Assembly: GCA_030077755.1 (NCBI GenBank)
Contig: JAQJZZ010000010.1
Coordinates: forward strand, 2,108,001-2,172,000
Direction: 5' to 3'
Length of the DNA: 64,000 nucleotides
Source of the DNA: Filosporella fistucella
Taxonomy: Eukaryota > Ascomycota > Leotiomycetes > Helotiales
This document shows, piece by piece, positions 1 through 64,000 of the stretch. The notes under the pieces were generated by a model. The model had not been told where the DNA came from, did not search any database, and was given only the letters and a program-made list of their open reading frames with translations. Numbering within the stretch: position 1 is the first letter of the stretch; every line of letters starts with the position of its first letter. The position numbers were made by a program, and so were the translations under genes.

Positions 1-184
1 AGACAAAGTGTTGGAAATACAGCTTGTAGATGGCAACAAGCTGCGCACAATAAAGGAAAGGTGGGATGTAGCGCGGTGCACAGTGGATGGACAAGTTGTC
101 GATGGCCACAAATACACGGGCAAGTCGGGCCAAGTGTACTTCGCCATTAATGTCGCCAATTTTCCATAGCGAGTGTTACCGTAT

Positions 185-1918
185 TCAAGCCAAGAGCTTT
201 CTGTCAATTATTTTGGTTGTAGTCATCACCATTTCCGTCGCTGTTGCCCATACTTCTAATATGTCTCCTTCAGAGCAACGCGTCCAGCCTGCGTTATCAT
301 CCCCACTATCTTCTGATACTTGACCATCTCTCACCATCACAGTACGGTCAATCGACAAGCCCATTCTCTGGGCAGCTTTAAATAAAAGCCGTTCCACGGC
401 CGGACATCTTTCAGCTGTATCGACCCCTATACGACAACAACCCAAAGCCCTTTCTGTGCCGTCAAAGTATTCAAAAATGAGACCCCGACAAAAGTGATCT
501 TTCTCGTCACGAAAAATCCATATAGACATAATATCTTTCAGTTGGGCTGACGAGTAGCATGCGTCTGACAGCAGAGGATTTTCCGGAGCTGGAGGGACGG
601 CCGCAGAGCAGAGGCCACCTTCCGTAAGTACCCCGCGAATAAGAGTAAAGTTGTTATCTGCAACGCTAGACAAGAGAGTTGATTGCGGAGGGGTGTGAAC
701 CGCAAAAGTTTTCCCTGATCCAACCGGCGGCGGGCCAATATAAAAGTCTCCTCTATGAGGCGTTCGAACCTTCCACTCGTCAGCTATACCGTCTCAGTCT
801 GCAAAGCATGAGCCTACCAAATACGATCGTCGCTTAAGCTGCAGTTCACCCCTATTTTTGGTTGAGATTCGAACTCCAAACGCCGAGATTTTGTCTGTAG
901 GTGGGTTGGGCACATAGAACCATGATATTGAACGTTGAACTGCTGGGTCAATTTGTGCAAAGGTGGTATCTGCGATAGGCGTAGCATGAGTGTGCGCGTG
1001 TATAGCACGCAAATCCCTAGTGGATAAGAAGAATGTGATCCCCGAGCAACGATCTAGATTTGTAGCAGCGAGACGTAAGCTATGTTTTGGGGCAGGAAAC
1101 TGAAACCCCAATGAAGGTGACAGATTAGGCAAATCTGTGATTTGTAGATCCGCTAATTGAGAAGTCGGCGCAAGTCGACTGACACCACACTAAGAAGCTT
1201 GATTAGCATGAATACAACTTCTTAAGGCGCAGGCCTTACTGACCTGAAATTTGATTGTGAAGTTATGATTGATTCCAATCGTAATATAGACGTTGAACGG
1301 GGACTGTGATTCCCCGTCTAAACACCCAGATCTGTGCATGCTCTTGATACCATTCGAATCAATAGTCATCTCGATTGGAGAAAGCGGAACTGTCGTACTC
1401 ATAATCGGGTCGTGCCCGCGACGCCAAGAATGAACTTTGTCAAGCGGTACCGATAGGATTGTGCGGTAGTTTATGTCATGAAGGAAATCAATAGTTTCGA
1501 GAACGCAAAACAGGCGTAGCAAAGCATGTTGTGATAAATACCCCCATATCATAGTGACTATCTCTTGGGAAAGTCCTATTAGCTCGTGCAAGTTGAATAT
1601 AGTTCCAGCATGATTATTAGCCAGGTTGATGACTGCCAGTGAAGGCACCGAAGGGAGTAGAAGAGCCGGGCTCTTAGGCCACGGATATTTCGCAAGTGAG
1701 AAAATCCAGAGTCGACGTAGTCTGTCCGGCCAATCTTTGGTGCGCACGTTGTAGAGTTTGAAACAATCTACATGAATAGTAGCCGTTTCCTCAGCTGCCG
1801 AGCAGCGTTTGCAGTGCAAATGTCGACAAAAGACGCGATTGTCTCTAATATGCGGTTCACCTGCTGCAGAGAACTTCGACGCACTAAGGGCGACACAACC
1901 AGTTGGCGAGGCGACCAC
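185..1918 (-). pseudogene. Hypothetical fungal protein, interrupted by two in-frame stops
   Basis: One minus-strand frame runs from 1918 to the stop at 185-187 and is broken only by TAG at 1190-1192 and TGA at 794-796. Protein-like text continues in the same frame across both stops: a Cys/His-rich start (CRHLHC, HVDCF), a middle part with IHAHTHA, a GDFYIGPPP stretch, and a C-terminal part with CRGLIFEYFDG and CCRIGVD. This layout recalls a large uncharacterised family of fungal accessory genes; no function is known to me. An upstream exon probably lies in 1919-2135, where other frames stay open, but I could not place it. Both stops are one transition away from sense codons (TGG, CGA or CAG), as RIP would produce. 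Readthrough is possible but less likely. The gene lies left of the A1 element remnant and may be cargo of that element, whose left end is not in the window. Confidence 0.5.
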
Positions 1919-2339
1919 TGCATACGACGAGGAGCAACATTAGCTTTGCCTTTTTCGGGCAGGAAAGGGAGATAGACTCGTACAAGCAATCAATGGGCTG
2001 CCCAGGGAAAAGAGGAATCCGCAAGCTCCACATTGACGATGGATGCGTATGTGGTCCATTTTGTTGGACCAGCCTATGTTCCAGCTCAGGTAAATCGATG
2101 CACGAAAGAATGAATAGCTGGCCAATCCTTTTCATTGGTCAAGGTACGTTCACAGCCACGATAGTCTGGTAGCATTCGCTGAAAACAAATGAATGACACC
2201 CAATTCTTTACAGGTGAGGAGTTGATGAAATTGGGTCTGCCGTGAAGGCGGTGAGCCAAGCGTTATCCCTAGCCCCCCAACTGTTGGTATCATTACAGCT
2301 TGGGGCTACGATATGCAAGGCTCCTAAAGCCGCGTTTCC
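1919..2339. other. Stretch without a supported gene
   Basis: Overlapping short open frames occur on both strands. The minus strand may hold 5' exons of the pseudogene to its left. No recognisable protein, repeat or RNA was seen. Confidence 0.3.
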
Positions 2340-2619
2340 TGAAATCACGTGGTGTTTCCTGTCATTCCTACGGTGGGGAGGCCGGTTTTGGCTCCCCGAA
2401 GGACCACCTTTTGCTTCTGCTTCATCGGAGGATATCGGAAATCGGGGAATCCCGGCAGGTACGGTCAACCACAAACGTCGCAGCCACCACACCTTTTGCA
2501 GTCGCTAAATGATTATTGAAGTTACTACAGCCACACCGTCGTTTACTTAGAGAAGGTATCAGCCCGTGTGGCAATGGGATATACCATAGCCCGCTCTGTC
2601 CTCCAAAACATTAAGAATA
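2340..2619 (+). mobile_element. Fragment of outer pogo-like element A1 (left of the nested unit)
   Basis: The part from about 2553 to 2619 aligns with the subterminal region of element A2 at about 12975-13033: both contain the pattern GAAGTATCAGCC/GAAGGTATCAGCC, a GTGGC stretch and then (CC/CA)TAAGAATA. The homology stops at 2619 and resumes at 8938 with ACTTTTAATATC, matching A2 from about 13034 onward. The piece is therefore the left half of an A1 segment split by the unit at 2620-8935. How far A1 extends leftward is uncertain; 2340 is the first position with a similar layout (CACGTG followed by GC-rich DNA). Confidence 0.6.
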
Positions 2620-3115
2620 ACGTCTATCCCTACGTGCCGGAATACCCTATGTGCCGGAAAATTTTACCAGTACATTGATTTTAAGTATTACTAACTCTAT
2701 GCACTACGCAATATCTCCTATCATTTTTTAAAAGTTATATTCCGTGGCTACTTCCGAACATTGTAAACGCATTTAAATGAAAAATTTACGTTCCTGTCGT
2801 CGCCTTACATTTAATTTACAAAGGGTCGTATTTGATGTTGTAATAGACATCCTCTACCACAGCCGCACCGTTAGGCTTACATTATCTCTAAAACTTTTAA
2901 AAAGGGTCCCACCCAGATTCTTATATATCCCTACTATACGAGAGATCGTCAACAGCCTTTTGGCGGCCGTGGCGTGCGGTTTTATGCAAAATCGCCAAGC
3001 GGGGTGGTACCTCGGATCGAAGCGAGTGACGATCTTGGGAGCAGCCCCACATGCCCGACTCCGGACCTGCATTTCGCAGCTCGAAGGTAAAAATCACGTG
3101 ATAATCGGCATGAGA
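2620..3115 (+). repeat. Left long inverted end of the NLR-carrying unit
   Basis: The first 60 bases form the terminal repeat, with CCGGAAAATTTTACC followed by ACATTG. The rest contains a GTCGTCGCC motif, an AGAGATCGTCAACAG motif and a GGTGGTACCTCGG block. All recur in reverse complement at 8435-8935 and partly at 48725-49140. Confidence 0.75.
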
Positions 3116-3794
3116 AAGCTGAGTATTTCTGGGTGGTGTATGAGATAGCGTGCTCACAAGACAACAGTAGGCAAGGGGTGCATGGGTTTGCAACGTACAG
3201 GGTGTAATAGTTGTCAGACGTCGCCCTTCGCCCCTCAGATTACTTCGTAGTCAATTGCAAGGCAAGTTGACAAAATTCAAGCCGGTGATTGGTCAGACCA
3301 CTCGGATTTCCGTCGATATACGGATGCTTTTCGACCCGTCTAACAATTAAAATGACCTGTATGCTGCACACCTCAAACTTAGACTAGACTATCAAGGTCG
3401 TTATGGCATTCGAGTTGGGGCACGGCAAGAGTAAGGAAGCCCAAATCTCGATCTGGCAGCCGCGCTACATGAGAAACGGCGCGGAACATGGCGAAATTAT
3501 GGATGTCGAAGCAGTAATTGACTGTGATTTGGGGAGAACCCAGAAGACACGAAACCATCGCGACTGGCTATCGAAAGAGCTCATTCAAGTTAGAACATCA
3601 TTAGATTCCCACGAAGCTTAGATTAGGTCCTTCATCCCATCGTTGAAAAGCAAGACTAAAGGGTTTGCAACTATAGACTGATAACACTGAACGTATAGCC
3701 TTAGAACTCCACTCCATCTTGTCAACATCCTTATCCACCACCCTAAGTAGGTAGCTTCTCTCACAGTTTGCGGCGACGCCCAACAGCTAAGAAC

Positions 3795-4564
3795 TCATGC
3801 CGATACTTGAGGGTGCTGTTTCCGGATATGGCGCTGAAGATTGTCCCTGCGCTTGAAACTGTAATTGCTTCTACAGCCATCCACCGAACACTTGTATAGG
3901 CTGGTAGTGGTGTGGACATCATTGATATGGCGTCGAAGGTCCTTAGGATATCTGAAGGGTGATCTATCGCAGCTAGGGAAGCAGCACTTGTGAGGGTTCG
4001 GCGGTATGTGAGACCTAAGATGCGTTAGTCTCTCTGAAATCAAAGTTGGAGGTTCTTCCGAAGCCATACTTAAACTGATCTTCGGTATTAAATGATGCTC
4101 CGCATTGAGGACAGATGGTTGGCGTCCCCAAATCCGACGAAGTGGTGTCTGATGCTGGAAACGAAGCTCTCAATCCCTCTTTTTCAAGTTCGGCTTCACG
4201 TTCAAGTATCGCGTTTAACCAGCAAGCATCATCTGCTTCGCGACCACTCTGAACTTCATAAACCGGCTCGTCCATGTCTTGGGAATCGGTGGTATTGGCT
4301 GGCAGCACATAGTATGATGGTTATCGATCGCCATTTTGATCATTTGCTATCCTCCATGATGTTTTCGGCGGCCTCCTTGGTCGGCTCCTTGCATTCCATA
4401 CGACGGCTTCTTGCATGACCCCTTACTTCCACATTGTAAATTATTGGGTAAACATATGAGAAGTTGAGATTTTGCAGCCTCTTTGCGGATAATTGATTCC
4501 ATGATGTAGCCAGATGTTGGTATAATCGCCGTTTCTGAGACTTTACAATGAACCCGATGGACAA
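3795..4564 (-). CDS. C2H2 zinc finger protein (exon structure or frame uncertain)
   Basis: Three minus-strand open segments in different frames (4340-4564, 4015-4308, 3795-4067) appear to belong together. The middle one ends with a first finger start, CPQCGASF. The last holds two C2H2 fingers in the patterns C-x4-C-x12-H-x4-H (CCFPSCDRSPF...HINDVH) and C-x4-C-x12-H-x4-H (YKCSVDGCRSNYSF...HIRKQH). Such fingers bind DNA or RNA; the target is unknown. At about 4060-4070 the frame shifts by one base without an obvious intron of normal size, so the gene may be frameshifted or have a short unusual intron. The upstream segment 4340-4564 is the least certain. The gene lies inside the 6.3 kb pogo-ended unit, transcribed away from the NLR gene. 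An intact 90-residue protein could also start at the ATG ending at 4067. Confidence 0.55.
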
Positions 4565-5623
4565 AGAGTAGTCAGAGAGACAGCTCCCGTATTTTGGAAT
4601 TGCTTGTTTGCCCGATCAGGAACTCGATCCTTTTTTTGGTCTGTCCAATCCGCATATCAGCTTCCAAGGGGAAAGAATGATGTTGGCGATGGTTCAGAAG
4701 TGATGTGTTCGTTGGGGAGTTGTCGTAGAAATGGAAGAACGAGGTTGGTGAGGGATGCTGTAACTTTAGCGCCGCAAAGCCGCCGGTCGCGCACAGATGC
4801 CTGCGACGACAAACCCTGCCCTTATCATGGCGAGCACAAATGCCCAGGAGAGACTGCTTGATACGGCTTGATACAGCTTTTGAAGACGTTGCAACGTTTT
4901 TAGTGGTGTCATATATTTATCACCTGTTTGCAACTCTTGCTAGCTTGCCATCTGTCGAGCGTCTGCCAGTCGTTGTCTCCAAGTGCTTCGCCCTGCACCA
5001 AGTATACCGGAGAGTCTGAAATCTGCTCCATTTTGAACTACCATGAGTTAAGTTAAAGAAAATTCTATATCCACGCTCGCAGTTACATAGCGCATGGTAG
5101 TCTATTCTGAGCAACTGGTTCAAATTCGGCGCTTCTACTCAGCATTTCATTGGCTCTCTCAAAAGCCCTGCTGCTCTCAACCCCATACCAGCTTAAATTC
5201 AACTTGCGATGGGTTCAGCTCAAGGACCAGCGCTGCAAAGCGTCGCCGCACTTGACGGGATTTTACCTATGCTTCATCCTCTTCAACTTTAAGTCGTTGC
5301 TAGCCTTTCCCTTTTACTCCTATCTTCTGCCAAACTTTATGTCCGCAGTCAACTCGACCTTCCCCTGAATCTCACTCTTTCCCCTTGTTGCGAACCTCCT
5401 GATACTTGGATAAGTCTGTATCGTCAATTATCTGTAGCAGCAATCGAACCTTTCGACTCCTTGCAATAAACCTTGCCGCTAGGCTTTTGATGCAACTGTC
5501 ACTTTCTGCTGAACAGTCTCGTTCGAACCCCGAATAGGTCGCCCGTAGATAGATCTTATCTTCGTCCAGCTAACCATAACTATTCAAGCCTGTTGTCGAA
5601 TACCTCGGTCATAGAATCACACT
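4565..5623. other. Intergenic DNA between zinc finger gene and NLR gene
   Basis: Short open frames on both strands do not look like known proteins. The interval separates two divergently transcribed genes and should hold both promoters. From about 5380 to 5620 the DNA is pyrimidine-rich, as is common upstream of fungal start codons. Confidence 0.4.
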
Positions 5624-8303
5624 ATGTCAGGCGCCGAATTTATTGCAGTCGCAGGTGTGATCTCCTCGATTATGGCCATTGTCGATGGAATCAAGCAAGT
5701 CGTTGATGCAGCAGCTGAGGCAGAGGGCCTTCCAAAGGCCTTCCGCCAGGCTTCTGCGAAACTCCCAGTCATCAGCGATATATTGGAGGCAGCAAAGGAC
5801 AACTTCAATGGAAATAATATTTCCAGTGTCGAAAAGTCAGGGACACTTGTTATCAATAGTTGCCAAGACAAATGGAATACGTTGAACGACCTTTTCGAGA
5901 AAGTTATCCCTGAAGATAAGGCGTCGCGCGTCGAACGGTACCACAAAGCTGTCAAGACTTTGGGAAAAGGAGGGAAAGTGGAAAGCTTGATGAAAGGGAT
6001 TTTGGAGGATATACAGCTCTTAGCCTCTATCAAGACGATGACTATCTCGAACGTGGAGAAAGTTATCCTGCCAGTGACGGCTGCACAGAAAGAGAAGGTC
6101 CAAAAGGCTATCACTGATGTAGAGGCCTGGCCACCCTCTGTCCCCGACGAGGTGTTTCAAGAGGGAAATTATACAAATAATAATTACGGCGCTGGTCAGC
6201 AATATATTGCTCAAGGGGGTGCAGAACAAAACAACTTTCAAGGTGATTCAAGGCAGTATCATTCTGGTGGCGGTCCTCAGACCTTCAATGAGGGTAAGAA
6301 ATAAATCATCGATATAGTATAGGTTTCCTCTTTCTAATATATCTTTCATGGCCAAGTTAATAATTACGTCCATCACCACGCCCCTCCTGGTAAGTCGCAA
6401 AGGTCCAAGCTGACCCAGCGCTAATGATGTCCCGACGCGCAGAACGACTAGAGACCCCACCAAACCCGTCGATCGTCATACCCTTTAGTCGCGACACTGA
6501 CTTCGTCGCGCGAGCGATACTTGAACAGATTCGCCAGAAATGCGCCGTCTTGGGATCTCGGATCGCGCTTGTTGGCTTGGGCGGCGTCGGGTAAGCGCAA
6601 GTATTATTATTAATATCAATTTCTAACGGTTTTGAAGCAAATCGCAACTCGCCATTGAATACGCATACCGAATCCGAGCCCTATCACCAGAGACGTGGGT
6701 GTTCTGGGTCCACGCAAGCAATGCCGCCCGATTCGAGCAGAGCTTTCGAGATATTGCCAACTGCGTCAAGATCTCTGGACGAAAGCATCCACAAGCCGAT
6801 ATCTTCCAACTTGTACACGACTGGCTGCGCGATGAGAGGGAAGGGAAGTGGGTTATTATACTTGATAATGTGGATGATGCTGGATTCCTCATCGAGACTC
6901 GAAGGACCGGAGAAAAGGGGGAAACAACAGGCGCACAGTGCGAGAGCTTACCGTCACTGATATCATACCTGCCGCAGTGCCCGCATGGATCGATTCTCAT
7001 AACAACGCGGAGTGAAGATGAGGCCTTGAATCTTGTTGAACAGCGCGATATTATCACAATCGAACCGATGAGTAGTCAAGATGCACAAACACTCTTCGAA
7101 AGCAAGCTAGGAGGGCACGACGGCAGTAGTAATGACGGCGATGTTACTACCGAGCTTCTCGTAGCGCTCGAGTTCATGCCTCTCGCGATCGTTCAGGCGG
7201 CTGCATACATCCTGCGGAAAAAACCACGCTATTCTGTGCGAGAATACCTTCAGCATTTTCGGGAGAGCGATCGTAAGAGGACAATTCTTCTGGACTATAA
7301 TGGCAAGCAACTCCGTCGAGATAGGGAGGCGAAGAATTCGATTATCGTTACATGGCAGATATCGTTCGACCACATCCGTCAGATACGACCAACAGCTGCT
7401 GATTTATTATCGCTTATGAGCTTTTTTGACCGGCAAGGAATCCCCGAGGCTCTACTTCAAAATCAAAGCGAGCACACAAGATCGGGACAAGATCAGAGGG
7501 GGAGCACCGCTAGGAACTGTGTTGATAATGAAATTGACTATAGTGATGACGATGAAGAGAGTTCATCGCAGTCCTCTATAGGTGATAGGTTTGAAGAGGA
7601 TGTCTCAGTTTTACGAAACTACTCGTTCATCTCCGTCAATACAAATGGCACGACATTCGAAATGCACGGACTAGTGCAGTTAGCAACGCGGAAATGGCTT
7701 GAAGCTCACGGGCAGATAAAGAGGTGGAAATGTCAGTTTATCAAGAATCTTGAGGCAGAGCTCCCGACAGGAGAGTATGAGAACTGGGAGAGATGTCAAG
7801 AACTTTTTCCACACGCGCAATCGGCAGCAGCACACAAACCAAAAGAACCAGGTTCTTTAGTGGCCTGGGCTTCAATATTATACAATGCCGCGTGGTATTC
7901 CTGGAGAATGGGAAGAGGTGTGGAAGCGGAGAATATGGCGGTTCAGGCAACAGAAGTTCGAAAGAAGATTCTCGGTGATAAACACAGTGATACGCTAGGT
8001 GGGATGGCAATGGTGGGCTTGGTGTATAAGCTTAATGGTCGGTGGGACGAGGCCGAAGAGCTATTTGTCCAAGTCATGGAGACTCGCAAGACGAAGCTCG
8101 GAGTGGACCACCCAGACACGCTGAGTAGCATGGCCAACCTGGCATTCACGTGGAAGAGAAACGGCAAAGAAATTGAAGCTATAGGCCTTATGGAAGAATG
8201 TGTGCAGTTGCAGAAATGTATCTTGGGAGTTAATCATCCAGATTATATTTCATCTTGCATTGCTTTAGATCTGTGGAAGGCGGAGCAAGAGGATGCTGCA
8301 TGA
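5624..8303 (+). CDS. NLR (STAND) protein: SesA-like N-domain, Gly/Gln/Asn-rich motif region, NB-ARC, TPR
   Basis: My model joins 5624-6293, 6357-6389, 6443-6590 and 6638-8303, giving 838 residues. All three introns are phase-consistent, and the third rebuilds the P-loop GLGGVGKS (about 279-286). Residues 1-170 resemble the helical SesA-type N-terminal domain of fungal NACHT/NB-ARC proteins. Residues about 178-230 are rich in Gly, Gln, Asn and Tyr with imperfect repeats (GAGQQYIAQGG, GDSRQYHSGGG), like the sigma-type amyloid signalling motifs of fungal NLRs. NB-ARC follows, with Walker B IILDNVDD (357-364), GSILITTR as sensor and MPLAIVQAAA. About three kinesin-light-chain-type TPRs occupy 720-825 (LGVDHPDTLSSMANLA). 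Fungal NLRs act in self/non-self recognition and programmed cell death. No stop or frameshift was seen. The first part could be read as a separate 226-residue protein ending at 6304, but splicing before that stop keeps the frame. Confidence 0.85.
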
Positions 8304-8434
8304 ACGTATCCATCTGAAGTGCTAATGGTGGATAAACCTGGTTGATTTAGAAGACTATCACGGTTTTATAATTATGTATAATATAGCTGGCGGTTCGTAA
8401 TTTTTAAGTGCTCAGCGGGAGTATTTGAGCACGA
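8304..8434. terminator. 3' flank of the NLR gene
   Basis: A short AT-rich tail with TATAATTATGTATAATATAG at about 8365-8384 is a plausible polyadenylation region before the right inverted end begins. Confidence 0.25.
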
Positions 8435-8935
8435 AAATGAGGCAACCAGTTCCAGGCATTGTGTCACGTGATTATTCGGATCGAAGCTTCGAAATGCAGC
8501 CGATTATGTGGGGCTGCTTCCTACGAACATCGTCACTCGCTTCGAGGTACCGACCCGCGGGGCGATCTTGTTTTAATCTGCACGCCACAGCCGTTACAAG
8601 CCTGTTGACGATCTCTGGCGTCGTGGGCAGCCTAAGAACCTGGTCAAAACACTTTTATGAGTTTTAGAGGTAGTGCAAGCTGAATGTCGCAGCTGTGGGG
8701 GCGAGAGCTTATTACGATATTAAAGGAGGCTCTTTGCAAATTAAGCTTAGGGCAACGACGCGAATGTAAAATTTACAGTTGCAGGCACTTAGGATGTTCG
8801 GGAGTAGCTACGGAATGTATTTTACAAATATAATAATAGATATTGCGTTGTGCGAAGCTTTTTTAAATGCTTGAAGTCAATGTACCGGTTAAATTTTCCG
8901 GCACGCAGGGTTTTCCGTTACGCAGGGATAGACGT
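8435..8935 (-). repeat. Right long inverted end of the NLR-carrying unit
   Basis: Reverse-complement copy of the left end. The last 60 bases contain CCGGTTAAATTTTCCGGCAC and finish with CGCAGGGATAGACGT, then TA. Differences from the left copy are spread along the whole length. Confidence 0.75.
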
Positions 8936-8937
8936 TA

Positions 8938-9245
8938 GACTTTTAATATCATAATCAGTTTCGGATATCTATGTCTAATCGTTCTATGAGTAAAGCAAGG
9001 TAAAAAACCTTCGTTATAGTATCGCGAGGTAAGGAGTCCTAATATAGGTTGAAACAACGCTCTCTATAAATACTAGAAAGCAACGACGACGCAGTAAGAA
9101 ATCTCAGAATTAATAGGTCCAAAATATTTAGGAGAACTATATAAAACATTCGCGAACAAAGAAAGATATAAATTTTGACACATTTATAGATTTAGAGGTA
9201 ATTCAACTCGAAGTACCTAGGTTTTGTCTCGTCACGGGGTGCGTC
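8938..9245 (+). mobile_element. Fragment of outer pogo-like element A1 (between two nested insertions)
   Basis: Collinear with A2 from about 13034 to 13346: GGATATCTATGTCTAATCG, the later GAGGTA...TACCTAGG block and TTTTGTCTCGTCACGGGGTGCGTC match in order. It breaks at 9245 inside the terminal repeat, where the LTR element begins, and resumes at 13470. The copy is AT-rich with many transitions relative to A2, suggesting age and RIP. Confidence 0.65.
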
Positions 9246-9374
9246 AGTTGAGAACTGGAAGAAGAAGTGATAGTAGCATGCTTGATTGTAGAAGCTGGCT
9301 GTCTAGGTGTTGTTATATAGACAATAGACCCGGCTGCCTAGTATAGGCAGCCACCATGGATCTGGGATCCAACA
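9246..9374 (-). repeat. Intact LTR (3' LTR on minus strand)
   Basis: 129 bp. The 30-bp outer part (AGTTGAGAACTGG...ATAGTA) is followed by a 99-bp part ending GGGATCCAACA. The same 30 bp and 99 bp occur, in order, on the two sides of element A2. An internal palindromic GGCTGCC...GGCAGCC lies near 9333-9354. Confidence 0.75.
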
Positions 9375-9870
9375 CTCCCCCTGTGACATGGACCGAAGGG
9401 TCATGGCACCCCAAAAAGGATCCCATGATCTCCTTATCTTGAGCTTTGCCCAGGAGACACTCCCCTTGAAGCCTGAGATCTCTAGAATGGGCAAACCTTC
9501 TCCTGAAGCTGCTCCCCCTGATACTGCTCCCCCTGACTATATACTTTGTGATCCCTCCGCAAACCCTGACTCTGGCTCTGACCTGGCTCTGGCATCTTGC
9601 TCTGGCCCTGACTGGCCCTGATGGCTCTGGAATATGTTGCGTTCATCGTTGGTATATGCTGGTCGATTAGGACTGCGCTTTGGCTGTTCGGGGATCTGAT
9701 TGAGCGATGTAAAGTGGATAGTGGCCTTTGGGAGGTGCGCTTCGCTACTTGGCTGACTGCTTGGGAGAATGAGGTGTATCTTGCTGGATTGCTGGACTGG
9801 TCTTATCGTAGCCAGGACGGAAGCATACTAATGCTAATCATCCAATTCTCATAAAAGAGGGCTCATAACC
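9375..9870 (-). other. Internal region of the short LTR element
   Basis: 496 bp between the LTRs. On the plus strand it contains CTCCCCCTG next to the LTR and a run of repeated CCTGA/CTCTGG words at about 9500-9620. Open frames are short and do not resemble gag or pol. Confidence 0.5.
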
Positions 9871-9961
9871 AGTTGAGAACTGGAAGAAGAAGTGATAGTA
9901 ACGTCTGTCCCTACGTCCCGAGACGCACCCTGTCACGAGACGAATCTATAGTTTTGGAATC

Positions 9962-10920
9962 ATAAAATTTTCCTTCATCAGTTTACAAAGTTCTTATTAA
10001 TATCTTACTTTCTTTAGCTATTTCTCCTTAAGGAGCCCGCTTAGCAATAAGAAAAGACTGTAGTTAATCGTGCTGTCAATCCTTTCAATCACGCCATCAA
10101 TCACTGCTTCGGCTGTTTCCCCCTGTTTAATCACGACTATTAAAGTGTTTTCAAAAATCGGAGCACTCAGGGAAAGGTTCTTTAACGAGCAAATATGGCC
10201 CCTGATTTTAAAGACACTCAGAGAAGAAAAAAACACATTCCGGGAGTTACACCAGTGCGAGGAGAGAGCCACCTGTTTCAGTGCTTAGTAATATGCATTA
10301 GCCTAGCGATAATATACTATGTTCACACCTGGACTCGCTATATTAGCCAGTCACGTGCGAGGCGTAGGATGGTCAAGCATGTGGCGTAAGTGTATGTTTC
10401 TCGAACATTCCACAGGTGTAAAGGAGCGCGACCCCAACCAATCAAACAGCAGCCGCTTTTATCCTCAACAGAGTCCTTCCATCCCGGGCCAAGAAAGCAG
10501 TTAACTTAGTACAAGGAAAGGGTTGGACTGGGAGAGAGTTGGCACCAACGTGGTGGAATTACGGGGCAAAAAATTGCGAGGTGCAAGCTCAGCCTCCACA
10601 AGGCAGTCTCTCTACTGTACCTACCGCACGGAGATCAGGGGCTTCAGGGGCATCGCCGCTGAGTGGCGCATCATTTTCGCCTACGTTTTCATGTTTCTGC
10701 CAGCCTCGCCTGCCTTGGGCTTAAGCCATTTCAGCTAGTGCAAGCTTAGCCTCCACAAGGCAGTCTGCCTTACTTACTTGTATAAGAGGGTTTTAATCCT
10801 GATGGCTCCGCTTCATTTAATATATTAATAGTGTATAAGTTGTGATACCGAAGATAGTTATATAGGAAACAACAACAACCTCTTGTAGTTCATTTTTGCG
10901 ATCATCGAAGTTTTATTCCG
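9962..10920. other. A2 interior left of the CorA-like gene
   Basis: No supported gene. It contains a direct repeat of about 28 bp: CAAGCTCAGCCTCCACAAGG at about 10582 and the same with one change at about 10740. It may include the promoter of the following gene. Confidence 0.35.
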
Positions 10921-12678
10921 ATGGACACACTTTTATCGGCCAGAGAAAATACGGCTGTTAACCACGCTACATACTACGATCATGTCAAGATGCTATGGTA
11001 TTTAACCTTTCAACTATGTTGCTGCTCTGACCTTGTAATAATAGTGGAGCGTTTCCGCACCTCCGAGAAGTCCTAGAGTTCCTACGACCATATGAATTCA
11101 CGAGCCCGAATTGCACTGGGAGGAGGCCAACAACTAGTGTAAATGTGGGCCTCTTTGACTTTTCGCCACATCGTATTCTTGTCGAGAAATCGCTGTCTGA
11201 TATTCCCTCTGTTCTGCGCGAATGCAGAATTGCGCCATCAGACAGCCTGAAATACCGTGCCATAATAGTCGAAGACCTGTCCTCATCACTTATGGATGCT
11301 CTCGGGTGGCTTTTCATGTGTAGTCCATCAATGTTCGGAGATCACCTAGAGTTTCTAGGTGATCTGGAAAACGTCGGTGGGGACAGATATGAAGTCACTC
11401 CGCCTTCACCAGGCACCACTCTTGAAGACACGCATCTGTCGATCGGCTTTAAGCGTTTTGTACATCATGACGATGAAGAGCCTCTTCAAAAAAGAAAAAG
11501 AAATGTTTGGCGCGATATCTCACCCCATCATCCGGGACTTATCTCTGGGACGGTATGCGAGGAGCGTGTTACTATCGACTTCAGGAAGGATGTCTCAGGA
11601 TGCCTTCTAGGTACGTGTAACTTTTATTACTCTTTATTCTCACTTCTTGCTGAAGTCATCATAGCTGTCATTCTTGTTGACGCTTTTCCATATGTTACGA
11701 CATATGAGGACGGGACGTATAAGTCTTGGCCGAGGAACACTATTCGTTGGCATACTCCACAGTTGTCTCTGCTCGCCGGTCAAGATCTTGCAGCAAAACA
11801 CACGTTCCGCGATCGTTTAGTCAATGAAGCTCTACAACCCATGGCTTCTATGATGATGTCATCTTCAGGCGCCACTACACAGCTATGCTTTGCCTGCTCC
11901 ATCCTTCGAATTGTGATCTCAGAGTGGTCCGTAGTGCTGAAGGTTGACTCATCCGGCTTGACTGAGATTGAGAAACAATACTTTGTCAAGAGCCACGGCC
12001 CTTGGTCAAGTCAACTTAACGTAGCACATACAAATATACTCAACGACATTCTTGCCACAGCGAGGAATGCAAGAGAGCACATCAACCTCCTTTCTCGAAC
12101 GCTACAAGATTTCAAATCCAAAGACTTCTGTCGCTTGGGTGGTTGTGACGGTTGTACCCTGCGGACATATGTAATCAAGGACCTGGAGTATCTTTTGTCT
12201 CAAGCTCGTCGAGTACAAGAACAAAACGATGAGCACCTCAGGATCCTGACAAGTATTATGTCTATTGACGAGAGTCAGAAAGCAAACCATGCAAATAAGA
12301 GCTTAAGATAAGTCCCAGTTTTATCTAAAGGAGCAAATTAGAAGTTGACTCGGGAAGGTCTTCACGACACTATCAACTATCGCAACAATCTTTGTTCCGC
12401 TGTCATTTATCTCATCTGTATTTGGCATGAACGTGTCAGAGCTAGTACCGGGGTCTATGGTTTCTATGTGGAAATTTGTGGTTGTTGCGTTATCTCTCTC
12501 TGTGTTTACTCTCCTCGTCGCAGGATTGTGGGCAAAATTAAAAGTAAATCTCGCACAACTCAAGGTACGATACACCCAGGAGCTCTTCAAAATACCGCTA
12601 ACAAGGAAAGAAACGGTGTTTACAGATCAACTATCCAATGAGAATGAAGTTCAGAGGTCAGCGGACCAATGCTCGTAG
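10921..12678 (+). CDS. CorA-like Mg2+ transporter-family protein, possibly disrupted near its membrane part
   Basis: Exon 1 is 10921-10997. A 47-bp GT-AG intron (10998-11044) joins it in frame to exon 2, open to 12311. Exon 2 holds the soluble part, with IIVEDLSSSLMDALGW and the typical ILRIVISEWSVVLK helix. The C-terminal part continues from about 12353 to the stop before 12679: IATIFVPLSFISSVFG then the CorA signature GMN (at about 12426), followed by a second hydrophobic helix. CorA proteins are pentameric channels with two C-terminal transmembrane helices; many fungal members of this soluble-domain family are uncharacterised. Between 12311 and 12353 I find no clean intron; a TAA and a one-base shift suggest damage or unusual splicing. 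The gene is the only recognisable cargo of element A2. Confidence 0.65.
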
Positions 12679-13368
12679 TTGGCTAAAAGGCGTCAAAGAC
12701 CGGACGCTCGCAACGTAAGGTAGAAAAGAGCAGAATAATGGCAGGGCTGTCTCTTATTGTTAGAACATTCCTTACCAAGAGGTCGACAGCTAAGGCTTTA
12801 GACAGTCACGTGCCATGGTCCCTGAACGAGGAACTGCTGCGCACAAGCAGGATGCCAGGACGCGGAATATCCCGTAAGTCCGCCATGCACAGCCACATAT
12901 TTGAAGTACAATTTTACCCGAGATTACTATAATCACACCCGCCGCTGACCAGGATCATCGATTGCTTGATTGGAGAAGTATCAGCCTCCGTGGCGACAGC
13001 GTATAATATAGTGCGCTATAGCCGCCACAACCCTAAGAATACGGCTTTAGCATTATGATAAAACCTGGATATCTATATCTAATCGTTTTATGAGTTTATA
13101 ACGTGCAAAAAGCTTAATGGTGGTGTCGCGGGTCGGAGGGTCTATTATACTGTCAAGGGAAGCCCTCTGTAAATTCAATCTGGCGGCGACGACGTGGTCA
13201 TAATTTTCGGAATTGATAGATCAGGAGTGTTCGAGAGTAATATGTTATACAACTGAGACAGAAATAAATAGAAACTTTCACACGTTCACAGTTTTTTTGT
13301 TGCTTGAACTTGAGGTACCTACGATTTGTCTCGTTACAGGGTGCGTCTCGGCACGCAGGGATAGACGT
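12679..13368. repeat. Right subterminal region of element A2
   Basis: No gene. From about 12953 the sequence aligns with the A1 fragments (2553-2619 and 8938-9245) and, more distantly, with the ends of the NLR-carrying unit, for example CGACGACG words, AAATTCAATCTGG and CATTATGATAAAACC. It serves as the uninterrupted reference for the A1 insertion site. Confidence 0.6.
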
Positions 13369-13370
13369 TA

Positions 13371-13469
13371 GCATGCTTGATTGTAGAAGCTGGCTGTCTA
13401 GGTGTTGTTATATAGACAATAGACCCGGCTGCCTAGTATAGGCAGCCACCATGGATCTGGGATCCAACA
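13371..13469 (-). repeat. Second part of the LTR split by A2
   Basis: 99 bp identical by eye to 9276-9374, starting GCATGCTTGATTG and ending GGATCCAACA. Together with 9871-9900 it completes the 5' LTR of the minus-strand LTR element. Confidence 0.75.
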
Positions 13470-13495
13470 GCGTCTCGGCACACAGGGACAGACGT
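13470..13495 (+). mobile_element. Right terminus of outer element A1
   Basis: GCGTCTCGGCACACAGGG then ACAGACGT, followed by TA at 13496-13497. It directly continues the terminal repeat broken at 9245; GCGTC is the target duplication of the LTR element. Confidence 0.65.
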
Positions 13496-13499
13496 TAGG

Positions 13500-13860
13500 T
13501 TAACTTTACGCTTTGTTCGCAGTCCTTCTTTTACCACAGATTCTGGCGATGGAGCACAGGATCGTCTTTCGCGGGATCTTCTTTCTTGATATCGCTTTAG
13601 TAATTCACTCGGATATAATGCCACAATCTCGGGCAAACCTTCGGATCCGCTCTCTCCTGGGGCAAAGTTTGGAAGAATCTCATTGTAAGAAGAATGCTCA
13701 CCAGATTCTGCGTTTAATATCTTCCGACGAGACGTCCATTTCGGCTTCGAAACCTTTATGCCGACGCCACAGGACCCTTTTGCCCTCGGCCTACCATTAG
13801 ATTTCCTCGGCCCTACCACTATTATCCCACATCCTAAAAACATATTGTTTATAATATAGA
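13500..13860 (-). other. Right flank of A1 with an unrecognised minus-strand open frame
   Basis: A minus-strand frame from 13843 runs about 115 codons through this flank and then into the A1 terminus and LTR. It is basic and serine-rich with no recognised domain. It may be the remnant of a gene into which A1 inserted, or chance. Confidence 0.25.
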
Positions 13861-14364
13861 GCAGAAGGTAGCTACTTGGGGGTGTGTATTTTAGAGCAGA
13901 GTAGTAGAGCGTTTAAGCATCAGCTTCTATAACATTTTTACGAGCTGATATATTTTATATATTGGATAAGTCTTGTGCTTGTAGGGCGCGTCTTTGAGTC
14001 TAACCATATGAGACAGGCGCTATAGCACAAGATGGAGAGCACCACTGGGCCAGAATTGGATACCGTAGCCTCAAGGTGTCTATAATGGACCCTCTCATTA
14101 TATTGCTTACAAAGGAGCCACACCTCGTAGAAACCACTTTATAGTGTATCCGGTAATACTCCTAAATTAGATTTATTCGGATCCGAAACCGGCACCGCTT
14201 CTATTATTAGCAGCTATCAAGAATGTTCCACGCAAAGGGTCAGAAACGGGATCCCAGTAAATACACCATGTTGCGAGTATTAAATCAGCTTGAAGGAAGC
14301 TTGATAAACTTTTAAATCACCAACTCCTTTCGTTCCAGTTATTCTTATCTCTCCAAATATAGAT
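13861..14364. other. Intergenic, no gene seen
   Basis: AT-rich DNA with short open frames only. The last 60 bp before 14365 are pyrimidine-rich, as expected for the promoter of the next gene. Confidence 0.35.
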
Positions 14365-15399
14365 ATGCACTCTCCCTTCACTATGGGCGGTCTTCTTTAC
14401 GCATCTGCTATTGTTATAGGGAGCTTTGTCGCCGCGGCACCACTTTGCAACAGCACTACAGCTGTAGCCGGAGGTAGCTTGCCTGATATTGGCAAACCAT
14501 CATCAATTTCAACAAGCGCAGTCAAGGGCTTCCAACTGGCCCTATTTCTCGAAAACTTGGAAGTGTCGTTCTTCCAGACTGGTTTAACCAATATTACAGA
14601 GTGGAGTATAAATGGGTACCCGAACGACACCATTGAAGTTGTCACTGGTGTTGCTGCTGTAAGTTGCCTCGCTCCCAAACCTGCAAATGCTAACCCGCCC
14701 TCATAGCAAGAAGAGGTTCACGTTGCCACCATTATTGATCTACTTAAAACCTACGGCGCAGCTCCTATTCCCCCTTGCAACTACTCCTTCCCAGTTAACT
14801 CTACTAGGGACTTTTTTGAGATTGCCAATATAATCACCTCCGTCGGCATCAGCGCAACTATCGGTCTTGCCCAAGGTCTCGCGGTCACGGACCCCCTGCT
14901 TATACAATCAGTATCATCGATACTCACCGTTGAAGCCCGTCACAATGCTTTCTTCCGGCATCTCGAAGGGAAAGCACCTAATCCGGCACCTTTTGATACT
15001 GGCATCAGTGGCATTTGGGCATACAACCTCGCATTCTCATTTATCGTCCCAGGATCTTGCTGTGTTGAAATTCCATTGCCCATACTGCCTGCCCTAAATG
15101 TTTCGGACCCAATTGCAACCAACTCCACCAAGTCACACCTCCGAGAGTTTGAGTGGGATCCGGCGCAGATGACGTTTGTCACAGAAGCCGGCAAGGAATT
15201 GCTAGTTGGCTGGGTGAACCAGCTCAATGCACCGGTATATACACCGTTGAATATTACAGCAAAGGGGAAAGGCACAGCAGCCACACCACCAGGAATGAAT
15301 GGGGCAGTATTTGCAGTAGTGACAACGCAACAGCCAGATAATGCCGACGATCTTGCTCTTGCTACGCTAGCGGGGCCGGTGGTTTTGACATTGTCTTGA
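14365..15399 (+). CDS. Ferritin-like (Rds1-type) secreted protein
   Basis: Two exons, 14365-14658 and 14707-15399, joined in phase 0 across a GTAAGT...CATAG intron, give 327 residues. The N-terminus has a hydrophobic signal peptide ending near VAAAPLCN. The body has the ferritin-like pattern of the fungal Rds1 family: LFLENLEVSFFQ near residue 57, QEEVHVATIIDLL just after the intron and VEARHNAFFRHLEG near residue 178, i.e. spaced E and ExxH residues of a four-helix bundle. Several N-x-S/T sites fit secretion. Rds1 of fission yeast is a stress- and nutrient-responsive protein; enzymatic activity is not established. It is the first ordinary gene to the right of the transposon nest. Confidence 0.85.
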
Positions 15400-15865
15400 G
15401 AGTACGTTTGGAAAATTAAAATTAAAAATTTCAATATTTTATTTCGAAGATAATAGATTTATTTGAGGGATTCTAATTGTTTTGATTTTGTTAGGAAGAA
15501 CATGTTTCTAATAAAGGTAGTTTAGTACTCTAATTTCAACTGAACGGTACTTGTCAATACAGAATTAAATTTCTTGCTATATCTGGGTGACTAAATTTTG
15601 GATACTCAGCTCTAAAAAACGAAATGGGAAAAGAATCGATATCCAAGGTTTTGAATTGTGCGGATTCTTCTATTTTAGCCTGTAGCTATCGTCTGTATTC
15701 CCTGAGAACCAAAACGAAGTACCGACGAGCTTACGTTATTTTTTGGATTTGATTTGAAGTACTCGCAGATGGCAAATGCAGTTACATACTCTCCTATTGC
15801 CGCGCTTTGCTCTCTACCACCATTACAATGAACGTTCCAAATCTCTCCTGCCCGCCTATTTCCCT
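15400..15865. other. 3' intergenic region
   Basis: AT-rich, with AAAATTAAAATTAAAAATTTC near 15412-15432 as a likely 3' end region of the ferritin-like gene. The short minus-strand frame at 15675-15881 shows no homology I recognise. Confidence 0.35.
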
Positions 15866-16678
15866 TTACTCTTTGAGCCAAGTGTAACGAGGGCCAGCAC
15901 TTCCATATAGGCGTTCAACCCTTTCAATATCAAGAACATCTCCGTCAGGGCTGTGCCTAAAATGAACATTGGCACTGCAATGCCCAGTTATTTGATTCTG
16001 AATCTCGTATGACTCCGCAAGATATGCTGAGTTGAAAATGCCTGGGAACTTCTTATAGAAATTACGGACTATTTCAAATAGAACATCAAATTCCATGTGA
16101 TTTGAATGATAAGGTGCTTCAATGTCTTTTAGCACAATGCTACTGCTTTTAGACCAGGGCTTAACGAGGCAGTCTTGAGGACGTGGAGCAACAAATACTA
16201 GGTCTTGGAGGCTGTGGAAATCCTCTAAGTCGACAAGAGCCTCACCCACGCCATCTGCCAGGTAAAATATATCTATAGCCAAAGATCGAATTTTCCGGCG
16301 ATGGTGGTGGAAACAAGATGCTGCAATACTAAAGCAGAGATCCAAGGGACGTTCATGTGTCCAAGCCAAATACAAAGTATCGCAAGAAAAATCAATGTAA
16401 ATAGCGGCTGTGTCGTCATCCCTCCCAAACCTTGTATACCTCCGTAAGACTTCAGCTCGGGCCACGTGACAAACTTTTAAGATGGTTATTGGAGTCGCTC
16501 TTATTTGCACTTCCCAGTTCGTCCATATGCCAGGAACGCCTGGTGGTGTGTGACCAAGGTATTTCGGCTCAACTGCGATTGTTCTTGGTGTAAGGGTGTT
16601 CGACCAGATTTTCGATTGTATCTCTAGCGGAAGCTTCGGGAAGCTTGGGAAGAAGCCCAAAGGATTAACGTTTCCCAT
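15866..16678 (-). CDS. 2EXR-domain protein
   Basis: A single exon of 270 residues. Near the N-terminus it has FPSFPKLPLEIQSKIWSNTL, the hallmark of the 2EXR domain found in many fungal accessory proteins, followed by a conserved core (ILKVCHVARAEVLRRYTRFG, IYIDFSCDTLYLAW). No membrane segment. The function of 2EXR proteins is unknown; the start resembles an F-box-like helix pair. It is divergently oriented to a second 2EXR gene at 17119, suggesting tandem family expansion. Confidence 0.8.
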   Translation of the reverse strand: MGNVNPLGFFPSFPKLPLEIQSKIWSNTLTPRTIAVEPKYLGHTPPGVPGIWTNWEVQIRATPITILKVCHVARAEVLRRYTRFGRDDDTAAIYIDFSCDTLYLAWTHERPLDLCFSIAASCFHHHRRKIRSLAIDIFYLADGVGEALVDLEDFHSLQDLVFVAPRPQDCLVKPWSKSSSIVLKDIEAPYHSNHMEFDVLFEIVRNFYKKFPGIFNSAYLAESYEIQNQITGHCSANVHFRHSPDGDVLDIERVERLYGSAGPRYTWLKE

Positions 16679-17118
16679 ATTTTTTTAAAGGACTTTCGAT
16701 AACAGTAATTCTAAGTTGTTCATTTTGGGGATAACAATTTGATGATGCCTTTTTTACGTCTTATTTTAAAGTGAAAGGTTGTGAACTGCAAGACTGGAGC
16801 TCAAAATGGACGCAGCACCGGCAACTGCCCTGCCCATGACGGTTCTAACTTTAGGTTTCGGAGCCAGAAACGGTCCCTCTAAGCCTTTGCAGCAGTCAAC
16901 CCATTCCGGCAAGAGCTGATAAATAAACACATGACGAGTCCACAAATATACGCCCAAGATTAGCAGACCATACATGATCTATTAGCGCGGAGTGGTCTTT
17001 AAATAATTTGTATTCAAAATATTTCCCAGAGTCTTTATCCCAGTACCAAGTTGTTTATTAAAGCACTAGAAGACTGGCAAATTTTCGTGTCGACAATATC
17101 CAAAGGCAAATTTCAATT
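16679..17118. promoter_or_regulatory. Divergent promoter region between two 2EXR genes
   Basis: 440 bp, AT-rich, between divergent starts. A short minus-strand frame (16766-16975) with hydrophobic residues is not supported as a gene. Confidence 0.35.
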
Positions 17119-17739
17119 ATGCTATCACCAAGAGTGCTTCGCAGTTTTGTTCACTTTCCTAAATTACCTTTCGAGCTCCAGGATATAATATGGAACATCA
17201 CTCTATCAGAGCCACGCTCGATCAGCGGGGAGGACTGTTTCCGTGAGTGGTGGTATGGCAAGATCGTCCGGTTCTTATTGCCAGTTGCCCTGCACGTATG
17301 CCACCGCTCCCGGTCTCTGGGGATGAGCACTTTAAAGTGCACTACCGTACAAATTCCTGGCGTCCCTGGGTGGAGGATTTTCTACCTTAATCAGGCCCAT
17401 GATTACTTCGCAGTCACGAACAGAGACATGCAAATAAAGAGGAATGTTTCAAGCATTATTAATAATCCGACCCTGATCAATAGAGTGGTGATCTCTGGGA
17501 TGTCAAACGAAGCCTCGCTAAAGGATATAGGTCATTACTTTGACCATTTATCTGGGCTCAACGAAGTGGTTTTGACAGATCGAACACGATATTACTCGAT
17601 CTACCAGCAAACCTTTCCAAGAGGTACGGGTTCTAAGGCATCTACGGATCGATCGGAACTGGTCCGCCACGTCCAGCAATTTTTTGGCGATAAAAACAGG
17701 CAGGTTCGTGTATCTGGTTGCTGGTTCGATGGAGAATAG
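17119..17739 (+). CDS. 2EXR-domain protein
   Basis: A single exon of 206 residues. It starts with VHFPKLPFELQDIIWNITL, again the 2EXR signature, then LHVCHRSRSLGMSTL and WRIFYLNQAHDYFAV. It is shorter than its neighbour and strongly diverged from it. No targeting signal or membrane helix is evident. Function unknown. A GGGTGCA-type minisatellite begins about 55 bp past the stop. Confidence 0.75.
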   Translation: MLSPRVLRSFVHFPKLPFELQDIIWNITLSEPRSISGEDCFREWWYGKIVRFLLPVALHVCHRSRSLGMSTLKCTTVQIPGVPGWRIFYLNQAHDYFAVTNRDMQIKRNVSSIINNPTLINRVVISGMSNEASLKDIGHYFDHLSGLNEVVLTDRTRYYSIYQQTFPRGTGSKASTDRSELVRHVQQFFGDKNRQVRVSGCWFDGE

Positions 17740-17792
17740 ACAAGAGGTCAACAGGATGACGAGTGGGGGCACAAGGGTGGAGAGCCAGATAC

Positions 17793-17853
17793 AGAAGCAG
17801 GGTGCAGAAGCAGGGTGCAGAAACAGGGTGCAGAAGCAGGATGCAGCAACAAG
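17793..17853 (+). repeat. Minisatellite, unit CAGGGTGCAGAA
   Basis: About five units of 11-12 bp with small changes (GCAGGGTGCAGAA, ACAGGGTGCAGAA, GCAGGATGCAGCA). Related runs occur at 23514-23564, 25241-25280 (opposite strand) and 28576-28629. Confidence 0.8.
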
Positions 17854-18116
17854 GGCCAGTGATGAGGCGAATGCATTTGATTCGCTGATGTTAGTAACAC
17901 TGGTTTGGTAGCAAGCAACATCAAAGCATGAATAAAGCAATCAATCAAACTAACATTTCTTGTACACGCTAATACCGAGTGGGTGGTGGTACTGGGTCTA
18001 AGAATGACGACGATAGCTCAAGATAAACTGTAGGTTTTTGCTCACATAGAGGAGATACTGCATGCTACATTTTTTTCACCACTTCAGATATTTTGAATCA
18101 CTTCCTAGTATCGAAT

Positions 18117-19370
18117 ATGACAGCCATCTACGATTTTTACAAACAACAAGTTGTCTTCTTAACCGGGGCAACTGGCGGCCTAGGGGGTTGCCTCCTATAT
18201 AAGCTTAGCATTGTGCTTGATGTACCGCGGCTATACGTCCTAATTCGTGGATCCGAGCGCGCCGCAATGGAGCGATGGAAATACACCATGCCTCAGCAGT
18301 GCCAAAATGTCGAAGATCAGATAATGGCCGGAAATATAATCCTTGTTCCGGGCGACATGACAAAGGAATGCTTTGGAATTACCATTGAAACTCTTTCTAA
18401 AATGGAGGAAGAAGTCACGATCATCATCCATGCGGCTGCGAACATTAGCTTTCGAGCACCTTTGAAAAAGGTGGTTTTGGACAACTGCTTACCAGCCCTT
18501 CAATTGGCGGCATGGGCTACGAAAATGACTAGACTTCGGCACTTTGTCCAAGTTTCCAGTGCATATGCGAACTCCTTCCTCCCTGATGGCCCCGTGGAAG
18601 AGAAGATATACTATCTGTCCAGCTCCGACGATGCGGAGGGAGAGCTCGAGGAGATTTTACGGACCGGTACAACAAGGCATCTGCAACGCTTCCCTTGGGC
18701 CTACGCATACTCAAAGCAGCTAATGGAGCGGCTGATGATGGCACGGTTTCCCAACTTGCCGATTCTACTCTTGCGACCTACCAGCATCGGACCTGCTATT
18801 GCTCAGCCCTATGAGATGTACGGCCCGCCGGGGTCATGCCCTATCTCCACGCTCTATTCGCGCTTGATGCAGCCAACAGGAGGAAAGAGCATCTGGTACA
18901 CGCCAGATCGTGGTAATAACATCCTTGATGAGATTCCGGTGGATCTAGTTGCGAACGTTTTACTTCGACATGTTCATTCAGGTATGCGTGGGGTGGTTCA
19001 TGCATCTTCATCGTATTACATCCCCAAGGCGTTGAAGTGGATACTGGAACAGCCAACTAAGCACCTTCTAGCTCACCAGGCTGCCAGCATGGCAACACCG
19101 GTCTTCGTTCAGGACGAGAGAGTGAGGCAATGCAAGGAAGCAGAATTCTACCAGATTGGATCTCGGGCTTGGGAATTTCGTGCTCCCTCGTTACGCCGCC
19201 TCGGAAGCCTTGACGGACCCTTGAGTTTTGGCTTGAATGACCATGACATCGACCGTTTTGTCGAACTCAGGGTGAAGTCTATTTTCAAAGACACGTTTGG
19301 AGGAGAAGGATATTCTACGCGAAAGGCAGGGGAGATCGCTCAGCGGGCACTGGCATCTGCAAGACTATAA
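18117..19370 (+). CDS. NAD(P)-binding reductase, fatty acyl-CoA reductase-like (NAD_binding_4)
   Basis: One exon of 417 residues from the ATG at 18117 (the frame extends to 18093 without an ATG). The Rossmann signature is VVFLTGATGGLGGCLLYKL near residue 15, with an IHAAANISFRAPL strand, a VSSAYAN strand and the catalytic YAYSKQLME (Y-x3-K) near residue 200. This matches the extended SDR family of fatty acyl-CoA reductases and the reductase domains of fungal NRPS/PKS-like enzymes, which reduce thioesters or acyl-CoA using NADPH. There is no sterile C domain as in full fatty acyl-CoA reductases and no carrier domain, so it is a free-standing reductase. The substrate cannot be deduced. The FAD oxidase at 21442 could act in the same oxidative pathway, but no core synthase is visible. 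Confidence 0.8.
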   Translation: MTAIYDFYKQQVVFLTGATGGLGGCLLYKLSIVLDVPRLYVLIRGSERAAMERWKYTMPQQCQNVEDQIMAGNIILVPGDMTKECFGITIETLSKMEEEVTIIIHAAANISFRAPLKKVVLDNCLPALQLAAWATKMTRLRHFVQVSSAYANSFLPDGPVEEKIYYLSSSDDAEGELEEILRTGTTRHLQRFPWAYAYSKQLMERLMMARFPNLPILLLRPTSIGPAIAQPYEMYGPPGSCPISTLYSRLMQPTGGKSIWYTPDRGNNILDEIPVDLVANVLLRHVHSGMRGVVHASSSYYIPKALKWILEQPTKHLLAHQAASMATPVFVQDERVRQCKEAEFYQIGSRAWEFRAPSLRRLGSLDGPLSFGLNDHDIDRFVELRVKSIFKDTFGGEGYSTRKAGEIAQRALASARL

Positions 19371-20334
19371 CGATCCATCGCTAGCGTTTTGTAGAGAATG
19401 GATATTTCAATATGTTTATATAAAGTTTTCTTAAGACGTTTGAGAGCATGACTTCGAAAGGACTGAATGCGAAATATGCAATTTAATAAGCTATCTATTA
19501 TCTTTTATAACGATTGTCCACTTTATTTCCAAAGATAAGAATAGGTAAAGTCTCTTGACCGAAGCGATATCTGATTTTCCTTTATCAGTACCATGCATTT
19601 ACCTTTACGATTACTCTATAATTATCTTATCGCTCCAGAGTATCGATATTGGGTTTAAACTTCCAGGAATAATTACATATCTGCTGGCTGCTATTATGGA
19701 GTCGGCGTTGTAACCCTACGGGGCTCAGATTAGATACCTAGTAAAGGGGAGAGACTCGAATTGTTCTAAGTATAGAGATCACTTCACACCTCAAATAGTA
19801 TCAAAACTAACCTCCCTTAATTTAATTATAGAAATACAAGTCTTGATAAAAAAAATACGTAAACATAAGTGGCCAGTTGGGAATGGAGGTCCCAATTGGC
19901 TCACCCCAACCGACAGGAGCTGAGACAAGACCTTTCGATGAAAATAGATTTGGTATAAGCAACTGCTAAAACATGCATATGCCGATATATTATCCATGAA
20001 TTAAGTTGATCCATGCAATAGAGCGTGGGATATTCTTTGGCTGCAAAGGCTTGTGTAACACTTCATCCTCAATTTGAGATCCAGTTGAGTAACAGAATCC
20101 TACAGGCATATGGCGGCCACGAAGACGACATCCCACAATGGTGGCCCTTTTCCACCCCTCTGTTCCAGCCTCCTCCACGCGGCCTACTCTGCTGATATGA
20201 CATAATCCAACGCAACCTGGCCACGGCCAGACAGGAATCCTGGTCCTGCGTGGAGGTGATTAAATGCCGGGCTATACATAACCACCCCAACCATCTTCTG
20301 ATCTAATTTCTCTTCAAAACTCCAAAAACAAAAA
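19371..20334. other. Gene-poor intergenic region
   Basis: AT-rich DNA with only short open frames. TATATAAAG near 19417 lies just past the reductase and may be in its 3' region. No element end or repeat was seen. Confidence 0.35.
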
Positions 20335-20799
20335 ATGGCGATCCTCGTTTATATTGAAACAGAGATTCTCTGCCTGTCCTGCCAACGGCGGCTAATGTCA
20401 AGATGGAAGTCATGGATGGCGTGTACGCACATAATCGGAATATGGAAGTTCCTCCGTATTGGCACTGGTGTTGATAAGGTTAAGGCTGCTTTCTGCACTC
20501 CTTGGTGCTCAAAGTGTATGATTCACGAGAAAGGAGATATAGAGGAGAAGGAGATTGAAAAGATATGGCGTGCCTCCCGATCGAAGCTTCCGGGCCGTGG
20601 CATTAAAGATATCGAGGCGGCAAATGATATCGTTATCTTCGAAACTGACGAGATGGCCAAATTTTACCTGGATACTGCCCGGCCAGAGATTGAAGTGGGT
20701 AGGAAGGTGTTTGTGGCTGTTAAGGCTTCACTGGGGTGGTCGGGTTATCTGGATTCTTTCGCCGAGGATATGAAGGGCGGATACACCAAGGCGGATTGA
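20335..20799 (+). CDS. Hypothetical protein, 154 residues
   Basis: Intact single frame from an ATG preceded by an A-rich leader. It contains a Cys-rich part (LCLSCQRR near 12; CTPWCSKCM near 55), a charged helical part (EEKEIEKIWRASRSKL) and a C-terminal stretch with IVIFETDEMAKFYLD. I do not recognise the family. Coding potential is supported by length and composition only. Confidence 0.5.
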   Translation: MAILVYIETEILCLSCQRRLMSRWKSWMACTHIIGIWKFLRIGTGVDKVKAAFCTPWCSKCMIHEKGDIEEKEIEKIWRASRSKLPGRGIKDIEAANDIVIFETDEMAKFYLDTARPEIEVGRKVFVAVKASLGWSGYLDSFAEDMKGGYTKAD

Positions 20800-21441
20800 C
20801 CTAAGGGAGGTCTTGGCTGGAAGGAGGGTCTGTTTTGTGTTGCGTGTGCTTTTAAGAGGGCAAAGGAGTGTGAACAGGGTGTGCCCAGCGAAAGTTCTTG
20901 CGATTCATTGGACCTTTGGAGGCGACCTGGTGCACACAGGTCTTTATTATTTTTGGGGTTGTTACCTCGAGGTTAAAGTTCTAAGCTAACTTACTAATAT
21001 ATTTTAAATTGGAAAGTTTAATATGTTTTAGAATTATACCAAATAACATGCTCTAGTAAAATAAAAGAAAAACTCCGCGCCATAATGATTCTTTTTGGCA
21101 TTAGCTATAGCATAGAGCATTATCGCAACCCCAATATAAAAATGTGTAGAAAAATGAATATTGCCACACGTCGACCTGTTATCATTTGTCGCAAGGACAA
21201 AATCCGACTAAGACCGTAGAAGATAACAACCACTATGCTAAAATAGATTCAATATCCAAACTCTTCGACAAACAGAAGAAACTCAGGAATATCACTCAAG
21301 GGGTAGGTAGGACACTGACATACTCAGGGCAAGAAATACTATCACTTCTAGCAGCCATCTTGTGAAGTCGAAATCTAAATTTGCCGAACTCCTGCGTGAA
21401 CTCTTTTCTAGAATACCCGTTAAGTGACAACCTTCTAATGT
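20800..21441. other. Intergenic region with a short dispersed repeat
   Basis: No gene seen. At 21249-21300 about 50 bp (CTCTTCGACAAACAGAAGAA, then ACTCAGGAATATCA) nearly matches 32071-32121. Confidence 0.45.
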
Positions 21442-22947
21442 TTACACAAAACGTCGATCATAACTCTTGAGTATAGCATTTAGTGTGGTATCCTTATCTT
21501 GTTTATCGAGCCAAATGTCTCCCCGGTAAGGTCTATCGGGCGCCGCGTCTATTTTGGATCGAATGATATTAGAGATATTGTCCGTAAAACGACGACACCA
21601 TTTCTCTTCTTTCTTTGGATCATCCCAGTGCACTTCAAAGCGTGCTAATGCTTGACCGAGTGGCATAGAGCATTCATGTTGTAATTCCGAAATGCGTCCG
21701 CCACCTTGAATAACAAGCGCGTACATTCTTTCACGTGCTGGATGCGCCTGGGCAGACCGAAATGCTTCGTACAACTCGAGAAACATAGTGTCGCACCCCG
21801 GGACAACCCAATAGGAGATCGAAGTCAAGAACGACCTGCCCATTTCCCGTGCGGAAGGAGCCGGCTTCCAGTAAACCAGGGGGTTCTTGTGTAGTTCTTC
21901 GGAGGAAATATCAGCCAACATTTCCGGATTCGCAGCCAAGCCTTCTGAAGCCGGCAGCATTCGCAAATCCAGAAGAGATTTTTCGTTCCATGCTGATAGA
22001 TCGGCCACCAAAGATGTGACTTCACTACCTAGGTGCTGGGTCAGGCAACAAAGAGTCTCCTCGACTTTTAGAAGACTGACAATATTGAAGGAGCACACTG
22101 GTTCGAGTTGATCCGACTCAAAATGAAAGCGGAACGATACCGAAATATCTGTAGGTAGCTTTGCTGCCTTGGCGAAAGCCTTATACGCCACGCAGGTCTC
22201 TAACTGTTCCTTGGTAATTCGTGTGAAGCGCCAAGTGGCCCGAGGCGGCTCATCTAGCAGGCGTAACCGTATTTCTGTAACCACTCCCGCTCCTGCTACC
22301 GCGCCACCACGCATCGCATAGAGCAGTTTCGGATGGTTCTCCTCGTCCACTTCTGCAATAGAACCATCCCATAGGACCACTCGCCCACCAATGACAGACT
22401 GACATCCGAGCCCGTAGCGTCGTGCCAAAATGAGATCCCACCCAGCAGTAAGGAAATGTCCTCCCGCCCCAACTCCAAAACAATCCCCGTGAGGCACAGC
22501 CTTGCGGTGGCAAGCCAGAGTGCTAATTATTTGTCCCAAGACGCAACCTGGCTCCAAGTATAATGTAGTTCCGGTAATTCGTTGGCTAACCATGCCAGCC
22601 ATATTGAACATAACTCCGGAGCATGATGCCCCGTTAAAATATCCGTGGCCGCCGCTCTTGATGGAGACGGAGAGGCGGCCATAAAGATTCAACTTCTTGA
22701 GTAACCACAATGTCTGTGCGACTTCATTTTCGTTCTCCGGCGAAATGACTAGTGCTGGAATGACGGCTCCTCGATCATGCATTAGAGCTTCCGGCGGACA
22801 AGTTCCGTTAGTCTCTTGGAAACGTATACCGTGCTGGGTAAGGTACCGCATTAACCGTGCTGGTTCGTCATTATCCCACTCACCCCCGAACTGATATACC
22901 TTGGCGTTGTCATTTTGGCTATCTGGAAGAGGGTCTTGAGGAGGCAT
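21442..22947 (-). CDS. FAD-linked oxidase (berberine bridge enzyme-like, PCMH-type FAD domain)
   Basis: Single exon, 501 residues. The FAD-binding domain shows VISPENENEVAQTLWLLKK, then SIKSGGHGYF near residue 96, where the His is the usual covalent flavin ligand. HGDCFGVGAGGHFLTAGW near residue 153 carries the second Cys position of bicovalent members, and GGAVAGAGVVTEIRLRLL follows. The BBE-type C-terminal end is atypical, with no clear N-Y-x-N motif. No signal peptide, so probably intracellular. Such oxidases perform dehydrogenations or ring closures in fungal secondary metabolism. Neighbours include a free-standing reductase, but no complete biosynthetic cluster is visible. Confidence 0.85.
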   Translation of the reverse strand: MPPQDPLPDSQNDNAKVYQFGGEWDNDEPARLMRYLTQHGIRFQETNGTCPPEALMHDRGAVIPALVISPENENEVAQTLWLLKKLNLYGRLSVSIKSGGHGYFNGASCSGVMFNMAGMVSQRITGTTLYLEPGCVLGQIISTLACHRKAVPHGDCFGVGAGGHFLTAGWDLILARRYGLGCQSVIGGRVVLWDGSIAEVDEENHPKLLYAMRGGAVAGAGVVTEIRLRLLDEPPRATWRFTRITKEQLETCVAYKAFAKAAKLPTDISVSFRFHFESDQLEPVCSFNIVSLLKVEETLCCLTQHLGSEVTSLVADLSAWNEKSLLDLRMLPASEGLAANPEMLADISSEELHKNPLVYWKPAPSAREMGRSFLTSISYWVVPGCDTMFLELYEAFRSAQAHPARERMYALVIQGGGRISELQHECSMPLGQALARFEVHWDDPKKEEKWCRRFTDNISNIIRSKIDAAPDRPYRGDIWLDKQDKDTTLNAILKSYDRRFV

Positions 22948-24133
22948 TATGAAGGATAAGGATAACGAAGGGATAGAAAGTCGAAGCTGGCGGTTTATGA
23001 CTAGACTATTTCTTGCAAAGATTAAAGTAGGTTATCGAGCAATGATTAGAAAGATAATGGGAAAGTTTCTCTGGTTTATATTTGGCTTAACCGGTGTCTT
23101 GATCTCGACAAATAGACCCCCGTAACCTGTAAGAGTGCAAATTTTGGTGCGAGAAGGAATAGGCGGATATTTCCATAACTATTGGTCATTATTTGCTTAC
23201 GTGGCAAATAATTGCTATGAACACATTCTGCCATCTGTATTTGGCGTAGCAATTGGTAATCCTAACAGGATACATCACAAGACCAAGTATCTTATGATAC
23301 TTGGTATTGCACCGTGGTTAAACAGGGACTACCAAGCATCAGATAGATGGCAGATTACAGTGGATCGAGAGTAATTTATTTGAGCTTACTGTACCCTTCC
23401 CTAGCTGATAGATAAATCTCTCGAGTAGCATTCAGCGACTTGAGAACAAAGAGTGCTGCAAATTTGTTAGAGTGTTGACTAAGTTAGATGGGTGTGCGGA
23501 GCTAGGATACGAAACTAGGGTGCAGAACTAGGATGCAGAACTGGGATGCAAAACTACGGTGCACAAGACGTTTATTATCCTTAGAGATCACTGGATTTAG
23601 CATTCAAGATCCAAACTGTTGAGATGGTTCATCTCGTACGAATTAACTTGCTCAATTGAATCAAAAAAGCTCCGCTTGACAACAAATAGAGGCAAGGGGC
23701 TACTTAATATTTGGCGAGAGAGAAAGGCACGGGAATCCAGCCTTCGACCCGGCGAATTCCGAGAAAAGGCGATGAAGAGAGAGTCTAAGTATTGCTCGGC
23801 GCGAACAAGAGTCAAAACTATGAAGCGTGTAGGAGCAGCTTGAATTGAAACAATGCAACGGAGCCGCTAGGTGAGGTACAGTATCGCCAAATGTATTCCT
23901 AGATACTTTATATTATCAATAAATTTATTTTTATCTACTGTGATTCTATTTTTAGTACTACTGTACTCTATGAATGGGGGGATCCTCAGATGGCCCCAGA
24001 GGAGCCGTTTTCTCCTCCCGACATCCTTGCTTCTGAACGTGATGCTACCAGATTGTGTTTGCGTCATCAAATTAAGTAACCATAACATTAGATATTTTCC
24101 TCTAAGTAGCCTTTTCTTTTAGTTCATCACAAG
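22948..24133. other. Gene-poor region with minisatellite and methyltransferase-like scrap
   Basis: A GGGTGCA/GGATGCA minisatellite occupies 23514-23564. At about 23990-24075 a plus-strand frame reads PPDILASERDATRLCLRHQ, similar to the LAS.R.A.RL text at 37020-37085. It could be a remnant of a TAM-type methyltransferase, but this is weak. Confidence 0.35.
23514..23564 (+). repeat. Minisatellite, unit CTAGGATGCAGAA
   Basis: Four to five imperfect units: ACTAGGGTGCAGA, ACTAGGATGCAGA, ACTGGGATGCAAA, ACTACGGTGCAC. Confidence 0.75.
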
Positions 24134-24421
24134 ATGGCGAGTGCTTTGCAGGCTCAAGTCGACGCCACTATTCGCACTATGCGAGAAACCATAAACAACC
24201 TACCAGAACGGAAGGAACGTTTAAATTCATTCGAAAACAGAACCGATGGACTACCGATAACTTCTCACGGCTCTTGTGATGGGATTAATAAAGTACGTAG
24301 GCGCGTGTGGTGGAAGGACATTAAGGGACGCATGTGCTTAATTAGTAGTGTTGTTATCTTATTACTTGTGATCATTGTTCTACCTATTGTGAGTCTGATG
24401 TTGCAACAGCGCAATTATTAG
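24134..24421 (+). CDS. Synaptobrevin/VAMP-like R-SNARE, short copy
   Basis: 95 residues in one exon. Residues 5-63 match the R-SNARE motif (LQAQVDATIRTMRETINNLPERKERL...NRTDGL), with the zero-layer Arg in PERKERL. A basic WWKD juxtamembrane stretch follows, then one C-terminal transmembrane helix (about 68-92), as in Snc1-type v-SNAREs of exocytosis. The proline-rich N-terminus of normal fungal synaptobrevins is missing or lies in an upstream exon. A related, broken copy is split by the element at 37099-44617. Probably a diverged duplicate rather than the housekeeping gene. Confidence 0.75.
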   Translation: MASALQAQVDATIRTMRETINNLPERKERLNSFENRTDGLPITSHGSCDGINKVRRRVWWKDIKGRMCLISSVVILLLVIIVLPIVSLMLQQRNY

Positions 24422-24636
24422 CAGTAGAGAAATGGGCTGGACTAGAAGGAGTAAAGGAGCAGTATGTATGGATCAAGTAAAGAAGTCGAAGAGAGATTTC
24501 ATGGCAAACGTCAATATAATAGTGGTGATGCCGATGTATTGAATATATTCTTAGAAGCAATAACGAGTGGATGAGATGGAAAAGTTCGAAAGGAGTAACA
24601 ATATGCACGATTCAAAATGGCAAATACAGAATAGCT

Positions 24637-25032
24637 TCAAATATTCTTCGCCAAAGTCAATTCTGCATGCAGTTTCTCCATCGCATTCTGAAAGCCAATC
24701 TTAGCTGCGGCAATTTTCAAGTCGGTCTGCTTCAACTTCTCATCACGGCCGGCTCCCTCCAGCATTAACCTGCCGTTTGTCGGATTGTTAGACCCATCGG
24801 TATATGTGTCGCTAACAGTACTAGAATACGCTGGACTACTGTCTTGAATACTCTCATTATTGGGTTTATGGTTTCGAATCGTGACATTGTTATGGCGAAA
24901 AATGAATTGGGTGAAAACCCAAAACCTTTTTTCGGGGTAGGCGACCGGTGCGGGGAGAAAAGAAGCCAGGTCCTCGGCCTTCTCCACATTGAATGTGTTA
25001 CGACGAACGATTTGGGATGTGACAAAAACCAT
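24637..25032 (-). CDS. Hypothetical protein, 131 residues
   Basis: Open minus-strand frame with a charged, helix-prone C-terminus (DEKLKQTDLKIAAAK, MEKLHAELTLAK) and a polar middle. No recognised domain. It could be a last exon or chance. Confidence 0.3.
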   Translation of the reverse strand: MVFVTSQIVRRNTFNVEKAEDLASFLPAPVAYPEKRFWVFTQFIFRHNNVTIRNHKPNNESIQDSSPAYSSTVSDTYTDGSNNPTNGRLMLEGAGRDEKLKQTDLKIAAAKIGFQNAMEKLHAELTLAKNI

Positions 25033-25240
25033 TTTGGCTCCTATATATTAGGCTTTGATCCAGAATTTCGAGGAGAGCTTACGTATTGAGTTAATTGTTA
25101 TTGCGCCGAATTGTGTCCGCTTTCTTAAACTAGAAGAGAACTGAACTTCTACCCAAAATCGCATACTAAGCTCGTATTAATACTTCCGCATTCCCGTTGT
25201 TCGAATTCACAAACTTCTTTAGAATGTGGAACGAAAGTAC

Positions 25241-25280
25241 CTCTGCACCCTTGTTTTGCACCCTTGCTATGCACCCTTGT
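25241..25280 (-). repeat. Minisatellite, unit TGCACCCTTGTT
   Basis: Three to four units of TGCACCCTTG spaced 12 bp apart, the reverse complement of the CAAGGGTGCA-type runs elsewhere in the window. Confidence 0.7.
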
Positions 25281-25734
25281 CTACACAAGATCTATATCTC
25301 CCGATCTGATGCCGTCGATCTGCCGCCGATCTACCGCCGATCACTTGCCTTCGCTTACAGGCAGCGGTTTTCCATGGACCTTCTGAGGAGGCGCACGGGC
25401 CAAGGAAAATCTGGGAGCAGGCCAACGGACAGCTCGAGAGATATAATAGAACGAGTGCGAGATATTTCTGGCTCAAAGCTAATATGTGTATAGGAACTAC
25501 CCCGACAAAAAACTTCCCTTTGCATAAATCTTTTTTAATTGGAAAGTGGCGGGACCAAAGGAGAACATGAATCAGAACCCCCACGGGACTCTATAACTGA
25601 TTTAGCAATAGTATAAAGTTATGGCAATAGATGCATTAGCAGAACGGACCCAATTATAATCTGCATGCAATGATTTCACAAGGATACTTAAGTTAACTTA
25701 GAAGCTTCCTTGCTTGCATTAGAGATTGGTGGAT

Positions 25735-25855
25735 TTGAAGCGCGTTCTCTAAATGAATTCATATCACTCGAGAAGTAGTAGCAGGCTGGCTCCGAATCGC
25801 AGTTGAAAGGAGTATGATTTTCCGTTATAAGAACATCATAATGATCGAGTACGCA
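25735..25855 (+). repeat. Dispersed repeat copy (partner at 33546-33695)
   Basis: Shares GAAGCG(C/T)GTTCTCTAAA, then (C/T)CGAGAAG and GATTTTCCGTTATA...GAACATCATAATGATCGA with 33546-33695. No coding sense in either copy. Confidence 0.6.
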
Positions 25856-25913
25856 TTTTTGACGCAGTCACGATTAACATCCCCACGCAAGAAGATTGCC
25901 CTAGCCTCGGTCT

Positions 25914-26849
25914 TCAAGCACATTGATGAGACTGCGAATGGATAAAGCCGAAGGCGCTTAGCAATCCAAACATATAGATTAAAAAAGCAAAGACAACTAT
26001 GAAATGGAATATCTGGTGGCTACATCCGTAAATATCGTATCGCAATTGGCGCCATCTTTCCGGAATCCTTGCTGCATAAACCACAGCTGCTAGTAAATTG
26101 AGCATTGCTGTAGTTAGCATGTATGTTAGGCTCATCCTCTGTTTCTGGATCTCCCAGCCGTGAATAATAAGTCCATGTATTATGAAGACCATGGTGGAAA
26201 GGCCAAGGGAAGTATACATTGCAGTTCGATATAGCCTGAGAGCTGGATGTCGAAACTTTGTGCTTAGGGTTGCTAAGGTGCAAACCACAGCTAAGATAGA
26301 GACCACAGCCCAGTATAAGTTCTGCAGATTTGGATCGCAATACAATCCGTAATAAACTGAAGGAACTGTCGATCCCCATATAAGAATAACGATACCCAAA
26401 TAATCGAATTGATTCCAGTACGCCGCAACCTTTTCGCTATGGTTTGACATAATATGGAAAGACGCAGAGAGGGAAAAACATAGGATTACGCCGAAAAAGA
26501 ATGATGCAAAGCCAATTATATCGCCAGTTTGGATGGCGGCGTGATGATTGCGTGCTCTTTCGTATACGCATATTGGAAGAATTGCAAAAAGGACCGCGCC
26601 GAGGAGGTGGGAGTAAATGTTCACAATCTCATTATGGACGTGTTGCAAGCTTCTCAGGCACTTCTCCAAGGATCCAGATACAGGCCGATATCCACTGAGG
26701 ATAAATTCGTTATCTTGTTGCCAGCTAGGCAGGTCATTCCATCGTAGAAGTAGATAGTGGTCGCTTTGGACTGTTTGAGCCATTGGCTGACTTGCAGTCT
26801 CTCTCCGTGAGTGCAAATTCAGTTCGGTGGCCATATTCGCCCGGTTCAT
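25914..26849 (-). CDS. PAQR / hemolysin III family membrane protein (Izh-like)
   Basis: Single exon, 311 residues, seven predicted membrane helices. It carries the PAQR motifs: ASFHIMSNHS (S-x3-H) in the early half, the QFDYLGI segment and GCSHQIFHFIVV (H-x3-H) near the C-terminus. These Ser, His and Asp residues bind zinc in adiponectin-receptor-type proteins. The N-terminal LLLRWNDLPSWQQDNEFILSGYRP region is typical of the fungal members. Yeast Izh proteins affect zinc and sterol homeostasis; ceramidase activity is known for animal relatives. An alternative start is the ATG six codons downstream. Confidence 0.9.
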   Translation of the reverse strand: MNRANMATELNLHSRRETASQPMAQTVQSDHYLLLRWNDLPSWQQDNEFILSGYRPVSGSLEKCLRSLQHVHNEIVNIYSHLLGAVLFAILPICVYERARNHHAAIQTGDIIGFASFFFGVILCFSLSASFHIMSNHSEKVAAYWNQFDYLGIVILIWGSTVPSVYYGLYCDPNLQNLYWAVVSILAVVCTLATLSTKFRHPALRLYRTAMYTSLGLSTMVFIIHGLIIHGWEIQKQRMSLTYMLTTAMLNLLAAVVYAARIPERWRQLRYDIYGCSHQIFHFIVVFAFLIYMFGLLSAFGFIHSQSHQCA

Positions 26850-27110
26850 ACGTCTAAAGCGATCATTTATCGGGAAAGTGCCGCTTTGAAAATATTTGAA
26901 TCTCTTTTCTGCGCTGGAATTTGGAATAGCTATTATCGAAAAGCAATGGGGCCAGAAGGGGACCTTCTAAAAATAGATCTTACAGATTAAGTCCAAAAAT
27001 GACTCCACATTATGTGGCCCCTTCTTAAGCAAGCTGAGCGGCACATTGGTGCCCATTTCTAAAACCATTGCGGCACCTACTAGCTTTCAATCCGTCGTAC
27101 TCCATATCAA
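26850..27110. promoter_or_regulatory. Divergent promoter region
   Basis: About 260 bp between the PAQR gene and the coiled-coil gene, which are divergently transcribed. It should contain both promoters; no specific site is identified. Confidence 0.35.
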
Positions 27111-27887
27111 ATGGCCCCAATTAGATCAAGTAACCTTGAACGCGGCAAGTGGAGAAACAAGTGCCGAGAAGAATTATCAAAGCACATCCGTAAGTCGCTC
27201 TATTCGCATCTTTTTTTAGTTATTGCTAAAAAAAAAACTCCAGGAGAGAGAGTCGGAATCACAGTTGAACCATCACAAGTTCGTCTCATAACTGGAACTG
27301 ATGATCCTTATTCGTGGAAAGTCTTGCCAGAGAAAAGGCACCTCTTCTCCAAAAATATAAGCGACCATTCGATCGGGGTATACAAGGAACTATGTGAAGG
27401 AATTAGTGTTGCATTTGAAGCTGTACCTGCAAGTATAGCAACCGAGATGGGCTCAATTGGCAGTGCCCAGGAGTTTCTCGTATCGGCGGAGGTGTGCAAA
27501 CAGTTCTGAGTTTCTGATCACAGCTAACGTTTCATTCAGCCTACACAAGTGAGCTTCAGTGCGAAGATTGATGAATTGCACAGAGAAAACATAACGCTTC
27601 AACGAGAGCTAGAGCAATTCAGGGTTCAGGCCACCACAGAATTCGAACTTCGACAACAGTTCGAGCAAGAACTGAAAAACCTCACAATTGCTAATCAAAT
27701 TCTCCGTCAAGATTTACAAAAGAGTATAATGGTAGCGGATTGTTTCAGAAGCGACATATATAAATACATTCACATCGTAAATGGTGTGATGCCGCTGATG
27801 AATGAGTTAAAGGCTGGGTTGATAGTGAACGGGGGCTCTAGTGAAGTGAAGTCTTTGCTATTCCCTGTCGTTCAAAGTCACACTTGA
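27111..27887 (+). CDS. Hypothetical coiled-coil protein, three exons
   Basis: Exons 27111-27189, 27244-27491 and 27540-27887 join with matching phase (introns GTAAGT...CCAG and GTGTGC...TCAG) to give 224 residues. The middle part contains RLITGTDDPYSWKVLPEKRH. The last exon begins with a heptad-like coiled coil (IDELHRENITLQRELEQF, LRQQFEQELKNL) and ends with a helical tail. Lys/Arg-rich N-terminus (ERGKWRNKCREEL). The pattern suggests a nuclear or cytoskeletal protein, but I do not recognise the family. Skipping either intron would create stops. Confidence 0.6.
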
Positions 27888-28939
27888 CTTCCAGATTAGA
27901 ATGAATAGATTTCGGCCAAGTAAATCGATTAGCTGAAATGGGCTCCCTGAAATGATGATATTTGTACAGAAAGTCGTGACGAAGTCATGATCCACACACC
28001 ACAGCTCAAATCCGAGCTATTGCGATGCAGCTTGTGCTGATATCTCTGCTTGGTGAATAGGGGGATGGTTTTGCACTCCCTTTTTTCAGATGTGCTAATT
28101 AATGACCCAACGTGATGAAGTAAGTGGACGTTGGACAGGATCTTTAACCCGGAAGCATTGAAGTCCGAATCCTCTTTCTCTCAAGCGACGGGTCCTGGCC
28201 CTTGTATGTACAGTGGTCACCCATTCTATCCTGCTAAATTAGGACTTAACTTACATTGTCTACGTCAGGACAACTCTTAACTTATAGATTCCACCGCTGA
28301 TATCTGTATGTTCTATTTCCGTCAAAGATTAAGATAAGAGTGGGTTCGAGTATATTGGTTACCTCCGAGAATTGAAGTTTGAGATGCAAACCCGCTGTAG
28401 TGAGATGCTAAAATAGATACTTAAGTACATTCTCAACCGATTTCTGCGGCTTCATGAATTGAATAGCATCATCATAACAGAAACTCGCTAAGTTCTTGGA
28501 TTTTCCTTCTTGGAAATTCTTCCGAAGTTATTAGCAGGACTAAAAGATGCATTAGTGTCAGCTCTAGTATATGCAGGAACAGGGTGCAACAACAGGGTGC
28601 AGAGACAGGGTGCAGAAACAGGGTGCAACTCAGTGTGCTTAAAGTATGTGTAAGATTTCACCACCCATAATCCTTTCCTAGATGAAGTAATCTGTGACTG
28701 AAGTAAATACTGACTGTCCAAAATAGTAAAAACATTTACGCCGCAAAATTCAAATTATCTAACGGCAACCATGCATGAGCCAAGAATTGCTACTTGAACC
28801 GGGTATAAATTAGGTGGATAAAATTGATGGAAGACTGAATCTCACGAATGCTGTATTCAAATATTCAATTTACCGCTTTCAAACTATGAACAAATAACCA
28901 GTCCAAACTTTCACAGTTGCAAGTCACAAAAACCGGAAA
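27888..28939. other. Intergenic region with a minisatellite
   Basis: No gene supported. It contains the GGGTGCA minisatellite at 28576-28629. Confidence 0.35.
28576..28629 (+). repeat. Minisatellite, unit ACAGGGTGCAGA
   Basis: Four units of 12 bp: ACAGGGTGCAAC, ACAGGGTGCAGA, ACAGGGTGCAGA, ACAGGGTGCAAC. Confidence 0.8.
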
Positions 28940-29775
28940 ATGGGTAACGACGGGCGTCCAGAGATTCCCTCTCATGCAAAATATGGCCATGACTTTCCGC
29001 CGTGCTAGATGAGACCTGAAAGGAGCTTACTGACAATTATTCTGTTCAGGTCGAAAAGCGCGGGATGTGATATTGCTAGAGCTTCTCAAAAACCAAGAGT
29101 GCTAATGCTCCACGGTATGTGTCTCTCTCAAGATATTGTCGCAGACACTCACGACAGCCTGCTTATTACTTTACATTTATAGGAAACACAGAATCAGGAG
29201 CATCATTTCAAGGCAAGACTAGATTTATCAAGAATCTCTTCGAGACCGCCTGTCCATCATTGCCTGGTGGAGTAGAGTTGGTTTATCCTACCGCACCACA
29301 TCGCATCAAGCCCGCAAGTTTGGTTAAAAAAGCCGATAGGGGTATCACAACAGAAGAAGGAGACTTCGATGCCTGGACTTGGGGATTTGGAGATTACATG
29401 ACTGAGGAGATGCAAGGTTATGGACAAACAATCCATTGCATGCTCAAAGTAATCCGAACGGCAGGTCCCTTCATAGGAATCATTGGGTTTTCTGCTGGTG
29501 CGGCGACAGTCTATACACTAGTATCTCTTGCGGAACGTCGAGCATCCCCTGAGCTTATGCAGAACCTTGAGATCGAATCAAAGGTATGTTTTTTCTATGT
29601 CTCAACTCCAGCAGAGACCGGACACACGATGGAATTTGATAAAAACGGAGAGTTTTCATTCTCTTCGAATTTTAAGAATACGGACACCACAATTCGGCTC
29701 GATAGGGTCAATCCCATAATCCCATACGTGAGCTCTCTTTTAAATTCTGGATCAAAGTCGAACATGCGTACATAG
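28940..29775 (+). CDS. FSH1-family serine hydrolase, C-terminally short
   Basis: Exons 28940-29001, 29050-29114 and 29183-29775 join in phase to 239 residues. Family marks in order: KPRVLMLHG-GNTESGASFQGKTR across the second intron, VYPTAPHRIKPA, a WTWGF region, and the nucleophile elbow IGFSAGAA (G-x-S-x-G). FSH1/OVCA2-type enzymes are alpha/beta hydrolases, several of them thioester or ester hydrolases in fungal pathways. The usual C-terminal part with the catalytic Asp and His (H-F) is not present before the stop, and the protein is some 20-40 residues shorter than normal members. It may be inactive, or it may have a last exon I could not find. Confidence 0.75.
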
Positions 29776-29929
29776 AAGTCGGAATTCTTTTTTGTGGCGC
29801 CTTAAACCTTCCACCATAATACGTATGATATAGATAAAGTCGAGGATATTTCCTTTTCCCGACAGTTTCACCCCCTCCCCTATCTCATCTCTTCTTATAA
29901 TTCTCTATTATAGCCGTAATTCCTATACT

Positions 29930-30290
29930 CATACTAGGAGGCAAGCACCCCTGATGCCCATGTTTAAGCTCATGTTGACTCAGATGCATCGCATAGCCTC
30001 CCATCCTACTACCAACCGTACCTCCCAACCCTCCAAGACTCCCGCCTAGACCCCCATTACTCCTATTACTAAGACTATGACCATAGCCTTGATAATGGCA
30101 TTGCCCTTGTTGATGCCATTACCGTGCGAATGGTGACTATATACCGTGCAGTCTGAGTTGCCGTCAGCATCGTACTCAGCCTCGAGATCGTGGTCATGAT
30201 CGTGATATTGGTCTGCATCATGATCTTGCTCGTCCGCGTACCTTGAATTATCGGTATGTATTTCGAAAGCAGAGTAGTAGCTAGTTGGGT
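29930..30290 (-). other. Possible decayed exon of a Gly/His/Asp-rich protein
   Basis: On the minus strand, frames read an Asp/His-rich stretch (ADQYHDHDHDLEAEYDADG), then HSHGNG, then a Gly-rich part (GGLGGSLGGLGGTVGS) followed by a His/Gln-rich tail, with a frame change between parts. This resembles low-complexity fungal cell-surface or stress proteins. No complete gene could be modelled. Confidence 0.3.
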
Positions 30291-30625
30291 AAATTATTCG
30301 TTTTGACGAACATTTGGACGATCATGGAAATACCTCATCCATGGCCAATACTAGTGAAGGCTGTAGCATCTTTACCCATGGAGACCTTTCTGCTGAGAAG
30401 CCGCTTTGGTCGACACCTGTCTTCAAAGGCTCTCTATTCCCCACTCTTTGTCTTCACGCGCTCTATACACAAAATCATCTCTTGCCCGGCCTTTACTCTT
30501 CAAAGCTCTTCATCATCAAAATCAGTAAGCTACTCCCCTTCTTTCACATTTAAAAAGGAAGCTGCCAATCGCAGCTAACTACAACGGCGCCCCCTGAATT
30601 TTGTCACTTCCAAGCAGAAGAAACC

Positions 30626-30992
30626 ATGCAGTTCTCACTTATAATCTTGGAAGCCATGGGCTCGCTCGCCGTCGTACAGGCAGACCTCTTCGGAGTAAGT
30701 ATCACTAACACTCTGTTGACTTTTACCATTGCCTGACCTATAGTCTAGGTCTGCTCCACCAGAAGAAAAAGAATTCTTGGTCCCAGATCTCCCCATCAAG
30801 TGTGCCAAGCTGCATGGGCGTGTGAAAGCTCTCACACCTCGATTTGCCTCTCATCATCCGCTGATCTTCCTCCGTCTTAGTGTCTACAAGAGGGGCAAGA
30901 TGTCGCTATTTCTTCAATATTTCCCAGAAGGTCTACTGAGACTATTAGCTTTGGTTGACTATCGAGGTTGTCATCCAAGAGAGAGACTTTGA
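30626..30992 (+). CDS. Putative small secreted protein (two possible acceptors)
   Basis: Exon 1 (30626-30694) encodes a 23-residue signal-peptide-like start, MQFSLIILEAMGSLAVVQA. A GTAAGT donor follows. With the acceptor at 30743 the second exon runs to 30992 (105 residues, few Cys). With the acceptor at 30748 it ends at 30880 and gives a 66-residue protein with four Cys in the mature part (VCS, QVCQ, WACE, ICL). The second fits the fungal small secreted Cys-rich protein pattern better. No homolog recognised. Confidence 0.4.
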
Positions 30993-31202
30993 AGATTTTG
31001 GTCCACTGGAACGGAAGCCGTAAGCGGTCGTATGAGTTAACTCCACAATTTGGAATTTATAAGCACTCGGTCTGAACATTATCTAGCTCACAGAATATTT
31101 TTATGCAATATGTCATGCCAACCTAAAATTCATCTTCCTGCTTCAAATTAGACTTATTCTGAATAAAAACAAAAAGAAAGCTATGAGTTGAAACGAACTG
31201 GA

Positions 31203-32060
31203 TCACAGGAAAGCAAGTGGACTCCTTCCAATTAGAACGACCTCCTTATCATCCGGCTTGAGAAACGATGACCTTCTCGGTAACTCTGCCAGGGCCTCCT
31301 CTTCCACCCAAGCACCGTGTATCTGCGCCATGATATACATTTGCATCTGGATGACGGTAACGGGCTTTGAGAAATCCCTAGTATCGATGATGATACAATC
31401 GTTCCTGCGTCGCGACTGACGTTCCACCATAGATATCACCCATCGACCACCATCTGCCGCACTCTTGTTGCGTCCCCTTGGTAGGCAGAGTAGCAGCCAT
31501 CCAGGAGACATCGACTTCACTGGTCATAAATCTCTCGTCAAAGCGAGGAAACTCGCAGTGTCCCATGTAGAGTATCTTAGGAACAACAACTTTCGTTCCA
31601 CTCGGCTTGCTGAGGTCAAGTTCCCATCTCACATAACTGATTTGGATTTCGGGATTAGGCGCTCTTCTGTTGTTGAAGAACGGAGACATATTATGGTGGT
31701 GGGTTATCTTCTACAGTCTTGGTCGGAGTTGGAGGGAATTTCAAGGACGAGCAATGGGTCAAGGGCCCATGGGTTGCATTCATGCACGATTGTTCGATCA
31801 CTCAGAACTTTCTTTGTGATTGCTGTGCCCCCTTTCGAGGATGGTGAGGGACACATGAAAGCCGGAGGTGCCAATTTTGAGTGGCAAATGCATAGGGATC
31901 CCACTTTCTTCGTGATCCCTCGAAGAAAAGGTAAGAATCTTCCACCTGGGTGGAAGGAGGGCGAAACCCGCGTGTCCCCTTGGAAGAACGGCATGACAGG
32001 GCACTCAGGCGGCGCTTAGGGTGGAAGGCTCTATTTGGAATCCGGCTGTTTCACACTATG
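31203..32060 (-). pseudogene. Carotenoid oxygenase (RPE65-type) pseudogene with an inverted middle segment
   Basis: The C-terminal half reads on the minus strand from about 31695: HHNMSPFFNNRRAP, YVRWELDLSKPSGTKV, the hallmark CEFPRFDERFMTS, then (other frame) DFSKPVTVIQMQMYIMAQIHG near 31300. The part that should precede it, EQWVKGPWVAFMHD...ITQNF, AGGANFEWQMHRD, FFVIPRRKGKNLPPGW and TRVSPWKN, reads on the plus strand at about 31705-32019. So about 330 bp lie inverted in place. The family cleaves carotenoids or stilbenes with an Fe(II) held by four His. Frame changes and a TAG after HSGGA confirm inactivity. The N-terminal part was not found. Confidence 0.6.
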
Positions 32061-32070
32061 CCATACAGAA

Positions 32071-32121
32071 TTGATATACAATCTCTTCGACAAACAGACG
32101 AAACTCAGGAATATCAAGCAA
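32071..32121 (+). repeat. Short dispersed repeat (partner at 21249-21300)
   Basis: About 50 bp with CTCTTCGACAAACAGACGAA and ACTCAGGAATATCA, differing from the partner at a few positions. It lies at the breakpoint side of the rearranged oxygenase pseudogene. Confidence 0.5.
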
Positions 32122-32259
32122 GTTCCCCCAGCCCCTCACCGCGGCTAGATACTCGTGTAACAATTGAATACGCCGGGGTGGGCTTTATAGAACTGCTTAC
32201 TGCGTTAGGATTAATTTCAGGAAATACGACTTGGTATTTGACATTTGAAATTGTTTAAA

Positions 32260-32845
32260 ATTACCTAACTCCTAAGTTAGGCTTTTTGAACATTATCCTA
32301 AATTGTTCCATGATTAACCAATATTCGCACCCATAAGTAAGTCAACCGTCACCGCAGATAGAATATATAGACATCAGCAATGAAATCTTAGATGAGAGTC
32401 TGCTGACGTAGACGATGTGAAATCTAGCAGACAAAGCGGATGAGCACTATACTAACTTACACTTCTCTCTTCCGTCCATCGGATTTAACTCGCTTGACAT
32501 ACCAGAAGTCAGAAGCAAATCCCTTTGCTTATCAGACCAATTATACCCTGCAGTACAACTTGTCTCGGAGACGTACGTGCGACTCGTATTCGTCGAATAT
32601 CTAGATAGGGAACCGGATTCGATCCTTCCCACAGGGACCAAATAAGGACCGGTACTAAAAATAACTGCTCAATTTGATTCTAATAATATCACTTAGGTGA
32701 TCAATTTGGGCTCCCTAACGATGTGATACCCGCCTTAGAATAGTAGCCACCCCTCTGGACATGTATCTCTAGGAGTTTAAACATAAACAGTAGCAATCAC
32801 TTATCTCAAAATTGCTAGTCTTCTCTTTCGACTAATCTATACAGA
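32260..32845. other. Intergenic, no gene seen
   Basis: AT-rich with short frames. A CCTAACTCCTAAGTTAGG palindrome-like word lies near 32263-32281. Confidence 0.35.
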
Positions 32846-33235
32846 ATGCAGCTCTCAGTCATTATTTCTATTATTTCCACTCTAGCTATTTCTGCCTTTG
32901 CCGCTCCTGCTCTTACTCTCTTTCAGCGACAAGATGAAGAGATGCGGTTTGTTGCTGATTTAGCAAATACATTAAATCAAGACATTATTCACACGACGCA
33001 GTTCTTCGAGGCTTTCCCGACACTTGGCGGGTCAGCTTTAACTCTACAATTGGTCGTAGCGGAGACAGCTATCGAGGATGCGACAGGTACTTTAGGTACT
33101 ATTGCTCAAACATTAGCTAATGATACGGTGGTCCAGGAAATCACAGCCAGGCTCCTTGATAACAACTTTTTGCTGGATTTTTCTCTTCAATTCCAAGATA
33201 TTGCACTCGGTATGGAATCTGCATATCCCAGGTAG
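32846..33235 (+). CDS. Small secreted protein, no cysteines
   Basis: 129 residues in one exon. A clear signal peptide (ISIISTLAISAFAAPA) is followed by FQRQD, a possible processing site, and an acidic helix-rich mature part (ADLANTLNQDII, GTLGTIAQTLAND). The alternating Ala/Thr/Asp helices recall the HsbA/galactomannoprotein group of fungal surface-binding proteins, but the similarity is only in composition. No Cys in the mature part. A GTAGGA after the last codons may be an unused donor. Confidence 0.6.
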   Translation: MQLSVIISIISTLAISAFAAPALTLFQRQDEEMRFVADLANTLNQDIIHTTQFFEAFPTLGGSALTLQLVVAETAIEDATGTLGTIAQTLANDTVVQEITARLLDNNFLLDFSLQFQDIALGMESAYPR

Positions 33236-33832
33236 GAATTTTCCAGCATTATTACTAATACATATAGGTAAACCTAGTAATCCATTTTCTGAAACCCTTG
33301 GTATTTATTGTTCCGACGCTATTCCCATGTTTACTAGCATTTTCCATATAATTGGAAATTTTGTTAATAATGGCATCACTATTGTGGCCCTACCGCCGAG
33401 TAATTGCCCAAGTTAAAGAAATGACAGAGAGAAAGATAGAAGAAGGATATTTTTATTAAGTCGGTAACAGAGAAGGATAAGATATTCAGATCCTAAGCTG
33501 TTTCCTTACGAATATGGGAGAATATCAGCGCGGTTATTATTTAGTTTGTAGAAGCGTGTTCTCTAAACGAATTTGTATCGCCCGAGAAGAAACCACAGGC
33601 TGCGCTCCACATTGCAGTGAAATGGATGTCTATCCTTTAGCACCGGTTGTTCTCAGTACAATTTTCCGTTATAGGAACGTCGTAATGATCGAATAACTTA
33701 TGATATATAGTTAAATCTGATTTGGCGGAGGAGAGAAGTGTAGAGACGAAGGAGACAATATGGAGCCAAGAAATTTTTATCAGTTTATCGAAATAGCCCG
33801 TCCAGGTGGATAATCATATAACGGCTAATATA
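33236..33832. other. Intergenic with dispersed repeat
   Basis: Contains the 33546-33695 copy of the repeat also found at 25735-25855. No gene supported. Confidence 0.4.
33546..33695 (+). repeat. Dispersed repeat copy (partner at 25735-25855)
   Basis: Same order of words as the partner, about 25 bp longer in the middle. Ends with TTTTCCGTTATAGGAACGTC. Confidence 0.6.
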
Positions 33833-34049
33833 ACGTTCATCTTTGCGTGCCGAAACCCCTGCGCGCCGGGATGACTCCATAGTATATGGGCCATAAATCT
33901 CGATTACAAATCTATCTTTTCTACCTCCGTCTTAAGTCTCTTGCTTGTAAACCCGCGGATCACTTTTGCCCCCACATATATTACTCCGTCTCCGCGTGCG
34001 ACTCGAGATCTGGTCAGGTTTGTAAACCCGCTCCTCACCACGAAAATTA

Positions 34050-34770
34050 AACGAAGCGGTGAAAACCATCGGAGTCATTCCGAATGCTCCCAAGTTCCTA
34101 GCGAGACTTGCTTTCGCAACGCGCATTTACATTTGTGTACGGTTCATGAACGCATGTGACCTAGTAGACAAAGGAGCCGAAGACAAGGTTGGATGGTCCC
34201 CGTGAACTCATAAGGCTGCCTACTGATACAGCTCCAGGTCTTGGAGCTTGTCACAAATACGGAAGGCAAAGGGCGGTTTGAACTTGGATATACTATCGTA
34301 TGCAACAGGAGCCAGAGCGACCTCAATATCACGATCGACGAGCGCAATATGAAAGAGGTGGCTTTCTTCGCCTTAGCCCCTTAGAGCTCCATTCCAAAGG
34401 AGAGGGCGGGCATAGCAGCTTTGAAGCACCGACTAAACAACTTGTTGGTCGACGTCACCCGACGGAGTTTCCAGGGGGTTGCGATAGACATTCGAAGAAG
34501 GATAGGAAAACTCGAGCAGCAACTAGTGATCATAGGCCCAGTGAGGCAAATAGCACATGAGCAGCGAAATCACCTCATCAATGTTGCTTCGAAATTCCGT
34601 GACATTGCGACGAAAGCTATTGATGCGTAGTATAGCCGAGACGAGTGCTTCGAAAAGGACGATATCTTTAGACTCGCGACACTTGTTATGGAGATGAACG
34701 AAGACTTCTCTGAGACAATCCACAAGAAAGGGTTCACTCGAGCTTTTGCTGGGATCCGGGTAGGGGCCGG
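34050..34770 (+). pseudogene. Dynamin-like GTPase fragment
   Basis: Reads CDLVDKGAEDKV (just after the GTPase T/N-KxD motif) at 34155-34190. A frame change follows, then RFELGYTIVCNRSQSDLNI, VAFFA, NNLLVDVTRRSF, IDIRRRIGKLEQQL and FRDIATKAIDA, with ETIHKKGFTRAF at about 34735-34765. These are the end of the G domain and the stalk of fungal dynamin/Mx-like proteins. Stops: TAG at 34382-34384 (probably from TGG) and at 34628-34630. The G-domain start is missing. The coding text runs almost directly into a transposase tail. Confidence 0.65.
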
Positions 34771-34784
34771 TGAGTTCTCTCGAA

Positions 34785-35190
34785 GCACACCAATTCCTGC
34801 TCAAACTCTTAACCGTGATACTGGGCCCTCTTCCCAGGAAGCCCCCACTCCTTTGATTGTCTCGAGGGCCGTTGGTGTGGAAGTGGGTTTGTGTCAATAA
34901 GATGAAGTGCCACAAACGCCTGTGACGCCAGTAATAGCAGAAGCTATTATGTCGTTACATGACCTGATTAAGCAGGATACCTATAACATTAACGAGACGA
35001 GCATACCGCGGATATAGAGGCATATTTGGAAGCTTTCCAATGCCGGCCAAACATCTATTGCCTATTGTGCCCTCCTCGATGAACGAAACTCACTCCTGAC
35101 TAGTATGAACAACGAAGCCAAAACTCGCTAATCAACCAAGTCCGACGTACTAGGGAAGGGGCAAGGGAAGGTAATGAGTTTCGAGGATAT
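34785..35190 (+). pseudogene. Pogo/Fot1-type transposase, C-terminal fragment
   Basis: Reads DEVPQTPVTPV, MSLHDLIKQD, ETSIPRI and KGQGKVMSFED with several stops. This is the C-terminal tail of fungal pogo-type DDE transposases, matching the better preserved copy at 38924-39545. It ends about 80 bp before the decayed terminus at 35272, which links this transposase type to that terminal repeat. Confidence 0.65.
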
Positions 35191-35194
35191 ACTT

Positions 35195-35846
35195 AAATTT
35201 TAAATTTTTTAAGTTAAAGTATTAATTATTTTTTCCAGCATATAATATTTTCCGGTATATAATAATAGACGTTATATTAATAATAACTTTATAAATTAAT
35301 TAAGAAAAATATTATAATTCTAAAATTATAAATTCATTTCGCTACGGAGTACGTCTCGCGATATAGGGACAAACGTTATTTTATATTTAATCTCTAATTA
35401 ATTAGGCGTTATAAGATATATATAAGATATATAGGCCCTTGACTCGTTTATATAATATATGGCACTTGTAATAATACAAGCACCGAGCTATAGGGCAGTA
35501 TATAGGAATATGATGCGGAGGCAATTCGGGTACTAACTTATTAGGTCTACTACGTAGGAAACAAGAAAGATGAGGGCCAAAGTAAGGGATCAGAGCCTCT
35601 TAGATATAGGAGCTAGCCCGGAACCCTTCCGTGGCTGGGTCTAAGCTTGCCAATGTCCGTTGATATCACGTGCCATCGTCACAGCACTCCTATTATATTA
35701 TGAACCCTGCATAGCCTTTTGTTGCATCGTTATGCAAGAATAAACGTTATATAAGGAAAGAAAAAAAACCAAAGATTATTCTAATCCTGCCTTATAGTAA
35801 ACTTTAACGCTATTTTCACTAATCTTTTTACTAGACCTATGCGCAA
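35195..35846. other. AT-rich decayed transposon DNA and flank
   Basis: Very AT-rich with two element ends (35272, 35376) and no open frame of interest. Consistent with RIP-mutated repeats. Confidence 0.5.
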
Positions 35847-36588
35847 TTAGCTTGAGGTTCCCCTTCCTTTAAAGACCGATATAAATATCAGTAGTATTAT
35901 AACGCTAGCACAAATAATAATACCTAAAAACTGCCCATTTATACCTCCTTTCTTTATCCCAACAATTGACTCGAGTTCTTGAATCTTTGACTGTGCATTA
36001 TATAGCAAACCAGCTGGAATCGCAAAAGCAACACAGATAAATATAGCCAATAAACAAATCAAGAATTTCAAATAGAGAGTAAAAACTGAAAGAATGAGAT
36101 AGAAAAACATGACTGTTAAAAGAGCTACGCATACCAAGCCTAGAGTTAAGTAAACTCGAAGGGTCGCAAATGTAACTTTAGCTAAAATCCCCTCTAAAGG
36201 CTGAAGAGACTGGAACTTGTGACTAATGAATCTTGCGACATCTTCGGGTGCATCCTTTGGTATTATACCAGAAATATTAAATGGCAAGTCGTTACATGTC
36301 ATATTGTGAGCCTGGAATCCAACGCAAAATTGTTTGGTGCCAAACGAACAATTTCTCGGAATCCATGCTTTAATTTCGTTAATGTTGGAGGCAGCAGCGC
36401 TTATACCACTCTGAACCTTACTGGCAGCAGCGGGAATAGCTGCTGTTAGAGCGCTAACGGCGCTTTGAGCTTCAGTTTGGAACGGTTGAATAAGGTCGGG
36501 AATGGCGCGCGGTTTGATTGAGGGGTTTGGCAGATGGATATCAGTGAAGATATCGGTAAAATTGAACTGATACGAATAACCTATTAGC

Positions 36589-36622
<34 letters not shown>

Positions 36623-36788
36623 GAGGAGAGGGATGGGGCAGAATTCGTACGGTTAAAGTTGCAATACCTGCTTTCGCAATCGTCTCATCCTGGGCGAGTA
36701 AATTGATCGCCAGCACTGCGCAACAGATAGCAGCAGATGAGAAAATGGAAAGGGTTCCTATTTGTAGCCAGTTTCTGCTGTTTAGCAT
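35847..36788 (-). CDS. Multi-pass membrane protein of unknown function
   Basis: Exons 36668-36788 and 35847-36580 (minus strand) join in phase through an 87-bp intron that contains a run of 30 T, giving 284 residues. The N-terminal transmembrane helix (about 10-32) is followed by an extracellular or luminal part with Cys (CSFGTKQFCVGF, MTCNDL) and N-glycosylation sites. Three closely spaced C-terminal helices precede a short cytosolic end. The layout (one helix, Cys loop, three helices) resembles fungal Sur7/PalI-type four-span proteins, but I see no defining motif. Without the intron the frame remains open through the T-run as poly-Phe, which would mislead annotation. Confidence 0.65.
36590..36619 (+). 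repeat. Poly-A run of 30 (poly-T in an intron)
   Basis: Thirty consecutive A on the plus strand, inside the intron of the minus-strand membrane protein gene. Confidence 0.95.
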
Positions 36789-36969
36789 TTTGAGAATTCT
36801 AATTTCAAGTTGATTTGAGATTGTGGAAACCCGAACTTAAGCATGGCGAGTGTTGCTCAGAAATAAATACAAACTTTAAGGTAGGGCATCCTTAAATGGA
36901 TCTGTGTAAGGCCAGGACTGCCTTCTACGTGAAACTAAAAATAGTACATTTGGTATCTACTTAATCGCG

Positions 36970-37098
36970 GAGCCGATTCTGGCTCTTGAGGATCCCCTCC
37001 CCCCCCCCCCCCCCCCCTCTCAGTACCCTTGCTTCTAGAACTCGTGCTAACAGATTATATTTCGCTCAACGATTCCATGGTAACGCAGTTCCTACTTA
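36970..37098 (+). pseudogene. Left part of a SNARE-like locus split by an element
   Basis: TACCCTTGCTTCTAGAACTCG followed by GCTAACAGATTATATTTCGCTCA corresponds to CCTTGCTTCTGAACG...GCTACCAGATTGTGTTTGCGTCA at about 24015-24070, upstream of the short SNARE gene. It breaks at TA (37097-37098), where the 7.5 kb unit begins, and the partner sequence resumes at 44620. A run of 19 C (36999-37017) lies at its left side. Confidence 0.5.
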
Positions 37099-37685
37099 AC
37101 GTCCATCCCACCGTGCCGAGGAGAAGAATGGGTTTTAGGTTCCTGAAATCTTCCCTTATAAAAATATCGAGTTATAGTTAAAATAAAGTTGTTCTTTGGC
37201 TATTTCTCTACATGTACTCGATTTCTAGTGGCAAAATAATAGTGTTGTGGCATAGTGGCAGATCGTGCCGTCAATGGCGTCGGGAAGCTGCTTCGGCGTT
37301 ACCCCTGCTATATCGCAACGATTGGCTATTCTCTGACTCTTGGTCCTTTAGTTCGAAGCTTTAACTCGAGAGAATACTGTACTAGTATATCCCTAAAGTT
37401 TCAAGGTCTATGACCTATCAAAACCTATTTGCCGGTTGCGTCCGGATTAAAAAGGAGAAGGCAAAAGACACGAGTTTCCAGCTTATCTAATATGAAAATT
37501 TCAGTCACGCTAATTATATATACAGTATATATGTAAATCATGGAATTGTGGTAAATATAGACTGTGGCATTCTTCTAGAACCTTCGGTGTTCTTTGTGGT
37601 TGGCAGACAGTCTCCGTACCTGCGTCTCTGGATCTCTGGATCTCTGGATCTCCCTTCTACATCCTGTCATTCGAGATAGGTTAGG

Positions 37686-39545
37686 ATGAGTGATCGCGCC
37701 AGTCGAGCTCTCGCAGAGGAAACACCGCCAGGAGAGCCTCGAATATATGATGTAATATCGAAACGAAGAAATGTTCCTATATTTACCTTAAATCATGGCG
37801 CACGAGGGCAGCGGTCGAGAGAAGCGAAGGATAAAAGCCAACTTTATCTCAAACCTCTAGAGGAGGTAGCCCTTATAAAGCATTTAATATTGGAGGCTAA
37901 CCTCGGATACCCTATTCATATCAAATTTCTAGTTTCCCTTGCCTTTATTATCGCCCGCCAGCGTTCTATGACAAATGATAAAGCAATTAAGCCTCCAAGT
38001 AAGAACTGGGCCCAAGGCTTTTAAAAGCATTACCCAGAACTCAAATCTAGGAGAGTATAAGCGATGGACTAGAAGCGTCACGAGAATAATATATATGATA
38101 AGATTATTTATTGGTTTAATATAATTGAAAAAATATTATAAGATCCGAATATCCTCCCCGAGAATATTTATAATATGGACGAGACTAGAGTTATGTTATG
38201 CATGCTCAATTCCGTCAAAGTCTTAGTGAGTAAGAATAATCTGCGAGACTATAGGGGCGTAGGCATTAAGCGCACGATAATAATTGTTATCGAGTGCATA
38301 AGTGCAAACGGTAGGTCTCTATTACCTATAATTATTTGGCCAGCCACGACCCATTAAAGCAACTAGACCACGTTTTCCACCCCGGGGTGGCACTATGCGT
38401 GCTCTAAGTCTAGATATACCAACTCAAAAATTAGCTTTAAGTGGCTTAAGCGTATATTTAACCCCCAAATTAAATAATAGGCGAACGGAAAGCCACGCGT
38501 GCTAATATGTAATAGCTTTAGAACACATGAGACCCTTGAAATTCTAGAGTTTTATTTCGAAAACAATATTATTTTATGTCGCCAGTGTTATAGGCGTCTG
38601 TGGTACTTCGGCTAGCAGATCAGGATTTATCCTTATCTCATCCGGTCCCGGGGTAATTAGTTAAGCTAGAGGTTTCGGTATAGGTCTAAGAACTCTATCT
38701 GGGTTAAACGGAAATAGACCAGTTGCGGCCTAGGCATTGGTAATATTCCTTTTCGAGAACGCCTTGTCCCTTGCAGGACTATATAGACAGGTAAAGTGTT
38801 CCTTACCGACTATGTCTATATCTCCTTGGAATAATCGTTTAACTTCGTCACGATACGTAGCCTTTAACGGTGTAAAAGCCCTAATATCGCATGGCTAAAG
38901 CTGATGGGAGGTGTGAGAAGGCAAGTATTAATAGAGGCTTTTATGTCATTGCATAACCTAATTAAATAGGATACTTCCACACTTGATGAGACAAGTATAC
39001 CCCGAGTATAAAGACGTGTATAAAAGCTTATTAATGCCGGCCAGAAAGCCATTGCTTATTATGGCCTCCTCAAACATGAAAAATAGCTATTAAAGAAGAT
39101 AAATAGTGAAGCCAAAGTTCAAAGATCGACCTAGTCAAATATATTTGCGAAGGGCCAGGGGAAGGTAATGAGTTTTGAGGATCTTGAGGTAGCACGAGCA
39201 GCGCGTGCTGCAAAAGATGCCGTTAAAGGTAAGAAGAAACGTGGACGGAAGCGTAATAGTGCGGCGTTAGATGATGAAGGTAAGCCAGACCCAGAGCCAG
39301 AGTCAGAATTAGAACCAGGACTAGAAACTGGACTAGAATCAGAGCCAGAATTGGCGCATGCTGCGAAAAAGGATAGAAAGAGTACGAGGAAACGTGCCCG
39401 AAAGCATGCGAGTATTGCAAACGCAGCGCAGCCAGCTCCAGATCCAGAGCAAGAACCAGCGCCAGAGCCAGAGCCAGTGTCAGAATTGGCACAGATGATT
39501 ATACCACCAGAAACATTAAGAGCACCAGTTGCGACAATGTACTAA
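37686..39545 (+). pseudogene. Pogo/Fot1-type DDE transposase, decayed, with an inverted internal segment
   Basis: The start MSDRASRALAEE opens a 112-codon N-terminal frame. A stop-ridden middle follows, then NMDETRVMLCMLNSVKVLVSK and RTIIIVIECISANGRSLLP (38175-38357), the first catalytic Asp region. Text matching YPTPGWHYA...CDGFGTHET continues in broken frames to LCR at about 38583. The next part, LPSHTSHQL, PCDI, YRDEVKRLF, GKEHFTCLYSP and AATGLFPFNPDR, reads on the minus strand over about 38586-38923. Plus-strand text resumes with EAFMSLHNLIK and ends with the intact tail KGQGKVMSFEDLE...KKRGRKRN and a Pro/Glu-rich repeat to 39545. Fungal pogo transposases are normally about 500-600 residues. 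Not functional. Confidence 0.8.
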
Positions 39546-41061
39546 AGTGCAGATTGTGGAGCAAATTTGCGTGTTGCAAGAGGAGTAAGGATTCTTGCTC
39601 GTCGTTGCGATTAGAATTAGATTTCTGAGGCAGAATCGTGCACGCGCTTAACCACTATACGGTAGAATTAGTCTTGGTAATATTCATAGCGCAATAAAAA
39701 TAGTAATGGATCATCTCGTACCAACCATCAACAAGTAATTCCTTTGTATGGATCTCGAAGCATGCTCAGGATGCTTTACTTCTCTCGTCTCCCAATGCGT
39801 ACTGACTGACTCTCTACTTCCTCGCCAACTCCCCACTTCCTGCTCATATATATCCTCAAACCTGCATCTAACTTCTGTTATTCTGCCAGTCGAGAGACCA
39901 GTCCGTGGACAAAAGGCCTGTGATGATGAAGCGCGAGTTACGTGATTATGGCGTAGGAAAAGGAGATGAAGCCGAAGTAACGCTATAGGGTGTTATTGCC
40001 TGCATTCGCAACGATCAGTATGCTCTCCTTGTAGGGTAATATGAAAGAGAACAGAGAAAAAGCTAAGTTTCTTGAAGCATTCATGCACGCCAGCCTCGAA
40101 CTACGGTGTTAAAGTGCAACTGCTCTAGGTACGTCTGGTGGAGAGGTGGGGTCATAATGTTGAATCGCGCAGTAAGCTAGAAGGTTACGAGAGCGATAAA
40201 TGAGCCGGACGAGGAAGCTATAGACTCGGAGATGTCATACTTTGAAAAAGTAACGATGACTCTGGCTGTCTCGTGTTGGAGCATTTTAGCGAGGCTGACA
40301 GACTGAGCTGCTCCACCCCAAGGACTTGACTTCAGCAAGCTCATATTCATCCCAACGCGTGGCTCGTTGCCTCTGTCACAACCGGGTAAATGGAGCGGGT
40401 CGTGGGTTTCGAACTTTTCTGACACATCACTGTGCATATACGAATCATATGTCATTATGGATTATGGAGCATTCTGATGGTGATGAACACTCGAACTTGC
40501 TCAACGAACGCTTTGATTTTGCAATCGGATCAAACCAGAGCATTTAACTCCATCGAAGAAATTGTACCACTTAATCAAATGATAAGCCTCTATTTGAAGC
40601 CTTGAACAATAGAGTATCTCACTGCCTTTACATTTCATGTATGCAAACCCATCCTTCTATTCAAAATGATACCGTTCACATATTTATCTCTCCTTATTGT
40701 CTAGCATGTGCGAGCTCCTTATCAATACCAAAAAGTTTCGTGGCTGTCCTAGTTCATGCAACATCGTAACAAAGACTCCCAACCTGTGTCCTGCCGCACG
40801 AGCTTCGGGCACGCAGTGTCCTAATCCAACGGAAGTTCCTCAAGGTTCAACCACCAGCCGCGATCAGTGCCCAAATCATATTGACGAAGGTTGCTCGCGC
40901 TAAACCCCCTGCTTCGTATGCGCCGACGAATGGGGTTTGGAAGTAGGAATCGGTATGGGTTTCGTGGTGGTTCACGATGTTTAAGGTGGCTTATAGACTT
41001 TCGTGGTGACTCGTGGTGGTTCGCGGTGGTTCAGGGCGGCACAATCATGCTATGATATGCT
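39546..41061. other. Gene-poor part of the 7.5 kb unit
   Basis: No supported gene. At about 40957-41040 a short repeat of TCGTGGTGGTTC-like words occurs four times. No right element end is visible soon after the transposase tail, where one would be expected for an intact pogo element. Confidence 0.4.
40957..41040 (+). repeat. Imperfect GTGGTGGTTC repeats
   Basis: TTTCGTGGTGGTTCACG, TTTCGTGGTGACTCGTGGTGG and TCGCGGTGGTTCAGG occur in close succession. Confidence 0.5.
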
Positions 41062-41880
41062 TTATATAAAATCGTAAATTTCTCGAGCAGAAGCAATCTG
41101 GGATGTCCAGCACCGTTTAATGAACTGTCCACTGACTATCCTTGAGACGTCAGGGAACTTGTGATTCCGATAGTTTTCTTCAACTTCATCCTCAGAGAGT
41201 TCAGGAAAAGGAAGCTGGCATGTCATTATAAAGTAGATTGTCGTGCCCAGCGCAAATAGATCGTCTTGCACCGTTGGTGGATCTCGCCAGCACCTGTCTG
41301 GTAATGAGAATCTCGGTCCACTACAAGCTGACGGTTTGGAGCCTGCAAGAGATGAGCCCCCAAAGTCTGCAATCTTTAGCCCTAGATATGCATCAAGCAG
41401 GATGTTCTTAGGATTTATATCGCAGTGAAGGACGTCTGCATCGTGTAGAAGCTGAACGCCTTCAGCTGCCTCTTGAACCCATCGAAGTCGCTGTGTTTCA
41501 GTGACCGTGTCGTTGTGGACAAGGAGATAAGCCTGTAAGTTGCCATTTGGCATATATTCCATAGTAAGGTCGCAGGTTTGAAGATTCCAACCAACGATTG
41601 CGACTAGACGAGGGTGCCGGCCAAGCTTGCGGTATATCTCGATCTCGGTCGTAAGGTCTCTGCGACTGTCCTTTTCCGATTGACCAGGCCATGGCGACTT
41701 CATTACATCGCCGCAGGGCAAGATCTCCAAGATCCCGGAAGCACCAGTGTCAAGAAGCTGACCCTTAGCGTAGCGCACATCATCTTGGATTGCTGGGGTG
41801 AGAGTATTTGGGACTTGTACGCTCATCTCGATTGTGATGATGGAGACGAGCATGGCGGAAGAGATGACAGAATTAAACAT
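41062..41880 (-). CDS. Protein kinase-like protein, HCD catalytic loop
   Basis: Single exon, 272 residues. The kinase fold is visible: VMKSPW (ATP-binding Lys), TEIEIYRKLGRHPRLV (helix C Glu), LTMEYMPNGNLQAYL hinge, VLHCDINPKNILLD catalytic loop with Asp and Asn, KIADFGGSSL (DFG) and DDLFALGTTIYFIM. The HRD Arg is Cys, so activation-loop control is of the non-RD kind. The Gly-rich loop is reduced (DTGASGILEI). The protein ends soon after the helix I region, so the C-lobe is compact. Many fungi carry such free kinases as accessory genes. The first 17 residues are hydrophobic and resemble a secretion signal; the next ATG would remove it. It is cargo of the 7.5 kb unit. Confidence 0.8.
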   Translation of the reverse strand: MFNSVISSAMLVSIITIEMSVQVPNTLTPAIQDDVRYAKGQLLDTGASGILEILPCGDVMKSPWPGQSEKDSRRDLTTEIEIYRKLGRHPRLVAIVGWNLQTCDLTMEYMPNGNLQAYLLVHNDTVTETQRLRWVQEAAEGVQLLHDADVLHCDINPKNILLDAYLGLKIADFGGSSLAGSKPSACSGPRFSLPDRCWRDPPTVQDDLFALGTTIYFIMTCQLPFPELSEDEVEENYRNHKFPDVSRIVSGQFIKRCWTSQIASAREIYDFI

Positions 41881-42227
41881 CCGTCGCGGTCGCGGTCTCG
41901 GTAAAATATATATCCGGTATTGGTCTGTGCTTGATGACCGAATGAGGACACTATAGTCAGAGTGCTTAGTACTTTAAGTGTCTCTCGTTATGTCCTGAAA
42001 ATACCTAGCATTAAAGTAGTGTGTAGTTTGCGATAGGTAAGTATGGGCGATCGCGCCACTCAAACTCCTATAGAGGGCAGTCACGTAACGTCCGCAGGAA
42101 TGTTTGGTAAGTTAGGAGCAAGACGAAGATCACACACTAATTTGAAGGAATAAAATATATCTATTACAAGAGCGGGTCAAATTTCCATGCAGGAAGGGGG
42201 CGGCTCTTGTGCAGCCTTGCGATTACA

Positions 42228-43140
42228 TTACTCTATCCATTTACAATCTCTTGTTTTGACGATGCGGACATCAAGATCAACACCTTTTAAAGTAGCTCGG
42301 ATCTCTTTCATGAACTGGTCAGCTTCCTTCTGGTCCGCTTCCTCCTGGTCGGCGTCTTCCTCGACTTCCTCTTGCTGCAGCCCTTCAAAGCAGAGTACTA
42401 ATCGCTCAAGACTTCTATGTCGCCGAAGAAATTTCCCGAATTCTTCCAGATCCTGTCTCGAGATACGCCGAACTCGAAGTTGAAGATAGAAGAGCTGTTT
42501 CCAGGTAATGTCTGATGGAAACCGAAGCAAGGTGATCCCGATACGTAAGCTCTTTAGTCCTTGACAAGATTGGATGAGCTTATAGCAGGCTGCAATATCG
42601 CCATGCTCCGGTATTGCCCCATTGTCATTTATTGTAGTAAGAGTTAACTCTTCAAGGGATAGATGTTGTGTCGGGAAGTCTCTTATTAGTCTATACAGAA
42701 ATTTGTCCGATCCAATATTTTTAGAATGTTTCGCTAAGTTCAAGCTTTTGAGACTTATCTTAGTCTCGTCGATGAATTTCCAAATTCTCCAAAAAACGGT
42801 TAGTTCGAGACTCTTTTCAATCCGTTGGTGTGGGAATTCATTACAAGACGGACATTGACCCCATGCAAGACGAAGAGAGATACTTTGGAGTTGTTTGAGT
42901 TGATCAAGGTTGGTTTCGAGCTGATCTTTTGATTCTGAGGAATGCCAATAGGATGAAATCTCGAGAGGCATACGGATAGGGCTAAGCCGAAGAAATTGAT
43001 TGACATTCTGGTCGCAACCGTGGTATGGAAAGCTCAGTCGCAGGAAGGACCCCGCAAGCTTACACCACGTCGTATTAACAAGACGGGCACATCGAAGGTC
43101 CCGTAAGTCCAAAAATTGAAAAAGTCCTAGCCAGATTTCC
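42228..43140 (-). CDS. F-box/LRR-like protein, N-terminus possibly disrupted
   Basis: Minus-strand frame of about 300 codons. At its start EIWLGLFQFLDLRDLRCARLVNTTWCKLA (two parts) matches an F-box, the Skp1-binding motif of SCF ubiquitin ligases. Leu-rich repeat-like text follows (LEELTLTT, LKSLRIGITLL, LERLVLCFEGL) and an acidic Glu/Asp-rich tail. A TAG lies just before EIW, where the usual LP(x)E start is expected, so the first exon is either separate or the gene is broken. Many fungal F-box genes of this kind are expanded and unannotated. It lies next to the kinase inside the 7.5 kb unit, on the same strand. Confidence 0.6.
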
Positions 43141-43160
43141 TAGGACTCGTTAGTTTACTG

Positions 43161-43640
43161 TTAAGCGTTGCTCGACACAAAATATACCGCTGGGAGAAAC
43201 CTCCAAATGCATAGATCCTGGGCTCTGAGTTTATCGATAATAACATGTACTGTCTTGGACAATGATGCAACAGCCAGTAACTCAGTAATTTCGCCAGGTT
43301 GAAGGGATAAATTCTTGAGCGTAGGTATTGTACCCTCTGTTTCTTCTTCGAGGTCCACTAATCTAGTAAGTATGCAAGACAGAGATCGAAGTTTTTCTTC
43401 TGGCAGCTCCTTCCCTATAAGCATGATTGTCCATGTATGTAAGAGTCTGACTCTCAAGGATTGCTCGTCCTCGTCCCGAGTTGCCGCGAGTATAATCTTC
43501 CCTAATTCTTGTAGCCAAGAGTCTCCTATATCAGAGTCGGCATCTCTATGCAATCGTGAATATAGTGACAAAAACTCTATAGTACGGAATGCACGCTCGA
43601 TCTGCAGGCCCCTTTGTGTCAGCGAATTATCTGATATATT
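43161..43640 (-). other. Helical open frame upstream of the F-box-like gene
   Basis: A minus-strand frame of at least 136 codons, open to about 43620 without an ATG (RAFRTIEFLSLYSRL at its start). It is rich in Leu and charged residues and looks like HEAT or ankyrin-type helices, without a defining motif. It could be the upstream exon or remnant of the F-box-like gene or a separate decayed gene. Confidence 0.4.
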
Positions 43641-44335
43641 TGAGAGGGATCAGAAGACGATCCAAGTGCCAATCTGGAAGATGATTGTTGTACGGTGACA
43701 CTCGCACTCCTCGTACTGTGGACTGTGAACCGCTGCTTTTCCTTACCTCGGATAGCTCAGCACGATATTTCATTTTGAATGCTCAGATCGTTCTGAGATG
43801 CAAGAAGTCGTATCTGCGACAGGAGATATTCAAGGGAAGAATCTCAGAGCATTGCCAGTCAGTAAGTGAACTTCCCTGCGGGGTACGCACAGCCACAAGC
43901 GCCGCGGGCACATATTCTATTATATAAGCGAGATACAGAATCACCGTGAATCGCTAAATTGAATGTGATACCCGGGGCGCCAGGGTGTAGCCTGCAGCAC
44001 GCTAGCCTCAATCGGTCAGTTACCTTGTCGGATGTATTAAGTCGTGTGGCAAGTTCAGATAAATTTGCATGTTATAATAGCCACAAGGCTTGCAAATGAT
44101 TTCTGGTGCGGTATTTATTGGACATAAACAATTCGAGTGACATCCATTTCTAAGTGTTAGGAGTGAAAAGAGAACTATCGTGGAGGTATGCTGAGAAACT
44201 CTATTATACAATGAATAAAGGTATTGTTGGCTTCACAGGGTAAATGGGTGATCACCAATAACTGCAGTTATTATGGGTTATAATTGTTGATGATTCTTCT
44301 AAGTCTAAGGGTGGCTTGGCGTTGATATACCCCTA

Positions 44336-44382
44336 GTCACCTGATTCGCTAAAGGCGGTGAGGCCTAGCCTAATCAGGTGAC
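44336..44382. repeat. Perfect 11-bp inverted repeat
   Basis: GTCACCTGATT (44336-44346) pairs with AATCAGGTGAC (44372-44382) across a 25-base loop. It lies in the right part of the 7.5 kb unit, with no adjacent gene. Confidence 0.7.
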
Positions 44383-44619
44383 CACTGGGAATGCCTTCAT
44401 CCCGACAGGTATCTTGCTAATTAAGCTCGAGAAAGATCATTACCAAAGAAAATTCTTATCGGAAAGACTTTACTAAAATTAAAAATTGGTTATAGAATAG
44501 GATAAGTATAAAAATATAGTGGCCGCCTTTACATATGGTGACTTTATGAAATCTAAAGGTGAAGTACCCTGACTTTTTCTTGGCACGGTGGGTTTCTCGT
44601 TGCGCAGGGATGGACGTTA

Positions 44620-44740
44620 GTAAGTCTTTTTAATTCATCTATCCACTCTTACGGCAAATGGAGAGTGCTTTTCAAGTCGACGATACTGTTTCTATTATGC
44701 GAGAAAATATGTGAGGCATATTATGAGGAGAATAACTTAC
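44620..44740 (+). pseudogene. Right part of the split SNARE-like locus
   Basis: Begins directly after the TA of the element end. From the ATG at about 44659 it reads MESAFQVDDTVSIMRENM and stops, matching MASALQAQVDATIRTMRET of the gene at 24134. The remainder is lost in AT-rich DNA. Confidence 0.6.
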
Positions 44741-45057
44741 CACTCAAAGATGTGAAAACTCTCTTTCTTCTTCGCACTACTCAAACCAATACATGCATTT
44801 TTGGTTTTCTCTTTGCTTTAAAATATTCTATGACGTCCCCTACTATTAATTCCCATGTCATTTCAATAATATTAATGAATAATTGAGCTTTTACTTTAAG
44901 CTAATATTGAAATCGTAAAGAAACAAAAAGAGTATATAAATTAAAATTTTAAAAATATGGCTATAATAGGCTCTGAGTCAAAGGCGATCGATCGTCTATA
45001 ATCCGCTAGGGTCTCTGCAATGTGTATTTTACTTACCTCTGAGCTTTCGTCAGCAGT
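44741..45057. other. AT-rich intergenic DNA
   Basis: Degenerate, AT-rich, no open frame of interest. It may include eroded remains of the SNARE-like copy and the 3' region of the cupin gene. Confidence 0.35.
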
Positions 45058-45819
45058 TCAACGCTTCTTGATGCCGCACTTGATAAGGCACTCTTCAACG
45101 CCTCTGGCGATACTAGTTGGGATAGCGGCCTTGAATTTATCGACATCAGCGCCGTCGACAGCTTCTCCAAAAGCTGCAGTAACGACGTTAGGGCTCATAG
45201 CGAACAACTGGTCAGCGACTTGACCAGCTCCAAAATCCTCGCTATTAAAAGAAGCGACGAAGACAGCAATGTCGCAGGTAGGATTAAATTGCGTGTGGAC
45301 GGAGCCTTGGTAAAATGGCTGCATCTCGAACTGGTTAATAGTATTCTTGATAACACGGCGACCGCTAGTAGCATCGCCGGGCTTATTAAAGACGCCGTTC
45401 TCGGGAACCATCTCGGTCTGGACTGCACCTTGAGTGACGATTTGGAGCTCGGTAGCGCGCGGGTGGACGTGAGGAGTATTAAAGCCGCAGCCTTTCAAAA
45501 AGCCAACTGCCATACCAGATCCAGTGCCGACGAGAGCAGGGAAGGTCTTGCGGTTAGCGGCGATGAGGTCTCCTCCCTTTCCTCCCTTATCTGTTAGTGC
45601 TGGGTTACGGAAGGCGAATTTGAACTGCTCATCTTGTGGCAGAAGGGTGAATCGGTCGGCGGCGGTATCGGCGAGGAATAGTTGCTGGGTAAAACTGAGT
45701 CCGGTTGGTGCGGATAGTATAGGAGCGATAGTGGTAGTTGGCGCTGGCTCAGGGTATGTCGGTGCTGCAATAGCGACAAAGACCAGGACGGCAGAAGCGA
45801 TGATAGAGTTGAAGAGCAT
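45058..45819 (-). CDS. Secreted germin-like cupin (spherulin-type)
   Basis: Single exon, 253 residues. Signal peptide (IIASAVLVFVAIAAPT), then a cupin domain: GCGFNTPHVHPRATELQIVTQG near residue 110 gives the H-x-H-x4-E metal ligands, and GSVHTQFNPTCDIAVFVASFNSEDFG near residue 172 gives the second His and the strand following it. These are the manganese ligands of germins and spherulin 1. Fungal members are extracellular; some have oxalate oxidase or superoxide dismutase-like activity and some only a structural role. The protein ends with a basic KCGIKKR tail. It lies just outside the 7.5 kb unit and appears intact. Confidence 0.85.
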   Translation of the reverse strand: MLFNSIIASAVLVFVAIAAPTYPEPAPTTTIAPILSAPTGLSFTQQLFLADTAADRFTLLPQDEQFKFAFRNPALTDKGGKGGDLIAANRKTFPALVGTGSGMAVGFLKGCGFNTPHVHPRATELQIVTQGAVQTEMVPENGVFNKPGDATSGRRVIKNTINQFEMQPFYQGSVHTQFNPTCDIAVFVASFNSEDFGAGQVADQLFAMSPNVVTAAFGEAVDGADVDKFKAAIPTSIARGVEECLIKCGIKKR

Positions 45820-47584
45820 ATTAATAGATTGATGGGGTCTGAGGAGGAAAAGTAAAAGAAAGGTATTATTTAAAGATCAGAAAAGGAAAAGTGTTAAAGA
45901 AAAGGATTTAAGACGGGAAATACTAGTTTTCAAGTACTTGATAATGTGATGGAGATTAGAATAACTTATATGTTAGGTTATATATTTCTTTTCTAATGGC
46001 GTAATGGCAATGACACTAAATTAGGTCTATAAATAACTCTAATCCATGATTCTTTTGGTGGCTTAATATGGCTCTATGAGCTGCGGATCCAATTTTGGCC
46101 CTGCGTAGCTGACTTAACAAAGGCTTACTATCCATACCTGTACGACTGACCTAGTTTGATTGGCGAACTTTGGTTTCCTTATTCATTCTGGTCAACATCT
46201 GATTTTAATCATGGAGGAGGGCATGCTCGGTAAAGAATATGTAGGTGGCATTGGTAAGCTTCTATATATGCCTCTGTAGGCGCGGTACACTCGTCTCACA
46301 AGCGTATGAGTATCCTGTTTGATGCCATAATAATCGTCATTAATATTACAATGCAAACTAAGAGCACCATGTTGCCGTCTCAGCTTCTACCGACACGAAA
46401 TGACGTCATAAAGCACCCTGTCCTTATCATCTGGGGCCCATAAGGAAAGTCTGAGAAGCATCTCATCCCGGCCATTCAAAGCTATATATGGTTTGTGGTT
46501 AACTCTCCAGTCACCCGTCCGCTCGTCTTCTCCAGAATCTTGTAACTTTGTCACGTGCGACTCGAAAACCTGTCACGAAATTCTTCTTGATAGAACCAAT
46601 CATTTGCTTCTCTCTTGCATCCAAATATTGAGCCTCCTCGCCCATTTTCTCCAGAAGCATGATGGAAAACCCTCCAGAAAACTAACAGACTTTTGAAGCT
46701 CCAACTCACATATGCGCCGATTAGCAGAGATCTTGAGGTGTCGCAAGCCGCTGCAGGTGGAAAGCGTATAAAAGCTAGATTTGCCTTTTGCCAATACTCG
46801 TCCCCAATAGATTCATAGCCATCTAAAAGTGATAGAACGAATGTGCTCTGTCCGCCTTAGAATTATTGCAACCAGGTAAACGAGCAATTTAACCGGTGAC
46901 GAGATATAAAAGTCATTCTCCTTATAGAGTAGACCAGACTCGCTGACTTCCTCGCTGACTTGATGTCAGGTCAGAGATAGACTTGTTAATGTGTGTTTTA
47001 AGTCTGCCTGGCCTGATAAATTAGTTATTTCGTGTAGATATGATGCTTTAATTTGATGGGGTTCTTTTTGGTTATGATGCCGAACACTGTATGTCCACAT
47101 TTTCCTCCTGAGTTCAAGAGTGAGCTGTTGGAGGAGGCCGCACTTTGCTTCTACCATAGAGTGCAGAAAGGCTGAGATAAAGTTAACAAAGGTATAAGAA
47201 CAAATGAATAGTCCTAGATTCAAACCGTTCAATACAAAAGCCCTGAGGTGAGGGAATCTTCAAGTTGCTGCCGAAGGAAATGGTCGAGGCGTTTGCAGAG
47301 TCCCGGTTAAAGCCCCGTTTAGACATGTCCAAGCATATGAAGAAACGCCGGAGGTCTTGGTGAGTCGAAGGCCATATCTACGAGGATTAAGTATGATTTC
47401 AGAACAGAGGTTCATCAGCTAGTCAGAGCAAGACATGAGGCGCGAGGTCTATACTAAAAATAATTGATGTAAATTACTATACGTATTCATTGACGTCCTG
47501 GTATCATTATCTTTTTAGCCATTAACCGACGTTGACCAGAAGTTTCCCTAACATCTTTATAACCATACCGGATGCACATCCATG
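45820..47584. other. Gene-poor region
   Basis: AT-rich and without a supported gene. A plus-strand frame near 47275-47350 (LPKEMVEAFAESRLKPRLDM) is protein-like but unrecognised. The 5' side holds the cupin promoter. Confidence 0.35.
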
Positions 47585-47960
47585 TGAAAACATAGAAAAT
47601 CGACTCGAGGTCGTGGCAATATGTGTGGCATTTTTCTTAAAGCACCTGGATCGCTATAAACTACATCATGCCAATCCAGTAATTAGCTCCACTCGGCACA
47701 CTATCTAACTCCTTTGTCAAGTCCAGGTCAGTCAACATCCCTATTAGGTCTCCCCTAATAGTAGCTTCTATGATAATGATATTGTTTTCGGAAATGTCTC
47801 GATAAAGAATCTTTCTACCCTTAAAAAGTGACTTGTGTCCCCGGATAACATCACGTAGCGCCTCTAAAAGCTCTCTAACTGACTTGTATACCTGAAGTGG
47901 TCGGCCTGCTAGGGAAACCACTAAGCAATAGTGGACCCGGTTACCGTAAGTCTCACTCTC
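47585..47960 (-). pseudogene. FunK1-type protein kinase fragment
   Basis: The minus strand reads NRVHYCLVVSLAGRPLQVY, VRELLEALRDVIRGHKSLF and KILYRDISENNIII, the catalytic loop of the fungal FunK1 family (here YRDISENN), then GMLTDLDLTKE (DLD in place of DFG, normal for this family). After the stop at 47661 it continues KCHTYCHDLESIFYV, matching the family's HTYRHDLESFFYV. Stops and missing N- and C-lobes mark it as a remnant. FunK1 genes are highly expanded in many fungi and often lie near transposons. Confidence 0.65.
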
Positions 47961-48724
47961 ACAGCCTACCAGACTATCAGGCTTGGCTTCTTGATACTGT
48001 GATGGCCGGTTGCGTTTGGCTCGTGATTTTCAGCGTCCACGGTGATTTCCACGTCTGCCGCTATGATAAGAGTCCTAATTTTTCTGAGAAAGAAATAAAG
48101 AATAGAGAGGAAGCTAATATCTGAAATGTTATTACTAAGGCATGAAATCACCTATAGGAATAAGTCGTTTTTATAATGAAAGTAAACTCGGTCCCTAATG
48201 TTTCATATATTTAACTAGAAGAATTTTTGAGATAGCACTCTTGACTAGCAAGTGTGACTTGCCTAGTTGTAGCTTTGGCATCGTTGGCTCAAGGGACATC
48301 GAGAGGGTTGATCTTAGGAAAACAATTCTATACCTAAAGATCTATTGCTCCTAGCACGAATAATATCCTTAGTAAGTATTGTGAAGAATACATTAAATTG
48401 CACCAAATTTCCTCACCTAATTTGATAGAATTGACAAGATATTATAGTCTAATAGTAATATATTTTAAGGCAAACTATTTAACAAGAAACCTTTTAACGC
48501 CTAACTTATATTAGGAAACGTAAAAATCTTAGAGGTAGCATTAGCAGCTAGTGCCTCTGTTACTATCACAACCCCTGTGGCACTATTTCAACCTCGGATC
48601 GGCACTGGCAATACTAAATATAGTGGAGGATTGGATATGCAAGAGTAATCAGGCAATAGCTCTCTGTTTCTGTCCAGTGCTTACAACATACCACGGGCGA
48701 GCTAACGGCATAAAGGTTGTGGAC
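47961..48724. other. Gene-poor AT-rich region
   Basis: May contain further decayed N-terminal kinase sequence up to about 48150 (minus strand). Nothing else is recognised. Confidence 0.3.
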
Positions 48725-49140
48725 ACGTGCTGATATGTTCCCCGAGCCGAAGTACCGACCTGGGTGTCGATCTTGTATTGATCTGCATGCCACAGCCGCC
48801 AGAGCACTATTGACGATCTCCTGCATAGTGGGGAGGCCTTAGAACTCGGCTAAGAACCCTCTAAAAGTTTTAGAGATGGTACCAGCTCAGTGGCAGAGCT
48901 AGAGGAAAGGAAGTCTATTACGTTATAAAAGGTGACTCTTTGCAAATTAGGCGTAAGGGCGACGACACGAACGTAATTTCCTAATAAGAGTGGTTTAGGG
49001 TATTAAGAACCAGCTATAGAATCTAAGTTAAAACAAAATAACGACAGATTAAGTTATGCATAGAATTTTTGATACTTGAAGTCAATTTACCGGTTGAATT
49101 TTCCGGCATGTAAGGCCTCCCGTTACGCAGGGATACACGT
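48725..49140 (+). mobile_element. Right end of a pogo-like element (NLR-unit type), partner not found
   Basis: Collinear with 8530-8935: GTACCGACC(T/C), then CCACAGCCG, TTGACGATCTC, GCAAATTAGGC...GGGCGACGAC and CCGGTTGAATTTTCCGGCAT, ending CGTTACGCAGGGATACACGT at 49140, followed by TA. No matching left end lies nearby, so it is a solo end or the right boundary of a larger unit. Confidence 0.65.
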
Positions 49141-49232
49141 TAGAGAACGTAATTATGCATAAATAAACAACGATAAAACGGTACCAAAACGACCGGGATA
49201 GTGTCTTCAGGTGGCCTTGCATGTGAAATCAT

Positions 49233-52200
49233 TCAAGCTAAGCGCTTTCTTGCGATATACCCCTTAATGAGATCATCATGTAGATCAGCCTCATTAACCC
49301 AGCTATTATCATCTTCTGGATATCCTTTCCACTTGACCCAGTACTGGGTGGTCATCTTCTTGCGCCTGCCCCGTCCAACCAGGACAACTTGATCACCTAT
49401 AACTCGTTCAACTTCGAACTGGTTATCCTCAGGATCGATAGCGGATGGCTTAGGTTCTTGAATAGCTTGTTTCATAAGCAGAGGATATTTTAGATCTTGA
49501 CGAGAAGTAGGTATACCTCTGGTAGAGTCGTTACCAAGATTGCTATAGGCTTCACCGATTTGAGAATCAAATAGCTCCTCGCTGTCAAGAGTATTCCCTG
49601 GATCTAGTCTGTGATGAGCAAGCCGTATATAAATCAAACAAATAGGCTCAAGTTACCTGGATTTAATGAGTCGCTGACGATGATGAAATCTTCGTCGAGG
49701 TAATTGCAACCCTGCTCAATAGCTATATCATCGACTAGGGGAATAACAATTCCTATTTCTTCGTCAGGCTAAATTCTCCAAAACAAAATTAGTGTCGTTA
49801 ATACATACTAGGAACTGCAGGAGAATATTCAGGCTCTAAGGCTTGAGGCTTCTCCTGGTTAAGGTTTGTGATGTCCTCTATCTCAATCACATCTTCTCCA
49901 ATAGGCGCGGTGGCTGATTGAGGGAGCAGGCTCGGGTCAATATTTTCAAACATATCAGAACGCGATTGCGGAACCGGCATGTAGGTCTCGGTCTCGGACT
50001 CGTCTCCCGCCCATTCGGTCAATGGTGTCAAATTTCTCGAGTTCACTAACGGAGGAGTTGACGGAGCGGTCGAAGCAGGAATAGATAAAGACTTTGAACG
50101 ATGAGTCGAGGGCGGCGTTGACGAGGAGATCTTTGATGTTCTATGCCTCTTCTGGTTCCACTGTTCAGCCGTCTGGTCGACAAATTCGTATACGTGCGTC
50201 GTATATTTTTCAATACTAACATCCGGGTCTTGCTTGAAAGTAGTTCTAGCTACCTTGCAGTTACGGGTTCTAGCGCCCACGTCATTTGCCAGCTTAGACT
50301 TTTTCGATGCCTTAACAAACTCGGCGCAATGAACGTTCTGAAGGTGGAATTTAACCTCTTGGGCGGACCTGAAAGCGTCTTCGCACTGCGGTAATGAAAC
50401 AAGTGGGCACTCGAGTGGTTTGGAGTCGTCTGGGCTTTGTTTTTCGAGGATCGCAAGATGGCCGGATAGATGCTCTCTCCATGGGGCAAGATCGGGGAAT
50501 TGTTGCATTCGTTCCGTTGCAGGCAGCGCTGTATTGCCTCGACAGAAGGGACATGTACCAACTGAGGCAAGTGCCCCACCATGGGTGAACGGATTGCACT
50601 GCACCGGAAGAGGGTTGCAACGGTCCAAGTGATCTCGGCAATGGCTCTCCCAGGCCTGGTTGCCTACAACCCATTCGCTGCAAAAGAAGCATAGTTCAGC
50701 AAAACCATTCTTTGCCGTAAGGTGCTTCTTGTGGCAGCTATATATGTGACGCCATCTTTGTGAAGCCGGTTTACTGTCAACATAGCTCGTATTAGCTGAG
50801 TACTTAGCAAAAAGAAGCTGTGGTACTAACCTGAGTATCTTGCGCTTACGATCTGTCATTGGGCAGAAACATTTTTCTGCCTCTAAGCCAGGGCGGCATG
50901 CAACTTCAGTGTCTTGTTGATAGAGGGTGATTAGATCACGGAGGACTGTTCGCCCTATATCGCTACGAATAGGAGCGATAACAAACATGTTGTTTGCTAA
51001 ACGATCGCGTTCTGGCATCAGAGCACGGGCACGAGAAAATAAAGTCCGGTGGTGCCCAGTCGAGTCAGACTCGCCGTTCTTGGAGGGAAGCCCCTTCGGT
51101 TGGTGCTTCTGGCATTTGCGGAGCTTTTCTGTGACAAGCTTCCTCTTTTGTGCCTGCAATTCCTTTCGCCGATTCTTCGTTGCCAAATCGTCTTTGGAGG
51201 ACAGAGATAGATTTTCTAACTCGTTTTCGATGACCCTGAATTCCGGGCTATTCTCGAGCTCGTCCTGCTCCTCAGCGGGGAGAGACTGCCACAGTTCCGG
51301 ATTGCGGGACACAGTCAAGCCCCGAAACAGGTCACTAGGAAGGCTGCGTACTGGAGCGCCGAGGTAGGCATTTTGACCGTCAACCCCGGCATCGTTCGAG
51401 GCATAATGATCGCGGTGGGTGTTCTCGCCTGTGTGCCCGCCATACTTCATTCTCTGAGTTGATGAATACAGCTTATCTATACACATTAGTTAAAAGGTGA
51501 ATATTTCCAATCAGTGTGGGCGGGATATACCAATAATCTGTAAGCCTTCCGCCCTGAAATCATGGTTTGTAGGTGGCACGGCATAGGAGGAGCGAACGCC
51601 CAGTTCCCTCAAACGTCTACTATACACGCCGGCCGTATCGACCTCTCCAGTGCTTCTCTGAAAGAAGGGCACGTCGATAATACCCGGATCCCACTCCAGT
51701 TGATACATCTCGTCATCTAATGACGGCTCAAGATCAAGAAGCACCTCCATTGTCTTGTACATTCTAAAAGCGCCCTTTGAGACGAAAATAGCAAGGTATG
51801 TAAGGATTGGATTCCAAAACAACGGCGTAGGCACTAACCCCTCGTGCAAGGAGTGCTGTGGTCTATTGAATCATTAGCCTTCAACCAGTCTTAGGGTCTT
51901 TTGGTCAAGCAAACCTTTTGTGTGGGGTTTTGGTCATATTTTTCGCGTCTCGCATAAGCTGTATAGCAAATTCTGGGTCTCCATTCTCGTTTCGAAATAG
52001 CCCAAACTTAACGTCCTAATAAAAGCCATTAGTTACAGCTTCTAATTATTGTTCGAGCACCAAGAGACTTACTCGATAATAGAGGCCTCGGCCAGAATCA
52101 GGTCGGCAAGTGGATTCTATATACTCTCCCACTCTTGATGACGAGAAGACATTTGCCTGGATCTCACCCCAAAGATCTATTCTAATTCCTGGCCTCGAGT

Positions 52201-52805
52201 ATACGTTCCAATCACATCGCCAGAGTTGAGTTCCAAGGTGTTTAAAGTGAACCATTGCACCGTACCTCCTCTCCCGCTTTCGACGTGCCATTTTAAGCAA
52301 ATCTAGCAGAGGACCTTGTATAAACTAAATCATATTAGCAATTGGAATTCGCGCTTCGGGGGAGGAGGGATCAAGTACGTTTCTGGTACTCGTAGTTAAC
52401 ACTTTACCAAGTTCGGGTTGCCCATCATCTCTCAAGCCGCCAGAAAAATCCTTTAAGTAAGAAACAACTGTACCCATACATGCTATAGGATCGCCATAGG
52501 CCCCATCAATACCACATGCTATGTCCGTAGCAAAATCTTGCAGCGTTTTTATATCATACGGAGTGATACCAGGATTTTCGAGTTTGTATCTATTAAGTAA
52601 AGGACTAAGTATTAGAAATGTCTTGCTTTAGATTGTGGAGGCCTTACTGTTTCCACATCGCCAGCATACGGCGATATCTCTTCAGCGTATGTGGTTCAAG
52701 AATTTTCTTGACTTCTTCCCCAGTAACAATGACATCTTTATTCTTTTCGGAGCCATTCTCACGGGCTCTCTTGAAGAACTCTTCGGGCGATTTGTGCTTT
52801 GGCAT
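49233..52805 (-). CDS. DUF3435 (FluG-type) tyrosine recombinase fused to C2H2 fingers and a chromodomain
   Basis: Multi-exon minus-strand gene of over 1000 residues. The start is MPKHKSPEEFFKRA (52805). DIKTLQDFATDIACG follows, then RIDLWGEIQANVFSSSRVGEYIEST (catalytic Arg), SYAVPPTNHDFRAEGL (H-x2-R), RMKYGGHTGENTHRDHYAS (His and candidate nucleophile Tyr) and LFRGLTVSRNPELWQSLP. This gives a full R, HxxR, H, Y set of a tyrosine recombinase. Then come C2H2-like fingers (CFFCSEWVVGNQAWESHCRDH; CPFC...HLSGH; CEDAF...HLQNVH), a Ser/Pro-rich linker and a C-terminal chromodomain (YWVKWKGYPEDDNSWV). Segments: 52805-52648 region, about 52590-52030, 51985-51511, 51486-49798, about 49760-49233. A stop near the joint at about 52320 is best explained by an intron. 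DUF3435 proteins include the captains of Starship elements. Confidence 0.75.
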
Positions 52806-53080
52806 CGTGAAGAGTCATGCAATAATGAGAGTAGAATATCCACAATAAAGTAATAGAAATGAAGTGGCGTGGAATGTGCGGTGTTGTCTGAAAAAGGAAA
52901 TTGGAAATAGCCTGGCAGTCGAGTTGAGAAGGAGGAATTTGGGCTTCGAATAGAGACAGGAGGATGACTTATAGGAAACCAGCAGCAAATCCCTCTCCTT
53001 GACTGAAACCTTCAGTTCCCACCACTGTGGGTAATTACCCATGACAGAACGTGGATCTATTTTCATAAGGATCCAGTTCA

Positions 53081-53116
53081 GGATCCCTGGGAGCCTTTTT
53101 GGGCTCCCCAGGGATC
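53081..53116. repeat. 15-bp inverted repeat with 6-base loop
   Basis: GGATCCCTGGGAGCC pairs with GGCTCCCCAGGGATC (one extra C) across TTTTTG, about 280 bp upstream of the recombinase start codon. Confidence 0.7.
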
Positions 53117-53215
53117 ATCGCCAAAACTTGACAAAAATGAAATGAAAAGGTCCTAGTCTATATCCGGCCTAATTAGAGATCAAATGTGTGAATGAGTAAT
53201 GGGTACTGCTTATGG

Positions 53216-53270
53216 GCTGCTCAGGGGCTGCTCAGGTTGCTCAGGTGAGCTGGGTGAGCTGGGCGAGGAG
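53216..53270 (+). repeat. Short tandem repeat, GCTCAGG and GAGCTGG words
   Basis: GCTGCTCAGGGGCTGCTCAGG, then GTTGCTCAGG and GTGAGCTGGGTGAGCTGGGC follow one another. Confidence 0.6.
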
Positions 53271-53290
53271 AGGGTGAGCCGAGGGTGATT

Positions 53291-56023
53291 AGCGCCTGAG
53301 TAGAAGCGGCGAGCTGACTAACCGACCTTGGGACGAAGAAAAAAAAAGTTGTGTTCAACTGCCGAAGTAAGTAAATACACTCGGTAATTCTTGAAAAATG
53401 AGACTTTCGCCATAGTGAAGGTCGTTCTTGATGCGCTGCCACTGGCTGTAATCAAAAGAAAATGAAGGCAGCTGAAGAGACAGCAAGCAAGATGATAGAG
53501 AATCGCTTGGAACTTGACGTGAGGATTCCAGATCTTATACCCCATTCTACTCTATCTCTCCGACCCCACCGTCCCGTAGATCAGCATGTCAACGTCCTTA
53601 CTACTCATCTAGTCGGCCCGTCAATTGGTGGACCTCCATTATCGCGATTGGTATTACGGAGCCTCTCCAAAGCACAGCTATATTCCACCAATACGCTCTT
53701 TCAATGTTATGGGGACGGGAGCGTAGCTTCGAAATCTCAAAGCCGTGATCCAGCGCTGTGGAGAGCCGGTCGCGTTCTGGGGTCTCCAAGACTCATATTC
53801 GGCACTACGGCACTGATACACTGACACGCTGTGGAGTGGACTCGGGGTCCCCATTAGAAAAGCCAGTGGAGCACCATGGAGAATCTCGAAAGGAAGCGCG
53901 AGTCTCAGATACAAATCTTCCGCAAAGCTTAACAAGATGTGGTTGATAATGGGGCAGTGATATAATTGCAAATTTTCCAGCGACTTTTGATACGAGGTTC
54001 TGCCTGTCGTAGATGGCTGACGCTCACAGGGTATTGATTGGAGAGGACAAGGTGCCGAGAGTGCTTATCCACCTTCAAGCTTTGGTGGCGACAATGCTTG
54101 CTTGTGAGGCGGTCGCTTGTGAGAAGCTTTCGTCTTTTCTCCGAACTGCTTTAGGACCATCGCGCGAGAGGCTTTTGGTTATCGTGCTTGATAATGGTGG
54201 GTGCTGCGAATTCACAACATCATCCTCAAAATCGGAAGATCAGCTTGCTAGCCGATATCAAGAGCAATTATCTGCCAAATAGAGCGTATTGTGCTGCTCT
54301 TTGTTCTTGACGTTCTCCATGGAATTTTCCATATAAGTCATTCCTCCCCGAGTTTCTGGCCTGATCCAAGTGGATTTCGGCCATGTGAATGTCTTGCGTT
54401 GACATGCGATCCCGGCCAAGAAATGAATTTGAGATTGATACTCTGGGTAGCAGAGCATTGTCATTTTGTCCAGCTTCGAGATGCAGGGAATTTATCGTCA
54501 CACGTATGGGGTTGCAAAAGCTTGATGAAATTGCGTACTATTGGCTTCACAAGAAGGGGACATAGAAGAATGCTTCATGGTGCTTGAAGAGATCATGTTT
54601 GGGAGAAACTATTCAGATCGGCCACCAACCAGCTGTGTTCTGCTTTTGCTCAATCTCTCGCTTGGCAAATTGAACAGGGCACGCCTGGCACGTAAGATTA
54701 CCATGCAGGTTCTCGTTAGCGATGAAGTCACCTATGTAGTCCTTTCAAACTCGACACGCATCACGATGTATACTAAATCAGTTCCAATAAAGTATATATT
54801 CTTCACACCCTCAATTGGCACCTATCCCGTGTCAGGACATGAACTGCACTATGCGGATACCGCGCAGTATCAGAACAATGCAGTAGAGCTGTGTGGCGAA
54901 CCAAGAAAGCAGTTGTGCAATCCAGAATTCTAAGTCTAAATCAATTTACCACGACTTCCAAAGTTTTCAATGCATTCCTCAACTTCCTTCCTATAAGGTC
55001 TTTTCTTAAATTAGCCGTGCCGTGTGCGAGATGGCAGAAGTCTAGCTGACAGTAGAACTGAGAGGAAGCTTCTAGCGCAGTGCGTCCTTCAAGGTCAGCA
55101 TCTGAGAGTTATAGACGGCGTTCTGCTCATTCAATATTAAACGATTACTTCTCCCGAGAAATAATACTGAAAACGAGAATTAGAGTACGGCAACAACGTA
55201 TGTGGGTGTTTAGCTCCATAAAAACATATCAAGTATTGGAGTGGAAGCAGTTTCACGGCGTAGCTTTCGCGAGGTCTGAAACCTACCAGAGTAGAATTTC
55301 AGGGCTTTTAAGTTCCCATTGCTAGTAGTACAGACCCGATATTGATAAAGACGAAATCACGAGAGGCAACAGCCCCTGATATTTCAAATCAGTACATATG
55401 GTTAGGCTTGGGGGCATGAAAGAGACTATCATTGCCACCTCTTCTCCTATACTTCTGATGTACCTCTCTTCAAATCCGAAGCCTTCTGTTCACAGATTAA
55501 TGTGAATGGGTGACAGTAAAACAGCGTGATAGTTCTCAACTGTCTGGAAGTGTAGGCCGAAATGCCAGGCAATGTAATGGAATACGCCTTGGGTTCAGAT
55601 GAAGGTTGCGCCGCAATGTAAAATATGCAATATTGAATAATTCCGTAATCTTTCAAGTCGTATATGTTCACAACGGGGATCGAAAAGCAAACAGACCATT
55701 GCTATTGAACCAAGTTCTGTTTCAAACACAGGATTGGGTTGGTGCAAGCATTGCAGCTGAGTCGGTACAATGTTAAGAGCGCTGAAGAAAAAAAGAGTGT
55801 CAAACACATTGTCTATCTTTCATATATTCTAATGTTCTTGCATGGAAAGGACAAACTTCTAGTGAAAACTTGACCCCAACAAGTAAAGAACGATTGCCCA
55901 AGTGAAAAACATCCAGCAATAAGTATATCTAGAACACTTCAGGTGAACAAAAATATAGGATTTAGAACCCCCTGGACTTCTATCTCCTGAAGCTGAAATC
56001 TATCACCAACTTCAACACCTCCT
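53291..56023. other. Gene-poor region
   Basis: Several short open frames on both strands (for example plus 54013-54282 and 54541-54933) lack recognisable domains, and I do not support them as genes. No element end was found. Confidence 0.35.
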
Positions 56024-57211
56024 TCAAACTTTCTTCTGCTTCTCTCCCACTGCCAATTTCCACGCCTCCTCAATAAAGAAAGTCCTACTCTTCACCAACC
56101 ACACCACCCAACTCGGCACTCTCCATCCAAAGATGGCACCAACACCTCCATTCGGACCAATAGGCACAAATTGCATATCCTTTGTGATCTGTTTATATTT
56201 TTGTTCCTTCAGTCCCTCTCCAGCTTTATACCCCTTCTTATGTTTCGCAATTTCGTTCAGGTCAAACCAGATAGAGTAGCCAAGTGCGGGGATAGAAAAT
56301 GTAGCGTCCATGATTCCACCATTTGAATAAGAAGCTGCGTCGCCGATGCTGTAGATCCCGTCTGGGGCTTTGGTGGTGCGAAGGGTAATGCTATTTGTTG
56401 CCACGCGGTGGTTTTCATCGAGCCAGGCGGTAGGGAGGAAAGTGGTGTTGGGCTTGCCGCCTGTGATATCAAGGTAGATGTCTACTATTCTCGAAGTACC
56501 ATCGTTGAAGAATACTTCCGTCTTTCCATTCGTTGTTACGGTTGAGGACTTGACTCTCAAATTGTGAATCACCCTCACGCCCAACGCTTGAAGTTGATTC
56601 TCGGCTGCCTTGCCAACGTTTTTGTTGTTTAGCCGTGGTAGGAGATGAGTGGTGCCAGAGAGAAGTGTGATGTCTTTGCCTTTATAGATGGAGGCTATTT
56701 CTCCTGCTGTCTCGATGCCAGTTGCTCCGCCTCCGACTATGAAAATGGATTGCGCCGCTGGAAGACGACGGTGAATGTCCCCAAAAGCTTTCTTTGACTT
56801 GCTGTAGCTGCCTTGGATCGTCCACAGAGGGCTTGAGCTTGTCGTACCTGTGGCTATGACTAGCGAATCATAGTGAATCGATTTGCTAGAAACGGTATCT
56901 GAATCAGAAACAGTGATGAGCTTTGCCGTCTCGTCGAGAGCTACAGCTTCACCTTTGACGAAAGTGAAGTCAGATGGTTTGTAATCCTTGAAGCCATCCT
57001 TGATCGAATGGAATAACTTCTCTGTGTAGTCAGGGGAGATAAGTGCTCGTGGTGCGGCGATCTTGAAGAACGTGTGATCGGAGGGTGAGATTAGGGTGAC
57101 CTTGTACCCCTCACTGTCCGAGGAATTTAGACGGGGAACAACATGGTGAAGCAGGTAGTGAGCGATGGAGACTCCTGAAAAGTTCCCACCTATGACTACG
57201 ATGTTATGCAT
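56024..57211 (-). CDS. AMID-like FAD/NAD(P)H oxidoreductase (apoptosis-inducing factor family)
   Basis: 395 residues from the ATG at 57211; the frame stays open upstream to 57298 but without an ATG there. The first Rossmann motif is at the start (NIVVIGGNFSGVSIAHYLL) for FAD. The second is in the middle (IFIVGGGATGIETAGEIA) for NAD(P)H. A third conserved motif (GIYSIGDAASY) binds the flavin near the C-terminus. A final membrane-associating helix region (VPSWVVWLVKSRTFFIEEAW) follows. This matches the AMID/FSP1/NDH-2-like group, which reduces quinones or acts in oxidative stress and cell death. No mitochondrial presequence is clear. Single exon and apparently intact. Confidence 0.85.
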   Translation of the reverse strand: MHNIVVIGGNFSGVSIAHYLLHHVVPRLNSSDSEGYKVTLISPSDHTFFKIAAPRALISPDYTEKLFHSIKDGFKDYKPSDFTFVKGEAVALDETAKLITVSDSDTVSSKSIHYDSLVIATGTTSSSPLWTIQGSYSKSKKAFGDIHRRLPAAQSIFIVGGGATGIETAGEIASIYKGKDITLLSGTTHLLPRLNNKNVGKAAENQLQALGVRVIHNLRVKSSTVTTNGKTEVFFNDGTSRIVDIYLDITGGKPNTTFLPTAWLDENHRVATNSITLRTTKAPDGIYSIGDAASYSNGGIMDATFSIPALGYSIWFDLNEIAKHKKGYKAGEGLKEQKYKQITKDMQFVPIGPNGGVGAIFGWRVPSWVVWLVKSRTFFIEEAWKLAVGEKQKKV

Positions 57212-57750
57212 CCTGGAGGCTTCTGTCAAATTTGGTGTTCTTGGTTCAGCTAAAGTGACTGCTTGAGACTTTGCTCTTTGTAGAATGTGAAATGGCACTT
57301 TAGTTAATGCGCAGTAAAAGTCTTGGAATATTAAGGCAACAATCTATCAATAGTAGCCTATGAATATGAAATGCAATCGAATGGAGCAGGTTGACAAAAT
57401 GAGACGCAGAGAAAGGATGAGCAGTGAGGCATACATACCATATATATAACAGCGTGAAAAGAGGAAACATGGGAACGCAGATTGTGCTTTGAAATCATTT
57501 GAGGTATAGATTTGAAGGAGATGATTACATTTTAACGCCCACAAGGCGCCATTGATATTGGATAAAAGTCCAACTTGTGATTGCTGTTTCGCAACGAGAC
57601 AAATTTCTAAAGACATAGTGGTGCAGTGTAAATTATTTGTTGGTGCAGTGTAGACTTATAATTTTGCTGACAAAAGCTCAGAGCCGGTGCAGTGCAGGCG
57701 AGAACTCTGGTGCAATGTAAGCCAAGCCACCCTGATATCGCGTAATCGAC
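57212..57750. promoter_or_regulatory. Divergent promoter region
   Basis: Between the AMID-like gene and the regulator gene. It contains several GGTGCAGTG/GGTGCAATG words at 57620-57715, spaced 20-45 bp apart, which could be chance repeats or binding sites. Confidence 0.3.
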
Positions 57751-59542
57751 ATGCAACTCAACCTCTCCTCTTGCAATCAAACAACAACCTCCGACACAAT
57801 TGCGGTACCTGATATTGAGACTAAACGGTCCTTATTACCAGTCAATATGCCTTCAGCTACGACCCGACAGACCGAATTGCTCCACTATCTACCGGAACAT
57901 CGTGTCCTCATTTGCAAAGAGTGTCGGTATGCGATACAGCCGTCCGCCGTCTCTCGCCATCTCAAGGAACTGCACCATATTTACCGCTCCGAGCGGCAGG
58001 AACTGCTTGAATATGTTCAGACGCTAGATCTGGCCAGTCCTGGAGATGTCATACTTCCACACCATAAGACTCCTATCCCTTGGCTTCCAGTTCACAACGG
58101 ATTTGTGTGTGGAGCCGAAGGCTGCGGTCACCTTTGTGTTGCTGAAAAACGGCTAAAAGCGCACTGGGCAACTGTTCATCGATCAAATGTCGAACCTACT
58201 GTAAGCTCCTAGTCTCTGATATTCCTCAGCCTCTTCCCTAGCCAAGATATCCTGTATCTTGTCCGTCCTCTAGTGAGCACTGTTTTGCCTCGGAATCAAG
58301 AAGCCAAGATACATTCCGACAATCTATCTTCACTGTCTGTTTGATCTTTGATATAAATCATCTGTCTCCTACTCCCGACCTTGCTCGAGGTCCGTTCTGA
58401 CATTTAAGCAGTCCGCTGGCTCCGTTTCTTGGCGCCCAGTAAACTTGCAAACGTTCTTTCGCGGAAATCAGTTGAGATATTTTATCGTCTCAAACGATGA
58501 TGTGCCCCCAATAGAGCCTGAGCCAGAACAATTACCAACACCTGATAGCCAAGACTGCAGTCACCAATGCAGTCCTACATCTATGCCGTGCCTTCCTACT
58601 GATTGGGATTCCGCTGATGTTGACCTCATGAAACATTTTATGTCGTCTACATTCTATGATCTTGGGCATTCTCTTGAAATTCAACAGCTATGGCAAACAA
58701 CTATGCCGGAGCTATCATTTCGGCATGATTTCCTCAAACATGGAATTTTGGCATGTGCAGCTCTTCACCTCGCTCATCTCAATCCAGCCGAAAAGAAGCA
58801 ATACCACTTTAAAGCCGCTTGGCACCAGAATCAAGGCCTTCCATTATTCAGGGCAGCAATTGCAAGCCCAACGATTGAGAACTGTAATGCCTTACTCGGA
58901 TTCTCTCAACTCTTGATCATCCATTGCCTAGCAGCCGAGGAACAGGATGATAGTCTTCTTCTTGTTGGAGGCTCCCATGATTCTGGGCTTCCAGATTGGC
59001 TTCATGTTATCCGTGGGAGTTGCATGATCTTCAAAAGTGTCTGGAGATACATGGGAGTCGGTGTATTTGCGCCGCTTGTTTCTCAAGGAGTCCATGGAGA
59101 AAGTTACCCCCTGTTGCCTGTTAACCCTTTTCACGAGCAGCGACTTCAAGCTTTGGCTACACTGCCTCTTCTCTCAGATACCACAATTGATCCCATTTGT
59201 GGAGAAAATCCTGGCTGCCCATTCACCGTTGCACTCGTCGAGCTTTCAAAAGCTTTTCAAAGTGCGCAAACAGCTCAATCAATGTCCGAGTATTCAGTTT
59301 GGCATGCGGTGCATCTCTGGCCAGCGCGGATCCCCGATAGTTTCCTTGAGGGGTTGAAAGCGAGAGATCCTCCCGCTCTCGTGTTGCTTGCCCACTACTC
59401 CATTCTCCTTGAACCATTCGACTCGCATTGGTACATGTTTGAATACAGGAAGCGATTGCTCTCCCGTATCTTTGATCAGTTGGATGACAAATGGAGGCCG
59501 TACCTGCAGTGGCCGATGGAAGAAGCTGGACTCCATATCTGA
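57751..59542 (+). CDS. OrsD-type zinc finger plus fungal transcription factor domain
   Basis: Exons 57751-58200 and 58412-59542 join in phase 0 to 526 residues. Residues about 45-145 carry two Cys/His modules of the OrsD/DUF3505 type (VLICKECRYAIQPSAVSRHLKELHH and GFVCGAEGCGHLCVAEKRLKAHWATVH). The joint text WRPVNLQTFFRGNQLRYFIV is typical of this family. The remainder (LMKHFMSSTFYDLG, FLKHGILACAALHLAHL, and a WP.RIPDSFLEGL end) is the regulatory region of C6-type fungal transcription factors related to Upc2-like proteins, but the Zn2Cys6 cluster is replaced by the OrsD-type fingers. Probably a nuclear regulator; the target is unknown. An alternative start is the ATG at 57847. Confidence 0.75.
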
Positions 59543-60307
59543 GCCAGTTGTCTGGAATCAACAGAATGGCACGCTTGCAGGAATTCTTGGTGCCAGACAA
59601 TGATGATGAAAAATCACCTTGAGTCATGCCAACAGGTGCAGCAGTGCTGTCTTGATAAGATGAAATTTTATCAGTCACGTAGCCGGCATCACAACCCATT
59701 CTCAATCAGAAATTGAGGGCATCCCTCAGCTGGGTTTTAGCGACGAAAACCGGCCTCGAGCCTTGACATGTGCAACAAACTATCAATCACACGTGATGTG
59801 GCCTGTGATTGATTGGTTTGAGCACTACCAAACCATATCATCCGCCGTTATTGCGCAGTATCAATCATTAGCGGAAGACTCCTCAATTCCAATAAAGCAG
59901 GTAGAGGCCTGCTCACAAGATGGTTCTGGAAGCGTGGAAGACCTGATTTGGAATATTATTGGAATGGTCAAGACGTTGCGTCCACGAAAGCTGCGCGGCA
60001 CATTTTGGATGAATCGCTCACCTTATATACGATCACCCATGTGGCGGTCGACAAGTATTCATTCCTTGATTCATCTGCATGCTCTTTTCCTGGTTCACAT
60101 CGAGCTGGGTGATTCATATCGAGCTGGGTGATTCAAACAGAGCTGGGCTATTGCTTCCATCGTGCCAGAATTTTCCTATATAAGCTTCCCACTTTCCGGA
60201 GCTAATCGTTACTTTCTAGCATCTACCACAATTTCCTCACTCCATCAGAGCGACACAAAATCAAAACATTTTGATACCAAACACAGAGAATTTACCGCTT
60301 AGCAAAT
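59543..60307. promoter_or_regulatory. Intergenic region with promoter of the next gene
   Basis: A direct repeat, CATATCGAGCTGGGTGATTCA followed by a diverged third copy (CAGAGCTGGGCTATT), lies at about 60095-60150. CTATATAAGC at about 60175 is a good TATA candidate, some 130 bp before the start codon at 60308. Confidence 0.45.
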
Positions 60308-62381
60308 ATGGACAAGACATGGCGAAGGTTTTACAGTATGAGGCCCATTCTGGAGCCGGAAGTGGGGTACTCCAAAAATCTCCGCTGTTCTCAATGTGGT
60401 CCCACTAGTATGTTGCTTCTGCCCGCGGCAGTCTCTAGATCTAATAGTGATAGGTTTAACCCGAAGGCAGCGTATATTTCAGTGCGATCTGAACCTAGTC
60501 AACTACATGCTAGGAAAAGTGGACCGTGATTCATTCGGATCGACCGTCGAAGCTGCCTTGAATAACCACACGATCGCGAATAGTCTCACTTGCATGATAG
60601 AATCTCTGTGGAGAGATACCCTGCCTCGCTATCCTTTTACGGTAGACGACGTCACTCTCAAAAGTTTACAATTTCTGAGATGTCTCCTTCTCGCCTTTGG
60701 AGGCGTCGAAATCTGGGTAGAGTTTAAACAGACGGTTTCGGATGGGCTTATTAAACATATCCGAGAACTGCTGTACCCCACAAGCCCCACCAGTTGCTCT
60801 GCTCAATACCTCGACGACTTGTGTCTTTCGATCATACATATTCAAGAAATTGTGAACCATCTTGTCAGCCTTTCGAAGAACGGAAGTCCTTGGGAACAAA
60901 AGGGAGTATTCGGATTCGTTCCTGGATTCAATGTCTATGTACTTGACAGGAAGCCTACTACTATTACAGCCCTGAAGGAAATTGTGGAGAACGCCTTTTC
61001 GGGGCTTGGACATATTTATGAAATGTCAGGATACAAGCCCTTTTCTGATGAGGATGAAGGCGGCGAAACGGAAATTTTCATACATACCTCTACACCTAAG
61101 TTTGTCGGGCAGAAGCCTCAGAAGCTCTGCACCGAAAAGCCTAGAGCACAATATAACCCCACAGACTGCGATAAGCCTTCAGGGTCTCATCGTCGGAATA
61201 GTGGCCCAGGATTCCCATCTCAGTGCGGCGAGTCTAGCACACAAAAGCCTCGAGAGATTGTGGGGCAAATCTTGTCGTCACCACTTGTTTCAGACCTGTT
61301 CAAGACAACAGAAAGCTTAGGCTTGATCTCAGAAAATTTCATTTCGGAACTTTCAGCGAGGTTGAATGGAGACACCAGCATGATTGAAGCCGTTATTGTT
61401 CAAGGCGATGACCTAATATTTTGTCTCAGTAGGGCTTTCTTTCATGAAGCATGCAAGGCAGTGACCTGTCGAGTCCTTTGGCTACGTGATGAAGACGATA
61501 CAACCGATGTTGTGTGCTTTATCAGGGTCATGAAGGCAAAGCTCGAGTGTGAAGCAGCCAAAGCCGTTGATGGATACATTGACTCTGAGACGAAGTCGAA
61601 TGCGGAAGACAAGTTTCAATGTTGCGACTGTGACTTTAATACTGGACCTACCGTTGATTCCGAGATCCGAAAGGATGACCAAAACCCCAAGTGTAACACT
61701 TCAAATGCTTCCTTGAGCGGTGGCCGAAAACTAATTAGTCTCCTGACACAGAAGGGTAGTGGTGCAGAAGAATTACTCTCTTGGCTTGAAGGCCCCGAAG
61801 CCGATCCTGAAAGCATTGATTGCGCTGTTGTTTTGTCAATCTGCAACATTATTTACATTGGGAGGAGACAGACCATCGACGGCCTAGGACTGGACTATGA
61901 GCTGCTCTGGGTGCGTCCAGTGAACGGAGAAACAGATCTTGCGGATCTTATCAAGAGTCTGATGCGAGAGAGAAAAGCTGCAAAGTCCCGAGTGAGTGCT
62001 AATCTCAGCGAGTTGGCCACCGTTGCGACAACAAAGGCTGAGAGTAAGGAGCCGGTGTCTTCGAAAACTTCTCCAAATGAGGCTCCAGTTCACGCAGAAG
62101 GTTCAATTATTCAGAAAGCGACGGATACAAAGCAGGCTGTTCTTCAACTAGCCGCCTTTCTAGAATCGCTACCATCCAGCGGCGAAATACCAACACCACC
62201 TATTCCTTCTAAATCCGCAGTGACAGATAGCATCACTACTACCGATGCATTTTCTGCTGAGTCAGAAGCTCTCAAAGTCGATATTCCTGATGAGGAATTC
62301 AGTGTGCTTTCTCTGTCTTCAGGCAGCAACACTGTCTCGCCAGTTAGTACAGAGAGTGACATGACTGATTATAGAAATTAG
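60308..62381 (+). CDS. Hypothetical protein, 677 residues
   Basis: Exon 1 (60308-60407) and exon 2 (60448-62381) join in phase over a 40-bp intron (GTATGT...AATAG). The start has LRCSQCGPT directly before the joint and FQCDLN after it. Helical regions follow (about 70-190), then FGFVPGFNVYVL, a polar linker, a second folded part (about 295-390) with Cys-rich FQCCDCDFN near 415, and a Ser/Thr/Ala-rich, probably disordered C-terminus. The C-x2-C pairs might bind a metal. I do not recognise the family. Intact, long and with a TATA-like box, so a real gene. Confidence 0.65.
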
Positions 62382-62950
62382 TCAGAAGTACATATGGAGA
62401 AAATACAGAGCGGAGAGATACTTCAGGTATGGTGGGCAATCTGCGTGCATCTTTTTATTGCCTGACCTTCTCTAAAATGTACAATAGAAGAATGGTTTGA
62501 AAAACACTTCACTGGAAATGCCTTCGTGATACAATCGCGATGAACTGAATGTACCAGATGAGGGCGATATAGATTCTTGCTAATTTTGTGCAATTCGAGT
62601 TGGGACATTTCCCAAAAATCGATTTGGATTTGGTAAGATTAGCCGATTTATACAATGAGCACCTTATATGATACTTTCATAATGTGAGGGAGAACCACAC
62701 TGACAAACTACCCCAGATCGCATCCAGACAATACCAACTAGCCATGTGCTGACCTGTAACATATCATCTCGAGTAAGAAGCAATATCCATACTAATACGG
62801 AGGTTTTAACTTTTTGAATTTCCTATACCAGCCATAAACGCCATCGACTGATCATTCAACCCACAAACAGAGCGAGCCATGCCAGCCCAAAATATGATAC
62901 ACGCCCTACCACGTATCTTGTCTATCCAAGCAGCAATCCACATGCCCACT
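62382..62950. other. Convergent intergenic region
   Basis: 3' regions of two convergent genes. Only short open frames, none supported. Confidence 0.4.
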
Positions 62951-63715
62951 TCAAACTCTCACGTTCCTCCCCTCTTTCTCCACAACCTTTACCAGCTCCT
63001 TGTAAACCTCTTTAAAGTCCTCTTCCCCTTCTATCGTCTCGTCCTTCTTCTTTCCCTGTCGCTCTGCGCTCACCATCACTACACTGGTTGGTCTCTTGGT
63101 GTTTCCTGCTGCACCGAGTTCTGCACGCGAAGTTACGAAGATATATGGAACGTTGTGGTCTTCGCACAGGACGGGAATGTGGGAGATGACGTCCATGGGT
63201 GAGATGTCTGCTGCGAGGATAACGACACCGGGGAAGCTGGCAGAGGATTGCACGCCTTGGGGAGATTTTCGAAGGGCTTTGACGACCTCTTTGACACCGC
63301 GTTTTAGGGTTTTGTTTTTCGCAGCTGTAATTCCTTAATTAGCTTCTGGACTCCCTCTTTAGGTGCAATAGGAACATAATTGCAGGTTTCGTGCAGGAGG
63401 AGACTTACCTTTTTTAACACCTTTCAACACCTTCTTCGTGACTTTTTCATCTGCAAGCGGGTTCGCGAATGGCACCAAAGCTCCTACAGGCTTCACCAAT
63501 ACAACGACATCTTTCCCAGATTCCTCAGTGATCACCATTTTAACCTCCTCATCCTCCTTCGGCGCCGCCTTAGCTACCTCCTCGATCGCCGCAGCAATAT
63601 TATCCCCATTAAGCTTGCTCTTCTTGTCCTTCTTGCTTTTCTTCACGCCATCACTCTCGCTGCGCTTTTCCTTCTTCTCCTTCTTGTCGCGCTTCTCGGA
63701 TCTTTCTTTGCCCAT
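62951..63715 (-). CDS. NHP2: NHP2, H/ACA snoRNP protein (L7Ae family)
   Basis: Exons 63409-63715 and 62951-63324 (minus strand) join in phase through an 84-bp intron (GTAAGT...TTACAG) to 226 residues. The N-terminal 40 residues are Lys-rich (KKEKKEKRSESDG, KKSKKDKKSK), a likely nucleolar signal. The L7Ae core follows: PFANPLADEKVTKKVLKGVKK at the joint, LKRGVKEVVKALRK, GVVILAADISPMDVISHIPVLCEDHNVPYIFV and SRAELGAA. NHP2 binds the kink-turn-like part of H/ACA guide RNAs for pseudouridylation of rRNA and is essential in yeast. The long acidic/basic N-terminus is common in filamentous fungi. This is the clearest housekeeping gene of the window. Confidence 0.93.
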
Positions 63716-64000
63716 CTTGAATTTTTGGTGTAGGAGGTGTGGGGAGGGCGATTGAGCTGCGTTCGAGAATGCGATTTTCGTCGACGAGGTCTGAAAAATG
63801 TTCGAGGGAACTTCGAAATTATTTTGGCGCTAAGCTTATCGGGGCTGGCTAGATTGGGTTTAGCGTTTATTGATAACCTCCTCGATTAAAGCAAGACAAC
63901 CTCGACAACGTCTGTTGTTTGGATCGACGAGGATTTTTAAAGCAGTATATTGCAACGACCGTGAAACAATTCTGTCATTCCTAATTCTATTGTTCAGCTT
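63716..64000. promoter_or_regulatory. Promoter side of NHP2
   Basis: 285 bp upstream of the NHP2 start. No specific element is identified and no further gene start is seen before the window ends. Confidence 0.35.

What the first reader, a model, noticed from the sequence alone, without database searches (positions are those of the whole stretch)
2618..8937. NLR gene inside a 6.3 kb pogo-ended unit with a readable insertion site
Both ends (2620 and 8935) are inverted copies of one pogo-type terminus, flanked by TA, and extend as diverged inverted repeats of about 500 bp. The flanks join over one TA to match an uninterrupted paralogous site near 13033. So a complete NLR gene and a zinc finger gene appear to have moved as a non-autonomous DNA transposon. 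Pogo-like elements normally carry only a transposase; NLR cargo would give a direct route for spreading self/non-self recognition genes.
Basis: partly seen in the sequence, partly recalled or inferred. Interest (0 to 1): 0.9.

Follow-up and report, generated by a model that had tools for sequence, protein, structure and literature searches.

The report
Pogo-type transposons carrying fungal NLR genes
In this fungal genome a small cut-and-paste jumping element has carried a complete immune-receptor (NLR) gene into a new place, and sister elements with matching ends carry other self/non-self recognition genes, so ordinary DNA transposons may spread and remix such genes.

Summary
Confirmed and enlarged. 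Window 2620-8935 (E1) is a TA-flanked unit with ~490-bp inverted ends (73% alike); its outer flanks rejoin over one TA to match four uninterrupted paralogous sites. It holds an intact spliced SesA-NB-TPR NLR (838 aa), a split zinc-finger frame and no transposase. The five close genomic copies of this NLR (>=63% identity) all end 593-686 bp from a terminus of this family, in E1-E4. E2 (12.9 kb) also holds an open pogo/Fot-type transposase frame and two NLRs. E1's NLR is a mosaic of both plus a foreign head. Across 72 termini, 8 of 150 listed HET hits lie within 5 kb inside a terminus and none outside only (random mean 1.0); 8 of 16 two-ended units hold a HET or NLR gene. Three related units share both ends but carry different genes. 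Best reading: a pogo/Fot-like transposon clan that carries and reshuffles NLR/HET cargo. NLR-type cargo is published for Starships and one hAT element; nine paper searches listed no pogo case. Present activity is unproven; no other strain could be checked.

The parts
2618..2619 (.). TA, left copy of the target-site duplication
   Evidence: empty site
2620..3101 (+). left inverted end of E1
   Evidence: 72.3% over 491 columns to the right end
3798..4320 (-). C2H2 zinc-finger gene copy, split between two overlapping frames
   Evidence: tblastn of the E2 zinc finger: two pieces in different frames, 79% and 81%; Pfam weak
5624..8303 (+). NLR gene: exons 5624-6293, 6357-6389, 6443-6590, 6638-8303; 838-aa SesA-NB-TPR protein
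6369..8144 (+). part of the NLR that is 93% identical to NLR-B of E2
8037..8937 (+). NLR tail plus right end, 90.5% identical to NLR-A tail plus left end of E2; the switch lies in the TPR repeats
8464..8935 (-). right inverted end of E1
8936..8937 (.). TA, right copy of the target-site duplication
2547..2617 (.). left piece of the older family-B end that E1 interrupts
   Evidence: joined-flank alignments reach back to here
8938..9374 (.). right piece of the older family-B end that E1 interrupts
12970..13469 (.). uninterrupted paralogous site
9899..13370 (.). family-B unit of 3472 bp with 48-bp inverted termini; frame of 388 aa at 11145-12311(+) without Pfam match; shares both ends with a HET-carrying and an F-box-carrying unit elsewhere
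37686..39561 (+). broken, partly inverted relic of the E2-type transposase
48743..49142 (-). further end of the same family, 68-72% to the ends of E1

Best explanation
E1 (2620-8935) is a non-autonomous member of a clan of fungal pogo/Fot-like (Tc1/mariner) transposons whose members carry host-type genes, HET and NLR genes above chance. Shown: a block with family ends and no transposase entered a TA as one piece; in all five close copies the NLR is joined to the end at the same distance; the NLRs stay open and constrained; heads, repeat tails and ends have been exchanged between copies. Inferred: an E2-type transposase (open frame in a two-NLR element with matching termini) recognises the ends in trans, cuts at TA and pastes the unit elsewhere; recombination between copies, in the TPR repeats and the ends, makes new receptors. 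The effect would be to spread and diversify self/non-self recognition genes.
For: Empty site, 4 of the 4 junction-spanning paralogs. Family termini genome-wide with 0 control hits. Seven outer stretches of 0.97-1 kb beside E1-E4 share no homology with one another, so likeness stops at the ends. 5 of 5 close NLR copies end 593-686 bp from a terminus; 0 of 22 other NLR/TPR groups lie within 1 kb of the 46 termini, the nearest (3258 bp) being the unit E6. E2, C9:2016470-2029348: TA on both sides, ends 80.8% alike over 912 columns (NLR tails included), two NLRs, a zinc finger, a 770-aa open frame with DDE_1 (2.8e-33) and HTH_Tnp_Tc5; two of the three presumed catalytic Asp are invariant in all 10 aligned proteins, the third in the 8 that cover it (that these are catalytic is recalled). 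E2's right end lies at a TA inside a second transposase copy. NB-region dN/dS 0.14-0.27 in 10 of 10 pairs. Mosaic E1. HET exon and 5' flank of E4 shared with the HET-NACHT-WD40 unit E5, 86.7% over 1023 bp. HET hits: 8 of 150 listed within 5 kb inside a terminus, 0 outside only; random mean 1.01, at most 7 in 2000 draws. Same ends, different genes.
Against: Ends within one element are only 73-81% alike, so no insertion looks recent, and E1's left end is as close to other ends (up to 76%) as to its own right end (73%). No strain comparison, no activity test. An empty site was shown for E1 only; for E2 the left flank lacks the other half of the interrupted transposase. E3 has one end; the two termini of E5 share only 25 bp. 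The E2 transposase tail departs from its relatives after about residue 570 of 651. NACHT genes are not enriched (1 of 61 inside, 2 outside within 5 kb), and with a 10-kb limit 2 HET hits fall outside. NB-ARC stays under Pfam's cut-off in these NLRs.
Confidence: 0.85

Rival explanations
1. Two independent MITE-like insertions happen to flank a resident NLR gene, and the unit never moved as a whole.
For: Termini without a partner within 15 kb exist (e.g. C10:3293259, C3:839959), as does a 371-bp two-ended unit at C3:256181-256551.
Against: The outer flanks of E1 rejoin over one TA to uninterrupted sites; a resident gene would leave its DNA between the flanks. The NLR-to-end distance is the same in 5 of 5 copies with unrelated flanks.
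Confidence: 0.04
2. The NLR-plus-end blocks spread mainly by segmental duplication, ectopic recombination or gene conversion between repeated ends, with little or no transposition.
For: E1 is a mosaic, ends differ by 19-27% within elements, E2 and E3 adjoin each other on C9, and part of a transposase is missing beside E2.
Against: Single-TA empty site of E1, TA on both sides of E1, E2 and E4, no shared flanks, copies on C7 and C9. Recombination explains the mosaic but not the insertion.
Confidence: 0.08
3. The carrier is a Starship-type giant element; the pogo-like ends are passengers in an NLR-rich island on C9.
For: Many termini lie at C9:2.0-2.3 Mb, and the window has a partial DUF3435 frame at 49801-51489 (22.1 bits, under the cut-off; 36.2 with neighbours). 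NLR cargo in Starships is published (PMC12134995, PMC9594970, passages).
Against: E4 and several HET units lie on other contigs; units are closed by the pogo-like ends and TA; no DUF3435 match falls inside E1-E4. Both movers could act on the same island.
Confidence: 0.06

Closest known systems
Tc1/mariner elements of Sclerotinia sclerotiorum (PMC4188875, passages read)
   Same: TA target, ends beginning ACGT, transposase with HTH_Tnp_Tc5 and DDE-type domain; host is a leotiomycete
   Different: 1.8-2.3 kb, inverted ends of 36-70 bp, transposase only; here two-ended units of up to 12.9 kb, inverted ends of about 490 bp in E1, with NLR, HET and other genes
ToxhAT, 14-kb hAT element of wheat pathogens (PMC6737239, passages read)
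   Same: TIR-ended DNA transposon that carries a gene assigned there to the NLR family (Patatin-TPR)
   Different: hAT type, one element among several cargo genes; here pogo type, NB-TPR and HET-NACHT-WD40 receptors in several copies, NLR joined to the end, module exchange
Starship giant elements (PMC9594970, PMC12134995, PMC9815663, passages read)
   Same: fungal mobile elements known to carry NLR/HET genes
   Different: moved by a DUF3435 tyrosine recombinase, tens to hundreds of kb; E1-E4 hold no DUF3435 match and have TA-flanked inverted ends
HNWD genes of Podospora anserina, het-d/het-e family (PMC1805685, PMC12222747, passages read)
   Same: HET-NACHT-WD40 architecture and repeat arrays, as in E5
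   Different: the passages seen describe no transposon ends around those genes
Tec and TBE elements of ciliates (PMC7325037, passages read)
   Same: Tc1/mariner relatives with extra genes (TBE: zinc finger) or long ends of about 700 bp (Tec)
   Different: no immune-receptor cargo mentioned; other hosts

Membership tests
Tc1/mariner, pogo/Fot group | TA target-site duplication | tested here: met
   TA at both ends of E1, E2, E4; empty site of E1 over one TA
Tc1/mariner, pogo/Fot group | DDE_1 domain with CENP-B/Tc5-type DNA-binding domain in the transposase of the family | tested here: met
   E2 frame: DDE_1 2.8e-33, HTH_Tnp_Tc5 24.1 bits against cut-off 22.2. E1 itself has none
Tc1/mariner, pogo/Fot group | three catalytic Asp (DDD; recalled) | tested here: met
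   conserved in the alignment, two in 10 of 10, one in the 8 that cover it
Tc1/mariner, pogo/Fot group | transposase acts on these ends | not testable with these tools
   only co-occurrence in E2
Tc1/mariner, pogo/Fot group | small element with short ends and a transposase only (usual form) | tested here: not met
   E1 6.3 kb, E2 12.9 kb, ends about 490 bp
fungal NLR | N-terminal effector domain, NB domain, repeat domain | tested here: met
   SesA 1.6e-39, TPR_10 2.4e-26; Walker-A sequence; three further NB motifs in 5 of 5 copies; relatives carry PF00931. NB-ARC itself stays under Pfam's cut-off
fungal NLR | triggers cell death or allorecognition | not testable with these tools
   needs expression or deletion
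Starship | DUF3435 captain within the element | tested here: not met
   12 matches in the genome, none inside E1-E4
MITE | short, without coding capacity | tested here: not met
   E1 has 6.3 kb and an open NLR gene

The most novel reading that the evidence does not exclude
A clan of pogo-like transposons in this fungus has specialised in carrying self/non-self recognition genes: ends and cargo are exchanged, receptor modules (SesA, HET or short heads; NB-TPR or NACHT-WD40 bodies) are shuffled on the move, and one autonomous-looking element carries its own transposase plus two NLRs, so that the mobile element itself generates new recognition specificities.
Probability: 0.45. Interest if true: 0.93.

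Novelty: new variant of a known kind. Interest (0 to 1): 0.82.

Why it matters
How fungal NLR and HET repertoires arise and turn over is open; giant Starships are one known carrier. Small cut-and-paste elements that carry whole receptors, with a readable insertion site and visible module exchange, would be a second route that can be tested locus by locus. It also asks why a transposon would keep an intact receptor under purifying selection.

Tried and rejected
Rejected: two separate MITE insertions (empty site); RIP as the main cause of end divergence (transitions:transversions 57:51 in E1, 49:25 in E2, 53:42 in E4); one simple inversion of an E2-like parent to make E1 (zinc-finger orientation does not fit; reasoned by hand). 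Looked for the missing 5' half of the E3 transposase in 3.47 kb left of E2: no match better than E 0.19. Scan of viral contigs for the transposase: 43 pattern matches, 0 confirmed. Relatives of the zinc finger: 4 proteins among 16 candidates. NACHT near termini: no enrichment.

Papers: nine library searches; the listings seen show no pogo-type element with NLR or HET cargo, but several listings were cut (20 of 85, 20 of 30, 12 of 13, 15 of 77, 15 of 29 papers) and most subscription papers are not held. Of papers opened I saw only passages found by terms.

Limits: no relatives of this assembly are held, so no presence/absence test. The genome search says its counts are lower bounds. Units rest on termini within 3 mismatches of two patterns; more decayed ends are missed, and pairs were called by adjacency (+ then - within 15 kb). 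Contig lengths in the random draw were partly taken as the largest coordinate seen. The HET and F-box cargo of two family-B units were not aligned with each other; they differ by Pfam family.

Full report
WHAT IS THERE. The window lies in an unnamed 45.8-Mb fungal assembly of 19 contigs at C9:2108001-2172000. Named close protein relatives are often Leotiomycetes (Leptodontidium, Tricladium, Cadophora, Lachnellula), so the host is probably a leotiomycete (inference). The unit 2620-8935 (E1) begins and ends with inverted copies of one terminus, each with TA outside; the likeness runs inwards for about 490 bp at 72.8%. The terminus pattern has 46 sites genome-wide with up to three mismatches and none for the reversed control.

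IT INSERTED AS ONE BLOCK. For the four, 0 of 300 shuffled left flanks reached the true joined score. The target is the end region of an older related element (family B; 29 matches of that region in the genome, itself included). E1 has no transposase trace, so it is non-autonomous.

THE NLR. A hand model with three GT-AG introns gives one 838-aa protein: SesA, linker, NB, TPR. NB rests on motifs and homology; Pfam NB-ARC is not reached in E1 and is under its cut-off in E2 NLR-B. The zinc-finger copy in E1 is split between two frames; in E2 it is one frame.

FOUR UNITS, FIVE NLRs. A search of the genome with the NLR exon gave 79 rows; five loci have at least 63% identity over 507-555 residues: E1 (100%), E2 NLR-B (91%), E4 (65%), E3 and E2 NLR-A (63%); the next full locus is at 33%, besides short scraps at C2:578387 and C9:6206164. 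In 5 of 5 the NLR 3' end lies 593-686 bp from a family terminus. Of 22 other NLR/TPR groups in that call none lies within 1 kb of the 46 termini; the nearest, at 3258 bp, is E6 below. E4 is C7:2734688-2739523 (4.8 kb). E3 has a right end only (C9:2036253). Seven outer stretches beside E1-E4 share no homology with one another. E2, C9:2016470-2029348 (12.9 kb), holds NLR-A(-), a 770-aa open frame with DDE_1 and HTH_Tnp_Tc5, a zinc finger and NLR-B(+), between ends 80.8% alike over 912 columns, NLR tails included. Its right end stands at a TA within a second, truncated transposase copy that belongs to E3; the other half was not found in 3.47 kb to the left, so that side has been rearranged. E2 has the only full-length open transposase of this kind among 30 rows; the rest are partial or broken, one of them in the window at 37686-39561. 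The tail of the E2 frame departs from its relatives after about residue 570 of 651, so activity is open.

CONSTRAINT AND SHUFFLING. NB-region dN/dS is 0.14-0.27 in all 10 pairs. E1 is a mosaic: 6369-8144 is 93% identical to NLR-B of E2; 8037-8937 is 90.5% identical to the NLR-A tail plus E2's left end, and only 78.8% to the NLR-B side. Its SesA head has no counterpart in E2-E4 (8 SesA rows in the genome, none there); the E2 and E3 NLRs have a short N-terminal motif, E4 a HET head (4.4e-13). E5 (C9:2050429-2056655) carries HET-NACHT-WD40; its HET exon and 5' flank are 86.7% identical over 1023 bp to those of E4. E5's two termini share only 25 bp, so its standing as one element is less sure. E6, with one terminus at C9:2312182, has a HET frame (4.6e-14) and a TPR frame with an NB-like stretch (by eye) just inside, 22-33% identical to E1.

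CARGO BEYOND THE FINDING. A second terminus pattern gave 56 sites, control 0; the union is 72 termini. Of 150 listed HET hits (151 counted; 287 candidates, 150 scored) 6 lie within 2 kb and 8 within 3, 5 and 10 kb inside a terminus; outside only, the counts are 0, 0, 0 and 2. Random placement (5 kb) gave a mean of 1.01 and at most 7 in 2000 draws. NACHT (61 of 75 rows) is not enriched: 1 inside, 2 outside within 5 kb. Of 16 two-ended units, 4 contain a listed HET hit, and E1, E2, E4, E5 carry NLRs: 8 of 16. Of the other eight, one holds an F-box gene (C10:807362), one a phosphatase-like gene with a PigL_N/SesA-like part under both cut-offs (C7:120112), one a 388-aa frame of unknown kind (window 9899-13370), one is 371 bp long, and four were not or only partly looked at. 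Three family-B units (HET, F-box, unknown) share 453-596 columns at each end at 72-76%, with inverted termini of 43-48 bp; their genes differ (no likeness of the unknown frame to either; HET and F-box differ by Pfam).

WHAT IT IS LIKE. Transposase domains, TA target and ACGT termini agree with Tc1/mariner elements described in Sclerotinia (PMC4188875, passages), which are 1.8-2.3 kb with 36-70-bp ends. NLR genes as transposon cargo are on record: in Starships (PMC9594970, PMC12134995, PMC9815663, passages) and a Patatin-TPR gene in the hAT element ToxhAT (PMC6737239, passages). Nine library searches listed no pogo-type element with NLR or HET cargo; several listings were cut, and only open-licence papers are held.

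VERDICT. Shown: one-block insertion of E1, shared ends, a constant NLR-to-end joint, constraint, mosaicism, HET enrichment inside termini. Inferred: mobilisation in trans by an E2-type transposase, and an effect on recognition. Not shown: present activity, and variation between strains.

Noticed in passing
window 49801-51489 (-): Frame with a partial DUF3435 match (22.1 bits, under the cut-off) followed by what look like C2H2 stretches (by eye): perhaps a truncated tyrosine-recombinase remnant.
   Followed up: partly
window 34844-39561 and 44620 (-): Broken, partly inverted relics of the E2-type transposase and a weaker family end, without an NLR nearby.
   Followed up: partly
L012:6795-9746 and L036:1-855 (C9:2050429-2056655): HET-NACHT-WD40 gene (HNWD architecture) with alike WD40 repeats between two family termini; the closest other NACHT in the genome is 36% identical.
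   Followed up: partly
L019:4913-9444 (C7:120112-124642): TIR-ended unit with a frame that joins a PigL_N/SesA-like part (under both cut-offs) to a phosphatase N-terminus, followed by a phosphatase piece.
   Followed up: partly
window 13343-13371 and 13470-13498: The terminus of the family-B unit occurs twice, 127 bp apart, in the same orientation (93% over 29 bp): two possible right ends.
   Followed up: no
C2:2122535-2126003 (no locus cut): SesA, NB (33% to E1) and HET hits lie together some 5-8 kb from a two-ended unit at C2:2112886-2117501.
   Followed up: no
window 41065-41973 (-): Open frame with a protein-kinase domain (Pkinase 2.8e-26) next to the transposase relics.
   Followed up: no
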